A DNA stretch of 64,000 nucleotides. Source: Styela clava (lineage: Eukaryota; Chordata; Ascidiacea; Stolidobranchia; Styelidae). The position numbers were made by a program, and so were the translations under genes. Below, piece after piece: positions 1 through 64,000 of this stretch (its first letter is position 1; each line of letters begins with the position of its first letter). The notes below the pieces were generated by a model that worked only from the letters and a program-made list of their open reading frames with translations, ran no database searches and was not told the DNA's origin. The stretch spans positions 18,920,974 through 18,984,973 of the forward strand of contig NC_135259.1 of NCBI RefSeq assembly GCF_964204865.1. Direction: 5' to 3'.

Positions 1-9
1 AGCAAATGA

Positions 10-373
10 CTAAAGTTCTGGCATATCCTTAATCTAAAATTCAATACATCACCAGCCGATAGGTACATACATGCTTTGTGTGAATTGCCAGGTATGAATA
101 GTGAGATTTTGAAATATAATTTACCCTCGGTTATATGAAAACATATTTTCTTAAACTGTGTGTGTCGTCTTGACAATAAAAATGATATCAAACTATGTTT
201 TGCCCTAAAAATTTTAGCTGCTTGGCTGGAGACTTCAAAACAGCAAAACACAGACATTTATATAATTTTGTATTATTTCAGCTTCAACAGAACCATCAAG
301 CGCAGCTGTGAATGTCATCCATGGTCAAGGCATAGAAGTTATAAACAAAAACACTGTATTGCACGGTCATTGA
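10..373 (+). CDS. 3' end of an unidentified gene, two exons, cut by the window edge
   Basis: The reading frame is open from position 10, after a TGA at 7-9, to a GT donor at 92. It resumes after a pyrimidine-rich AG acceptor ending at 281 and stops with TGA at 371-373. The intron is 92-281. Phases agree: one base is left over at 91 and two bases complete the codon at 282-283. The joined C-terminus contains ADRYIHALCELP and VIHGQGIEVINKN, which read like protein rather than noise. The first exon may begin near 16, after an AG, or outside the window. I do not recognise the family. Confidence 0.45.
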
Positions 374-605
374 AGCAATTAGACCCATGATTAATTATGT
401 AGCTATTGTGCCACTTCTATGAATAGAGCTTTCGAAATTTCATGGCTTCAGCGAGAAAGACATTTGTGACAATATTCAAATAACTTATCCATATTTCTTA
501 CCAACTAAAGTTTCATATTTCACTCACTTAGAATGTTCTGTAATGTTTTCTTGTATTTATATTCATATAAACATGAGATATTTACACCAGTGACGCGAAA
601 GTGTT

Positions 606-840
606 GGCGCTTCAAAAGTATGTGAACCAAGATGGTGGACACCAGAACGTATTATGTGTACCAGGCGAGGGTTGGGCCATAATTTTATTTCAATTTTCCT
701 CCTTTTAGTTCTATTACAAGTTTGGAGACTAGCAAATTGACTCAAATAGTATTTGTACCTAAAATTATGGACTAACCCTAACCTTCACACATACTGCGTT
801 CCGATACCCGCCATCTTGGTACACATACAACAAGAGTATC
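606..840. mobile_element. MITE family A copy (degenerate)
   Basis: Near-palindromic element. The left end runs from GGCGCTTC into 'gaaccaagatgg', and the right end holds 'ccgccatcttggtac'. Telomere-like 'ctaaccctaacc' lies inside. The flanks aaagtgtt/aaagtttc are a weak 8 bp TSD (6 of 8). Confidence 0.7.
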
Positions 841-1312
841 AAAGTTTCTCCTATCCCTGAGGGCAATCACCTTTCATATGGAATTATGTTTCCCCATGAG
901 GCCATAAATGAAGCATTTTGGCAAGCTGTCCAAAGTTCAACTATCAATATTATTTTTAATTTTAGACCCAATTAGTCAATAATTTGTAACTACATCTGTT
1001 TGATTAACCATGTAATTGCATTATTTTAATTTTATATCAAGTATTATTATTTCTTATTAATACGTGTGACTTGTGAGCCTGATTAGTTTTGAAGATTTCC
1101 GACTAATATTATTTTGATTATTTATGTAGTGCATGCTTTTAATTTCACTTAATTTTATGTATATATCAATTATATTTTGATCATACAAAGTGAGCCTTAG
1201 TTGATAATAAATGATTATTAAAATGAATAAGTCAAGTTCATACAAACCCCCAAAGTCAAAGGTAGGCTATCACTTCAAGAATGTATTAAGCACAAAACTA
1301 CATTTTTAACTT

Positions 1313-1497
1313 GGTAGTCCTGAAGTATGCGTAACAAGATGGCGGACACCGGAACGTAGTATGTGTACCAGGTTAGGTCATAATTTTATTCCATTTTCCT
1401 TATTTTAGTTCTATTATGAATTCGGGGACTAGCCAAGTGACTATTTGTGCCGAAAATTATGGCCTTACCCTAACCTGGTACGCATACTTCAGGACTA
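1313..1497. mobile_element. MITE family A copy
   Basis: The inverted ends 'agtcctgaagtatgcg' and 'cgcatacttcaggact' bracket the usual 'gatggcggacaccgg' and 'ttaccctaacctgg' segments. No convincing TSD. The rest of 374-2530 shows no supported gene; 1690-1960 looks like an old hAT remnant. Confidence 0.7.
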
Positions 1498-4400
1498 TCT
1501 TCAAGTGAATGCTTTCGCCATGTGCCTGCATTATTTGTTGGGAATACTTTGGGCTTCAGCGAACCTGTGCTTGGAATTATGTAATAAGCAGTGAAACTGA
1601 TATTATTCTGGACCAGTTTTTCCCAATTGTAGTTGATTAACATCAAAAAGGGTAATTTGGGAGGTAATCTAGATTGGATTGTAGACCAGAGGTGAGCAAG
1701 GTTTTCGCACCAAGTGCCAAACATTTTGCTCATCCAAAACTGGCGCGCCATGTAAGGGTGATGTAAAAAGAGTTTTATTAATATAAAGTGTTACTAAAGC
1801 AAAAGTGGACAATAAGTCTTGCTCGTGCCAAAACTCGAGCTATTTTTGAGCTCAAAATTTGTTTTCAGTTTGGTTGTGGCAGCATTAAGCGGGCCATATT
1901 AAATTACACAACAGGCCGGATTTGGCCAGCGGGCTGTAGTTTGCCGATGTCATTTCTAGACGTTAACTGTTTTAACAATTTCTTTTGTAGTTCCCCTTTT
2001 GACTGGTCTGTGGAAAGGCTGGACATGCAATGCTCGCATCAATCAGTCTAGTCATCTAGTAACGAAGTCCTTAAGGACGTAAAAAAGATACCTCGCGATA
2101 CAGGTTGCAAGATAAAATCTTGATCGGGAGATGTATTGAGTTAGTATTATCGCCATTTTTGGTCAAAGATAAAGTATGTACTAACAATATGACTGCTGTA
2201 CCATAACGGGTAATCGATCATTTGGTAATTCGATTTAGAGGTAACGATACTGAAAAGTGTGGGAATCCTGCCGAAAATCGTCTTGAAATACAGATTGGCA
2301 ATTTTATTGCAACAAGACAAACTTTATTGAAAAAATAAAGCAATTCACAACACTGATACTGTAGTTCAACAAGAAAATGCAATATAAGAAATAATTCAAA
2401 TGAAAAGAACAATATTGTCATGATTCTAAAACTAATACTTTAATCACGATGAGCAAAGAGTTTACAAATTTTTTAGTTTGGCACACTTTTATTAACTCCG
2501 GAGTCAAAAACATCAAAATGTAATCCACAGCAGTGTTAACTCTAAGCAAATTATGAGTGCGAAAGTGCTTCGCAGTCCAAAAAAAAAGTGCGAAAGTGCT
2601 TTTGCCGATTTTAACAAGTTAGGTGCCCTAGCCTTTCATATAACCCATTTAAAACGGCATAGATACTCGAAAAAGGGCTCCTCCGGTTAATATTATGAAT
2701 TAAAGAGAAGCCTTTTCGTTAACCGAGTTCCCTTTAAGGGAATTCATGTTTAATTAAAACAAGCAAATTCATCGGCAACGAAATGACATCTGCTAACACC
2801 TGCCGCGGACAAAACTTTCATGCAATGTATCACGGTGTCAGTTGCTTACTCGCGTAAACAGCAAAGACTTTCACATTAGTTACTCCTTCCATCTAACAGA
2901 CACGAGGCCGGCTGGAAACCATATTAGTTACAGGGTGGATCGTTTGTACAAATCCGGTGCAAACCCCCCCCCCCCCCAAATATAAATAGCAATCAACTAA
3001 TTAGGGTTAGGTGCGCTGGAAATTCAACTTTTCGATTCATCTCTAAACCTAATCTGATAATTATTCATTTGTGATTTTGAACCACTTTGAAAGTCGGCAC
3101 CCGCTGTTTTGAAAGATAGGTTAACTTACGTTCCCTCCGAAATATTATGCAGGATACTCCCCTGTTTTAGGAGATAGGTTGACCTACTTTCCTTTCAAAC
3201 TTTTTTCTCCGAAATATTACACAAGATCACTTTGAAAATCCTCCTTGAACATCCTTGTTTCGTGAGCTAGCGTGACCTAATTTCTCATTTACATTTATAT
3301 TATATTATTTCAGAGCTTACCCAAAGACAAGTAATTTTTAAATGTCCACTTGCCTTGGTTTGCGTGCGAGTTAGTTTAAATCGGGCAGAAAACATCATAT
3401 ATTGGCAAAAGGTTTAGTAATGTCATGTACTTTCAGCATTCATAAATAGCACTCTTTGTAATGCTGCTGACCTAGTATCAAATATTCGCATCACAACGCC
3501 ACTTGCGAGGTTTCCATATATTTCAATTACACTAATAGGAACAATGACATCAAAGAGTTTTCTTTTGCGAAGGTACACTAAATATAACAAGGGTGATTCT
3601 TGAGAAAAACATGAATATAAAAAATAAATGAATGATATGATAATGGATCCCAAATAATTTTGAGAGTGTCTCGAAATACCAATCCATTTGATAAATAATT
3701 TTTATTCGACCACATGAACGCTGATATCCTGAAAATTAATGTTGAAAGAGAATTACGCATTCTCAGATATCGGACATCCAGTCGCGATATTCAATCGTTC
3801 ATATGCACAAATCTCACATTAATAGTAATTGCTACCCAAGTTTGTAAAGTTTAGAAACCAACAAACAGAAAATAACTAACCTAAAACACAATGAAAATTC
3901 AGTCGGCAATAAATTCGTCGCCAAGACGATGCCATACAAAACAAAAAATATTTGGTCGCGAGAGTTACGTGAGATGACTGCCGTTGTTTTTTAAGCAGAA
4001 TGTAAAAAAAAATTATAATTAATAAACGGGAGTTACGACGCCCTTTACACATCGTGTGTACTAAACTTCCCTGGTAGGTACTTTGGTAAGTACTATTATA
4101 ATTGTACCTATACACCTGTTGGAGTATTTCGGACAATTTCGAATTTAAAATAAATGAAAACCAGACATATAATAGAGACGCAAAAGTAAAATGAACATTT
4201 ATTGAAAAAGTTATTATTTAAGGAAGACAACATGATCGTACAATTCCGCCAAAACCTCGATGTTCGCAAGTGAGATGATAAATAAATACTTCCCTGTATT
4301 CGATCAATTAACTTTAGCGTATAGTTGTTCTGCCAACAAACAGCCGGGTGCAAAATATTTCCGTCCTGTGATATGCTCACAAATATCCTCGATATTAATA

Positions 4401-4815
4401 TCATACCCTCGCGTATGTACTTTCTATTAGCTCTTTAGTGAGCCCTTCCCTCCTTGGCCAAGTCATGTTTCGAATATGTGAACATTTTATTCGACCATAC
4501 ATGGCCGGCGGGATGTTAAAATTGTAAACAAGAGAGAGGTAAAATCAATCGCGAATTTCGTTATAACGGCTCGTTTACGAATTGTTGCGCCTGTTATCGT
4601 CGAAAATGATTACATTTGTTGTATTTTGAGGCATTTAAGCAGTAATAATTAGGGCATGACATCATCAAAATCGTCAAGTGAGATCTTGAAATTGCAAATT
4701 CCGTAAATAAAATTGCGAATTATTCGGTAACGAATTCAGCTTTAATGACCGTCGGGGTATTGTTTTGTTGAAAATTATTATTAATGAAAGGTAAAATTTG
4801 ATCTAAATTAATTGC

Positions 4816-5060
4816 AAAAATGTTTTATTTTGAATGTAACAAAACACATTTTGCGATATAACCTTGTATTATCAAAAACGGGTGTCCTGAAAAGTAAAAT
4901 AGGATCTAAATTAATCGCAAAAATGTTTTATTTTAAATGTAACAAAACACATTTTTCGAGATACAACTGTATTTTCGGATACCGGGTGTCATGGAGAGTA
5001 AAATGTGATCTGAATTCACCGTAAATAATGTTTCATTCCAAATGTATCATAAGGCATTTT
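4816..5060. repeat. ~103 bp tandem repeat inside hAT-like copy 1
   Basis: About two and a half diverged units begin at 4816, 4919 and near 5022. Each opens with a 'aaatgtttta'-type stretch and contains 'gtaacaaaacacattt'. The matching tract in the inverted copy lies at about 25070-25430 and is longer. Confidence 0.7.
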
Positions 5061-5881
5061 TTGCGATATAACTTTGTATTTTCGAAAACGGTGCGTCACG
5101 AAAATTATTAATTTAATGTTTTATCTATCGTCTAACTAACGTCTGGAACACATCATTTTCGGGGAGAACTCTAGCCCGCGAAACGTCATTTAATTTAAAA
5201 TAGAGAATGTTTCACGCATTTTAAAACGGAAAATCACCAGTAAGTGGACAGGGATTCAACCCTCCGGATTCAGTATTCTATATCCCCGTGTCAGAACTTT
5301 CTGAAGAATGGAACAAAGAACCCGTCAAACCGCCGCGGAAGAAGGGGAGTATTTTTTGCACGAATAATTAGGGCGTGACAATATCAAAATCGTCAAGAAA
5401 CTGGTGAATTTGCAAATTCCATAAATAAAATTGTGAATTGCTCGGTAACATTTTAGCTATAATTATCGCCGGGGTATTGTTTTGTTGAAAACACGTTGAA
5501 ACTTGAGGGAATTAGTTACAATTAGCGCCTGACCTCTATTAGGCACTCGAGCCCAATCTTTTTAGCTTTAAGTCGCATACCTAAAATATCCTGCAAAAGA
5601 AGTGCTGTTCATTAACGTCATCTCGTCTTATGACCACGCAGAAATGCCTTTATAGCCGAATTATTCAATCACTATTTCAAATCAACATTCAGGATTGGCA
5701 CAATTTCAGATTTGCGAAGTTTATCACCATAGAAATACATGAGAAAGTTAATTATCGTCCTAATAAATATCTGCATCACGGTATGGACAATAATATTACC
5801 ATTCACATAAAATTGGGACGGTAAATTTACAATCTTGATAGGTAATATTAAAGCCAGCGCAAATGTTAATTTGAGTCCTCA

Positions 5882-6076
5882 ATGTCTTCAACAGCTGTTG
5901 CCGATGTGAACGAACGGGTAAACCCGAAATATAAAACTTCGATGTCCGCCGACCCACAAGAATTCATATTTGTAAAAAAGAGAGGGCGGGAATATAGATT
6001 ACCCAAAACCTGGATATCGCCGCCAAAACGATCGGTGACAAGAACAATTAGCTATTACAACGGAATTAACCAGTAA
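5882..6076 (+). CDS. Small ORF carried by hAT-like copy 1 (64 codons)
   Basis: An ATG-started 64-codon frame with balanced, basic composition (for example [16 protein letters not shown]) lies inside the transposon. The inverted copy has the same start and most of the sequence at about 24220-24030, but a base loss changes its frame after REYRL. It could be a first exon of a lost transposase or a captured host fragment. No donor site or downstream exon was established, so function is unknown. Confidence 0.25.
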   Translation: MSSTAVADVNERVNPKYKTSMSADPQEFIFVKKRGREYRLPKTWISPPKRSVTRTISYYNGINQ

Positions 6077-7278
6077 AAAGGCTTTGTTGCCGATTTTTTA
6101 ATGTTTCCACCACGTTTATGCCCACCCCTCCTCGCATATCAATGAGAAATAGTTGTGTAAATATCGCAAAATTCCGGAAAATGCCACGTCCTTTCAACAT
6201 TGTGATTACAATAAAATGGCACTTAATGGTATTTTGTGAATTTGTTGATTTTGCAAATCTGTGACATGCTGCTAAAAGTTAAGTCTGATTTGAAAATCGT
6301 GCAGTTTGGTCACAATTCATCCAAAGTGACTATAACACCTTACTAACACTTTTTATAGTCATTTTGAATTCATCGATATCATTGATAGTCACATGACCAC
6401 TCTCGTTCAAAGAAACGCCCCGAGAGCGTTTTTTGCGGGAGAAGCGGAATCCGTGTGCTTGTATAATAATCATATTATAAACAAGAATTTTGTCGTTAAT
6501 GCAAAAGCTTTATCTCCTATGTCTGCATCTCATAGGTTAGAATTCCGGTAAATATCGTTATGATATGCAGAATTGAGTTACAAAAGTACCAGTATGTTAC
6601 TTATTTGTCAACTTAATACTCGAAAATATTTGTTAACTTTGAATTTTTATTCCATTCAAAATCGGAAAAAAGTGCTATTTCTCTTCAAAATCGGAAAAAA
6701 GTGCTATTTCGCAGTCCCTAAAAAAAGTTGCGAAAGTGCTTCGCAATTTTCGCAAAAAAGTGCGCTAATAGTGAACACTGATCCACAGTCTAGCTATCAG
6801 TAAGCAGTGCAAGCGCGTATAGTAATACACAGACCCCAATTAAAACTAGACTGAAGCGGAATTGTCAAGACAGGCGGCAGGTAAAGCAATAAAGGGCCAG
6901 GCTCCATTCTCAACTAAGCATTGGCGAACTTTATCAATCGAGACACATGTACACAATATATATATGTATAATCGTTGTTAAGAATCTTATTATTAAAAAT
7001 CTGCAAATGTAACACTTCGAAAGCTTTTACACACCGTAGAACACTTTCACAGAATTTATTCATTATACTATATTGTGTACTATATTCTGCGCCAGTGGTT
7101 CTCCAAATGGTGGGGTCCGCTTCACAAGGAGGGCATATGCACAGACAATTTTTTTGAGGGAGTGTGAAAATAATTTAAAATGAAACTATTGTTAGATTCG
7201 CATTTGCCCTCATTATTTAAATATTCACATTTTGAAACTTTACATTTATTTCAACGCGTTTTTCGAATGAAACATACT

Positions 7279-7284
7279 TTTATT
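7279..7284 (-). promoter_or_regulatory. Candidate polyadenylation signal of POMGNT1
   Basis: On the minus strand AATAAA overlaps the last base of the POMGNT1 TAA stop codon. If used, the 3' UTR would be very short. Confidence 0.35.
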
Positions 7285-10200
7285 TAGTTCACAATTTCTC
7301 CCTCATTTTTTTCAATGGATTCAATAAAAATAGGATTAACATCAGTTGGTTTATATAAACTATAAGTGGAAGCAGGATAGCCAACAAATATAACATGTCT
7401 CTTCTTTATAAATGTACGAAACGCTCCTCGATGCAGACCTCTTGCTTCCAAGTCCCAAAGCTTTAAACATCGCAAGACTTCTATGAATACATCTGTGGAT
7501 CCTTCTTTGTCCATTCTGGTGTAAAATAAAAAGATAAATTATTAAATTACATTGGAGGAATCAGAGCTGTGAACTTCAGTTGTGATCTTGAATTTTGATA
7601 ACAAATACTTTGGCATATGCGAGCCTTAATCACCATTGAAAGACTGAAATTACAACCAAGGGAATTTAGATTTTTTATTCAAACTTCAGGAAATTTGAAA
7701 ATACTCCGACATCCAACACCACAACTTTGAGGGAAATTAGTTTGATGAAATTTTTATTTTCACTTGCATGTCTCCAGACGACAACATATGCCAAATTATT
7801 TCAAGTACTTGTTTAAACTGGAGTCTTGTTTGGTCATCTTGGGTTCATTTCCAAATTCAATTTTCAAACACTTCCAAACCTAAACTAAGTGAAGGTTCTT
7901 TCATAGAACAGGGCTGGTCAACTAGCGAACCGCAGTCCGAATCAGGACCTTTCGAGTGCTAAATTTGGACCACGGCTGCTTCTTGACTTTGAATGCATCA
8001 TCTCTTTTTATTTCACAATCATGATGTAATGTATTTTTCGCTAAACCATAAACCACTGTGGAAAAATTGTCATTGTACTATAAGTTTCTCAGAGCATCGA
8101 CATACTTGTGTGACTGAACAAGAAGATGTTAATGCCAACCTAAAAACTGAAGCTTCTTGGATACATTTTCACAGATTTTCAGACATGGTGGTAAACATTA
8201 GCTTGTCATACAGGCACCGAAGCGTGTTATTAAGCATTGCTTTTGCTCTGCAGTTAGTCGGTAAATCAAAAATTTATATAAAATATATTTTTACACTTTT
8301 CAATCTAAACAAGGTAAGCAAAGCAAAACAAGCAAAGCTAAAAGTATATTCTTGGACTGACGGGACCCCGGAAATGAAAATAGTTGAGTAGCCCTGTCCT
8401 AGAATATGACTTCGGGACATAATAATACATACTCAAGAATAATAAATAGTAAATTTAATTTGCCAAACCTACCTGAAATAAGCGACATATGTATTATTAA
8501 GCGAGAGTTCTTCAGTTATGAAATTATCATCACAGGGTGACTTCGAATGATCGAGAAGTTTTGAATCTCTGACAAGAGTATGCATCAACCTCTCATATGG
8601 TGCTTTCTTTATTGTGTCAACATCCTGAGAATAATAGAAAATAATACCTATGATATTGCGACAAGTGGTAACAAAAACAACTCAAAAACCTACCTAAGTT
8701 CATTCAAAATTACTTCTATTTGATATAGAATTCGGAAATAATTTAGAGTATTTTTAATAAAAAAAAATATTATGGGTCTGCACAATCAGTATAGGTCAGT
8801 CCTGAAAACTGTAGAATAACTTTTGATGACAAAAACAAATTGAATACATTCAAAATTCGTTCAATCTGATGCAAATTTCAGTATGCATTTCGAATATTTA
8901 AAAAAAAATATAATCTGCGTAATCTAGTGTTCCAATCAGTTCATTTAACTTCTGGTAACTATACAATACCTTTTTCACAAGATAAAAATCAATTTCTATA
9001 AATAGGCAATGATATGGGTAGTATGTGCATCAGGTTAGGGTTTAGCCATAATTTTATTCAGATTTCCCTTATTTTAGTTCTATTAAGAGTTCGGGGCCTG
9101 TCTGTGTTAGCCAAGTGAATATACCCCTTGTCCATAGGTTTCAGTCTTTTACACAACTTGAATAACACACACTACAGGAGTACCCAATATTCCACTATAA
9201 TGGTATCAAAATAAAATAATGTAACTATGATCCTATAAACAGCCCACCTTCAACCTGACATTTTCTCTTTTATTCAAAGCGTGCTTTTCAAAATACATTT
9301 CAAAAAAATAGGAATTCATGTTGATTCCAACAGATCCAAAATGAAAAGTTCGGGGAACATCTGGAACCCCGCATTCTCTTCCCTTTCTCATTGTGTCAGA
9401 TCGCATCCACATATCCCAGTCCCAGCGCTGAAAATTGAAATAAGAGAAACTGGTGAATCTACTATGGCTCAGAGACTGGAAGGACTCCTAAATGATTATG
9501 CTTTATAACTTGATTTGTATCAAAAGACAGTGACAAATTTTGAGAATGTTCCAGAAATTTCATCGGATGGCTATAGCTCTCTACACCACAAAGTGTCCAC
9601 ACCTTTACAGAGCTGGCCTTCTTAATACAACACTTCATGAACCTTTCACTCCAAACAATACCTTGTACAATCACTATAAAACGGGCCACTATATTTCAGA
9701 AGAACCATATTTGCGTATTCATCATTGCCTACAGCGACAGAGTGTTAGAAATAAGCTACATGGACTGGTAACAGGACAAGAGGCCGTGGTTTGCCATATA
9801 ATAATTAAACCATAATTATGGGCTTTCCCCTCCACCTGATAAATATGTAAACCCTATCCCATCCTAAATTGTTACCCCCTAGGTGAGAGCAAGGAATTTT
9901 GAATTTTGAAAGACTTTCAGGTTATCATTCGAACATAGTTGAGTCCAACAATACTACTGACTACTAGGTCAGCGTTTCTAAATGTAGGAGGAATTTTATT
10001 GTTTTCGGGACAAAAATACAGAAATATGACTTTGTATTCAGTTTTATTAATATTTAGTTATTTATTGTTACTGCAAAACACATTTATGCTTCAATTATAG
10101 CTAGTAAATTTTCAAGATTGAAAAAAAAAACAGGAATAGAGTTAATATGCATAGTGGGGAGAATATATGGCCGAAGAGTGGATATACAAGCTGGTCATTG

Positions 10201-13200
10201 AAAAAACAGAAAATTTGTCAAACAGATATTTATTTTTACAAAGAATAACTTTTACAAAGTTTTTCAAAGGCGTATGTTATATATTACACTCATAGATGCT
10301 CAAAATGTTGGCCATGCACTTTAGGGCAGTGTCTTAACCTAGAAGTCAAAGCTCGTGTAGCGTTTTGAAGGTTAACTTGATGGATATTGTTCCAAGCTCG
10401 TTTTCGAATCTTTATTTGTGAAAATAAATAGCTGTCTAACAAATTTTCTGTTTTTCCACCTTGTATATCGAAAAAAGCCACTGCACTAAGATACAATTAC
10501 CATAAAAGAATAGATGATGTAAAAAAATGAAATGCTGAAATCACCTTCTCTTGTGAAGGCCAGTAAGGTTCCAATTCTTCAACAAATAAAGAACGTTTGA
10601 GCATCCAACCTAAACCTGGCATTGTTTCAACTCGATAGAGTAAAGATGGGTCGGTAGATGAATGATCATAAGCCTGCAAGTATAGGGTAATATGAAAGAG
10701 AATTAAAAATTATCCACTACTAATTCTAACAGAACTTTGAAGCCGAAAAAAATTTTTTGAATTGTATGTTGATTGCCAATATCTCCCATATTAATATTTT
10801 GGAATATTTGTAATAAAAAAAAATTTCGACATTAATTATAAATTTTCTGGAATAAGTTATTCAAATGATTATAGCAAGCACAAAAGCGGTATTACAGTGG
10901 TCGACTGAAAAATATGGAAAAATGAATTGAAAACAATATTTTTTTATATTATTTGCTGGGGTTCCATAAGTATGTGAATTAAGATGATGGACACCGGAAC
11001 GAAGTATGTGTACAAGATTAGGGTTAGGCCATAATTTTATTCCATTTTTCCTTATTTTAGTTCTATTATGAGTTCGGGGACTAACTGACTCATGTAGTAT
11101 TTGTACCTGAAAATATGGCCCAACCCTAACCTAGTATACATACTATGTTCCGGTATCCGCCATCTTGGTTTACATACCTCTGGAGTACGGATCTGATTTG
11201 TAATGCTCACCTGATCATTCCATGCTGATATGCAATACAGTGATGTGTCTTCATTTAATAAGTGCATTGTTTGGCTAAAATAACTAAAAAAAAAAAGATT
11301 TGATCAAAAACTGGAATTGGGTATCATCCTGCCATATATGTCTGCTGAGACATACAAATACATGTACTGCCGTAGTGTGTATACCAGGTTGAGTTAGGAA
11401 AAGATTTTATTCCGATTTTCCTTATTTTAGTTCAATTACGAGTTCGGGGACTTTCTGTGTTAGCCAAGTAATCATCCCCCTGCAAATAGGTTTCAGTACC
11501 TTTATACAACTTGATGTAAAGTAGGCGAACAAAATTAGTTGCCTCCATATTGTTACACACGTTACTGGAGAACCCAAATGCACATTTAAGGCTGGACGAT
11601 TCAGAATATTGAATATTTAGGATTATTGAGGCTAATTGGAGCAATGTCAATAAGTAGAGTTATATATTGCCATGAACTGTATTTTTGCAATGGGCTTAGG
11701 CCTTGCATGTAGGCAAGGAAGTTGATACAGTATATGTCCCAGTAGGTGGATTTCCGTCAAACTCTGAATGGTGGAATAAAATACATAGATAAATAAGCGA
11801 GAAGACGGTACACTGTTGGTATGCGAATTTTTTCTATTTAAATTCGCCAGGAAATGTTGTGATTACCGGTCCGCCCACGAAAAGCTACAACAAGAGACTT
11901 AAAACAAAAACACTTTATGAAGCGAAACAGCAACCCCCACAGTCATAATACAACATACCTGGCTATTGCACCATAAAGCAGCTATGGAGTATGAAATTGG
12001 TTTGTAAGAAGAAGTGGAAGTAGAATAAATTGTCTGAAGTTTCGAGGGCTTATCCAAAAAATAAATCAGCCTATTGCATAGCAATGAATAAACTTCGAAA
12101 AATGGACAATATTTACTTGTTTATTTCAGTGATCTCAGGTGAGCAACAAGCTAATTTCATTTGTCTAACAGAATCCTATTTGGGATAAATAGAATTCAGT
12201 GATATTTTCTGGGTTAGATATGAATATTATACAAGAAGAAAATGTCTCGGATTTCAGAAAGCGTATAGGTACGAAAGTATATTTTAAAAAAATATTCATT
12301 TATGTGCCTATCATAATTTAACACATGTTTTTTAAAACTCAAATTTCATGTTTTTCTAGTGCTTGGCATCTTGTTTGGTAAAACCTCCAGCCTATATAGG
12401 CGTTTGGTTTGAAGTCTGTGTATTTCGCAATACGTTTCATGATAGTGAACGCTCCCTAGAGAAAAGGGACAGTTTCGACTTTCGAGCATTAGATATTTAG
12501 TTTTAGTTTGCCACCAAGTGGGTTGTTTACTGAAAAAAAATGAAATGATCGATAATTAATTGCTCATAAAGGTCAATCAACAAGGCCAAATGATATCAAT
12601 TAAAATCAGGCACTCCCGAAGTATGTGCATCAAGATGGCGCACAACCTGAACCCTAACTTGGTACACATACTATGTTCGGGATGTGCGCCATCTTGGTAC
12701 ACATACTTCTGGAGCTCCAAAATCAGTAATAGTACATTCTCAAGTTTTAAAAACCATCTATAGCTTGAATAAATATTTCACTGGGACCTCAACCTCACTA
12801 AACAGTCCATTTTTACAGTTCTCTGCAATCGTCTGGGTGAAGCAGTATTACGCAGCGACTGCCCTAATGAGATACTAGGAACAGAGAGCAAAAATATAAC
12901 ATATGGACCAAGTAATGAATACAACTGCCAGTGTGATTGGACAATACCAACAAGAATGGAGACAGATCATGAAACTGCAGTTGTTCTGTTGTTACAAAAT
13001 GTTTCACTGCCAATGACAACAGATAGTATCGGACATTGCTCTGGAGAAATCAGATTCCCAAGTAAGGAGGCTATTTATTTATTCAATGATGCCATTGCAA
13101 ATCAGGAAAAAGGGCAGTTAAGTAAAAAAATATATATATTTCATGCAGGCACTGATGATCACAAATGTGAATTTAAGAGCAACTACTGTCTTGTATTTGC

Positions 13201-16200
13201 AACTTTATCAACCATTTGCAACATCAGCAAAATCAGAGAGAAAATTTCAGTTGCAAATCACACCTGTGATTCAATCCTGGAATGGAATGAAGCCGGAGGA
13301 AGCCCATACAAGATACAATACTATGCAAAGAATTATGCTGGTTACACAAAATACTTCACAATACAATATCTTGTAATAGATTGTAGACCAACAACCACGC
13401 TTGCACTTGGTGAGTTATATAACTGTTTGAAATTGAATTTTATTTAAATGAGTTATATAACTGTTTGAAATCAAATTTTTTTTTTCAAATATAACCGAAT
13501 TTGATCTCAAATTCAGCCACAATCACTGAACAGACATCAACTCATCGAACTTATACCTCAACATATGGGAAGCAGTATTCTAACCCCGCCATTGAATCGA
13601 CCGAAACATCATCAAACAACATCCACTGCACAACTGCTACAATCATTGCTATTCCAGTATCAGGAATTGTGGGTTTGATTGCTGGAGCTTTGTTAATGTT
13701 CATTATATTAAGGTGAATATGAATATTATATATTTAGGCAAATGTATGCTTAAATGCGAACCAGCATATTCAGAAATATTTTTCATCTTCCAAATATGTG
13801 CCATTAAAACAAACTCTGATTAAAGTAGTCAACTAGCTCCAGCACCCAGGTTCAAAAAAGTCCAACCCCAATACCTATAAAATACGGAAAATCTCTCGAT
13901 CTCTAGCTCGAACTCTTGAGCTAAAAAACGATTCCAAACCTGATTAAAATCAACTCCATCTACAGCTGATACCTAGATGGCAAAAATTTTACTATGAAAA
14001 CTCCAGTTAATTTCAATTACAAAGTTAATCAAACTTTTAGAAGTCTGAAATTTTGACTCTATTTCTACTCAAGACTTTTGAAATTACTACAAAAGATTGG
14101 AACCCAATGAAAAACACCACGACTGCTAGTTCTAGATCAACAATGAAGCAATTGTTAATAAAGTCATCGTTAACTTTTAACTTGAATTACCGTACTTTCT
14201 GTCGAATAAGATGAAGTCAACTTTTGGCAATTTTTTCTAGTATGTCTATGGGTTAAGTGTCATGTTGTCTAGTCTAGGGCCGAGATGGCGGAAGAAGTTG
14301 AACAGGAGAACAAGTCAAAATATTACCTTCAGAAAATCAGTCTTAATAGCTGGAAAATACTTAAAATATAATATAACTTATAATTCCTATAAAACCCAAG
14401 GTATCGCAACAACAACAACAAGTCAAAGAACAAAGATTCAATGGAAATGGGAAGCATTCAACATCAGCAGCTAACTGTCCATGAACGAACACCCCATGAA
14501 AACTACACACCAACATCAGATGAAAGTGGATATGAAGTTCCAATTCAAGTTGATAACAAGAATGAACAACAATATGAGATTATAACAAGTGGAAAGGAAT
14601 ATCAATATGAAAATGCCCAAATTAAAATTGTGTGACTCACAGTCATACCAGTTTTGATAATACTGATGATTTTGTATTTAGATCAAAAAAGCTGATTTTT
14701 TAATTCGTTAACTACAAATAACCTAGGATGTTTACATTTCTTCAACAAATATTACCGGTACATATCTTAACTTGTTTCGATATTTCCTTTATGTAGAAAA
14801 CAAAGACATGCTTCCATACAAATTAGCAATCATATCTGTTATTGTGTTCTACAACTATCAACGTGAAACAAAGGAGGCCTATTTCCTACTGTGCGTAAAA
14901 TTTTCTCAGATATGATTTTTATCATTATTTAACCGTTATTAAGATTAAAACTGGCGTCTCAATAAATTTCCACCATCAAGAAAAGGATCCCATGCTGTTA
15001 GGAAAGTTGGAGCCAGCTGTTGATGTTAGAGTTTATCATGCTTTATTACAGTCCTATTTTAAAATTTCCCAAAACTCACAACTTCAATGATGGTAATAAA
15101 TTGAATTTTTTTTCAGAAAGTCAGTTAAGTAAGCGTTCTTGGCAGTATAGTGAAGCAGGTTACATAATTATGCCAAAGTTTTTATTATTAAAGTTTGACT
15201 TCCTCAGGATTTCAGAGAGGCGTTTTGTCACAGACTGAACAAGGATCTGGACACATAATTATAATTTCCAAATACATTAGAACGCTGGAATGCTAAATTT
15301 TTCCCAATGGCACACACAGATTTTTTGGCGCTCCAGAAGTGAACCAAGATGGTGGACACCGGAACGTAGTATGTGTACCAGGTTGAGGTTAGGTCATATT
15401 TTTATCCGCATTTGCTTTATTTTAGGTATATTACGAGTTCGGGAACTAGCCAAGTGACTCCCGTAGTATTTGTACCTGGAATTATGGTCCAACCTAACCT
15501 GGTAAACATACTACATTCCGATGTCCGCCATCTTAGTGCACATGCTTCTAGAGTACCGTTTTTTAACAATTTCCAAACGTAATTTTTAAATCAAATAAGC
15601 ATAATAAAATACTACCAACCTAAAAAAATCTGGAGAAACATCTAAATCTTCTTCTAAAATAATAATTTCTTCTGCTTGAGGAAATAAAGTGAACATTGCA
15701 CTTAAACTTGATTTGTAGTGTTGAGATATCCGAGCATTTTTCACCCCAACAGGAACATGTTGAATCACTCGAATGTTGAAGAGTCTTGCAATTTCATATG
15801 GTTCCTGGAGGAGATAAAAATCTTCTTTTAGATCAAATCTAAGAAAGAGATGCCTCATGGGGTTGTATGACAAACTGCCTATCCCTCACTCCACATATTT
15901 CGGGGCTCCCGAAGTATGCGAACCAAGATGGCGGACATCGGAATGTAATATGTGTACTAGGTTAGGGTTAGGCCATAATTTTAGGTATAAATACTACGGG
16001 ATGCTCTTGGCTAGTCTTCAAACTGATAATAGGACTAAAATGAGAAAAATTGGAAAAAAATTATCGCCTCACCCTAACCTGTTACCCATGTTACGTTCCG
16101 ATGTCCGCCATCTTGGTACGCATACTTCGGGAGCACCCATATTTCTATAAAGTTAGATCAGTATGTGTATTCAAAAATATTTCAATTTCAATTTCGTGAT

Positions 16201-19200
16201 TTGTTTCAACATCAAAATATTTAAAAAAAAAAGAACTCAAACTCACTTCGAAATGTCCATCAATGAATACAATAATTACATCCGGGTTCACACCTCTTGC
16301 AGAAAGCAACGAACGCAGCATTCTGAAATATAAAATTTAACTTGAAGTCAACTACAATGTTAATTCTAAATAAATAAATTTATAAGGTAAATTAGGTAAC
16401 CGACTATGAATGCTTGCGAACACATAACTTGATACATTCTGCTTATTGGAAACTTTTATTTAATGATATGTCCTTCTCCCTGGGGTTATGTTTAAGTCAG
16501 AAGGCTGGGTTGGTGGGTAAATTTTTGATTGAAAGGCTCAATAAGGTAAATTCTGCAAATTCAAATCACTTAATCAACGACAATCGAACAAAATGTAGAG
16601 AAAGGATCTCAACCAGAGTAAATTTGAGCTGTGCTGGGGATAAATTTCACTTAGGTGAACAAATTAGTATGGTACATTTATTAACTCAGGGCTTCTTAAA
16701 CTGCACCACAGAGCAAAAGCTTTCAGTTAGTAAAATTCACAATGGCAACATTAATTCAAAGTAAATTTACTGAATTGGTTTAATTCTTCAACTGTAATGC
16801 CTTTTTATTTTTATTTTTTTATTTTTTATTATTATATCCCGCACATGAAATAACTGATTGGAATGTGTTAAAAGCAATAAAAGTATTTCCATAGAAGATC
16901 AGGGATCATAAGTGTTGACTGTTGAGAGTCTTTGAAAGATGGCTACAGTTCGTGAAAGTTCGAAAACCATCACTTTAACTGTAGGTGAATTCAACTCAAT
17001 AAATTTAGACATTGTTATCCCTTTTCAGGAGATTCTATTACTTCATCATAGAGTCATTATAGATATTTGTGGGACAAAAAGATGAAAAGTTTGGAGGATA
17101 ATCTTGCTTTTGACATTTGTAAAGAAGTAAATGGGAAAACACAGGTTGAAAAATGACAACCCCTGATCAGGAGATTTAATTTATTTAGAATTTAATTGGA
17201 ATGCTATTCTGGGAACGAATCTAGAATACCAGATAATGTTTTATTTATAGTGATTTATTAAGTAAATTCTACCATTGAATCCTGGACACACAAAATAGCA
17301 AAATTAATTCTAAGAAAAACTTTTTGTCAAATTCAGAATACTCAAAATATATACGATGTACTCTGCTCAAAAATGTTTTAGAGTAGGCCCCTATATCAGA
17401 AAAGAAAATTGTTTCGTTATGAATATCCTTGAGCACAGAAATAACAAAGTTATTGCTAAACCTCATATACTTAGATAATGTCAGAACTCCCCCAACCAAA
17501 TATTGCAAAAAAATATTTAAGATGCCATGCCTAATGAGATAATAGGATATGTATATTCTCTCACCTATACAGATACTGTGGTCTGTTGCTGGCGATAATT
17601 GCAACAGGTACAGAGCTTGCTGGTAGAACTTCCTTAGTGCCAAAGGTCAGAGGTGAAGGGTTATTACAAGTGCACAATTCCAAATAACCATCAAAATGTG
17701 AACAAAAATGTGCTCTTCTTGTGGTGAAAGGATCTGATTGTGGCCAATCACAAGTAATTACTGGAAAGTGGAAAAAATTAAAGTTAATGTATTAATTCTT
17801 ATACAAGGCACCTACCTAAGTATATTAATTCTGTGAGAGAGAGGAAGGGCATTATGACAATTTTAGTAGATTCAAACACTTCGAAAAATTTGAATTTGGT
17901 GGAAACAGTCAAATGTATAATAAGTACTTTTATAAGCAAAATTCTTTTTGTGTTGCAACAGTAGAATGAATCAAATACAGCACTACAAAGTTTGAGTTAA
18001 AATTGAGTCTGTTTTTAAATTCAAAATTCAAGACATTTGAATCACTAGATTATTTAAAAAGCATATTATAAAAATTCACACAGGGCTCAAAACCAAATAA
18101 ATAAATTTCAAATGAATGGAACTGTAATCGCAATAGTAAATTTTATATTAACTAATGATTTGGTTTCTGCAAGACTAACTACTTATCCTTCTTCTATTCT
18201 TTTGTGCCGATGGATCTGTATGCATATATTGCAAGGATGCTGTAGCAAGAGTAAAGATAACTATCCTAAGCAGTGCAAGAGTCTTGCTGCACACTAACAC
18301 AAATATATTTCTGTAACATACCGTAGTTGAACAATGCATGTCTGAGGAAGTCTGACCTTGGTCTGACGATACGTTACAGAATATATTTGTGTTAGTGTGC
18401 AGCAGAACTCCTAAATCACTTGGTAAATTTTATAATTGGAATTGTAAATAATTCCAGTAATGGCAAATCAAGTTAGTTCATATCTAGTTGAAAATCGCTT
18501 ACAGGTGAAAACAATGATTGCTCATTGTAAATGTGATGAAAAATAGTCTGTTGAGATCTAACTTTATAAAAGCATTGTGGGGAAGGGTGCATTTTCACAA
18601 TAGCTGAAGCAAATGGCTTTAATTATCAAAACAAATACAATATGAGGTGCAGTAAAGACCATATCACCTTGGCTTTCTATTGAGTCAATATCTGTTGCTA
18701 TGACGACATCAGTTGCCCAAGCTGTTATATCTTCCGTTGTTTCCAAGTTTTCAGCAAAGTTTGTTCCTGGAAAAGAGAAGGAGTAAAATCAGAAAACAAT
18801 AAATTGCCCGAAATTGGCTTCATATCTTTCATTAGCACACTGATTTAGCAACCTCATGCTTTCTTTAATCACATACTTTTGCTCTCCTAATTAAAAATGC
18901 ACACAGGAGCAGTTATTACCCCCTGGGCCATTGTCCAAGAACATTTTTAATACGTGCCATCTTGAGCCACCCATCAAAATCATAAAAAATTCCCATTCCA
19001 AAATTCCAATCTGTACTTTCCTACAATTTTTAGTCAAAAAATTTAGATCGTGTCATCTCGCAAGTAAATAATAAACTATTCAAATTGCACAGGGTGTCCA
19101 TAAAATCACTTTACAATTTCAATTTTGTTATGAAGTCAGTTCTCAATAAATATCAACTAGGTTTGTTGTTTTTTAATTAGTAATAGTTTAAGTTTTAATA

Positions 19201-22200
19201 CATCTTTGAGGACCAAAACAATATATGGTATCGATGAATCCCCTTTGAAATTTCAAAAAAATTCAAGACTTCATGGACACCCTATATTGCTTGAAACTAT
19301 TATTTGATACCAGCTCGAAAAGTATGGACACCTTACCAGTAATAATTTATTTGAATAAGTTGCATTATTCACCTCTCTTAGAGCAAATCATTGCCCAGTT
19401 GCTTCTCCAACTCAGGTCATCAATCATTTTACTGCCAAGTTCATTTAGTTTTTCTCTGGCTGATTTCCCAAGTTCGAACGAAGCTTCATCCTAAAAGTAC
19501 AACAGAATTGTTAATCTGGATGATTCTAGCGATACTTTCATGATTTTGTGGCATTTCCCTCATCTGGCTCTTCAATAATCCCTAGGGATAGTAGAGACTC
19601 CATAAATGAGGGTTACCCAAACTAGGGTCCACGATGACTGCAAAGGGGGTTCGCAACGATATGAAAAAAAGTCGATCTTTAATGATTGATTTTTATCAAA
19701 ACGCCATTGCATCTTTTTGGTTGAGTGTTACAGACGAATATACTTTGCTTTCAGAATAGGCAAGTCAAATTTTATTGCATTTTGCAACAACCTGCATGTG
19801 TGAGGCAGCATTTTCAGCAATATGAAGACAAAATACATGTCGCAATTCGCAACCTGCCATAGAGTCAGACCTACGAGTTTGCTTGTCACAAGTTTCTACG
19901 AGAATTGATAAATCATGCAGTTAAAAGCAACCTCATTCATCACATTAATGTCATTTGTGTTGTAAATTAAACATTATCCATCAAACATAAGATCACAAGC
20001 AGGAGGCCCAGCCCAAAAACTTTGAAAGACTCTGCCCTAAACAATCATATTGACTTCCTCATATAATCTGTAAAATTATTTTTAAATGTCAAATATCTTC
20101 TAATCTTGAATCATGCTCAACAGAGAGCATCATGAATATCTACGCAAAGACAGAAGAAAAATAAACGTTGACTGTTTTTGCTTGTATGTATGTCAAATCC
20201 TAAAAATTGCCAAGTTCTACTATAAATCAGTCTAAAACAAGAATAATTATATTGAATTTACTTAATGTAGGTCTTGACTGTACGAAATGGTTTATGTTTT
20301 TCTCCTTAAGAGATTGTAATCTGATATTCAAATGACCTATAATTGTAATCAGGGATAGATGTTGATATAGAATGACAGTTCTGAATAGCTTGAGTTGTTC
20401 ATATTTGCGAGACAGACTTTAAACCAAAAATTTCTCCCAAAAACCCAGCCTTCTAACCATACTCTTAACATTATAACCTTAACAAGGATACGTCATCAAA
20501 TAAGAGTTACAATTTATCAATAAGCACTATGTATCAAGTTAGCTGTTCGCAAATGAGTCGGCTGCTACTATTGGACAACTTGTGCCTTTATTCAGAAGTT
20601 AATTATCCAATTTTGGTTGGAGCCTTGCACACTCATTTTGAAAAGATATATTTTGTTAATCACTAACTTTTATAGCAAATACAAATATTCTGTTGCTGAT
20701 GATTGAATTCAGGAAGACAACCAAGGCTTCATCTTGTTTGGGTGCGTAAGTATCAAACACCCTCTGCGACATTACAGAGCCCTGAAAAAAATTGCAAAAA
20801 ATTATTTTGCATATGTTCTGTTAGTTATTATTGTCGTCATTGCACATTTGAATGCTCTTGTGTTGAGCAAGCTTATTTTTCCAATTACTTGTCATGAACA
20901 ACACAGCTCCAATACTTTTATATAAACTTATTCATATTATTTTTACTGATAAAATATATAACAGGTGTGGCCGCTCAATAACCAGTATTGGTTTCTCGCG
21001 ACTTCTTTCACCCTGAATTATCCGTTTTTGCTCATTTTTACATTCTGTATTCATTTAGTGTATTTCATGTATAGTGAAAAAATAGACTAGCCTACTGATT
21101 ACTGAATCAACTAGCTTGTATAATACATAAGTTCAAGTCAAGCCAAGTATATGCACCTGAAACAAATAACTAACAAATTAATCCCATACCAGACATGATC
21201 TGGTAACCGGATGAGGGACCTTGATTCGCCATATAATTAAGCCATCTTATCTACTTTCCTCTCCCCTGGATGAATATGGGAATCCTATCATACAAAAGAC
21301 CTTTAGTTCAAAGTACAAATGTACTAGTACGCAACTTATTTGTCAACTTCATACTCTGAGAAAATAATTGTCAACTTTGAATTTTTGTCCTTCAAAATCG
21401 GAGTGCTATTTCGCAGTCACTAAAAAAAGTTGCGAAAGTGTTTCGCACTTTTTGCAAAAAAGTCCGCTAATAGTGAACACTGGTTTAAACCCTGATCAGT
21501 CCGATGATGCCCACAACCTCATAATATAACTCTAAGAATTAGGCGGGTAAAGGGTAAGTAAAACTGGAAATCAGCATCCTTTCCAGAATTTCATTATTTG
21601 AAATCTCTGGTTGTATACAGTTTTGTCAGAGCAAAACACAACTCACAGTTGTTTCATGCAAAACAACAACATGGATTCCTCTCCCTTGATTTGCTTCTGC
21701 ATCACGATGTACAGACCGACCATTTACGATTACTTCAACAAGATCTTTGCTTGATATAACCTGCAAGGTTAATGAACAAAAAATTTGAGCTCTGATATTT
21801 AATAATTCAATATGCAAATAAGATTCACGCAGCTTAATAAGGGAGCACTCATTAGAAGCTAAGTAAAAAAGATTGGGAGTAATGACGAAACAAGAATTAA
21901 TATTTGAAATAATATAACCCAAGGATTATATATGGATGTAGGAAGTAGCAACAAAGGTTACAAAATAACAATAATTCAAGCCTATGCTTCCCTTGCTTAA
22001 ATGCTGCAAACTCAGGTAAGTAAAATCAAACCTGTGGCAATTTCATGGGATAGGGTTTAGAACCCAGCATTCTTTTTTTTACAGGGGTGTCAGGGGTGTC
22101 AAATTTGGGGATCATATGAAAATCATCCCACCGGATCAAATGAGGATCACCCCGCCAGAGTACCATATAAAGACCCCCTCCAAACTTGCTGAGGGAAGGA

Positions 22201-25200
22201 TCTTCGTACAATTGAAATTTATAAATACCATTTAAAGTAAATTTTAAAAATAGCGGATGAAATGCTAGTCACCTGTATTGAGAATTTGTCTGATATTTCT
22301 TCTGCATCATTGTTAGCTCTCAGATGACTGAAGTAATCATCTTCATCAATTGGCACAACATCACTGTCTGAATCTACAACATAAAGTTGAATAAATGACG
22401 AGGTGAGTAACGAATGCTTGTTCAGCATACTGCTAGTTTATGAATTAAATTAGGGCAGAATAGAAATTAATATCCAAGAAGGGAAGTTAATCAGTAATCC
22501 GTAGCCGTAGGCTATTTTTCACCATACTAAAATACACTTTAGGAATAAACAAGTCTAGTCTAGTCACCTCCTATTTCGTTATTTTTGTAGAAATTTGGGC
22601 GCTCCAGAAGTATGTGTAGCAATATGGAGACACCAATAACTAATTTGTTCGCCAACTTTACATCAAGTTGTGTAAAGGGACAGAAGCCTATGGGCAGGGC
22701 GTATATTCACTTGGCTAACAAAGACAGTCCCCAAACGTGTAACAGAACTAGAATAAGGAAAATTGGAATGAAATTATGGCCTAACCCTAACCTAGTACAC
22801 ATACTAAGAGAGTACTGAAATTTGTGCTAGTTACAATACATCAATGAAAATGTTCTTTTACCCAGTTCCAAAATTAATCTATGATTCTCGAGTCTTCTAT
22901 TTGTCTCAATAACCAACTTCAAATTGAATATGCATGTTCCAATTAAGAGCAACAGAGATAATATCTAAATAGGAAAAAATAATTTATGGCAGTTGAACCA
23001 CAACATCTGGTCTAGCAAAGCATAGTGTCATACTCTCAAATGATAACCTTGCCAAGCGTTATGTGGGGATTCGTTGGGTTACAAAGATTTCGATAAGAAA
23101 GGTGATTGGCTTAATGAGTTAGGCACTAGAAGCAATTTTTCTTTTTCAACACTGCAAAAAAGTCCCCAGCATTCAATGTAAAATGATCGTCAGTTATGAC
23201 TTCGAGAGGCTGTGGTTACACAGTTACAAGCAGTGTTCACTATTAGCGCACTTTTTTGCGAAAATTGCGAAGCACTTTCGCAACTTTTTTTAGGGACTGC
23301 GAAATAGCACTTTTTTCCGATTTTGAAGAGAAATAGCACTTTCTCCCGATTTTGAATGGAATAAAAATTCAAAGTTAACAAATATTTTCGAGTATTAAGT
23401 TGACAAATAAGTAACATACTAGTACTTTTGTAACTCAATTCTGCATATATATCATAACGATATTTACCGGGATTCTAACCTATGAGATGCAGACATAAGA
23501 GATAAAGCTTTTGCATTAACGGCAAAATTCTTGTTTATAATATGATTATTATACAAGCACACCGATTCCGCTTCTCCCGCAACTCCCGCAAAAACGCTCC
23601 GCGTCTTTGAAACCAGATGTTGGAATACTACCATTGCCTTTCTTTGAACGAAAGTGGTCATGTGACTATCAATGATATCCTTGAATTCAAAATGACTATA
23701 AAAGTGTTAGTAAAGTGTTATAGTCACTTTGGATGTATTGTGACCAAAGTGCACGATTTTCAAATCAGACGAAACTTTTAGCAGCATGTCACAGATTTGC
23801 AAAATCACCAAATTCACAAAATACCATTAAGTGCCATTTTATTGTAATCACAATGTTGAAAGCACGTGGCATTTTGCGATATTTACACAACTATTTCTCA
23901 TTGATATGCGAGTACGGGTGGGCAAAATTCAATATTTTATTGAATTGAATATTTTTAACCAGTACGGAATAACAAATATTTTTGGAACGTCGGTTGAAAC
24001 ATTAAAAAATCGGCAACAAAGTCTTTTTACTGGTTAATTCCGTTGTAATCGCTAATTGTTCTTGTCACCGATCGTTTTGGCGGCGATATCCAGGTTTTGC
24101 TAATCTATATTCCCGCCCTCTCTTTTTTACAAATATGAATTCTTGCGGGTCGGCGGACATCGAAGTTTTATATTTCGGGTTTACCCGTTTGTTCACATCG
24201 GCAACAGCTGTTGAAGACATAGAGGACTCAAATTAACATTTGCGTTGGCTTTAATATTACCTATCAAGATTTGTAAATTTACGGTCCCAATTTTATGCGA
24301 ATGGTAATATTATTGTCGATACCGTGATGCTGATATTTATTAAGACGATAATTAACTTTCTCATGTTTTTCTATGGTGAAAAACTTGGCAAATCTGAAAT
24401 TGTGCCAATCCTGAATGTTGATTTAAAATAGTGATTGAATAATTCGGCAATAAAGGCATTTCTGCGTGGTCATAGGACGAGATAACGTTAATGAACAGCA
24501 CTTCTTTTACAGGATATTTTACGTATGCGACTTAGACTTGATGCTGAAAAGATTGGACTCGAGTGCTTTTTTTTCGAGTGCTCGAGTGCCTAATAGAGGT
24601 CAGGCGCTAATTGTAACTAATTCCCTCAAGTTTCAACATGTCTTCAACAAAACAAAACCCCGGCGATAATTATAGCTAAAATGTTACCGAGCAATTCACA
24701 ATTTTATTTATGGAATTTGAAAATTCACCAGTTTCTTGACGATATTGATAATGTCACGCCCTAATTATTAGTGCAAAAAATACTCCCCTTCTTCCGCGGC
24801 GGTTTGATGGGTTCTTTGTTCCAATCTTCAGAAATTTCTGACACGGGGGATATAGAATACTGAATCCGGAGGGTTGAATCCCTGTCGACTTACTGGTGAT
24901 TTTCCGTTTTGGAATGCGTGGAACATTCTCTATTTTAAATTAAATGACGTTTCGCGGGCTAGAGTTCTCCCCGAAAATGATGTGTACCAGACGTTAGTTA
25001 GACGATAGATAAAACATTAGATTAATATATTTCATGACGCCCCGTTTTTGAAAATACAAAATTATATCGCAAAAAAATGCGTTTTGATACATTTGGAATG
25101 AAACATTATTTACGGTTAATTCAGATCATATTTTACTCTTCATGACACCCGGTATCCGAAAATACAGTTGTATTGCGAAAAATGTGTTTTGTTACATTTA

Positions 25201-28200
25201 AAATAAAACATTTTTGCGATTAATTTAGATCATATTTTATTTTTCAGGACACCCGTTTTCGAAAATACAAGGTTATATCGCAAAATGTGTTTTGTTACAT
25301 TTAAAATAAAACATTTTTGCGATTAATTTAGATCAAATTTTACCCTTCACGACAATCCGTTTCCGAAAATACAAAGTTTTATCACAAAAAAAATGCGTTT
25401 TGTTACATTTATTTTGCATTCCCAACAAAATACATATTTTCCCTAATTAAAGTTGTCGATGAATCTGTTCCTGTCGGTCAAGCTTGACACACGTTTGGAC
25501 GAGTGTGGGGCGGTTTTTTGGTCGACGATAAATTAAAAAGTTGCCACACGTTATTAACTGAAAAATTAGATTTTATAATAGAAGTGAATTTGTCTCAAGA
25601 TGGTATTTTACGATTCTTGCCCACAGAAAATAAACACGCTGACAGGCTTGGTTATAATTGATATTCGTTTAGTTTATTTTACACTATTAATAAACGCGCC
25701 ACACCAAGTGCGGCCATATAAATTGCAGTCGCATCGGTATGGACTGTATGTTTTTGGCGCTCTCACATTAATTATAATTTTCAACAAAACAATACCCCGA
25801 CGGTCATTGAAGCTGAATTCGTTACCGAGTAATTCACAATTTTATTTACGGAATTTGCAATTTCAAAATCTCACTCGACGATTTTGATGATGTCATGCCC
25901 TAATTATTACTGCTTAAATGCCTCAAAATACAACAAATGTAATCATTTTCGACGATAACAGACGCAACAAAACGAAATTCGCGATTGTTGCGACTCTCTC
26001 TTGTTTACAATTTTAACATCCCGCCGGCCATGTATGGTCGAATAAAATGTTCACATATTCTAAACATGACTTGGCCAAGGATGGAAGGGATCACTAAAGA
26101 GCTAATAGAAAGTACATACGCGAGGGTATGATATTAATATCGAGAATATTTGTGAGCATATCACAGGACGGAAATATTTTGCACCCGGCTGTTTGTTGGC
26201 AGAACAAACGCTAAAGTTAATTGCTCGAATACAGGGAAGTATTTATTTATCATCTCACTTGCGAACATCGAGGTTTGGGCGGAATTGTACGATCATGTTG
26301 TCTTTCTTAAATAATAACTTTTTCAAAAAATGTTCATTTTACTTTTGCGTCTTTATTATATGTCGGGTTTTCATTAATTTTAAATTCGAAATTGTCCGAA
26401 ATACTCCAACAGGTGTATAAGTACAATAATAATAGTACTTACCAGGGAAGTTTAATACACACGATGTGTTAAGGGCGTCGTAACTCCCGTTTTTTAATTT
26501 GATTGGTTTACATTCTGCTTAAAAAACAACGTCGTTTTGCAGTCATCTAACGTAACTCTCGCGCCCAATTTATTTTTGTTTTGTATGGCATCGTCTTGGC
26601 GACGAATGTATTGCCGACTGAGTTTTAATTGTGTTTTAGGATAAGTTATTTTCTGTTTGTTGGTTACTAAACTTTACAAACGTGGGTAGCACTTACTATT
26701 AATGTGAGATTTGTGCATATGAACGATTGAATATCGCGACTGGCTGTCCGATATCTGAGAATGCGTATATCAGCGTTCATGTGGTCGAATAAAAATTATT
26801 TATCAAATGGATTGGTATTTCGAGACACTCTCAAAATTATTTGGGATCCACTATCATATCATTCGTTTATTTTTTATATTCATGTTTTTTTCAAGAATCA
26901 CCCTCGTTATATTTCGTGTACCTTCGCAAAAGAAAACTCTTTGGTGTCATCGTTCCTATTAGTGTAATTGAAATATATGGAAACCTCGCAAGTGGCGTTG
27001 TGATGCGAATATTTGATACTAGGTCAGCAGCATTACAAAGAGTGCTATTTATGAATGCTGAAAGTACATGACATTACTAAACATTTTGCCAATATATGAT
27101 GTTTTCTGCCTGATTTAAACTAACTCGCACGCAAACCAAGGCATGTCGACATTTAAAAATTACTTGTCTTTGGGTAAGCTCTGAAATAGTATAATATAAA
27201 TGTAAATGAGAAATTAGGTAACGCTAGCTCACGAAAGGGGAGGATTTTCAAAGTGATCTTGTGTAATATTTCGGAGAAAAAAGTTTGAAAGGAAAGTAGG
27301 TCAACCTATCTCCTAAAACAGGGGAGTATCCTGTGTAATATTTCGGAGGGAACGTAGGTTAACCTATCTTTTAAAACAGCGGGTGGCGACTTTCAAAGTG
27401 GTTCAAAATCACAAATTAATAATTATCAGATTAGGTTTAGGGATAAATCGAAAAGTTGAATTTCCAGCGCACCTAACCCTAATTAGTTGATTGCTATTTA
27501 TATTTTGGGGGGGGGGGGAATTATTTTGCACAGGATTTGTACAAATGATTCACCCTGTAACTCATATGGTTTCCAGCCTACGTGTATCAATCGTTGTCTC
27601 TTAGATGGAAGGAGTAACAAATGTGAAAGCCTTTGCTGTTCACGCGAGTAAGCAACTGACACCGTGATACATTGCATGAAAGTTTTGTTCGCGCAAGTTT
27701 TAGCAGATGTTTTTTCCTTGCCGATGAATTCGCTTTTAATTAAACATGAATTCGCTTAAAGGGAACTCGGTTAACGGAAAGGCTTCTCTTTAATTCATAA
27801 TATTAACCGGAGGAGCGCTTTTTCGAGTATCTATGCCGTGTTAAATGGGTTATATGAAAGGCTAGAGCACCTAACTTGTTAAAATCGGCAAAAGCACTTT
27901 CGCACTTTTTTTTTCGACTGCGAAGCACTTTCGCACTCATAATTCGCTTAGAGTTAACACTGGTTACAAGGTTAGCTATATCTGTAGGACAACACTAAAA
28001 GGCTGAAGGAAGAAACGGATGAAGTGGAGGGAAAACGGAAGTTGAAGTGTTCCCAAAGGCGAAAAATTAAAAAACACTAAAAGGCTGAACACTAAAAGTA
28101 AGAAGTGGATGAAATTTCTTCCGACGGGTAGTTAGGTGGCTGAAGTCACTAAAAAGCTGAACACTAAAAGGAAGAGGTGGATGAAATTTTTTCCGACGAA

Positions 28201-31200
28201 TAATGAGGTGGTTGAAGTCACTAAAAAGCTGATGGAATTTTTTCCGACGAATAATGAGGTGATTGAAGTCACTAAAAAGCTGAACACTAAAAGTAAGAAG
28301 TGGATGAAATTTCTTCCGGCGAATAATGAGGTGGTTGAAGTCACTAAAAAGCTGAACACTAAAAGGAAGAAGTGGATGAAATTTCTTCCGGCGAATAATG
28401 AGGTGGTTGAAGTCACTAAAACGCTGAACACTTAAAGGAAGAAGTGGATGAAATTTTTTCCGACGAATAATGAGGTGGTCGAAGTCACTAAAAAGCTGAA
28501 CACTAAAAGGAAGAAGTGGATGAAATTTATTCCGACGAATAATGAGGTAGTTGAAGTCACTAAAAAGCTGAACACTAAAAGGAAGAAGTGGATGAAATTT
28601 TTTCCGACGAATAATGAGGTAGTTGAAGTCACTAAAAAGCTGAACACTAAAAGGAAGAAGTGGATGAAATTTTTTCCGACGAATAATGAGGTGGTCGAAG
28701 TCACTAAAAAGCTGAACACTAAAAGGAAGAAGTGGATGAAATTTATTCCGACGGATAGTGAGGAATACTTGAAAATTCGATATATTAGGAATTGGGTAAT
28801 TTAATGTTTGTTCTGTTCGTATTTATGAGACAATGTCCTCTGGATTCGTTTTTTGTTTATTTTTTATATGTTATGCTCAGTTCGAGCCTGGCGAATATTG
28901 AAGGCCATGACATTCTCGTTATATTCTTTTTAATTTTGATGTAATGTGCAAACAAATTACTATATATATATTCATATCTAGCTGTTCCTGCCGTATAATG
29001 GGTATGTTGCGCCACAATGGGTGGTTACGGCGAGGCATGTTTTGCAAATAGATATCTTGTTTTTCATGACTCGTGAAGCTGATTTTGTTATCAAATCAAT
29101 TTTTCCAATCAACAAACCTTGTAATTTATAATATGTTTGTGGCCCACCTCAAAATGCCTCTGAGGCTTACCAGTGGCCCATGGCCCATTGGTTGAAAACC
29201 AGTGGTCTAACAGGACTTCGATTTGACTAATACATCATTATTCAAAGTCTTCGTGCTTGCAAAATTTATAAAAACAGATATTAAGTTCAAGGAATGAAAA
29301 ACGGAATCAAAAATTAATTATATCCGGGCACAATACCACGGCAATCTATGTACATAGATGTGTGGTCAACTGCGCGATTATTATTAATTTTTGATTCCTA
29401 TTTTCGTATTTACAAAATACAACGGCGATCCATGGGGGCGACGTTCTGGACCTGCTGCGTATAAAAAATATTCGGTATTGGACTATTCGGTATTTGTTGA
29501 GAATATTCGAATTATTTGATTCGAAAAAAATATTCTATTTTGCCCACCCTTTTCTTGGCCGCCATAAGAGTATAAAAAACACGAAAAATTGAGAGTCATC
29601 GAGAAAGAGCTGCGTGTTTGTCTCTCTCAATTAAATTCCAGCCAGAATAAAATATTGAAACTTTTCGAAACAGGCCCAGATATTACATTAAAATACCATT
29701 TCTGTTCCTAGCTCCGAATTGGAATATGTGTAACGTCTTTTTCAGCTGAAGTTGACAAGCTATTATTAATTTCGTTAATTTATTTTATTCCGAAATGATC
29801 GATGTCAGTTAATTGCATAATATAGTTTATTTCCAAAAATCTCATTTGTTGTTCCGTCACAATTTTAGAATAAACAAGAGAGCTACGCACAAATATATGG
29901 ACACGTTAGACCAGAGCGAATCAGTCCTTACCGGTACCTTTGACGCTACCGGTACCCTCAAAAAAGTTCTGAATTTCCAGTAGCAAGAATTTTGCAGAAT
30001 CAAAACGTACAGCCAGTCATGACACTGACTAAAATCCGTGTTCCCATGGATAAAAAATAATACAGCAAAATTTTAGACGAAATATCAAATTTCATAGAAT
30101 TCACGCAAAATTTTGAAATAAATAAAAGTAATAGCCTTCTAGCAAAAAAATTAATCTTTAACCCTTGAAAATTTCAAAGCAATTGGTCCAGTATTCGAAG
30201 AGAAAAGCGACTTTTTAAAAACGTGTCAAAGAACAAGAACAACAACAACATAATATTGAAACGATAGTTCTGCCCACTAGTGTCCAAAAAGTGTTCCGCG
30301 ATACAAAAAAGGTTGAAAATCACTGGTGTACGAGGTTAGGGATCAGGTTGTGCGACATCTTGGTGCGCGTACTTCAGAGTAGTACCAGTATTTCAATTTC
30401 AACGGAGTTTAAATTGAATTTCAATCAAAATTAAATGTTTTCTAGAAGTCGGTATCTGATCGTTTATCAATTCATGTCAAGGCGTATCATAACTTAGTCG
30501 CAGAGAAGATGTCCACTTCTTTCTGTTAGTGTTCAGCTTTTCAGTGACCTACGCCACCTCATTATTCGTCGGAAGAAATTTCTTCCTTCTAGTGTTCAGT
30601 TTTTAGTGACTTCACCCACCGCATTATTCGTCGGTAGAAATTTCACCTACTTCTTCCTTTTAGTGTTCATCTTTTTAGTGACTTCAACCACCTCATTATT
30701 CGTCGGAAGAAATTTCATCCACTTCTTCCTTTTAGTGTTCATCTTTTTAGTGACTTCAACCACCTCATTATTCGTCGGAAGAAATTTCATCCACTTCTTC
30801 CTTTTAGTGTTCATCTTTTTAGTGACTTCAACCACCTCAATATTCGTCGGAAAAAAATTCATCCACTCCTTCCTTTTAGTGTTCATCTTTTTAGTGACTT
30901 CAACCACCTCATTATTCCTCGGAAAAAATTTCATCCACTTCTTCCTTTTAGTGTTCATCTTTTTAGTGACTTCAACCACCTCATTATTTGTCGGAAGAAA
31001 TTTCATCCACTTCTTCCTTTTAGTGTTCATCTTTTTAGTGACTTCAACCACCTCATTATTCGTCGGAAGAAATTTCATCCACTTCTTCCTTTCAGTGTTC
31101 ATCTTTTTAGTGACTTCAACCACCTCATTATTCGTGGGAATAAATTTCATCCACTTCTTCCTTTTAGTGTTCAGCCTTTTAGTGTTTTCAATTTTTCACC

Positions 31201-31895
31201 ATTGGGAACACTTCAACTTCCGTTTTTCCTCCACTTCATCCGTTTCTTCCTTCAGCCTTTTAGTGTTGTCCATATCTGTATATGTCCTTCTTGATAATTA
31301 TGAAAATTATATACTAGTCACAGTGAGGTAAATGGTCATTTAAAATGCGAAGTCGGTCATCCAAAATCGAACGAGCTATTTCTCTCGTTTTCTCGTAATT
31401 ATAGTCAGCATAGATGTCATTTCGAATGATTGTAGTTATAATTTGGCAAGTTCTATGTCGTAATTGTCATGTCAAAGCGATATAATTTTTAGATGACGTA
31501 GTCAGGTGGGGGTTGAGAAAAAAAATTCATGCAAAAATCATTATGCTACGACCACTAGAAGTAGTTGTGGACGCGTACTATAGTATGATAAGTACAAGTT
31601 TATTTCGACTCCATAATCAGCATAATAGATTATGATTGATAAAAACAAAACAAATACTAGAAAACGGTATTAAACTATTGGCCTTTTCTATTTGTAAACA
31701 TTTTAATACTGTAATAAACGGAAAACTTCTTCTCACCTTCAAAACTTGAGTGAAATTGTATCTTGGTCCGCAGAAATATTGAACGAAGGTGAAGCAAGTA
31801 ACTTTGTTTGCTTTGTCAAGGCCTAAACGTGGATTATGTCGATCACGAACTGAATGCCAATGCCACCCTGACTTAAATGGCTTGGTTTCTGCCAT
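7284..31895 (-). CDS. POMGNT1: POMGNT1, protein O-linked-mannose beta-1,2-N-acetylglucosaminyltransferase 1 (15 exons)
   Basis: Golgi type II enzyme that adds beta-1,2-GlcNAc to O-mannose, for example on alpha-dystroglycan. Exons in gene order: 31737-31895, 22862-22964, 22273-22373, 21647-21760, 20668-20781, 19373-19490, 18668-18766, 17565-17760, 16247-16322, 15620-15804, 11211-11283, 10545-10673, 9248-9427, 8473-8624, 7284-7515. All have GT/AG borders and matching phases, giving 676 aa (human 660). Residues 1-53 are the cytosolic tail, about 54-72 the signal anchor ([16 protein letters not shown]). About 120-265 is the stem domain ([19 protein letters not shown]). About 320-676 is the GT13 catalytic domain: [19 protein letters not shown] at 411-415 (metal/UDP-GlcNAc site), [31 protein letters not shown]. 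The C-terminus [10 protein letters not shown]...PIF matches the family. Exon 1 is the least certain, since the cytosolic tail is poorly conserved. Its ATG follows an AG acceptor by 40 bases (31936). Confidence 0.92.
7909..8396. mobile_element. hAT MITE with TSD, in POMGNT1 intron 14
   Basis: The termini CAGGGCTGGTCAACTA and TAGTTGAGTAGCCCTG are inverted repeats. The flanking 8 bp are tcatagaa and tcctagaa (7 of 8). A 132-codon open frame inside shows no recognisable protein and is not annotated as a gene. Confidence 0.85.
9017..9184. mobile_element. MITE family A variant fragment
   Basis: Contains 'ggttagggtttagcc', 'cttattttagttctatta' and the end 'ctacaggagtaccc', as in other family A members that carry a 'gtgttagccaagtga' segment. 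The left terminus is missing. Confidence 0.6.
9765..9870 (+). repeat. SINE 3' fragment
   Basis: Carries 'gaggccgtggtttgcc' and 'ctgataaatatgtaaacc' with a 'ctatcccatccta' tail. These match the 3' half of the full-length tRNA-derived SINE at 45700-46046. Confidence 0.65.
10967..11190. mobile_element. MITE family A copy in POMGNT1 intron 11
   Basis: Palindromic layout: 'gatgatggacaccgg', 'ttagggttaggccata', 'cctaaccta', 'ccgccatcttgg', then 'ggagtac'. It ends 21 bases from exon 11. The first bases are diverged and no TSD was found. Confidence 0.7.
11371..11574. mobile_element. MITE family A variant in POMGNT1 intron 10
   Basis: Variant with 'gtagtgtgtataccagg', 'ttattttagttcaatta', 'gtgttagccaagta' and the end 'ctccatattgttacac...ggagaaccc'. 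The telomere-like units are eroded. Confidence 0.6.
12084..14635 (+). CDS. CUB-like single-pass receptor, nested antisense in POMGNT1 intron 10 (4 exons)
   Basis: Exons 12084-12138, 12819-13409, 13517-13712 and 14401-14635 have GT/AG borders and phases 1, 1, 2. Together they give 358 aa. Residues 1 to about 20 form a leader ([12 protein letters not shown]). About 30-210 is a cysteine-rich ectodomain resembling a CUB domain: [23 protein letters not shown]. It has ten cysteines and four N-glycosylation sequons (NIT, NVS, NIS, NHT). A Ser/Thr-rich stalk precedes a membrane helix at about 257-280. The cytoplasmic tail (281-358) has tyrosines at 282, 316, 325, 339, 348 and 350, including YEII and YENA (YxN, the Grb2-SH2 preference). 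A role as a signalling or recognition receptor is inference, and no orthologue is recognised. The exon 4 acceptor is the weakest junction, but it alone avoids an in-frame stop at 14390 and continues the basic stop-transfer sequence. Confidence 0.75.
12610..12718. mobile_element. Short palindromic MITE family A derivative in intron 1 of the nested gene
   Basis: A 109 bp near-perfect hairpin: GCACTCCCGAAGTATG, 'aagatggcgcac', the mirror image, then GGAGCTCC. A perfect 8 bp TSD, aaaatcag, lies at 12602-12609 and 12719-12726. Confidence 0.85.
15327..15557. mobile_element. MITE family A copy in POMGNT1 intron 10
   Basis: Starts GGCGCTCCAGAAG, carries 'gatggtggacaccgg' and 'aacctaacctgg', and ends 'ccgccatctta...gagtacc'. 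The flanks (gatttttt/gtttttta) are only partly alike. It lies 62 bases from exon 10. Confidence 0.75.
15902..16137. mobile_element. MITE family A copy with perfect TSD, POMGNT1 intron 9
   Basis: The termini GGGGCTCCCGAAGTATGCG and CGCATACTTCGGGAGCACC are inverted repeats. A perfect 8 bp TSD, catatttc, lies at 15894-15901 and 16138-16145. 'gttagggttagg' and 'ccctaacc' are present. Confidence 0.9.
18285..18404. repeat. 120 bp hairpin with hammerhead-like core, POMGNT1 intron 7
   Basis: Arms 18285-18317 and 18373-18404 are complementary over about 32 bases with a single indel. The loop contains CTGAGGA, then a GTCTGAC/GTCTGAC pair able to form a short stem with one mismatch, then GATAC. That order resembles the hammerhead ribozyme core (CUGAUGA, stem II, GAAAC) found in Penelope-like and related retroelements, with two core substitutions. 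It is probably inactive. Confidence 0.5.
19091..19283. mobile_element. MITE family C copy in POMGNT1 intron 6
   Basis: The ends AGGGTGTCCAT and ATGGACACCCT are perfect inverted repeats. A second, diverged member lies inverted at 39621-39812, sharing 'gaagtcagttct' and 'caaaattgaaattgtaaag'-type sequence. Confidence 0.75.
19604..20034 (+). pseudogene. Relic of a hAT transposase element, POMGNT1 intron 5
   Basis: The left end 'ttacccaaactagggtcc' resembles hAT ends of the CAGTGGTTCCCAAACTGGGGTCC type. The interior keeps a fragment of the C-terminal dimerisation region: CEAAFSAI in one frame, then MKTKYMSQF after a frameshift. It reads as a decayed fragment with no intact ORF. Confidence 0.5.
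21183..21290 (+). repeat. SINE 3' fragment
   Basis: Matches the 3' half of the SINE at 45700: 'ctggtaaccggatgag', 'gattcgccatataattaagcc', 'cctctcccctggatgaatatg'. Confidence 0.6.
21308..21482 (+). mobile_element. Solo right end of the hAT-like element
   Basis: About 175 bp equivalent to the right end of copy 1 (6595-6780): 'cttatttgtcaactt', 'gtgctatttcgcagtc', 'gttgcgaaagtg' and the terminus AGTGAACACTG. No left end or TSD is visible, so it is a truncated third insertion in POMGNT1 intron 4. Confidence 0.75.
22598..22816. mobile_element. MITE family A variant with perfect TSD, POMGNT1 intron 2
   Basis: Starts GGCGCTCCAGAAGTATGTG and ends with an eroded 'gagagtact'. The 8 bp TSD gaaatttg is perfect at 22590-22597 and 22817-22824. 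Confidence 0.8.
23231..27962 (-). mobile_element. Large hAT-like element, copy 2 (4.73 kb), inverted, in POMGNT1 intron 1
   Basis: The ends CAGTGTTCACT and AGTTAACACTG are flanked by a perfect 8 bp TSD, gttacaag, at 23223-23230 and 27963-27970. The order is the reverse complement of copy 1 (2531-6780) along its whole length, with the same subterminal 'gcgaaagtgc' clusters. It holds segments missing from copy 1 at about 23606-23655 and 25346-25766. No ORF reaches 100 codons. Confidence 0.9.
28070..28757 (+). repeat. Left-arm 72 bp tandem array of the foldback element
   Basis: Nine to ten units of 72 bp, one with an internal deletion, each containing 'gaagtcactaaaaagctgaa' and 'ccgacgaataatgaggtgg'. 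Because 72 is a multiple of three, frames stay open on both strands with a 24-residue period. These are not treated as genes. Confidence 0.9.
29872..30310. repeat. Dispersed repeat family B copy in the foldback middle
   Basis: Opens 'aacaagagagctacgcac', 'atatggacacgtt' and closes 'aacaacataatattgaaacg', 'agtgtccaaa'. Other copies lie at 54512-54770 (inverted) and 61957-62160. A hAT end fragment lies nearby at 29150-29207. Confidence 0.65.
30328..30395. mobile_element. MITE family A fragment
   Basis: Only 'gtacgaggttaggg' and 'gcgacatcttggtgcg...acttcagagtagtacc' remain. Confidence 0.5.
30505..31200 (-). repeat. Right-arm 72 bp tandem array of the foldback element
   Basis: About nine inverted 72 bp units, each 'agtgacttcaaccacctcat', 'tattcgtcggaa', 'atttcatccacttcttcc'. 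The unit in the left arm is the reverse complement with scattered substitutions. Confidence 0.9.
31335..31625 (+). repeat. Dispersed repeat family G, copy in POMGNT1 intron 1
   Basis: Shares order and sequence with 55545-55915, just upstream of the BTB-Kelch gene: 'agctatttctctcgttttct', 'gtagtcaggtgggggttg', 'ttatgctacgaccact' and 'gtttatttcgactccataat'. The ends were not resolved. It lies 112 bases from the 3' border of POMGNT1 exon 1. Confidence 0.65.
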
Positions 31896-33731
31896 AATGA
31901 GTTTTTCAACATAGACTACCTCCAGTTTCAAACCCCTAAAACACCCAAATATGTCATCGCAAAACTACTGAACTAAACTACTAAGCGATAATCATACGGC
32001 CAGCCAAAACTATGTGGCGAAAACAGCTGAGCAGGTCGATTGTAAACATAGAGATATCATTTGCGCGAATTAGTTTTTCGTTAGAACCACATAAGCTATT
32101 TGCGCGAATACAGTTTTGTATTTATCCGGGGGAGAGGGAACCGATAAGACGACCTAATCAATCTTAAGCTTGGGAAATTTTTCCAAAAAATTAGATTTAA
32201 AAATTGAACATGAAAACAAGAGAGAGAGAGAGTTTATTTCGTTTTGTCAACCAGAAAATCTATACACAACAAAATTATGAGTAAATTGAAATAATTTTCG
32301 GTAAAGTCAGTCAATCAGTCAGTAGTAGTTTATTTTTCACCAAAATGAAAATGCACTCACAGTGAACATAAACTCAAAAAAAGCTGAAGATGACATTTTA
32401 TGATGAAAGGTGACGCGAAAAATTTTTGGTAAAGACTGGGTGGCAACGATATGACCATGCGGTTATCCGAGTTAGCACCCAATAATAATATCAAGAAATA
32501 TAAATAAAAGCGCTTCAGATATGATTTAACATATTTCAGGTGTGTCCAAAAACAACATTAAATTTCCGTGGAAAAGAATTAGCTACATATCCAAGATGGG
32601 CAATAACATACAGGCGTTAAAGCTAAATAAAATATTTGACAATTTGCATATTTGATCAAGTGTGGTATTAACCGAATCGGATATTTATTTTTGAGTAGCT
32701 GGGGAATACAGAGAGAGAGAGAGAGATTTATTGTTTTGTCAACCACAAAACAAATAAGGTCATCAGAGTCGGCTTCCCCCAAGTTCTCTATTAAGATTCA
32801 CAGTAAAACGTATGTAAATAAGGAATAAAAAATGCAGAATAATACAGTATTTGCTTCTTGTGGGGTTTATATTATATGATGCACACAGTATATTTAATGG
32901 TACGATTCGAATGAAGGTGCAATCCTGAGTTCGGTGGTTAGTACGAATAGATTCAACGCGAACATCTTTCTAGGGTCAAGGGTCGGGGAAACGTTCATTG
33001 AAGTGTGGCGGATTTCGCAATTTTGATGTCACATCGCTCGAACGTGACGGGGAATATCATTTTTATAAATCCGATTTAGCAATGGATTTGAATTTAGCAA
33101 AAAAGAACGTGACGGGAAGTGAACGATGGTGGCCGAGCCGTAATATGCTGGAATGGCAAATGGCCTTGCTTTTCGGTACGGTATTTGGAAATTAAATATT
33201 TTTCCCCCGGGATAAATATGTAAATCCTATTGCTGTATTGATTTTTCCCTATTTTGGTTCATTTAACTCTTGAGAAAACTGGCTCTACAAAGTTCCTAAA
33301 ATTAAATTTTTATTGGACTGTTAGATCTGTAGAATATTTAAACTTATTTATGCCACTGACAATGTCAGTATTTTGACGTTACACTCATAACTTTCAGACT
33401 TTAGTATTTAATGTTAGATTTTTCACTTTGACTTTTAACTTTTGTATGACCTAATGTCAGACTTTTCATGCTGATGTCGCTGCTCAATAAGCAATTCTGT
33501 TTTTTTGGGCCCCCTTTCACTCTGAAATGCATTTTTTTTGTTTGTTTTACCTCGTTCTGTATTTTCAATTTGGTGAAAAAATAAACTACTGATAAATATT
33601 TATTGGAAATGTCAGAAATAAATCAAAATTATAGTCAATGGATTCACTCGTACGCAATGTACCACTATAATTCTCTATGATTTTATTAATAGTAGCTCAT
33701 GACATTTCATTGTTCGTCTATGACTGTATGA
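31896..33731. other. Intergenic region between divergent POMGNT1 and ABCF1
   Basis: No gene is supported. GA-rich runs at 32220-32232 and 32711-32728 are each followed by 'tttatt...gttttgtcaacca', marking two copies of one repeat end. A 'cagtcagtagtagtttattt' stretch at 32325-32350 recurs near 39270 and 41450. A SINE tail lies at 33200-33230. A promoter for either gene may lie here, but no element stands out. Confidence 0.4.
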
Positions 33732-34158
33732 CAGTGGTTTCCAAACTTTTTTTCAATCGACCCAAATTTCTCAAAAAATAAAACTCGCAACCCAAGAATA
33801 TTCTGAAATACTAAACGGCATGTAGTGTTTTTATGCAGTCAAACTCACAAAACAATAATTTTTACATAATATTCACGAGAAATTGCTTCAAAAGTGAGAA
33901 TACGCTTGTTTTCCATCACTGAGTTTTTTTCAAATCGTGGCATGGCTTGTGCTTTCGGAAAAATAGATGTTGCCAAGTTTTTACAAGTTAATTCCCACGT
34001 ATAACTCACAAATACTATTGTGTAACACTCCCAATGAAAAAAATTTACTAGAAAATAAAATTTATAACTTTTATGTCTTTTGTTGTAAAAACGAGCAACC
34101 CAATAGTATTTTAAGGCGACCCAGTTTTGGGTCACGACCCCTAGGTTGAGAAACACTG
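33732..34158. mobile_element. hAT MITE upstream of ABCF1
   Basis: The ends CAGTGGTTTCCAAAC and GGTTGAGAAACACTG are imperfect inverted repeats. The flanking 8-mers (ctgtatga/gtctatgg) agree at 5 of 8. A 125-codon minus-strand frame across it is not supported as a gene. It ends 87 bases before the acceptor-like AG of ABCF1. Confidence 0.7.
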
Positions 34159-34287
34159 GTCTATGGTCACTGGTCACTGTGTAGAAGCATGAACGGTACC
34201 ATTGATTTAAGGAAATTTCCATGTCATTTACTTTTTAACTTACAGGTCATATTTAATTGATAAATAAGCAGTGAACAACCATAAATA

Positions 34288-36522
34288 ATGCCGAAAAAAT
34301 CTAAAACTAAGCAGCAGGGTGATGAAGAAATAGCTACGAATAATGTTCAGTCAATGTCTGATTATCCGAACTTGGATAAAAATGCGCCGAAGGAAGGCAA
34401 AAAAAAGAAAAAGGGGGGTAAAAAAGCCTTTTTTGAAGAACTTGCAGATGATAATATAAATCAAGATGTAGAAAGTCCCCCTGTAGAACAAAAAACGAAA
34501 AAACAAAAGAAAAAAGAAACTGTTGAGCTTGCACCAGAGGTTGAAAAAGAAAAAACGAAACAAAGAGGGCGCCAAAGAGCACCCGGTCCTGAAGATGAGG
34601 AGGAAAATGAAAATGGTTTAGTTCAAGACTTCACACATGAAGATGGGCCAGAAAAAGAGGAATCTGACGCCCTGGATGCGGAGGCATTGAGTAAAATGAC
34701 GCGTAAAGAACGAAAAAAGTATCAAAAACAGATGCAATTTCAGAAACAAATGGAAGAGTTAGAATCTGAGAGATTGAACGATGAATTGGGCAACTTCAGT
34801 ATTTCCGAGCAAGCTTCTGGTCAAAAGATTTCAGCGATTCAAGACAATAGTATGGACATTAAAGTAGAAAGTTTTTCAATCGCAGCCAAAGGCAAAGATT
34901 TATTCAAAAATGCTTCTCTTACAATCGTCGCCGGACGAAAGTATGGTCTTGTCGGCCCTAATGGTAAAGGGAAAACGACTTTATTGCGCCATATGGCAGC
35001 GAGAAAAATGGCGATACCAGCCCATATTGATATTTTATATTGTGAACAAGAAGTCAGAGCTGATGAAACACCCGCTCTTGAAGCGGTTTTGAACGCTGAC
35101 AAAAAACGACTTGAGTTGATTGAGCTCGAGAAGCAATACATAAAAGCACAAGAAGCTGGCGATTTATCTGTACAAGAGAAATTACGAAAGGTTTATGAAG
35201 ATATGGAAGCAATTGGCGTCGCATCGGCTGAAGCAAGAGCGCAAAGAATTTTAGCCGGACTGGGATTTACAAAGTCAATGCAAAAGCGTGCGACGCAGGA
35301 TTTCTCTGGAGGCTGGAGAATGAGAGTTTCCCTCGCAAGAGCTTTGTTTATGGAACCAACATTACTTATGTTGGATGAACCCACGAATCATTTGGATCTG
35401 AACGCTGTCATCTGGTTAGACAACTATTTACAACTATGGAAGAAAACTCTTTTAATCGTCTCCCACGACCAAAACTTTTTGGATAACATTTGCACGGATA
35501 TTATCCACCTTGATGACCTAAAGTTGCAGTACTATCGAGGAAATTTTGCACAGTTTAAAAAGATGTACGTCCAACGATTGAAAGAGATGACAAAACAATA
35601 TGAAAAGCAAGAGAAGAGATTAAAAGAGCTGAAAGCGCATGGATCATCAAAACAAGCAGCAGAAAAGAAAACAAAAGAAGCATTGACCCGTAAACAAGAG
35701 AAAGGTCGTCGTCGTGGTGCCACACAAATGGAAGAAAGCAGTGAAACGACTGTTGAATTGATACGAAAACCTCGTGAATATATTGTCAAATTTTCTTTTC
35801 CAGATCCTCCACCTTTGAACCCGCCAATATTAGGATTATATAACATCAGTTTTGGTTACCCCGGGCAACCAATGCTTTTCAAAAACGTAGAATTTGGTGT
35901 TGATATGGAATCTAGAATTTCTATCGTAGGACCTAACGGCGTAGGCAAGTCTACGCTTTTGAAACTTCTGTGTGGAACGCTTGACCCGACTTCAGGAGAA
36001 ATGCGTAAAAATCACAGAGCCCGAATTGCATTCTACAGTCAGCATTCAGCTGAACAACTGGACTTGGATAAATCACCAGCGGAATATTTGCAAAGTAAGT
36101 TTAACATGCAGTACCAAGAAGCTCGGAAGCGTCTCGGCTCTGTCGGACTTGTAAGCGAAGCTCACACCATCCCGAATCGGGATTTAAGCGGAGGACAGAA
36201 AGCTAGAGTAGCTCTTGCCGAACTCGTAGCAAGCGCACCCGATATTTTAATCTTAGACGAACCGACGAATAATTTGGATCTTGAATCAATCGATGCACTT
36301 GCGGACGCAATAAACACCTATAAAGGAGGAGTTATAATTGTGTCTCATGATTCACGTTTAATTACCGAAACAAACTGTCAACTGTGGGTTGTTGAGCAAC
36401 AGACTATCAATCAAATTGAAGGTGACTTTGATGATTACAAACAGGAAATCTTAGAATCTCTTGGAGAGGAGATTGTTAAAAAACAGCCGTCTGCCGCCGC
36501 AGCTATAGCGGTAGAGCAATGA
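34288..36522 (+). CDS. ABCF1: ABCF1 (ABC50-type) ATPase, translation factor, intronless
   Basis: Cytosolic twin-ABC ATPase without membrane segments. Animal ABCF1 binds eIF2 and ribosomes and promotes translation initiation. The frame is 744 codons in one exon. Residues 1-165 are the lysine/glutamate-rich N-terminal extension typical of ABCF1. ABC1 has Walker A GPNGKGKT at 223-230, signature FSGGW at 339-343, Walker B LLMLDEP at 359-365 and switch SHD at 392-394. A charged linker spans about 425-480. ABC2 has GPNGVGKS at 548-555, signature LSGGQ at 633-637, LILDEP at 654-659 and SHD at 686-688. All catalytic motifs are intact. The start is the first ATG, 42 bases after a pyrimidine-rich TTACAG (AG at 34244-34245). 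Vertebrate orthologues have many introns, so the single exon is notable. Confidence 0.95.
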
Positions 36523-36604
36523 AATCGCTTTCTCATATAAAATGTCGGTTATGGATGGTGGTGTTCCAGCTCCTAGTCAATTCATGCAGATATGATATTT
36601 ATGG

Positions 36605-36802
36605 GTCGCTCCAGAAGTGTGTGTACCAATATGGAGGTAACTAATTTGACTCGCCTATTTTTTGTGTAAAAGAACTGAAACCTATGGGCAGGGGGTATAT
36701 TCACTTGGCTAAACAAAAGCGTCCCCGAACTTGTAAAATAAGGAAAATTGGAATAAAAATTATGGCCCAACCCTAACCTGGTACACACACTACGGAAGTA
36801 CC
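36605..36802. mobile_element. MITE family A variant downstream of ABCF1
   Basis: The variant end 'gtcgctccagaagtgtgtg' is paired with 'acacacactacggaagtacc'. 'caaccctaacctgg' lies inside. The TSD atttatgg/atttattg agrees at 7 of 8. Confidence 0.75.
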
Positions 36803-36881
36803 ATTTATTGTCATATTCTATTTCATGGAGTGAATGGTTGATGTGAATGAAAAAGCATTATTAAAACCGAAATTCACAGAT

Positions 36882-36902
36882 ATATATATATATATATATA
36901 TA
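36882..36902. repeat. (TA)n microsatellite
   Basis: About ten uninterrupted TA units. Confidence 0.9.
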
Positions 36903-37004
36903 GTGGCACTACTATAGCATGGAATCCACTTCGAGCCCTATCTATTCCTAATAGATATGAACATTTAATTTATAACGCTGATACAGTGGTTCCTAACCTT
37001 TTTA

Positions 37005-37200
37005 TGGATTGTGGCCCCGTTCCGGAGGGTTTTAGCACGCATGGCCCCCGTTTATTGTTCCAGTGGTATTTGTAGTTTTATTTTGATTGGTTGATTCCAA
37101 ATCCTATTCTGTTTAAACAATTCATGCTCAACAAAGGAAAAACACCCTGTGAAATAACTTTATCAAGTAATGAAACTAGGATGAACAGGGAGTTAGTTTA
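37005..37200. mobile_element. hAT MITE family F fragment
   Basis: Begins 'cagtggttcctaacc' and continues 'ttgtggccccgttccgg', 'aacaaagg', 'caccctgtgaaataac', as in the copies at 37911 and 48015. The right end is lost. Confidence 0.6.
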
Positions 37201-37910
37201 CACCTGGCATTTTGGCTGATAAACCTCGCGCTATAGCATCACGGATATATTTATAGAATTGAAATTGGCAAACAACTTTTGGGGCTCAAATATTATTGCA
37301 ATATTGTAGTTCTTTTTTTTTATATGTTGCTCATCGAGCCGGAGTCAAGAAATGTCTGAGTATGACTCAAAATCCAGCAAAACAGAATCAAACTCAGAAA
37401 AAATCTGAGGGAACAAACTGTTAAAATACTACATAACGGTATTCAAGCAAATTTTAGGCAATTTTTAGCGGACCCAACTTATGTAGGATAAACTCTTTGC
37501 CTCTAATAGGTTTTTCTTTGCAATCAAGACGCAGAAGCAGGGACTGCATTGCATGTAGGAAGATATTATTTTTGGTGTCTGTCATAACATGGGGTTTAGT
37601 TAATAAACTCAGTATCCATCCTGTGGAGCCAACATGGGTATTCAGTTTGATATAAATAGCTTGAAGGTATTAATAACCTTAATACAAAATATGTCACAAT
37701 ACTGTTTTGCCTGAGCCGTGGTAAAAAAAAGTTACATATTAAGGATAAGTCCACTAGTTCACTAAAAAGAATTTGGAAATGCTCTTACACCTCATTACTT
37801 TACAATTACTTTTCTATTTGGCGAATTGTTTCTTGTAAATATAAAATATATCTGTTCCATGAATATTATTTTGAACTGTGTGCCAAGGATTCGGATTTTA
37901 TGTTGTACAC

Positions 37911-38205
37911 CAATGGTTCTCAACTTCTTATGGCTTGTGGCCCTTTCGGAGGCTTTCAGCACTCATGGCCCCCTTGTTTATCTTTCCATTGGTATTGAGT
38001 GTGTTAGTAGATTCCAAGTCTCATTATGTTCACACATTTAATGCTCAACAAAGTGAAAACACCCTTACCAATCAATGAAATTAGATAGAACAGGAGATTT
38101 TTTGTAAAAGGGAAATGTAAATCAGATAGGCGCCTAGCATTGTGGCCCTCCAACTGCCCCTTTGGCCCCCTGGGAGGTCACAGGCCCCCATGTTGAGAAC
38201 CACTG
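37911..38205. mobile_element. hAT MITE family F, complete, perfect TSD
   Basis: The termini CAATGGTTCTCAAC and GTTGAGAACCACTG are flanked by a perfect 8 bp TSD, ttgtacac, at 37903-37910 and 38206-38213. Confidence 0.9.
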
Positions 38206-38454
38206 TTGTACACAATGGTGCGGTTTGAAGCTTCGGAGATTTCATTCATTTTTTGTGAGGTTGTGTACTCAAACAAATCATTTGTGACTTACTGGGATGT
38301 TTGTCTATTTGGAAGTACAATCATTTTCTTTGGAATAGGAAATTTGAATATTAAAGAAATGCAACGATGTATGCACCGTCTATATGTGGTTAATGTGGGG
38401 CCGGTATCTGAAACAGTGGTAGGATGTAATGGGGGGCATTCTGGATGATATGTA

Positions 38455-38650
38455 CCTTAACTTGAATCGGCAGCTGTCCCCTTTTTAGACTATCAAGTTT
38501 CACGGCCCACCTCGAAGATAACTAGCTAACAATAAGCAACCAATAACAGATAGCAATAGTTTTGTTATAAAAATATGTGAATTGAACATAATTTTTCATA
38601 AGCTTCACGCCCCATCAAATTATCCCCCCCCCCCCGCAATTTGAGGACCA
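38455..38650. repeat. hAT-derived repeat family E fragment with poly-C
   Basis: 'cacggcccacctcgaagata', 'aactagctaacaataagc' and 'cttcacgccccatcaaa' match 47709-47960. A run of 13 C lies at about 38624-38636. Confidence 0.6.
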
Positions 38651-38817
38651 ATGCCTGAAATGGAACCTGGATAACAACTGCTCGAACCGTAATGGCAAAA
38701 TACCGTAATATGGATTAATCAAACCTTCAGTTTTATTGTCAATGTGATTTATATTTATTCACAGCAGCAAGCATGAATACGAAATTCATCCAAAGGGAGT
38801 GAGATCACAAGTGTATT

Positions 38818-39110
38818 CCTAAGTCTTGAAACGAGAATATCGGTCAGAGACGTAAGACAGTATCCATGGATAGTTAGGGGATCCCCCGAAACAGCGCTCT
38901 TACTCCATAGTGACACCTCGTGTCTCATCACTAATTAATTATTAAAACTCGCTAATTATACGACATAATTCGTCCAAAATCAATAGGCTTCTGGTCTGAG
39001 ATATGATGAATGCACATGCAAAATTTGGAGCAGATTCAACTTTGCTTTTGTGAGATATCGCATGCATCTAACAGACAGACAGACAAATATCTATCAACAT
39101 ACTTATCGAT
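38818..39110 (-). repeat. Dispersed repeat family H
   Basis: The reverse complement recurs at 59120-59415 over about 290 bp, including 'cagacagacagacaaatat', 'cctattggttttggatgaat' and 'gtcactatggagtaagagcg'. The family is unclassified. Confidence 0.7.
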
Positions 39111-39269
39111 AAGTAATAATGCGGAAACAACTAAGCTGAACTTTTTTTAAGTTTGTTCGGGGACGGTTATCTCTAACCACCACTGTGAGTGACACGACAT
39201 GCAGTGGAAAAAGTTTATTGCTTAGAAAAGAATATAATAAAGGTAAATGAGATGGGAAAGGAATATATC

Positions 39270-39350
39270 AGTCTTGTTCATTTTATTACATGCCGAAAGT
39301 ACACATTGTACAAACATAATTAAGAACAAAAATGCATTTCAGTGTGAAGG
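39270..39350. repeat. Dispersed repeat family D (possible LINE tail)
   Basis: 'gaaagtacacattgtac' and 'aatgcatttcagtgtg' match 41450-41540, suggesting the 3' end of a retroelement read in antisense. Confidence 0.45.
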
Positions 39351-39620
39351 GAGACGTGATAAACATGCGGATCACGATTAAGCAATTAAAAACATCAGGT
39401 GTTGTTTCAATCACAAAGATTGCTGAGTTGTTTGATATTTTAGATTTTGATTGATATATTTGAATCAGAGTGTTAAACTAGGTGTTTGCAACCTTTATTA
39501 ATACAGGAGGGTTAAATTGATATACGATTGAAATATAGTAATGTGAACACATTCAATTCAAAAAGCCTATGTGCACTATTTACTTTAAAATTGAGTCCTT
39601 ATAGATATGTGTAGAAGTAT

Positions 39621-39812
39621 GGGGTGTCCATCAAGTTTTAAAGACTTTCGAAGTTGGAAGGGAATTTATCAATACCACATATTGTTCCGGCCCATGTATT
39701 ATTAAATGAAGTAAAAATACTTGAAAATTGACTGATAAAAAAAAACAACAAACCTGGTTAAGAACTGACTTCATACCAAAATTAAAATTGTAAAGGGACT
39801 CCATGAACATCC
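39621..39812. mobile_element. MITE family C copy
   Basis: Starts GGGGTGTCCATCAA, ends 'catgaacatcc' and is the inverted relative of 19091-19283. The left end is better preserved than the right. Confidence 0.65.
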
Positions 39813-40269
39813 ATAAAGAGTGGAGTCGTGAAGAGGTAAATTTTAACTTCGAAATTTGTGAAAAAAGTAAATGAGAGAACAAAGGTTTAATTAATAAAAC
39901 CCCTGTCTTAATTGAACCAAGTAACAAATAAGATATGCAATTGTTCTCAACTCAGTCTTGGTGGTAATAACCTAAGCTGCAGAGTAGGAGGTCAGAGCTT
40001 GGGATGTTTTCCCTGTAATTTTACCCACTCAATGACGATGATAAGTCAAATTTTTCCATTAAAATCCAAGAGTATTAGGTCTATTGAGTATCTATTGGAG
40101 GAGACTTGCATAATACCAATTAATATTAATTTTTCTCCAAGTTAGAAACTGGAGTCAAAATTATTTACAATCTTAGAGAAAATTGTTATTTTTTCAACCC
40201 GCAGCGTTGATTGTAAACTTTTCCTGCTCCGCAACCACGACAGACATCAGAAACCTGGCATTGAGCAGA

Positions 40270-41922
40270 TCAATGAGTGTCTTCGGCATCATCAAATTGT
40301 CCTTCCACTGAAGGAAGAATAGGGGCACCTTGCTGCGGGTTGTCATCGACAACAGGGGGCCTTCCTACCACAGGAGGCTCATCAGTGTTCATGGGGCCCT
40401 CCTCCTCAATCTGAACCCCTTCCATTTGGGAAATCCCCTCAGGTTCAGAAATTTGTGAATCTGCTAACATATTCTCTAGTCTTGCTAATGTTGCTTGCCC
40501 TGCAGGCGTTAAATGTTGTAAGCCTTCTTCAGAAGTATAAAATCCTTCCCCCGCACCGCCATTGTAAACAGTAGGGGGGTACATAGCCCCTTCATAGTTT
40601 TGCTCCTCACTGTCACCATCTCCTCCATAATAGTCATCGCTATCCTCACTGTCCGGATGGAGACATTGGCAGTCGCTCATTGCATCGAACATTCGTTTTA
40701 AATTGTCTTTACATACTGGTATAAATCTGATCTCTGATATTGTACCACTTGTGTCAGCAGCAAACTCGTTATCTGCACAATCGTACTCTTCTGTCTGTCC
40801 GTTGCCATTGACAACCGGTTCACAAATCTCACCATTGAACATTACGTAAAGACATTCTTCAGGAAATGCCTGGAAAATCACAAGATTATACACTGAATAA
40901 ATTATATCTAAAACCATAACCTTCAAGGTATGGAAAATACAGGGTGTTAAAAAAGATTTTTCGGCATGGCAGCGTTAAAAAAGTAACTGTTAAAAAGCAT
41001 CAGACGTGAAATGTTTAAATGGCATTTCACCATAATTCAATACTTTTGAAAGATATCAGTCGTTAAACGTACCAAGTAGCATTTCATCCAAACTTCTGTT
41101 TATTTTGCGTTACTTTTTTAACACCCAGTAGTATGATGGCAGAAATGTACAAAGCCAAATTATAACATGATTACATTACACCTGAAAGACGAATTCCGCA
41201 AATTGTATTGATTAGTAGTCCTGTTTCACAGAGTTCGTAGCTGAAGCCTAAGGTCTAAATTTTTATTAACCCAGAGTCGCATTTAATCTAGAATCGACTA
41301 GTCACTGGCAATTGTGGATTTCTCAGACGCCGCAGTCTTGGTTGTCATAAACCGTGCCAAACCTTATATCTGATCAACTAGTTGTCTGTGGACTTTCTCA
41401 CAGCCAAGGTATAAAATATTCTAAAGATATGACAGCTATTATACAGTCAGTCAGTAGTTTATTTTATCACATGTCGAAAGTACACATTGTACATTATAAC
41501 TATGACAGATAAAAAAATGAATTTCAGTATGCAGGGAGCACAATAACCAGTGATGGTTATCAAGCACCGTCACCTATAAGGAATTCAGACTCTGAAGATA
41601 CATTTAGGTGACCCATTACCCCAGTGTCACTCTTGTTAATGGAAGAAAACAACTCTAGACAGGCAGGCGGGGTAACCATGGCAACCACAGTTCATTGAAT
41701 ACCAAGCGTACAACTGAATACCTGTAAATCTTTAGAGACGGCATGTATTGCGATATCTTTATAACCGAGTGACAGTCCACGATGCTCCTGATTCTCCCAG
41801 ATCAATCTTTCTTCTGAAATATACAACGTTCCACTTCCTCTGTCATCAGAGTTTATGTTGATTCTGCAATTTTGTTCCGTATGTTGAATTCCTGTATCAG
41901 GCGTGACAACTCGAGGCAACAT
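40270..41922 (-). CDS. CLNS1A: pICln, methylosome subunit (two exons)
   Basis: Cytosolic chaperone of Sm proteins that works with PRMT5 and WDR77 in snRNP assembly. Exon 1 is 41722-41922 (67 codons) and exon 2 is 40270-40869, with GT/AG borders in phase 0, giving 266 aa (human 237). The PH-like fold spans about 1-125: SGTLYISEERLIW, IHAVSKDLQ | AFPEECLYVMFNGE, EIRFIPVC. The acidic segment HPDSEDSDDYYGG at about 138-150 is the family's Sm-mimicking region. YTSEEGLQHLTPAGQATLARL and the C-terminus GQFDDAED match the family closely. The ATG lies 7 bases after an acceptor-like GCCAG (AG at 41931-41930). The 852 bp intron carries a MITE and a family D repeat. Confidence 0.95.
40942..41126. mobile_element. 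185 bp MITE in the pICln intron
   Basis: GGGTGTTAAAAAAG at the left and CTTTTTTAACACCC at the right are perfect inverted repeats. Inside, 'ggcatttcac' and 'agcatttcatc'-type copies add symmetry. No clear TSD. Confidence 0.7.
41440..41540. repeat. Dispersed repeat family D (possible LINE tail)
   Basis: 'cagtcagtagtttatttta' followed by 'gaaagtacacattgtac' and 'aatttcagtatgcaggga' matches 39270-39350. The region 41930-43093 shows no other gene; it contains AT-rich and diffuse repeat sequence only. Confidence 0.45.
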
Positions 41923-43093
41923 TTTGTATCTGGCATAAACTATGATTCAAATAATAGATTTTATTCAAAATACATTATACCACGATTCTCATCAAAGTTT
42001 TTTGCTACTAGGAGAGGTTTTTATAACATTTTATACTGGGGGCGGGTGGAAAGTGAAAAAGGGCTTAATCATATGGCAAAGCAAACTCGCTCATCTAGTT
42101 ATCATTTCAGGCCGGGTATGAAAATAATTAACTAGATTTTCTTCCAGATGCATGGACTTGACCAAGATCACAAATGCATTTAGTAGAATACAAGCAATTA
42201 GCACAGGGTACACCAGCAAAGCATAACATCAGCTTTATTAAAGGATAGTATAAATGTCAAACAGTCCATGCAACATGCAATGGCATTTTTATAGAATATT
42301 TCTCCATGCAATCCAACATATAATTATAGAAAAAGTACAAAAAATTTTCCAACTCATTAAAAATGACTATTAGGCATTAGATACAACTGCATTAAAAAAA
42401 TAAATTATAGCAAGGTTCAAATGATTGCATTACACACACACAAGTAGAAGGAAAATATTTCATTAATACTAAATGAAACTAGCTCAAGTTACATCCCCTA
42501 AAAATTTCAAACAATTTGTACTTGAGTGACGATAATAAATCACATATTATAACAAGGAAATAGACCTAAAATTCCTGAACAAGGACTCTTAAAAGATATT
42601 AATTTGAATGGGAGTCTTTAGTGTCAACAGGATTTTTTTTGTATCCTGGATAATGCGGAGACAACATGAAATCCACACCAGTGGAAAAGGATATCTGGTC
42701 TATCAACCAGGAAAATGTGTTTGATATATTTACTTGGCTAATTGCTTTTTAGAGTTTGATCCACTCTTGAGGTGATCCTATAGTCTTAGTGTAATCACTG
42801 TGTTTTATCGAAAATAAGACCTAGCCTGATTTTAAAAAATTTACATTTTGAAATTTTATTATAAGCCCTCCCCTTATTGATAAATGAAAAATACCAAAAC
42901 CACCAAAAATAAGCCCAAGTGTTAATTTTGGAGGAAAATTGAAATACGCCCCTGTCTTCTTATTTCCAGGAAAACACTGTATGTACAGACACTAATCGCC
43001 TGTAGTACAATGAGATTTCAATGTGCATTTACAAGCCAAAAAGCAATATATAAGGGTGCTATTAGAACTTCAGTTTAGGAACTATCTCTATGA

Positions 43094-43359
43094 CAGTGAT
43101 TCCCAGAAGGTGGAGCGCGCCCCACAAGGGGTATAGACAATTTTATGAGAGGGCATAAAAGCTAATCAAAAATAGATGTGATAGTGCCAGTCTTATTTTG
43201 AACATGTTTTTTTGAATAAATACTTTACTTTACATACTTTTGCTTTACTATCTGTTATTTGTAGCTTATTGCTAGCTTCCGTGATATTTTTTGTGTTGGG
43301 GTGCGAGACTTGACAAATTCTAGAAAGGGGAACGGGGCTGAAACGTTTGAGAACCATTG
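43094..43359. mobile_element. hAT MITE abutting the ALG3 stop codon
   Basis: Starts CAGTGATTCCC and ends GAGAACCATTG. The 8 bp flanks ctctatga (43086-43093) and ctctatgt (43360-43367) are a 7-of-8 TSD. The right-hand TSD contains the ALG3 stop. Confidence 0.8.
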
Positions 43360-43361
43360 CT

Positions 43362-44648
43362 CTATGTTTTTTTAGACTTTGAATTAATCTCATCAGGACT
43401 TAGGAACAAACCTATAAGCATCAATAAATGCATTACATGAAGGAGAGAAGAACTAAACACTGTGGAAGGATAAGTATTCCAACTAAGTTCAATTAGACCA
43501 AATATTAGCAATCTAGCTGTCGAGTGAATTTTTATATTCCATAATAAAAAGGGTAAAGTATGATAATACCAAACATAGAACTGGTAATGTAATGATCGAC
43601 TAAAGCACATACCGATGAAATTGCTCACAAATAAAATCTGAACCATTTTTGTTGGAGATATTTTTGGCAAATTAGCTTCCCAGTTCGTGAAAGGATTAAT
43701 TAAGGAAAACAATTGCTTGATTCCGTTTCTCCATTTAAATATTGCAAACAGCACAAGAATTGATAAATGTAACAAGAGCAGGCATAACTGGAATTGCTTG
43801 TTTAGAAATATTTCCTCCGGTACGAGCCTCCAATTTACAGTCCAAATATAGAAAAACTGACGACTGAACTCGAAAGATTTTTTAACGTAGCCGACTGAAT
43901 TTTCAAGTAAAAATGGAATCGCTATAACTATTTGGGTGAGTAAACATACAAATAAATGTCCAATTGTTTTTAAAATTCCATTTTCGATTAATAGGATCAC
44001 CAACAATGCAGGTGCAAAAAGAAAAATGTTCATTTTTACCCCGACGGCGAGACTGTAAAATATGCAACCTATACTCCATTGTTTTGACAGAAATAAATTC
44101 ACTGAGGCATAAAATATCATCATAGCCACTGGGTCATTGAAAAGCCTCAACACAAAAATTGAATGAATTCTGTAAGAAGTCATACACATAAAAATAAAAA
44201 CATAGGGAGGACATTGCCTAGTTTTTTCGTAAATCCTAACCACAAGAGCTAAATTAATAACATAAAACAAACAGAAAATATACTGTGCTACTTTTATGTT
44301 TGTTCCTTGTGATGTTAGGTAATAAAGAGCAGAGTATATGTAAACAAAAGCAGCGGGGTAAACAAGCGGCCCGGTGTCTCCTTTTAGTTCCGTATAATCC
44401 CGTGTTCCGTTGATGAAGCCCTCGACCTCCTGCATATACGCAACCCAGTCAATTTCTGTGTATTTCACAAAGTGTACAACCAGTATATTTAAAATGATTT
44501 CTCCAATAATGAGAAGACAGCATAATTTCCATGTGTACGCCGGATCCGTCAGAAGTTTAAATGCAAAGTCCCACAAGTATTCAATGTTCGTTTTCAATTT
44601 AGAAAACAAGGAGAGCTTTTTCTGCTTTCTCTTTTGCAATGCAGGCAT
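43362..44648 (-). CDS. ALG3: ALG3, Dol-P-Man:Man5GlcNAc2-PP-Dol alpha-1,3-mannosyltransferase, intronless
   Basis: ER membrane GT58 enzyme that adds the first dolichol-phosphate-mannose-derived mannose to the lumenal N-glycan precursor. One 428-codon exon (human about 438). YTEIDWVAYMQEVEGF (63-78) and LKGDTGPLVYPAAFVYIYSA (88-107) are the family's lumenal signature. VLRLFNDP (166-173) and SRSLHYQFYVWYYHTLPFLL (350-369) are also conserved. About ten hydrophobic segments are visible. The C-terminus KSKKT fits a KxKxx ER-retrieval signal. Twenty bases before the ATG is a pyrimidine-rich TTGTAG (AG at 44670-44669), looking like a 3' splice site although the gene has no intron. It is divergent from the gene at 45559. 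Confidence 0.95.
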   Translation of the reverse strand: MPALQKRKQKKLSLFSKLKTNIEYLWDFAFKLLTDPAYTWKLCCLLIIGEIILNILVVHFVKYTEIDWVAYMQEVEGFINGTRDYTELKGDTGPLVYPAAFVYIYSALYYLTSQGTNIKVAQYIFCLFYVINLALVVRIYEKTRQCPPYVFIFMCMTSYRIHSIFVLRLFNDPVAMMIFYASVNLFLSKQWSIGCIFYSLAVGVKMNIFLFAPALLVILLIENGILKTIGHLFVCLLTQIVIAIPFLLENSVGYVKKSFEFSRQFFYIWTVNWRLVPEEIFLNKQFQLCLLLLHLSILVLFAIFKWRNGIKQLFSLINPFTNWEANLPKISPTKMVQILFVSNFIGMCFSRSLHYQFYVWYYHTLPFLLWNIKIHSTARLLIFGLIELSWNTYPSTVFSSSLLHVMHLLMLIGLFLSPDEINSKSKKT

Positions 44649-45000
44649 GTTTCAAGTGCAAAACTGCGCTACAATTTGTCAAAAAGTTGAAAAACAACAA
44701 ACCCAGAACTAAGATCTCGATTTTTGAGATTGCAGAACGTCCACGAAACGAAGTGCGTGCGAAATCCACATGTTGCGCACTCTCTTTTGAAAAATGTGGA
44801 CGGAGTTACTATTTTCAAATATTTCCTTGTAAATTTCTAAAAAACTTCTTCAGTTTTGAAATTGGTTAAACTTACATAGGATATAATGTAACAATAATTT
44901 AAAACTTTTGTGAGGCTTACAGGCATATCAGAAATCGAGAAAAAAATACTGCAGTAATTAAAATAAACCTATCCGGTGTCGAGTTCAATTAATCTGACTC

Positions 45001-45030
45001 TAAACTATCCCTCTCTCTCTCTCCCCGTCT
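45001..45030. repeat. CT-rich low-complexity tract
   Basis: Pyrimidine (CT)n run at about 45009-45022 in the 0.9 kb region between ALG3 and the coiled-coil gene. No promoter element is recognisable. Confidence 0.6.
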
Positions 45031-45558
45031 CATAAACTCTCGATTGTGAGTTTAAATATCTGCTTATTTATTTGATGACAATTTTTTTCCTAATTGTAGA
45101 CTTCCATTATATCTTTACGTTTTATTAGAAAAGGATTAAAATCATATTTAAAAACACAGTTGTGGTAAAATAGACTCCATTCACCACCAGTTTATTTAAT
45201 ATAAAATACATCCTCCAGATGTCGCTAGTAAGCTGCAAAATAATTGGTCTAAAATGTTGCCACATTTTATCAGCTATTACTAATTTTTTCAATTAATTAA
45301 TTTCGAAAACTTTAAAATAGGCACATATTCTTAGTGATTTTTGGTGAAAGTGTGCATTATTTTTTTTACATATATTGAAGCCTCATCATATTTGAAAATA
45401 TTTTTTAATGGAAATCTGAATCATCATAAAATTCAAGCGTAAAAGATGGCAACGAATTATTCACATCATTTTGTTTTTTGCAAATTGCATCTGTCTTCGC
45501 AACATCGAGGAATCTTCTGTTCGCCCTGTGAGGATTTATCCCTACCGAACTTTACGAG

Positions 45559-47426
45559 ATGGATCGACGTCCTTACACATCATGGTCGTCCTCATCAACA
45601 AGTAAATATGTACCGAAGTCATCGTCTACCGGGAGGCAAAGTTCAAAGTCACCAACAAGAGACAGGTTGCAATCTTAACTACTTAACAATCTTAACGGCG
45701 CGGCGGTGTGGCTCAACGGGCTAAGCGTTAGGAATACGCTCGCCACCGCACCTCTAATTACTCTGCGTGGGTTCGCAGGTTCGAATCCCATGCAGGGATG
45801 GTTATGTGCGAGAGGATTGCTGGACTCCTCGCCGTCGTTGGGTGGTTCACGTAACCGCTGGTCGGTTACGGCTTCCTCCACCACCAAGTCCATGCTTCCG
45901 GAAACAAACAATATATAAATAATCCCATACCCGACTTGGAATGGTAACCGGACGAGAGGCCGTGGTTCGCCATATGGATAAGCCGTCTTATCGGCTTTCC
46001 TCTCCCCCGGGATAAATATGTAAATCCTATCCTATCCTATCCTAACTAACTTTTTTGCGCGGTGAATAGTCACATGAAAAATACTGTTCTATTGGTGGGG
46101 AGTTTAACATTTCGCATTGTTTGGAATTTAGACCACTTCGAATTGTCTTACTACGTGTGTCCTGTGCTGTTTTTGTAAAAATAAAATTTGCTCAAAGGCG
46201 AAGCAAGGTCTATCAGGCATTGACAGAGTGACTAAAAATTTGGATAGACGTGCAAACATTGAGATGTTAAAAGAAATCAAAAACTCATAGCGTGAATTTT
46301 TTGTGTCCTGGAATAAATATTAATTATTACCATATGCTATATTTAAGAAATGGACCTTTCCCTTTACGCAAATTATTAATTGAATTCACATAAGTAAATA
46401 CAAGGGTGTTCCCATCACTTAGTAAGTCGTGCTAATTGTTGAACCCAAAATCTTGGCTCAGCGGTGTGGCGCATCATGCTAAGCGTTAGGAATACGCCCG
46501 TGCATCTCTGATTACCCTGTGTGAGTTTGCAGATTCGAATCCCATGCAAGGATGGCATGTGCAAGAGGATTTCTGGACTCCATGTGGCATTGGGTGCTCC
46601 ATGTAACTCTGGTCAGTTACGGCTTCTTCCACCATCAAGTCCTCCTATCTTGAAGGAGCTAGTATGAAGAGGGTACGACCACATTTCACACATATTCGAT
46701 TTCATTTCCAGGAAACGCACACATGAAGATGCTGGTCTCGCGAATATGAGAGACATCGATTTTGAAGCTAAACGAAAAGAGATTGATTTAGAAATCCAGC
46801 GACAAGAGAAAGAGCACAAACGAAAACTGGACGCTCCGCACCACAGTCAGTACGAGAGAGATGAATCAAATATACTAGAACAAAAAAGAAAAGATGATGA
46901 AAAAAAGAAAGCAAGCAATGCTGAAACAAAAGTAGTTGTAGACAAACACGCTCTCGGGCAACATAGCAGCACGTCAAAAGACGATCTACGGAATATGTTG
47001 GAAAAAACGCGTACATACAGTAGTTTAACTCCCCCTCCGGCACCACCGCAACTAACAAACCTAGTTATATCTACGGTCTCTAGTGTTGCCCCAGTGAACA
47101 ATGCACCTGCAGTGTTTATGCAGAGCTCTTATGGTACTACAGTATCCAGTGGAGCACAAAAAATCCCTGGGTTTGATTATAGTCGTCTCGGGAGTCAGCC
47201 TGCTGCCGAAGTCGATAGGTCGAAACCGACATCCAGCAATAATGATCTATCAGAAAGGAGTCGGGAAGCGCGAGTAAAAAACTTTACTAAAGATTGTGAT
47301 GTTGTAGCAGTCGTTACACAGTTGTTACTTCGTGAAGATCCGTCACTAGAGGGACCCTTAATAGCAGCGATGAAAGGTGTCCTACAAAAAATTATGCAAA
47401 AACACTTAGATGTGATTAAGAAGTAA
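45559..47426 (+). CDS. Ser/Arg-rich coiled-coil protein, two exons
   Basis: Exon 1 is 45559-45665 and exon 2 is 46712-47426, with GT/AG borders in phase 2, giving 273 aa. Residues 1-40 are rich in Ser, Arg and Lys (SSSSTSKYVPKSSS, KSPTRDRKR). About 48-115 is a highly charged helix likely to be a coiled coil (EAKRKEIDLEIQRQEKEHKR). About 125-220 is low-complexity, with a PPPAPP run. About 225-273 is a predicted helical C-terminus (VVAVVTQLLLREDPSLEGPL). This architecture is common among nuclear RNA-processing proteins, but I do not recognise the family. The intron holds one full SINE and part of another. The start is the first ATG in the frame that matches exon 2. Confidence 0.65.
45700..46046 (+). 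repeat. Full-length tRNA-derived SINE
   Basis: The tRNA-like head has an A box (TGGCTCAACGGG) and a B box (GGTTCGAATCC). A unique body follows ('ggcttcctccaccaccaag', 'ccgtggttcgccatatgg'), then 'ccgggataaatatgtaaat' and a (CCTAT)n tail at 46026-46043. It is the reference copy for the other SINE pieces here and lies in the intron of the coiled-coil gene. Confidence 0.9.
46453..46645 (+). repeat. SINE, 5' two-thirds, diverged
   Basis: Matches the head and body of the SINE at 45700: 'ggaatacgcccgtgcatc', B box 'gattcgaatcc', 'gttacggcttcttccacc'. The 3' portion is absent. It ends 66 bases before exon 2 of the host gene. Confidence 0.8.
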
Positions 47427-47708
47427 CTGGATATGCACTTGGGTTGTTGACATCTGAAAAAAGTTTTTATCATTTGTGAAAAATGCCATGTTATTTATAA
47501 TTTTACATTCAATTCTATTTTTTATAGTCTTTTTACGCTAAATTTATGAGCCTCTTAATTCACCTATGATGTCACAGATATGTAATGTGTAATCAGCTGT
47601 TATAAAACCATTGTGATTGACCTCCACATGACATTGTTTATTAACTATAGCAAAGCAGTAAAACTTTTGTGTTTTTTTTTTATCAAACTTTAATTTCTAG
47701 AGAAACCA

Positions 47709-47960
47709 GTGGTTCTTGAACATTTCAAGTCCCCCTTGTTAGAATTTGTCAAGTCTCGTGCCCCACCTCAAAAATAACTAGCTAGCAATAAGCTACAAAT
47801 AACAGATAGTAATACGAAAGTGTGTTTTGTTCAAAAAACATGTTGATGGAATCGCAATCTCTAAACAATAAAGAAATGTAAACATCCAAAACATGGCGGA
47901 CATGATCAAATCTAAAGCTTCACGCCCCCTCAAAAAATTGTCCAAGCTCATTTGCTCTTC
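47709..47960. mobile_element. hAT-derived repeat family E
   Basis: Starts CAGTGGTTCTTGAAC, carries 'cgtgccccacctcaaaaata', 'actagctagcaataagc' and 'cttcacgccccctcaaaaa'. Related pieces lie at 38455 and 51550. No intact right end. Confidence 0.6.
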
Positions 47961-48014
47961 TTATTCATCACTTTATATTTGATTGCTAATCATTGAAGCT
48001 TTGCTTTGAAGTCC

Positions 48015-48278
48015 CCAACCTTTTGGGGTTTACGGCCTTCAATACAAAGCTTTTAGCTGTCATAGCCTTCGTTTATCATCACAGTGGTGTTTATAGTGTT
48101 ATTTTGATTGAACCCCAATTATGTTCGAACAATCCATGCTGAACAAAGTGGAAACACCCTGTGAAATAACCTTTCCAAGCAATGAAACTAGGAAGAACAA
48201 GGAGCTCATAGTAAAATCAGTTTTGAGCCTCGCATTGCTTCAACTCCTTTGCCCCCAGTTAGGAACCATTGCTTCAAA
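48015..48278. mobile_element. hAT MITE family F, diverged
   Basis: Collinear with 37911-38205: 'ccccaaccttttggggttta', 'gaacaaagtggaaacaccc', ending 'cagttaggaaccattg'. No TSD found. The rest of 48280-48860 shows nothing recognisable. Confidence 0.6.
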
Positions 48279-48867
48279 AACTAGCGAAACGGGATGAGAA
48301 CCAGAGATTTTGGAATGAAGCTTGTATATTTATTAAGTTGTTGAATTTAGAATGTTCCTAGTATAAAAATTGTCAATTATGAATCTGAACTTAACTTTCC
48401 CATATTTCTGAATTTAGGATGTGTGCAAGTTCATAGTTCTGCAAACTCCCATATCTTTTTTACTATTTCAATTCTACTCTAAAACACATTCGAATAATAC
48501 TTTGAAAAATATTTTTATGAGTGTATTCAGTATTAGTTAGTTTTATCAGAATCATTTCCTAAAATCTCAGCACAGCCTTTCATTCATGTGGTTGATCTGC
48601 TTGATAAAATATCCTGACTGTGTTTGAAAGTTTTAGGCAAAACTCTTTAATCATGTTTTAGCTATGTAATTCTTTTAAATTTCCATGATTTAAAAAACTT
48701 CATAATAATTAAAGTAGTTTGTCATTTGCAGAAACTTGGACACTAGCTATCCGCTATATCAATTCTTAACTAAGAAATGGGGCATTCCTAATCGCCGCCA
48801 TTTTGTTTAGAGGTTGCGGAGTTATTGATGAAACACATTTCTTATCACACACAGCAACTGACTGTGT

Positions 48868-49137
48868 GATGGATACCATGTTTTCAGTTATTTATGTGTT
48901 CAGAGGACCAATTACAATAAAAAAGCCACATACAATTACCGTAGGTCTCGTAAATTTTAAATAGCTTACAAGCATTAGAAAAAGGCCCAGCCTTACTGAG
49001 AAGATGGATACCATGTTTTCAGTTATTTATGTGTTCAGAGGACTAATTACGATAAAAAAGCCACATACAATTACCGTAGTTCTCGTAAATTTTAAATAGC
49101 TTACAAGCATTAGAAAAAGGCTCAGCCTTACTGAGAA
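48868..49137. repeat. 135 bp tandem duplication
   Basis: Two units, 48868-49002 and 49003-49137, differ at only a few positions. Both contain 'ccatgttttcagttattta' and 'gcattagaaaaaggc'. The low divergence implies a recent event. Confidence 0.9.
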
Positions 49138-49381
49138 CATACTATTCATTTCCTATCGACTATCACCAGGAATTTCTGTCAATTAGACCAGTCCCAACAA
49201 ACAAACAAACAGCCAACCCAGGAGACCGGCGTTCCTAAACCAGAAACTAGAAGTTAAATGGCTGAAGTTTTTTTTAAACAAGCGATGCTCAAATATATCG
49301 ACATTAAACCTATAAATGCTGTAGTACAGGTGTGCAATCTGCCACAGTACCAGTATTTTTTTAGTGATGAGAAAAAAATGG

Positions 49382-49485
49382 AACTCCTGAAGTATGTGCA
49401 CCAAGATGGCGCATAACCTAAACTTGTGTACCAGGCCAAGGTTCAGGTTATGTTAATTACTCGGTGCGCATACTTCAGGAGCACC
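49382..49485. mobile_element. Short MITE family A derivative
   Basis: 'actcctgaagtatgtgcacc' and its near mirror 'ggtgcgcatacttcaggag' surround a core with 'gatggcgcataacc'. It resembles the 109 bp form at 12610-12718. Confidence 0.7.
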
Positions 49486-49851
49486 GGAAAAATTCTATCA
49501 ACAAGAACTACAACAACATAATATTAATAACAAGACGATTCATAAGTCCGTTTTGTGTCCAATAAACCATAACATCACTTAATCTCCTGACTGATGATTT
49601 CTCTTACTGTATCCATCAGGAAAAAAACAGATGAAAAGTGAATACAACGTGTAATATAGCTTTGCAACACTCTAGTTAAAGCTCATAATAATTTACAAAC
49701 ATAAAATATATCTGCAAAAAAGCTATTTGCTGTGTGGTATGGAGATGCAAACGTAGTGTTCCCCAACAAGTATGAGAAGGGACCCGCTCTTGCTCTGCCA
49801 ATGATAAGTATACAGCAGCAAACAGTTTCAACAAAATTCACCCTTCCTATA

Positions 49852-52800
49852 TTATAATACCCATAAGTGTTTAATCCAGCAGGCAGGTATGGTAAGGTTT
49901 TCATATAAACTAGGTACAACAGGAGCTGTGGGCGGAGTCGTATATTCAAGCTCCTGTAGTCCACCTTCGGTGATGATAAAAGAATTTTCAAATAAATAAC
50001 TGAAGAGCAACTTTACTGAGTGTTCTTAACAGTCTGTGAAAAGGACGCTTGCATACACAAAATTTGTGTATGCAAAAAACATTTTTTTCAGGAGGGTTAT
50101 TAACTTATTATGATAAAATTTTCTCAACTCCATAACCATAGGTTTAACCATTGAAGGCTAACGTTTGCTTAGATCTCATTATATGCATTTGCCATGTATA
50201 AGTGATTCAGGCTCAATATGAAAAACTGCAGAACAATAATATTAAAGATAGACAATTTGACACACAATCGCAAAGCTTTATAAAACTGTTGACAAAATTT
50301 CAGACATAGTTGAAAAATTCTTGAATCTAGTCACAGCGTACTATCATCCATTCACGACTAAAAAGTTCAGCATCAAAATTCTTCCAGAAATATATACTTT
50401 GTTTCTATTCACAGTGAGATATGGGTGCAGAAAACTTGTCATCAACTTGCTAAATAATTAGGTAAAATTACTTGTATTTTTCCATCTTTATGGCAACTCC
50501 AATTTCTGAAAACAGAAAGTGAATATAAGGCAGGTTGTTGGAGCTACTACTACAGCAAGAAGTCTACCGCCATAAGTCACCTGATTGTTTACTGCAGTGG
50601 TTTCCAAAGTTAATCGACCGTGGGCCGAATTTAGAAGCAAAAGGAGGATCTGCAGGGGAGCCAAGCGGGAACATAATATAATTCAGACACCGGTATTATT
50701 GAATTGTTATCAATAAAAATATGCTATATAAAAAGTGTTATACTATCCCATTCAAATTCGGCGGGCCAAATTGTGACGAGGGCTGCAATTGGCCAACGAA
50801 CGTTTACTGGGATAGCTTGTTCATTGTTAAAAATGCGACAGCAAACAGAAAATGGCCTCAAAGATATGTTAATATTTGAGACACCCGACTACCTGCACCC
50901 TGAATAGAGTTCACTTCAGTTCCTTATCCTTATAAGCACCCTTCAGCTGGTAAAGTGAAATGAAAAAGGGTGGTCCAGTCTAACACTGTATTCAGGCAAG
51001 ATGGATGGATAAGATTTACATATTTATACTTGGGGGGGGGGGGAGCCGAATCAATAGCCTAATGATATGGCGAGCCATGATCTCTCTCCCGGATACCAGT
51101 CCATGTTGTGTATGGGAGTAGTTAGCCAGTTGCTTCAGATGCACGGTCTTGATGGTGGAGGAAGCCGTTACGACCAGTGTTTACGTAAACCATCCTATGA
51201 TAGAGAGGAGTCCAGCAATCCTATCACACATAATTATCCCCCAGAGAATTCAAACATGCAAACCCTTGCAGCGCAATCAAAGGCAAGCAAATTCCCAACA
51301 ATTGCATTGTGTGCACTGGGCCCACATTTCAAATGTGTAAAGCTGTAGACTTCACGCTGATGTAGTATCGGTTTTTGTTAATAAATAAAAATCTTTAAAA
51401 AAAAATTTTCTTTATCTTACCTCAAGTACATGTACCAAGTGTAAAACTGTTCTTGATAATAAACAAGGACTGCACTGTTGATTTCTCGTAGGTTTCGGAA
51501 ATGTCTTGCTTCATACTGGAAATAAAACCAATTTTAAGGAATAAGCGAAATGCTCGTGCTCCACCTAAAAAATAACTATCTACAAATAACAGATGGTGAG
51601 GCGAAGTATGTCTCATTCCAAAAACAAGTTGAAAATATGTGGATGGAAGGTACCTAACTATCCAAATAGAAGAAATGTAAATATTCAAAATAAGTCGGAC
51701 AAGATCAAATCTAACAGATTTTCAATTAGCCTTAGTTGTGTTTTTGTTGGGTGGGCACTTACTTGTAAGCTTTTTCAACTTTATTTTACGTAAGAGAACC
51801 GAAATAAAATGATTGATTGGCATACTTGAAATATCAAATTATCCTATGTGTCCAGACTTTACGCACACCCTGTGCAATTCCAGAATTTATTAAAGAATAA
51901 CACATCAGTCCAGCGGTAAAAAAATGTAGAAATGAGTTTACAATGAATAGTTAATGAAATATTTATTTACCATCCATTGTGCCATGAGCAACATCAAATG
52001 GAATGATAGCAAACAAAGGGAAGCTGATAAGACACTCAGGAAGATAAAAATCACCAGTCTCCCTGACCTGAAAAAGGAAGGTAAGCATGTTTAGGGAATA
52101 GGATAGGAGTTACATATTTATCCCGGGGGGAGGAAAGGCATGAAGGCGGCTCAATTATATGATGAACCACGACCTCTCGACCAGTTACCATTCCATGTCG
52201 GCGGGTATGGGATTAGTTAGCGACTTCTTTGTTTTTGAAAGCATGGACTTGATGGTGGAGTAAGCCGTAACCAACCAACGGTTACGTGAACCACCCTACT
52301 ACAGTGGAGAGGAGTCCAGCAATCCTCTCGCACATATTTATCCTTGGATGGGATTCGAATCTTCGTCTTTTCAGGATAAAAAAAGGGTTATTAGCATTTC
52401 TCTCCCCATGATAAAACTGATATCCAATCCTTTTTTCATCTGATAATTATTGCTATTTGAAGTTGGAACTGCAGCATGCACCCCTTCTGATAAATATACA
52501 ATAGAACAGTAAAACAAAGTTGAATACTGTAACACTTATATGGACAGTTGAGTTAGAACAGGGGTAGAAAAATTACTTTTCTAAGTGGGCCACCTACAGA
52601 CAATAGACTTGGTTACTGGGATGAATGTTCAATACTCTAGATAACACTATGAATCAATAATAATTTATTTACAAATAACTAGCGTCTATAACGATTGTCT
52701 GTCTACTTGTTTCACTTCATGTAACCGTGCAGGGGGGTAGCCAGAAATTTTCAAAGGGGGGGGTTTGAATTTTTTTTTGGTAAGTTAGATTGAAACAGCT

Positions 52801-53495
52801 TGCGGGTCCGATCGAACTCTGGTATACGCGTGTTTTTAGTAGTCCTGGTGGTCTAAGAAGCATTTCAAGTTACGGAAAATTGCTATCTATGACACAGAAA
52901 ATTGATTTTATTTTTTTTACATTTCAAAAGGAGGGGGGGGTTTGACCCGCAAAACCACCTCCCTGGCTACGCCACTGTTAACCGTGTAATGCAATAGCCA
53001 TTTACTTCAGCCAACGATTCCTTACTTTATTGATATTTTCAACAGAAATTGGGTCTCACATAGTTTTGTAGCTAACATACTTCTAGTGTGCGTAGCATAA
53101 TAATTTTTTCAAATTTATATCTATAAATTTCTGCAGGCACAAGTGGTCTAAAGACTGATGTGTGGCATGCACACCTTCCCATAAATATTAAAAAACAAAA
53201 AGTTAAGTTCGTGTAATATACCGGTAGTCAATTGTACAGAAATTTGGGCTAGCAGATATGGCAATTGTAAGACGCAAACCGAAAATTTGTGGTACCGTAC
53301 TGGTGTACTCACTACTTTGAAATCTCAGGTTGAAAGCTACCGGTATGTTCTAATGTTAGTTAAAAATTGGTGATTAAATTTCCAAACTGATCAATCATCG
53401 ACTTACGTGACAAATATATACCATTTCGGATTATTTTGTATCTCCATGAAACGTGCGTATTTTTCATCTTTAGAACTTTCCACTTCCATTATCAT
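49852..53495 (-). CDS. Proposed small single-pass membrane protein, five exons
   Basis: Exons 53407-53495, 51971-52067, 51421-51515, 50472-50505 and 49852-49953 have GT/AG borders and consistent phases, giving 138 aa. Residues 1-31 are hydrophilic (SSKDEKYARFMEIQ). About 32-62 is a membrane helix (LVIFIFLSVLSASLCLLSF). About 63-95 is an amphipathic aromatic-rich stretch (INSAVLVYYQEQFYTWYMYL). The tail contains EYTTPPTAPVVPSLYENL. The first three exons read clearly as coding and join in frame. The 34-base fourth exon and the last exon are weaker, and a different 3' structure is possible. I do not recognise the family. Confidence 0.5.
50049..50075. repeat. 27 bp near-perfect palindrome
   Basis: 'ttgcatacacaaa' is followed by its exact complement 'tttgtgtatgcaa' around one central base. 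It lies in an intron of the proposed membrane-protein gene. Confidence 0.8.
50595..50801. mobile_element. Probable hAT MITE with perfect TSD
   Basis: Begins CAGTGGTTTCCAAAG and is flanked by gtttactg at 50587-50594 and 50802-50809. 'gggccaaattgtgac' inside is hAT-like. The right terminus is diverged. Confidence 0.5.
50998..51245 (-). repeat. SINE copy, minus strand
   Basis: Reverse complement of the SINE body: 'acatatttatacttgggg' followed by about ten G, 'ggtggaggaagccgttac' and 'gaggagtccagcaatcct'. The tRNA-like head is mostly lost. Confidence 0.75.
51545..51725. repeat. hAT-derived repeat family E fragment
   Basis: 'ctcgtgctccacctaaaaaa', 'acaaataacagatggtg' and 'ggacaagatcaaatctaa' match 47709-47960. 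Confidence 0.55.
52097..52358 (-). repeat. SINE copy, minus strand
   Basis: Tail 'aggataggagttacata' at the left, then 'aaccacgacctctcgacc', 'ttgatggtggagtaagcc' and 'cctctcgcacat', ending at the B box complement 'gggattcgaat'. Confidence 0.8.
52730..52980. mobile_element. Possible degraded DNA-transposon fragment with poly-G runs
   Basis: 'gtgcagggggg...tagccagaaatttt' at the left and 'cctccctggctacgccactg' at the right form an imperfect inverted pair around G-rich runs at 52751 and 52931. This layout is common in nonautonomous hAT repeats. No TSD was defined. Confidence 0.45.
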
Positions 53496-53734
53496 TAAAT
53501 AAAGAAAGCAGTCCCGTTGCAATTAAAATATTCGAGGATGGTCGAATGGGGAAGAACCACCTCAGTGGGAAGAACAGGGGATATTTCTTTATTCCGTCAC
53601 TGGGTGGCAAGATTTTCCAATTATTCCGATTATTTAATTTTCTATCGTTCATTTCGAAAAATTTGAGTCATGAATACGAGAATTCAAAAATTACGAAAAA
53701 CTTATTTTCTAGTTACATTAACGAGCGAACGGGA

Positions 53735-53900
53735 CAAAAAGTAGGATTTACATATGGGGAGAGAACAGCCAATAGGACGGCATAATCAAATGGCGAACGT
53801 TAGCCTCTGGTCCGGTTACCAGTCCATGTCGGGTAATGAATTAGTTAGCGAGCATTTTGTTTCAAAGGCATGAACTTGGTGGTGGAGGAAGACGTACCGG
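53735..53900 (-). repeat. SINE fragment, minus strand
   Basis: 'ggatttacatatggggagag', 'ggttaccagtccatgtcggg', 'gaacttggtggtggaggaag' match the SINE 3' two-thirds. Confidence 0.7.
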
Positions 53901-54382
53901 CATAGCAAATCAATGGGATGTCCCAGAATATTGCTAATTCGTTGACCGTCTCCGAGTTGCAAATTGCACGTTCACCTATCGACACCGCCGCCCACGTTAG
54001 GGAAGATTCGTAATAAAGATCCGGGCCGCGGCTCGTAGGTTGCCCGTATTGTCCTTTTTTACATTGTTTTGTGGAAATAAAATCTCTCTCTTGTCCACCC
54101 CTGGTTTAAGCGTCCAGAATATGATTACCCAAGCGTGCAACGTCTGCGGCGCTAACAATGCGTTTTCTATCCATTGTGTGGTCATCGATAGTTGCACGCA
54201 CGTGCGTGTCGCGGTCACTGACGAGTGGGAGTGGTGACTCTTCTACGGCCCATGGGCCGGGGCCGCGGCTCATCGAAATGGGCCTCGGCCCATCAGGCTA
54301 TGGGCCGCGGCCCATCAAGTTGTGTAATGGGATGAAATAATAAAGACTAATAAATATGTAAATCCTACCTAAATCCTATCCA

Positions 54383-54478
54383 CTTCCCGAACTTATAATA
54401 GAACTATAATGTGAAAAATCTGAACAAAGTTTTGTCCTAAGTTCCTAACCCTAACCTGGTACACATACTTCAGGTGTA
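54383..54478. mobile_element. MITE family A right-end fragment
   Basis: 'cccgaacttataatagaac' and 'ccctaacctggtacac' with 'atacttcaggtgtatc' remain, nested in the GC-rich element. Confidence 0.55.
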
Positions 54479-54511
54479 TCTTTTTCTGTAGCTTAGTATT
54501 TTGCTTTATTT

Positions 54512-54770
54512 TTGGACACGTAGTGGACATAGCGATCGTTTCAATATTATGTTGTTGTTGTTCTTAGTGTCCTTGTTCTTTGACACGTTTTGAAGAAATC
54601 GCTTTTCTCTTCGAATACTGAACCAATTGCTTTGAAATTTTTAGTGGTTGAAGATAAAATTTTTCTCCAGAAGGCTATTACTTTTTTTTTCGCTATGACG
54701 TCATGAAATTATTCCAACTGGGTGGCGCTACGTGTCCATATATTTGAGCATAGCTCTCTTGTTATGTAAA
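54512..54770 (-). repeat. Dispersed repeat family B, nested in the GC-rich element
   Basis: Reverse complement of the 61957-62160 copy: 'gtttcaatattatgttgttg', 'tcgcttttctcttcgaatac', 'cgctatgacgtcat', 'gagcatagctctcttg'. Inner ends GGACACGTAG and CTACGTGTCC are inverted. Confidence 0.75.
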
Positions 54771-55544
54771 GGCTTATCGTAAGAAAAAGGTTTGGTGGCA
54801 TCCCGCGATTTTTTTTTTGTTCCAATATTGACAATTTTGTAAGAATTGAAAATTTTGGAAAGACAATTGAATTTTTTCTGATGGGCCGCGGCCCATAGCT
54901 TGATGGGCCACGGCCCATGTGGCCCATTTAGATGGGCCGTGGCCCCGGCCCATGGGCCTTAAAGGAGTCACCACCCCTGTAGTCACTGACAGCACGCTGG
55001 AATTTTTTTGCTTTGTTTGTAAATCTGATTTCGCTAGGAAAAAGACCATGAAATCCAGACTGGGCTTATCTGTGTCGCTGTCCATGCAAGTATTACTCTA
55101 CTGCATATTTGAAAGTTTATTTAAGTAGCAAAGTCAGATACCGGTACCAGTAGTAGACTAGATGTTTTTTTATATGTACGGTGCCATACCGGTACTTACG
55201 GTACAGTACCGGGTACCGGTAGTCTATGTCTGTATGTGGATTATGTGGCATGTTACGGTGCTGTCTGACCTTCTGTGCATGTTCGTTCACTTAGGAACTG
55301 CAGAAATTCCACGCTCAGACGTTTTACATCAGTGCCGATACGTCTGGTATAGTTTAGTACCACATCCACTTCTAGTTGGCCTGGCTCAACAATTTTTGCA
55401 TATGTCAATCCTAACCCCTATCATCCCCATGCATACATCAATCCTAACCCCTACGTCACCGAAAAATTACGTCATTCCGACGTCACAGTGGCGTAATAAA
55501 GCCCACCGAAGTATGCGGATCGTCGTCCGAAACGCGCAGAAGAT

Positions 55545-55915
55545 AACCTGAAATCGAGCAAGCTATTTCTCTTGTTTTCTCGTCGCAACGATCACGATAG
55601 GAGAGAGATCGCCGGCTTTAGCAAGTTCTTATCGTCGGCGCAGATGCCATTTCGGGCAATCGTAATTATACTTTGGCAATCCCTATGACGTGATGGTGAC
55701 GTCGTAGTGACGTAATTTTTGGATCGCATAGTCAGGTGAGGGTTGGGAATAACATATGCAAAAATCGTTATGCTACGCCCACTGGAAGTACTTGTGGTAC
55801 TAAACTATACTAGACCCGATAGCCTACCTGTATATTGAGAATTTCGGAATATTCTAGAAGTATAGTAGACATAAACCTGTTATAAGTAAAGGTTTATTTC
55901 GACTCCATAATCAGC
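55545..55915 (+). repeat. Dispersed repeat family G upstream of the BTB-Kelch gene
   Basis: Collinear with 31335-31625: 'gcaagctatttctcttg', 'catagtcaggtgagggttg', 'ttatgctacgcccact', 'gtttatttcgactccataat'. It ends about 75 bases before the BTB-Kelch start and so may contribute promoter sequence. Confidence 0.65.
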
Positions 55916-55989
55916 CTTAAACTGCACAATCTTATACACAGGCAGCAACTTAGCAATACCCTACTTAACTTAGGTTCTAATATCTGAAG

Positions 55990-57843
55990 ATGGAGGCAAA
56001 AAGAGCAAAGTTGGATGAAGAAGCGTGCCATGACACTTCAGAGGAGAGCGATTTTACAATTAAAGTCGGTAAGGTATCGTTTCCAGTTCATAAAAATAGA
56101 CTTATCATTGCCTCTGATTATTTTCAAGCTATGTTGTCTCATGATACTAAAGAACGACAACAGGGAGTCGTTAATATGAAGGAAGTTGAACCAGACGGTG
56201 TGAAATTTTGCATTGACTTTATCTATACTGGTGCCACAACTGTTACGATGGAAACTATGCCAAATCTTCTGCCTGCAGCTAGAATGATGCAACTTGATGT
56301 TCTCATTAAAAATTGTGTTGGAGTATTAGAGGAAAACTTGAAAGCAGAAAACTGTATTTCTGTGTTAAAGTTGGCAAGAACGCATAGTTTTGCTGACCTT
56401 GAGGAAAATGCTTTGGAACTTTTCAGAGAAAATTATAAATTTGAAGAGTTTGGAGATTTTGCTGAACTTGAGAAATCAGACTTTGTGGAACGTATCTCTG
56501 ATTTTAGGTTGAGAAATGAATTGGCCTGGGAAGTTATTATAAATTGGATCAAACTCAATGTTAAAGAACGAAGTAAAGATATTTTTGAATTTGTGAAACT
56601 ATTAGATTGGAAATATTTACCTACCGGTACATCAGCACTTTTGAAGAATTTGTGGTCAGAACCGATCTTCCAAAATTCGAAGCCTTGCAAAAAATTTCTT
56701 TTTCGACGCATTTTTTCAGATTTGGATGAGTTGAAACACTTTCTTGATGTTGATAATTTTTTTCTTATCAGAAGTATGAGTATTGCTTATCAAGATGTAA
56801 CTAAACAAGGTAAAAATATCATTGATGAGTATTTGAAGATGAACATTGTACAATTATTTGAAGATGACCAGTCATTGTCTTTGACAAAAGATGAGTTCTT
56901 TGCCGCGTTTTTGGATCATGACACTTCATGTCTTTGCAGTGAAGAATTGTTTTGGAAGATTGCTGTCAAGTGGTGCAAACATGATCCAACCAGAAGAACT
57001 TTGTTTCCAAAACTAATGAAAGCGATTCGATTTGACCGCTTGGACAAAAGCTTCATAGCGACATCAGTTAGAAATGAAACACTTTTGACTGAAAGTCAAG
57101 AATGTGTCAAGATTTTCATTGATGCTGTCAATTCTCAGATATTAAAGTCGAATGATGCGTCATACATAGCTGTTCTCTACCCAGATGGTAAAATTTTTGC
57201 AAAGGATTTAAAGTATAAGTCATGGCATTATTTACCTGATGCACCGAAGGGTAATTTTATGCAAATTTTTTCATTGCATGACAGGTTATGTCTCTTCACA
57301 GACGGTAAATTGTGGTATTTTTCAGAGAAAGATGTAAAATGGGTAGAAAGAGCCCAGCTCACGGATCGCTGTCCAAGAAATGCGAAAATAGTCACAATCG
57401 ATGACAGGGCTTATATAGTAGGGCGCCACCTAATGTGTTGTTATGATTCCGATACTAATAAATGGGATGAGACATTGCCGACCACAGATCTGGATATTCG
57501 TCATGATTTCTGTGTTGTTCGTCAGGATAATGATATATTGGTCATTAATGGAAACAAACAATGTCAAGATTTTAACACTCAGTCAAAAACTTGGTCAGAA
57601 ACGAGAGATTTTCAAAAAATTTCCAAGTTTTCATCTGCGGCCTATCATCAAAGTACATCTTATATTGTTGGTTTGTCACATCAAACTGACAGATGGAGTG
57701 AAACATATGTTAAGACTAGTCGTTATAATATTTTAGGGGCATGGGAAGACATAAAAGATATTCCTGTAGATCTAAATTCGTCACAAAGTTGGCTATTCAC
57801 TACCGGTGAAAATTTAATTCTTTTTGCATTATGTTTATCATGA
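55990..57843 (+). CDS. BTB-BACK-Kelch-like protein, intronless
   Basis: The 617-codon single-exon protein resembles KLHL family adaptors, which recruit substrates to Cullin-3 ubiquitin ligases. Residues about 18-115 are the BTB domain (SDFTIKVGKVSFPVHKNRLI, SDYFQAML, DFIYTG). About 118-225 is BACK (CISVLKLARTHSFADLEENA, LAWEVIINWIK). About 270-375 looks like a second BACK-type helical segment (SEELFWKIAVKWCKHD). About 385-617 is a weak Kelch-like propeller in which the usual GG pairs are largely missing (LMCCYDSDTNKWDETLP). The exact KLHL subfamily is not recognised. The ATG lies 16 bases after an acceptor-like ACTTAG (AG at 55972-55973). Confidence 0.9.
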   Translation: MEAKRAKLDEEACHDTSEESDFTIKVGKVSFPVHKNRLIIASDYFQAMLSHDTKERQQGVVNMKEVEPDGVKFCIDFIYTGATTVTMETMPNLLPAARMMQLDVLIKNCVGVLEENLKAENCISVLKLARTHSFADLEENALELFRENYKFEEFGDFAELEKSDFVERISDFRLRNELAWEVIINWIKLNVKERSKDIFEFVKLLDWKYLPTGTSALLKNLWSEPIFQNSKPCKKFLFRRIFSDLDELKHFLDVDNFFLIRSMSIAYQDVTKQGKNIIDEYLKMNIVQLFEDDQSLSLTKDEFFAAFLDHDTSCLCSEELFWKIAVKWCKHDPTRRTLFPKLMKAIRFDRLDKSFIATSVRNETLLTESQECVKIFIDAVNSQILKSNDASYIAVLYPDGKIFAKDLKYKSWHYLPDAPKGNFMQIFSLHDRLCLFTDGKLWYFSEKDVKWVERAQLTDRCPRNAKIVTIDDRAYIVGRHLMCCYDSDTNKWDETLPTTDLDIRHDFCVVRQDNDILVINGNKQCQDFNTQSKTWSETRDFQKISKFSSAAYHQSTSYIVGLSHQTDRWSETYVKTSRYNILGAWEDIKDIPVDLNSSQSWLFTTGENLILFALCLS

Positions 57844-58416
57844 ACTTTCAAACTCATGGGTAGTTGTTGCAAATCTTCCGAAGTACAATACTTGTGGAAA
57901 AAAAGGACTAGGTCAAGTAAAGCAATTGGATCCAAACTCTCTTTGTTCTTTCAAAGGAAACTTGGATTGATGTGGAAGATGGACATGTTATTTTGTTTTT
58001 GACACGGATGACTGGATATGCTTCAAATATTATTTCAAAATAAGTTTGAATTAGCAAATATCGTAGCTTTGGCCATACCTTTGTTCTGAGGAATCATGGA
58101 AGTTAGGACCGGAAAAAAAAATGAAAATTTGTCAAACAGCTAATTATTTTTACATAGAATAATTTTTACAAAGTTTTATCAGAGGCATATGTTATATAAA
58201 TATTATGGTCATAGATTCTCAAAATATCGTCGGTGCACTTCAATTCAGTGCCTTAACCTAGAGTAGAACCTAAATAGCATCAATCTAGAACCTAAAAGAA
58301 ATACTATAATAATTTATCGAAAAAGAAATAAGCACGGAGCACACATTTTATTTGTATATCATCTGACTTTCACATTTTCTGCTTTTCTAGCGACCATCCT
58401 GTATAATACTTGTTTT
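57844..58416. other. 3' flank of the BTB-Kelch gene, no gene seen
   Basis: Contains sequence resembling 10200-10330 ('aaatttgtcaaacag', 'acaaagtttt', 'ggcatatgttatata'), so another dispersed repeat is present. No coding region is supported. Confidence 0.4.
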
Positions 58417-58643
58417 GGTGCTCCCGAAGTATGCGAACCAAGATGGCGGACATCGGAACGTAACAGGTTAGGGTTAGGCGATAATTTTTTTCCAATTTTC
58501 CTTATTTTAGTCCTATTATCAGTTCGAAGACTAGCCGAGAGCCTCCCGTAATATTTATACCTAAAATTATGGCCTAACCCTAACCTAGTACACATATTAC
58601 ATTCCGATGTCCGCCATCTTGGTTCGCATACTTCGGGAGCCCC
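58417..58643. mobile_element. MITE family A, complete with perfect TSD
   Basis: Left terminus GGTGCTCCCGAAGTATGCG and right terminus CGCATACTTCGGGAGCCCC. A perfect 8 bp TSD, cttgtttt, lies at 58409-58416 and 58644-58651. One of the best-preserved copies, with 'ggttagggttagg' and 'cctaaccctaacc' inside. Confidence 0.92.
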
Positions 58644-58815
58644 CTTGTTTTAGTCCTGAGATTTCGATTTGAGATTTTAGAAGTTGTAGAGTGAACACAA
58701 AACTTGCATTAAATCAAAGTAATAGTTAATCGATTTGCTAATATTTGATTAATATGGTTAATTAATTATTTCAAATATGTCATTAATGAATATTTTTTCT
58801 AATGTATTCAATGGA

Positions 58816-58890
58816 TTGGATTTACATATTTATCCTGGGAAAAGAGGGAAGCCGATAAGACTGCTTTATCATATGGTGAACCCCGACCAA
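58816..58890 (-). repeat. SINE 3' fragment, minus strand
   Basis: 'ggatttacatatttatcctg', 'gaagccgataagactgc', 'atatggtgaaccccgacc' match the SINE tail half. Confidence 0.65.
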
Positions 58891-59119
58891 TATATTATGG
58901 AATAGACAATTACTGCACTCACCAGCATTTTTTAATTCATAACATGGAAACCGCCGAAATGGTCTGCTTTATTTTAGCACGATCTTTCAAGTAACATAAA
59001 TCATTGAATTGAATAATCTGATTCTGATTGGCAGAGTTGCTATTTTTAGGAATTTATTTCATCATTATATCCCATTCACTTTAGATATCATTGTCATTCC
59101 TTCAATTTCCACAGGATTA

Positions 59120-59415
59120 TTACTTATCGATTTTAATCGGTAAGTATGTTGATAGGTATTTGTCTGTCTGTCTGTTAGATGCACGCGATATCTCACGAAA
59201 GCGAGATTGAATCTGCTCCAGATTTTGCATGTGCATTCATCCTATGTCGGACCAGAAGCCTATTGGTTTTGGATGAATTATGTCGTATAATTAGCGAATT
59301 ATTAATTAATTAGTGATGGGACACAAGATGTCACTATGGAGTAAGAGCGCTTTTTTGGAGGATCCCCCAACTTTCGATCGATAAGTTCGGTCTCAGACCG
59401 ATATTCTCGTGTTGT
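59120..59415 (+). repeat. Dispersed repeat family H
   Basis: Inverted relative of 38818-39110 over its whole length, including the 'tgtctgtctgtctgttag' tract and 'cagaccgatattctcgtg'. Confidence 0.7.
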
Positions 59416-59495
59416 ACATTTATTCTTAAATTTAATTGAGCCACTGTAGAAAATATTCATTTCTTTTTCCTTTCAATTTCATGTATAAAAATTTG

Positions 59496-59723
59496 GGTAC
59501 TCTTGTTGTAAATGAACCAAGATGGCAGACACCGGAACGTAGTATGTGTACCATGTTAGGGTTAGGCCATAATTTCAGGTACAAACACTGTGGGAGTCAC
59601 TTGGCTAGTCTCCGTCAACCGTAATATAACTAAAATTGGGATAAAATCAGGTCCTCGCCCTATCCTGGTACACATACTATGTTCCGGTGTCCGCCATGTT
59701 GGTTCACATACTACGGGAGCGCC
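59496..59723. mobile_element. MITE family A with perfect TSD
   Basis: Starts GGTACTCTTG and ends CTACGGGAGCGCC. The 8 bp TSD aaaatttg is perfect at 59488-59495 and 59724-59731. Confidence 0.88.
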
Positions 59724-59848
59724 AAAATTTGTTTCTAAAGTGCAGAATACTTAGATTGAACAGTGTTGGGTATCTCGCACTGATTCCTAGTTTTAAAATT
59801 TCTTTGTTTCAGGTTATACTCATTTTGAACTCCTGAAAACTTCTAAAC

Positions 59849-60138
59849 CAGGTGTGTGCAACCTTTAATACAGGAGGCCAGATATGAATAACTGGGTGAA
59901 ATCGTGGGGCCGCACCTTTTTTTCTTTAACATAGGCTTTCTAGTAGTCGCAGACATAAATATTTGATCATTGATCCTCTGACATACACAAGCTCAGGTAT
60001 AAGCGTTGCGAAGGAATTGGAAATATTTGCACATACTAGAATAAATTGAATTGAAAAGGGCCACACACCATTCAGAATTGGCAATTCTCCTTGTGGGCCA
60101 CATTTGGCCCTCGTTCCGCTGCAGGTTATACACCCATG
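59849..60138. mobile_element. hAT MITE, first of a side-by-side pair
   Basis: The termini CAGGTGTGTGCAACCT and AGGTTATACACCCATG are flanked by ttctaaac (59841-59848) and ttctaaat (60139-60146). Confidence 0.85.
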
Positions 60139-60146
60139 TTCTAAAT

Positions 60147-60645
60147 CAGGGGTTCTCAACCTTTTTTATGTTATTAAGTACCCCCCGAGTCACGAAACAA
60201 TCAACGTGAACCCTCAATAATCAGACACCAAACAAAGTTGTGATATATTGACTGACAATTTGCTGCAACGACAATTTATAACCTACTGCTGTGACTAAAT
60301 TAAATATTCGTGTTGATGTTATTGCCCTTGTCCTCCACGGCTCCACCCAACCAATGAATTCTTGAAATCTCGAGTTTCGATGAGCATATCACTTTCTGCA
60401 ATGCTCGCAGCACATTGTCTTTTGAGATTTCACAGTTTGGCTGGAAGCCGTGCATTTCACATTGTTGCGTCACAATCACAACAACGCTAGTTCAGTGAAA
60501 ATTTACGCTGAGTTTAAATTGACGTTCATTTTCATGTGGTTAGTTACTCAGTTTTCCTTTGTTAAAGGATATTGTAAGAAAAAACTCGACTTCCATCCAA
60601 GTACCCCTGGAAATCTTCTCGCGAACCCCAGGTTGAGAACCCCTG
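60147..60645. mobile_element. hAT MITE, second of a side-by-side pair
   Basis: The termini CAGGGGTTCTCAACCT and AGGTTGAGAACCCCTG are flanked by perfect ttctaaat duplications at 60139-60146 and 60646-60653. It sits directly next to the first element, sharing its TSD. Confidence 0.9.
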
Positions 60646-61027
60646 TTCTAAATGATCATCAAACTTTTGTAAATGTCTCACAATAGGCAGAATGGTTGGC
60701 ACAGCATTGCTAATCATATTGCTTGAGCTTGTAATTCTGTATATGTTGAGATGGTTGGATATTAGATATCCTGTAAGTGACCGACTTAATAACTGGTCAC
60801 CCTCCAAACATCAACTTTCATATCCTATTTAGCCTGGTAACTGATTGGCTGTGGATTCCTTTATTGTGCAAGTCTGTACATTTGAAAAGTTGGTTTGCAT
60901 AGCTATTGCCATATTTAGCTAGTATGTGGTAAATTGATAAAATGCTACAATCTACCATTTGATTATGCATTCTATTGACTTCATTTCTATTGTATGTTTT
61001 CAATAATTGTTTTTTTATATAAACTTC

Positions 61028-61242
61028 GGTGCTCCAGAAGTGTGTGTACCAATATGGAAGTAACTAATATTGTTTGTCTACTTTACTTCAAGTTGTGTAA
61101 AGGGACTGAAATATATTGGAAAGGGAGTTTATTCACTTGGCTAACACAGACAGTCCTCGAACTCGTAATAGAACTTGAATAAAAAAAATCGGAATAAAAT
61201 TATGGCCCAACTCTAACCTGGAACACACACTACTGGAGTACC
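61028..61242. mobile_element. MITE family A variant with TSD
   Basis: Starts GGTGCTCCAGAAGTGTGTG and ends 'acacacactactggagtacc'. The TSD taaacttc/taaatttc agrees at 7 of 8. Confidence 0.82.
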
Positions 61243-61837
61243 TAAATTTCATATAATAATAAAACTATGTACTTTTTTAATTTTATATTTGCATCGCTGT
61301 ATTTTTCACTGCTATTCCTTCATTTTGATCCTAAATTTTCATTCAATCATGATTGTATTTTTTTCACAGTTTCTGTTTTACAGTATATAAACATAACAAT
61401 TAATAGTTCAAGTTTGGTATTACGGGATTTCCATGATCTGGTAGAATATGACTATTTCTCAAGTAATAACGTCTCTGTGGTTAAGACGAATCTTTTTTAA
61501 ATTAATTTGAGAGGTGGATTTTCTCGACAAAAAATGTGTGGTGGAATATATTTGTTAGTTCGAGTCCTCATTTCACAATCTTCGGCATATAATTTGTTTT
61601 GAAAATTTGCAACACACAAGATGATTAACCCGGGTAACACCCATATGGGATGCTTTACTTTGGCTGGTAAAATCAGGTACTGAAAGTGTTAATAACGCTC
61701 TCAGCTTTTTATAGTCGTATTAGTAGCATGATTTGAAAATGACTTGTCAGACCTTTGTGAGGATGGTGAAACCACTTATACTCAGATAAGGAATGACAAG
61801 ATATACTCCCTTCTAATGGACGTTTTATTGGTCTAGC

Positions 61838-61935
61838 ACAGTGGCTCCCAACCTTTTTTATATCGCGGCACGTTTTTGAGCACTTCAATTAAATATCCAC
61901 AGCACACCTATCACAAAACAACATTTCTCTCTCAT
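61838..61935. mobile_element. hAT left-end fragment
   Basis: 'cacagtggctcccaaccttt' and 'atatcgcggcacgtttttga' are a typical hAT left end. It breaks off at the family B repeat. Confidence 0.5.
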
Positions 61936-61956
61936 AAAACCAGTTTGCTATAAAAT

Positions 61957-62160
61957 AACAAGAGAGCTATGCTCAAATATATGGACACGTAGCGCCACCC
62001 AATGGCAATAATTTTGATGACGTCATAGCGAGAAAAAAAAAGTAATAGTCTAATTTCAAAGTATTCGAAGAGAAAAGTGATTTTTTTAAAATGATGGAGA
62101 CAAATAACAATAACAACATAATATTGAAACGATAGTTATGTCCACTAAACGTGTCCAATA
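61957..62160 (+). repeat. Dispersed repeat family B
   Basis: 'acaagagagctatgctcaaa', 'tggacacgtagcgccacc', 'gacgtcatagcgagaaaa', then 'acataatattgaaacgatag' and 'aaacgtgtccaata'. Inner inverted ends GGACACGT/ACGTGTCC. Confidence 0.75.
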
Positions 62161-62489
62161 ATAAACAAAGAAGATCAAATAAAGGGAATTTTATTCATGT
62201 AAATACAACATTTATACCCAGTATTTAGTAACGGGTATAGATTGATAATGGTGAATGTCAGTACTCAGTAGGATTGTTATGCCTGGTGCTTCTTTACTAC
62301 TGCTGCAATTTGTGGACGAATGTGAGGGAGACATACTTTTAACTCTCAGAAAGAGACGCAGTCTTAAAGCGCGCGAGGGGGGCATTCGCCTCCCAATAAT
62401 TTCGTCTATATTTAAACACGAGTTGATTCCGCATTTAAAATTCTCATTTCCGAAAATTGCGATAGTCGAGCGCGAACAAGTGGTTAATA

Positions 62490-62720
62490 ATGTACACGAG
62501 AGCACCTCACATTATTGTAAAAGATGCGCGGGTAATACGTGGCTTCAAACGCCGCCGATCACGCCCTTCGGTTTTGCTCGCCCTCTGCGTTCCATATTAC
62601 GCCTTTATGATTATCACAGGTATTCTCACTTTTGCTCGCCCTCTGCGTTCCATATTACGCCTTTATGATTATCACAGGTATTCTCACTTTTGCACAAACC
62701 AATTCTTTTTTGTTACAATT
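62490..62720 (+). CDS. Possible signal-anchor first exon disturbed by duplication
   Basis: From the ATG at 62490 the frame reads a basic stretch (GFKRRRSRPS) followed by a hydrophobic run (VLLALCVPYYAFMIITG), resembling a type II signal anchor. A 58 bp direct duplication then shifts the frame. In the second copy the hydrophobic frame continues as ILTFAQTNSFLLQF. Alternatively the exon ends at one of two duplicated CAG|GTATTC donors. No downstream exon was found, so this is weak. Confidence 0.22.
62572..62687 (+). repeat. 58 bp tandem duplication
   Basis: Two essentially identical units start at 62572 and 62630 ('ttttgctcgccctctgcg', 'gattatcacaggtattctca'). Confidence 0.92.
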
Positions 62721-63299
62721 TAATATGTTTCTCCCATTGCCAAAATCATTCAATAGTATTATTGTCGGCGCTTGTGAGAGAAATGAAAAAGAAAAACAAA
62801 CCGTATTTCAATGCAACAATTAAATATTATCGCTGAAACACTAAATAGGTTTGAAGTTGTTATAAACCGCTGGACTTATCTTTTCACGGTATGAATTTCA
62901 ATCAATCAATTTTATTTTGGTATAGAACAAACTAAAAGGACAAACAAAACAGAGCGGAACTGGAAGACGAGCAACACTCAAGAAAGCGTTGAAAACGCAC
63001 GAGTTGACCAGAACAGAAGCACACAATAAATGAACAGGCACGATATAAAAACGGGGAGTACCTCTGAAAACAATTTAAGATGTGAAAACACTGATCAAAA
63101 GAACAACAGGGCAACTTTTTTACAAACTACTAAAGTTATGTGGCCGCGGTTGTCATATGTGCAATATTTTTAATGGGAAATCCTCATGTTACATAAAAAA
63201 TAGGTAGGTACTACGATCAAAATTAAGGATAGTGAAACAAATACAACTTGCAAAGTTTAATAGTTCTGTGGACCACCTCAAAATTTTTTTCCTTGTGCC

Positions 63300-63570
63300 C
63301 AGCCATGGCCCTCTGGTTAAGAACCAGTGCGCTAGGCGTTTGGATAACGCTCGCCATTGCACCTCTCATCACCCTGCATGGGACTCACAGGTTCGAAACC
63401 CGTAGTTGATAAACATGTGAAGGGTGGTTACTGGTCGATTAAAGGCTTCCTCCGTCGTTAGGCCCATGCTTCCGAAAACAAATAACTGGCCAACTAATCC
63501 CTCACCCGACATGGTAACTGGACTAGTACGTCATGTGATTGAGCCGGTTTTCCTATCCCTCGAGATAAAT
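63300..63570 (+). repeat. SINE copy preceded by a hAT end
   Basis: 'ccctctggttaagaaccagt' marks a hAT-like end at about 63308-63328. The SINE follows: 'gcgctaggcgtttgg', B box 'ggttcgaaacc', 'ggcttcctccgtcg', 'gagataaatccc'. The A box is eroded. Confidence 0.7.
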
Positions 63571-63856
63571 CCCACCATCCCTGTGTCTAAAAGCATCATC
63601 CACGTCTTTCTGGGCCAAACATGAAATTAGGCGACAGCGTTTTCTGAGCGAATGAACGAAATAGCACTACCGTTAACATAATATTAGCTATTCTGTCACT
63701 ATTTTGACACACCACTCTGCCCTGTAAATTTTACTTGTAAAAAATACACAGTTTGCATTATGTAGTTTATCAATTAAATTTTACATAATATTGGCTTCAT
63801 ATAAAATACACTAAGTGTAGTCACAATATATTACATGACGACCATATACGACACCA

Positions 63857-63987
63857 TCAAGTTTGTGGGACGACTACCACTGGAGTGAGGGCAACGCTAC
63901 AAAATCCTCCTGTGATCCAATTGTATTTGTTTGTGCAGTAAGCCCCGAACTCTGTTATCAGTGCGGTTCCTTCTGATACAGTCATTT
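63857..63987 (-). CDS. Last exon of an unidentified gene entering from beyond the window
   Basis: A pyrimidine-rich TTTTTGCAG acceptor (AG at 63989-63988) opens an exon needing one carried base. It encodes GTALITEFGAYC, YNWITGGFCSVALTPVVVV and a TGA stop at 63859-63857. The Cys and Trp content reads like an extracellular domain end. I do not recognise the family. Confidence 0.4.
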
Positions 63988-64000
63988 CTGCAAAAACTGG

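Follow-up and report, generated by a model that had tools for sequence, protein, structure and literature searches.

A putative type I receptor gene nested antisense in a POMGNT1 intron, with some forty relatives on another contig of the same genome

Genes lying antisense within other genes are common: by the figures given in PMC8467205, 4.3-8.7% of protein-coding genes belong to nested structures in seven vertebrates, and about three quarters of the simple nested pairs in human and mouse occupy opposite strands. Nesting alone thus carries little weight. Among the described cases, Drosophila 2mit lies in intron 11 of timeless2 and, in the account of PMC3786989, likewise encodes a receptor-like type I protein that spans the membrane once and carries signalling motifs in its tail, the gene being placed antisense in the intron of an unrelated one. 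The ascidian self/non-self pair likewise provides an ascidian gene antisense within another gene's intron, and the fuhc histocompatibility genes of Botryllus, as presented in PMC3691228, encode membrane receptors of a tunicate with a presumed part in recognition. YxxP-type motifs, which are repeated in several relatives of the gene described here, are reported from the substrate domain of p130Cas/BCAR1 and from choanoflagellate transmembrane proteins (PMC2689226, PMC5043372). Within the open papers of PMC, no earlier report was found of a gene nested in a POMGNT1 intron, nor of an ascidian polymorphic cluster of transmembrane receptors with tyrosine tails; on tunicate receptors with YxxP motifs, one paper turned up, which concerns Crk.

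The window, the whole stretch of 64,000 nucleotides that was analysed, contains the host gene, the sugar-transferase gene POMGNT1, recognized by a 5ggf match with E 1.7e-86. Specifically, the host exons on either side of 11284-15619 align colinearly with residues 251-439 of 5ggf, and GNT-I Pfam matches are present on both sides. The coding region of the nested gene, 12102-14635 (+), lies entirely between two of these exons and on the opposite strand, as the first-pass annotation had proposed. That annotation had also described four exons with compatible phases. Its three junctions (12138/12819, 13409/13517 and 13712/14401) are exact, with GT-AG at all three introns, and 12084-12138, 12819-13409, 13517-13712 and 14401-14635 join into one frame of 358 aa; however, its second exon is two exons around an 87-base intron, and the corrected model has five exons and 323 aa. 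The proposed coding span of 12084..14635 is open, but translation probably starts at 12102 rather than at the upstream in-frame ATG at 12084, since the sole relative found for exon 1 keeps the second ATG and has CTG in place of the first. The leader, stalk, membrane helix and tail that had been named are all seen in the frame, which, with its cysteine-rich ectodomain, Thr/Ser stalk and one hydrophobic helix, supports a complete-looking type I membrane protein. The features are as follows.

11284..15619, minus strand: POMGNT1 host intron, between the colinear exons with GNT-I matches
11860..12053, plus strand: 5' flank, putative promoter region, common with a C14 relative (local alignment above 60 of 60 dinucleotide shuffles)
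12102..12138, plus strand: exon 1, leader (12 residues), with the conserved second ATG
12613..12714, no strand assigned: copy of a high-copy inverted-repeat element within intron 1 (blastn self-comparison)
12819..13061, plus strand: exon 2, first half of the ectodomain, standing as an exon by itself in each of the 31 paralogues fetched
13062..13148, plus strand: predicted 87-base intron, open and in frame (GTAAGG...GCAG)
13149..13409, plus strand: exon 3, second half of the ectodomain (paralogue exon matches)
13517..13712, plus strand: exon 4, Thr/Ser stalk and transmembrane helix (19 residues, hydropathy 2.47)
14401..14635, plus strand: exon 5, cytoplasmic tail with YTPT, YEVP, YEII, YQYE and YENA, and stop (C14 tail-exon match, motifs)
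14615..14635, plus strand: private C-terminal extension AQIKIV and new stop; paralogue homology stops at 14614
14961..14966, plus strand: possible poly(A) signal AATAAA (consensus only)

The earlier statement that the gene has no recognised orthologue holds as far as tested, but it is not an isolated orphan: about 40 gene copies related to it, mostly in one tandem array, lie on another contig of the same genome, C14. A DNA search of the genome returned at least 87 matches (40 of 2772 candidates scored), with relatives of the exons at 71-93% identity; at least 85 of the matches lie on C14, three of which are a repeat element, and two on the nested gene's own contig, C13, namely the gene itself and the repeat element in its intron 1. 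At the protein level, at least 139 exon matches were found with 124 of 137 candidates scored, 135 on C14 and the other four being the gene's own exons; within the 64,000 nucleotides, no second copy stood out beyond chance. Ectodomain identity between the nested copy and family members is 66-80%, the two ectodomain exons meet between FPS and T as in the family, and the splice sites of the transmembrane exon and the tyrosine tail exon are identical to those of the C14 genes, including a last acceptor that looks weak yet is the same in paralogues. The helix part of exon 4 matches paralogues, and its stalk gave no blastn alignment to them. Of the ten cysteines in the family ectodomain the nested copy has nine: residue 11, the first cysteine of a CxxC pair, is R here and C in 18 of the 20 members of an alignment termed A1 (built from the nested copy and 19 of the 28 paralogues that are intact). 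Its identity to the family and the shared leader, helix and tail exons nevertheless place it, on present sequence comparisons, within the C14 family.

These relatives are stronger evidence against a chance frame than the length of the open stretch. When the host intron was shuffled by dinucleotides 300 times, the longest open stretch had 173 codons against the 224 observed, but with 13062-13148 read as an intron this length counts for less. Codon-usage scoring did not favour the frame of the nested gene and did not separate frames; as proof of coding it was dropped, the training set being too small.

The pattern of homology around the exons suggests how the copy arose. The exon 1 region 12064-12143 matches L032 (rc) 6133-6212 with 77.5% identity (E 3.7e-12); the leader exon is homologous to that of a gene at C14:6.18 Mb, with whose flank the 5' flank 11860-12053 aligns with a score of 94.4, against a maximum of 84.8 in 60 dinucleotide shuffles. 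For exon 1, homology with the leader of the main array was rejected, and the window lacks this type, which 18 of 31 array genes carry; the leader at C14:6.18 Mb is a different one. Intron 13410-13516 aligns with gene 1 of L032, and intron 13713-14400 with L033, above 60 of 60 shuffles each. Shuffles did as well for intron 1 (45 and 44 of 60), for 13410-13516 against L032 gene 2 (18 of 60), for 13713-14400 against L032 genes 1 and 2 (14 and 18 of 60) and for the 3' flank (17 of 60, and below the shuffle mean in another comparison), and 3 of 60 aligned as high for the 87-base intron. Sharing with C14 genes thus covers the leader exon, a portion of the 5' flank and parts of two introns, which marks the nested gene as a DNA-level duplicate of a C14 family member; retroposition was rejected, the introns being kept and two of them partly homologous. 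The sequence supports a course in which one member of the C14 tandem array was copied, with introns and some 5' flank, into the POMGNT1 intron on C13, in antisense orientation. At the other end, similarity ceases where the old stop codon stood; the six further codons beyond it presumably derive from the host intron. As the best explanation of the locus as a whole, and one we hold to be probable, we propose a five-exon coding gene for a type I single-pass receptor that is a DNA-level copy of a C14 member.

Against this account, most introns tested showed no alignment beyond shuffles. A repeat element at 11364-11570, upstream of the nested gene, also occurs upstream of many array genes; it may have been carried along with the copy, although the element is high-copy.

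The most serious alternative, though in our view an unlikely one, is a decaying duplicate that came under no selection after landing in the intron and kept its frame by chance or by youth. Such a history would be in keeping with the loss of a near-invariant ectodomain cysteine, with the loss of the ancestral stop codon in favour of a private C-terminus and with a tip branch of 0.136 against a median of 0.090, in a tree that places the nested copy weakly (support 71); some relatives, too, are broken: among the 31 fetched paralogues, two contain stops and another has a shifted frame. However, all five exons are open and the introns are GT-AG. The median ectodomain dN/dS of the nested copy against 28 paralogues is 0.46, lower than the 0.59 of the 378 paralogue pairs; all such pairwise values combine both branches. 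Stop-free copies were rare in a neutral-copy simulation (P 0.0038 at the estimated branch length of 132 substitutions, 0.0116 at 97 and 0.0472 at half length, 66). The open frame and the dN/dS together thus speak against a dead copy, and the lost CxxC cysteine and long tip branch fit relaxed constraint as well as new function.

A receptor-like protein could also end at the membrane, as a GPI-anchored or tail-less form in which the donor of exon 4 is read through and exon 5 is unused or belongs to another isoform only. Intron retention would indeed place a TGA right after the helix (ILR, then stop; ORF 13495-13716), yet few parts of the gene are as well conserved as exon 5: its identity to a C14 tail exon (5648205) reaches 92.6%, dN stays under dS in all 11 tail comparisons (median dN 0.091, dS 0.267), and its acceptor and phase are the same as in paralogues. 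We consider this form quite improbable.

The ectodomain had been called CUB-like, and an isolated, lineage-specific CUB receptor of four exons, with the residues of 13062-13148 retained in an unspliced exon 2, would follow from that view. Being open and in frame, the 87 bases would allow an intron-retained isoform to be translated, and an 18-column stretch resembles the C-x-W-x-I segment of CUB domains. These domains (PF00431) are, like the nested protein, extracellular and cysteine-containing, and the latter shows a short NEYNCxCDWTIP stretch. In contrast to CUB domains, however, it lacks a profile match: Pfam CUB matched none of the 20 ectodomains of A1 and none of the 11 of a broader set, A2, and a genome search that found at least 150 CUB exons (150 of 350 candidates scored) had none among these at the nested gene or its paralogues. 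Profile-profile comparison with 12 CUBs from the same genome gave a probability of 2.2% and a score of 18.5, where one of 30 column-shuffled controls reached 19.0 and CUB against CUB scored 165. The CUB identity is thus unsupported. In all 31 fetched paralogues the counterparts of the pieces flanking 13062-13148 are exons in their own right, with 62 to 3457 bases between them, and splicing out the 87 bases restores the family consensus at the FPS-T junction; the segment is, by this comparison, best taken as a GT-AG intron that is open by chance. With some forty relatives in the same genome besides, we judge the isolated CUB receptor very unlikely.

No other domain identity emerged. No Pfam model matched the family ectodomain, and in the nested protein no Pfam domain, immunoglobulin and SH3 included, rose above cut-off; matches of the full reading below it, at or near the helix, were set aside (BAMBI_C 0.02, TMEM154 0.032, TMEM51 0.041, TRP 0.089), and both NCBIfam matches were under cut-off. 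A TIM-3-like immunoglobulin match in a PDB profile search with A1 (E 0.47 over 28 residues) was rejected, as it vanished with A2, whose sole match was an unrelated enzyme (E 0.49). An AlphaFold model, mostly strands with pLDDT 43, is unreliable, being built from a single sequence with the intron read through. Elsewhere in the genome, a GH6 exon exceeded the PF01341 cut-off at C9:16179895-16180164, with 0 of 14 control genomes giving such a match. GH6 is a tunicate hallmark gene that is present in bacteria and fungi too; its presence fits a genome that is probably a sea squirt's.

Barely credible, finally, is a piece of the C14 array misjoined into C13: tandem arrays of relatives are hard to assemble, but C14 holds no near-identical copy (best ectodomain DNA match 82% among the matches listed), and host intron and gene are continuous and gap-free in the window.

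A DNA-level copy that encodes a receptor invites a proposal for its function. The cysteine-rich ectodomain, one cysteine short, would bind an extracellular ligand, and Src-family kinases may phosphorylate the tail, whose YEVP, YEII and YxN motifs are best read as putative docking sites for SH2 adaptors. YEII is preferred by Src-type SH2 domains and YxN by Grb2, and, going by these short motifs, each could bind its partner here. YxxP corresponds to the SH2 preference of the Crk type as set out in PMC5043372 and PMC2689226, and phospho-YEVP might recruit such an adaptor. The 15-residue unit repeated in the tail varies in number among relatives, up to a C14 tail with 7 YEVP and 17 YEV[IM]; with its one unit, the nested copy would have left the cluster as a member of low valency. 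POMGNT1 is broadly expressed, and within it the copy may be driven by its own promoter. A bolder version of the proposal, which we regard as doubtful, has C14 carry a tunicate-specific recognition complex, its members being about 40 type I receptors whose ten-cysteine ectodomain is unclassified and whose signalling strength is set by a 45-base tail repeat (1 to 24 tyrosine docking units); the POMGNT1 member would have escaped, lacking repeat variability and one cysteine, into a fixed, separately regulated role.

The point of interest is accordingly the receptor family: a putatively lineage-specific tandem array whose ectodomain lies outside Pfam and whose tails vary in how many tyrosine docking units they carry. 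Given support from RNA and population data, the array would offer candidate immune or self-recognition receptors among the animals most closely related to vertebrates, with the nested copy as a natural experiment on how such a receptor acts outside its cluster.

Compared with known systems, the locus shares arrangements more than parts. 2mit, as described in PMC3786989, has a leucine-rich-repeat ectodomain, two exons and a nesting conserved among Drosophila species, whereas the nested gene has an unclassified cysteine-rich ectodomain, five exons and tandem-array relatives elsewhere. The ascidian self/non-self pair consists of polymorphic partners, host and guest, with a fibrinogen-like egg-coat protein as the guest; in the present case, nothing ties guest to host in function. 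fuhc-tm carries three immunoglobulin domains by the description in PMC3691228, in contrast to the nested protein, in which no Pfam domain was found. p130Cas/BCAR1 consists of an SH3 domain, a substrate domain with many YxxP motifs and a C-terminal FAT-like domain, whereas the nested protein has one YEVP and neither SH3 nor another Cas domain. Many repeats of the longest C14 tail read YEVI or YEVM, unlike the YxxP of p130Cas and the choanoflagellate proteins, to which it is likened by motif. In turn, the choanoflagellate YxxP-repeat proteins, as PMC2689226 and PMC5043372 present them, are also transmembrane, like the C14 family.

The receptor-like gene on the plus strand of the POMGNT1 intron 11284-15619 belongs to a family that otherwise appears on contig C14. 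The first-pass annotation had given it four exons, and these coordinates are exact: 12084-12138, 12819-13409, 13517-13712 and 14401-14635 splice into 358 codons, with GT-AG at all three introns. The second exon resolves into two, split by 13062-13148, a point at which 31 of 31 fetched paralogues carry an intron. Specifically, 31 exon 2/exon 3 pairs were found on C14 between 5.53 and 5.75 Mb and in the greater part of 5.756-5.770 Mb, and in every one the two exons lie 62 to 3457 bases apart. The corresponding 87 bases of the window are bounded by GT-AG, open and in frame, and taking them out joins FPS to T, the family consensus. The single relative of exon 1 detected (C14 near 6.186 Mb, 6133-6212 of the reverse complement of fetched stretch L032; 77.5%, E 3.7e-12) has CTG in place of the first ATG and retains the second, making 12102 the probable start. 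The last acceptor looks weak by eye, yet is equivalent to those of the paralogues.

Corrected nested gene
Exons 12102-12138, 12819-13061, 13149-13409, 13517-13712, 14401-14635, plus strand, encoding 323 aa

The host was correctly named: four minus-strand exon pieces, taken from both sides of the intron and joined, align unbroken to residues 251-439 of human-type POMGNT1 (5ggf; E 1.7e-86), and two of these exons match Pfam GNT-I. Two coding-like tandem repeat blocks (28070-28822 and 30498-31328) are open on both strands. A roughly 220-base element with inverted ends (AAGATGGCGGAC...), present in many copies, lies on either side of the nested gene and in its intron 1.

Other genes matched by Pfam
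34288-36516, plus strand, ABC protein (ABCF-like)
40276-40974, minus strand, Voldacs (pICln-like)
43368-44651, minus strand, ALG3
46668-47420, plus strand, Periphilin_C
55984-57837, plus strand, BTB-BACK

High-copy element, copies among others present
604-838, 10974-11188, 11356-11577, 12613-12714, 15323-15564
15911-16137, 22593-22815, 58413-58650, 59496-59727, 61025-61249

The predicted protein begins with a leader of short hydrophobic core, followed by a roughly 160-residue ectodomain that contains four sequons and nine of the ten family cysteines, then by a Thr/Ser stalk and a helix of hydropathy 2.47. The ectodomain had been called CUB-like, a proposal that profile searches do not support: none of the at least 150 CUB exons listed in the S. 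clava genome lies at this gene, and profile-profile comparison stays at shuffle level. Pfam returned no family at its cut-off for the full reading, and none matching more than one ectodomain in the sets of 20 aligned (19 paralogues and the nested one) and 11; PDB yielded no relative. An AlphaFold model built from a single sequence that still included the intron (pLDDT 43) was set aside. Dense CUB exon clusters occur at C3:8.18-8.22, C3:15.71-15.81 and C19:9.355-9.390 Mb.

Searches of the 376.6-Mb, 379-contig assembly, in which the window occupies C13:18920974-18984973, place the relatives on C14. The DNA search with 12084-14635 gave at least 87 matches (40 of 2772 candidates scored); those listed are the gene itself, one repeat element in its intron 1 and, on C14, 85 that include three matches to the repeat element. 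The protein search, with 124 of 137 candidates scored, gave at least 139 exon matches, four being the gene's own exons and 135 lying on C14, where exon 3 has at least 39 copies and exon 2 at least 40. Among the matches listed, the nested gene is the sole family member off C14. The same assembly has a GH6 exon above the Pfam cut-off at C9:16179895; in PMC7464555 and PMC6523144, tunicates are described as having GH6 and cellulose synthase genes presumed to stem from horizontal transfer. Beside an animal POMGNT1, the GH6 exon points to a probable tunicate genome.

Exon copies on C14 in the protein-search list
5.53-5.79 Mb, at least 34 of exon 3 and at least 34 of exon 2
6.16-6.19 Mb, at least 3 of exon 3 and at least 4 of exon 2
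19.05 Mb, at least 2 of exon 3 and at least 2 of exon 2

Upstream of the array genes (L009-L030), at least two leader types occur, MWKHSKLF-like in 18 of 31 genes and MKELPVI-like in the first few; that of the nested gene is a third. The relative sharing it (L032 reverse complement 6133-8734, near 6.18 Mb) has a broken exon 2 frame and a tail of a second type. Additional stalk/helix and tail exon sets, with no ectodomain exon recognised, lie 3' of complete genes (C14:5629552-5630310, 5640784-5641397, 5658005-5658753 and 5668639-5669252; L018-L022), and are either alternative 3' ends or leftovers of other genes.

The nested copy retains introns. Its flank 11860-12053 aligns, above 60 of 60 shuffles, to the C14 gene that shares its leader. 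Intron 13410-13516 against L032 gene 1, and intron 13713-14400 against L033, a second C14 piece, likewise score above every shuffle; intron 1, the 87-base intron, the remaining intron comparisons and the 3' flank did not exceed shuffles. Similarity to all four matching 6.16-6.19 Mb tails ends by 14614, at the old stop codon or at most one base off, and six more codons follow. Introns, leader and flank partly shared with C14, together with tail similarity ending at the old stop, argue from sequence that the gene arose by duplication at the DNA level some time ago. In structure it comes closest to the genes with short introns at 6.16-6.19 Mb; an ectodomain tree built without that group places it with p5709817 and p5573811 (support 71).

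Against 28 intact paralogues, the nested gene has median dN 0.163 and dS 0.359 (ratio 0.46), compared with 0.175, 0.290 and 0.59 for 378 paralogue pairs; its tail against 11 others gives 0.091 and 0.267. Neutral copies simulated with 132, 97 or 66 substitutions remain stop-free with P = 0.0038, 0.0116 and 0.0472, and the 224-codon open stretch was matched by none of 300 dinucleotide shuffles of the host intron; codon usage scoring did not help to judge coding status. Counting against a live gene are a long tip branch (0.136 versus a median of 0.090), the loss of a pair's first cysteine, a residue that 18 of 20 aligned members have, and the lost old stop codon. We read the copy as a functioning, diverging gene, though this is not proven.

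The nested tail carries YTPT, YEVP, YEII, YQYE and YENA, with one copy of the 15-residue family unit SGYEVPxxVDNKNEQ. Repeat number varies among paralogue tails, with one to seven YxxP in 13 C14 tails located via their start motif. The longest (L017-L018, C14:5616169-5617425) has an open frame of 419 codons, in which a 45-base tandem repeat encodes 24 GYE units, seven YEVP and 17 YEVI or YEVM. PMC5043372 and PMC2689226 describe Crk SH2 domains binding phospho-YxxP and p130Cas with 15 such motifs, and the former records transmembrane proteins of choanoflagellates that carry YxxP repeats on the cytosolic side. The 17 YEVI or YEVM units mean that Crk would not fit every repeat; any ligand, kinase and adaptors of the nested receptor are putative.

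The part worth following up is the C14 array, with its unclassified ectodomain and variable tails, of which no description was found in open PMC papers. The antisense nesting in POMGNT1 is ordinary, because antisense receptor nesting is known and nested genes are frequent in vertebrates: across seven vertebrates, PMC8467205 puts their share of protein-coding genes at 4.3-8.7%, and it gives opposite strands for 74.3% of human simple nested pairs. Likewise, 2mit is a type I receptor nested antisense in timeless2 (PMC3786989), and the ascidian v-Themis is nested antisense in s-Themis, there with functional pairing (PMC9265791).
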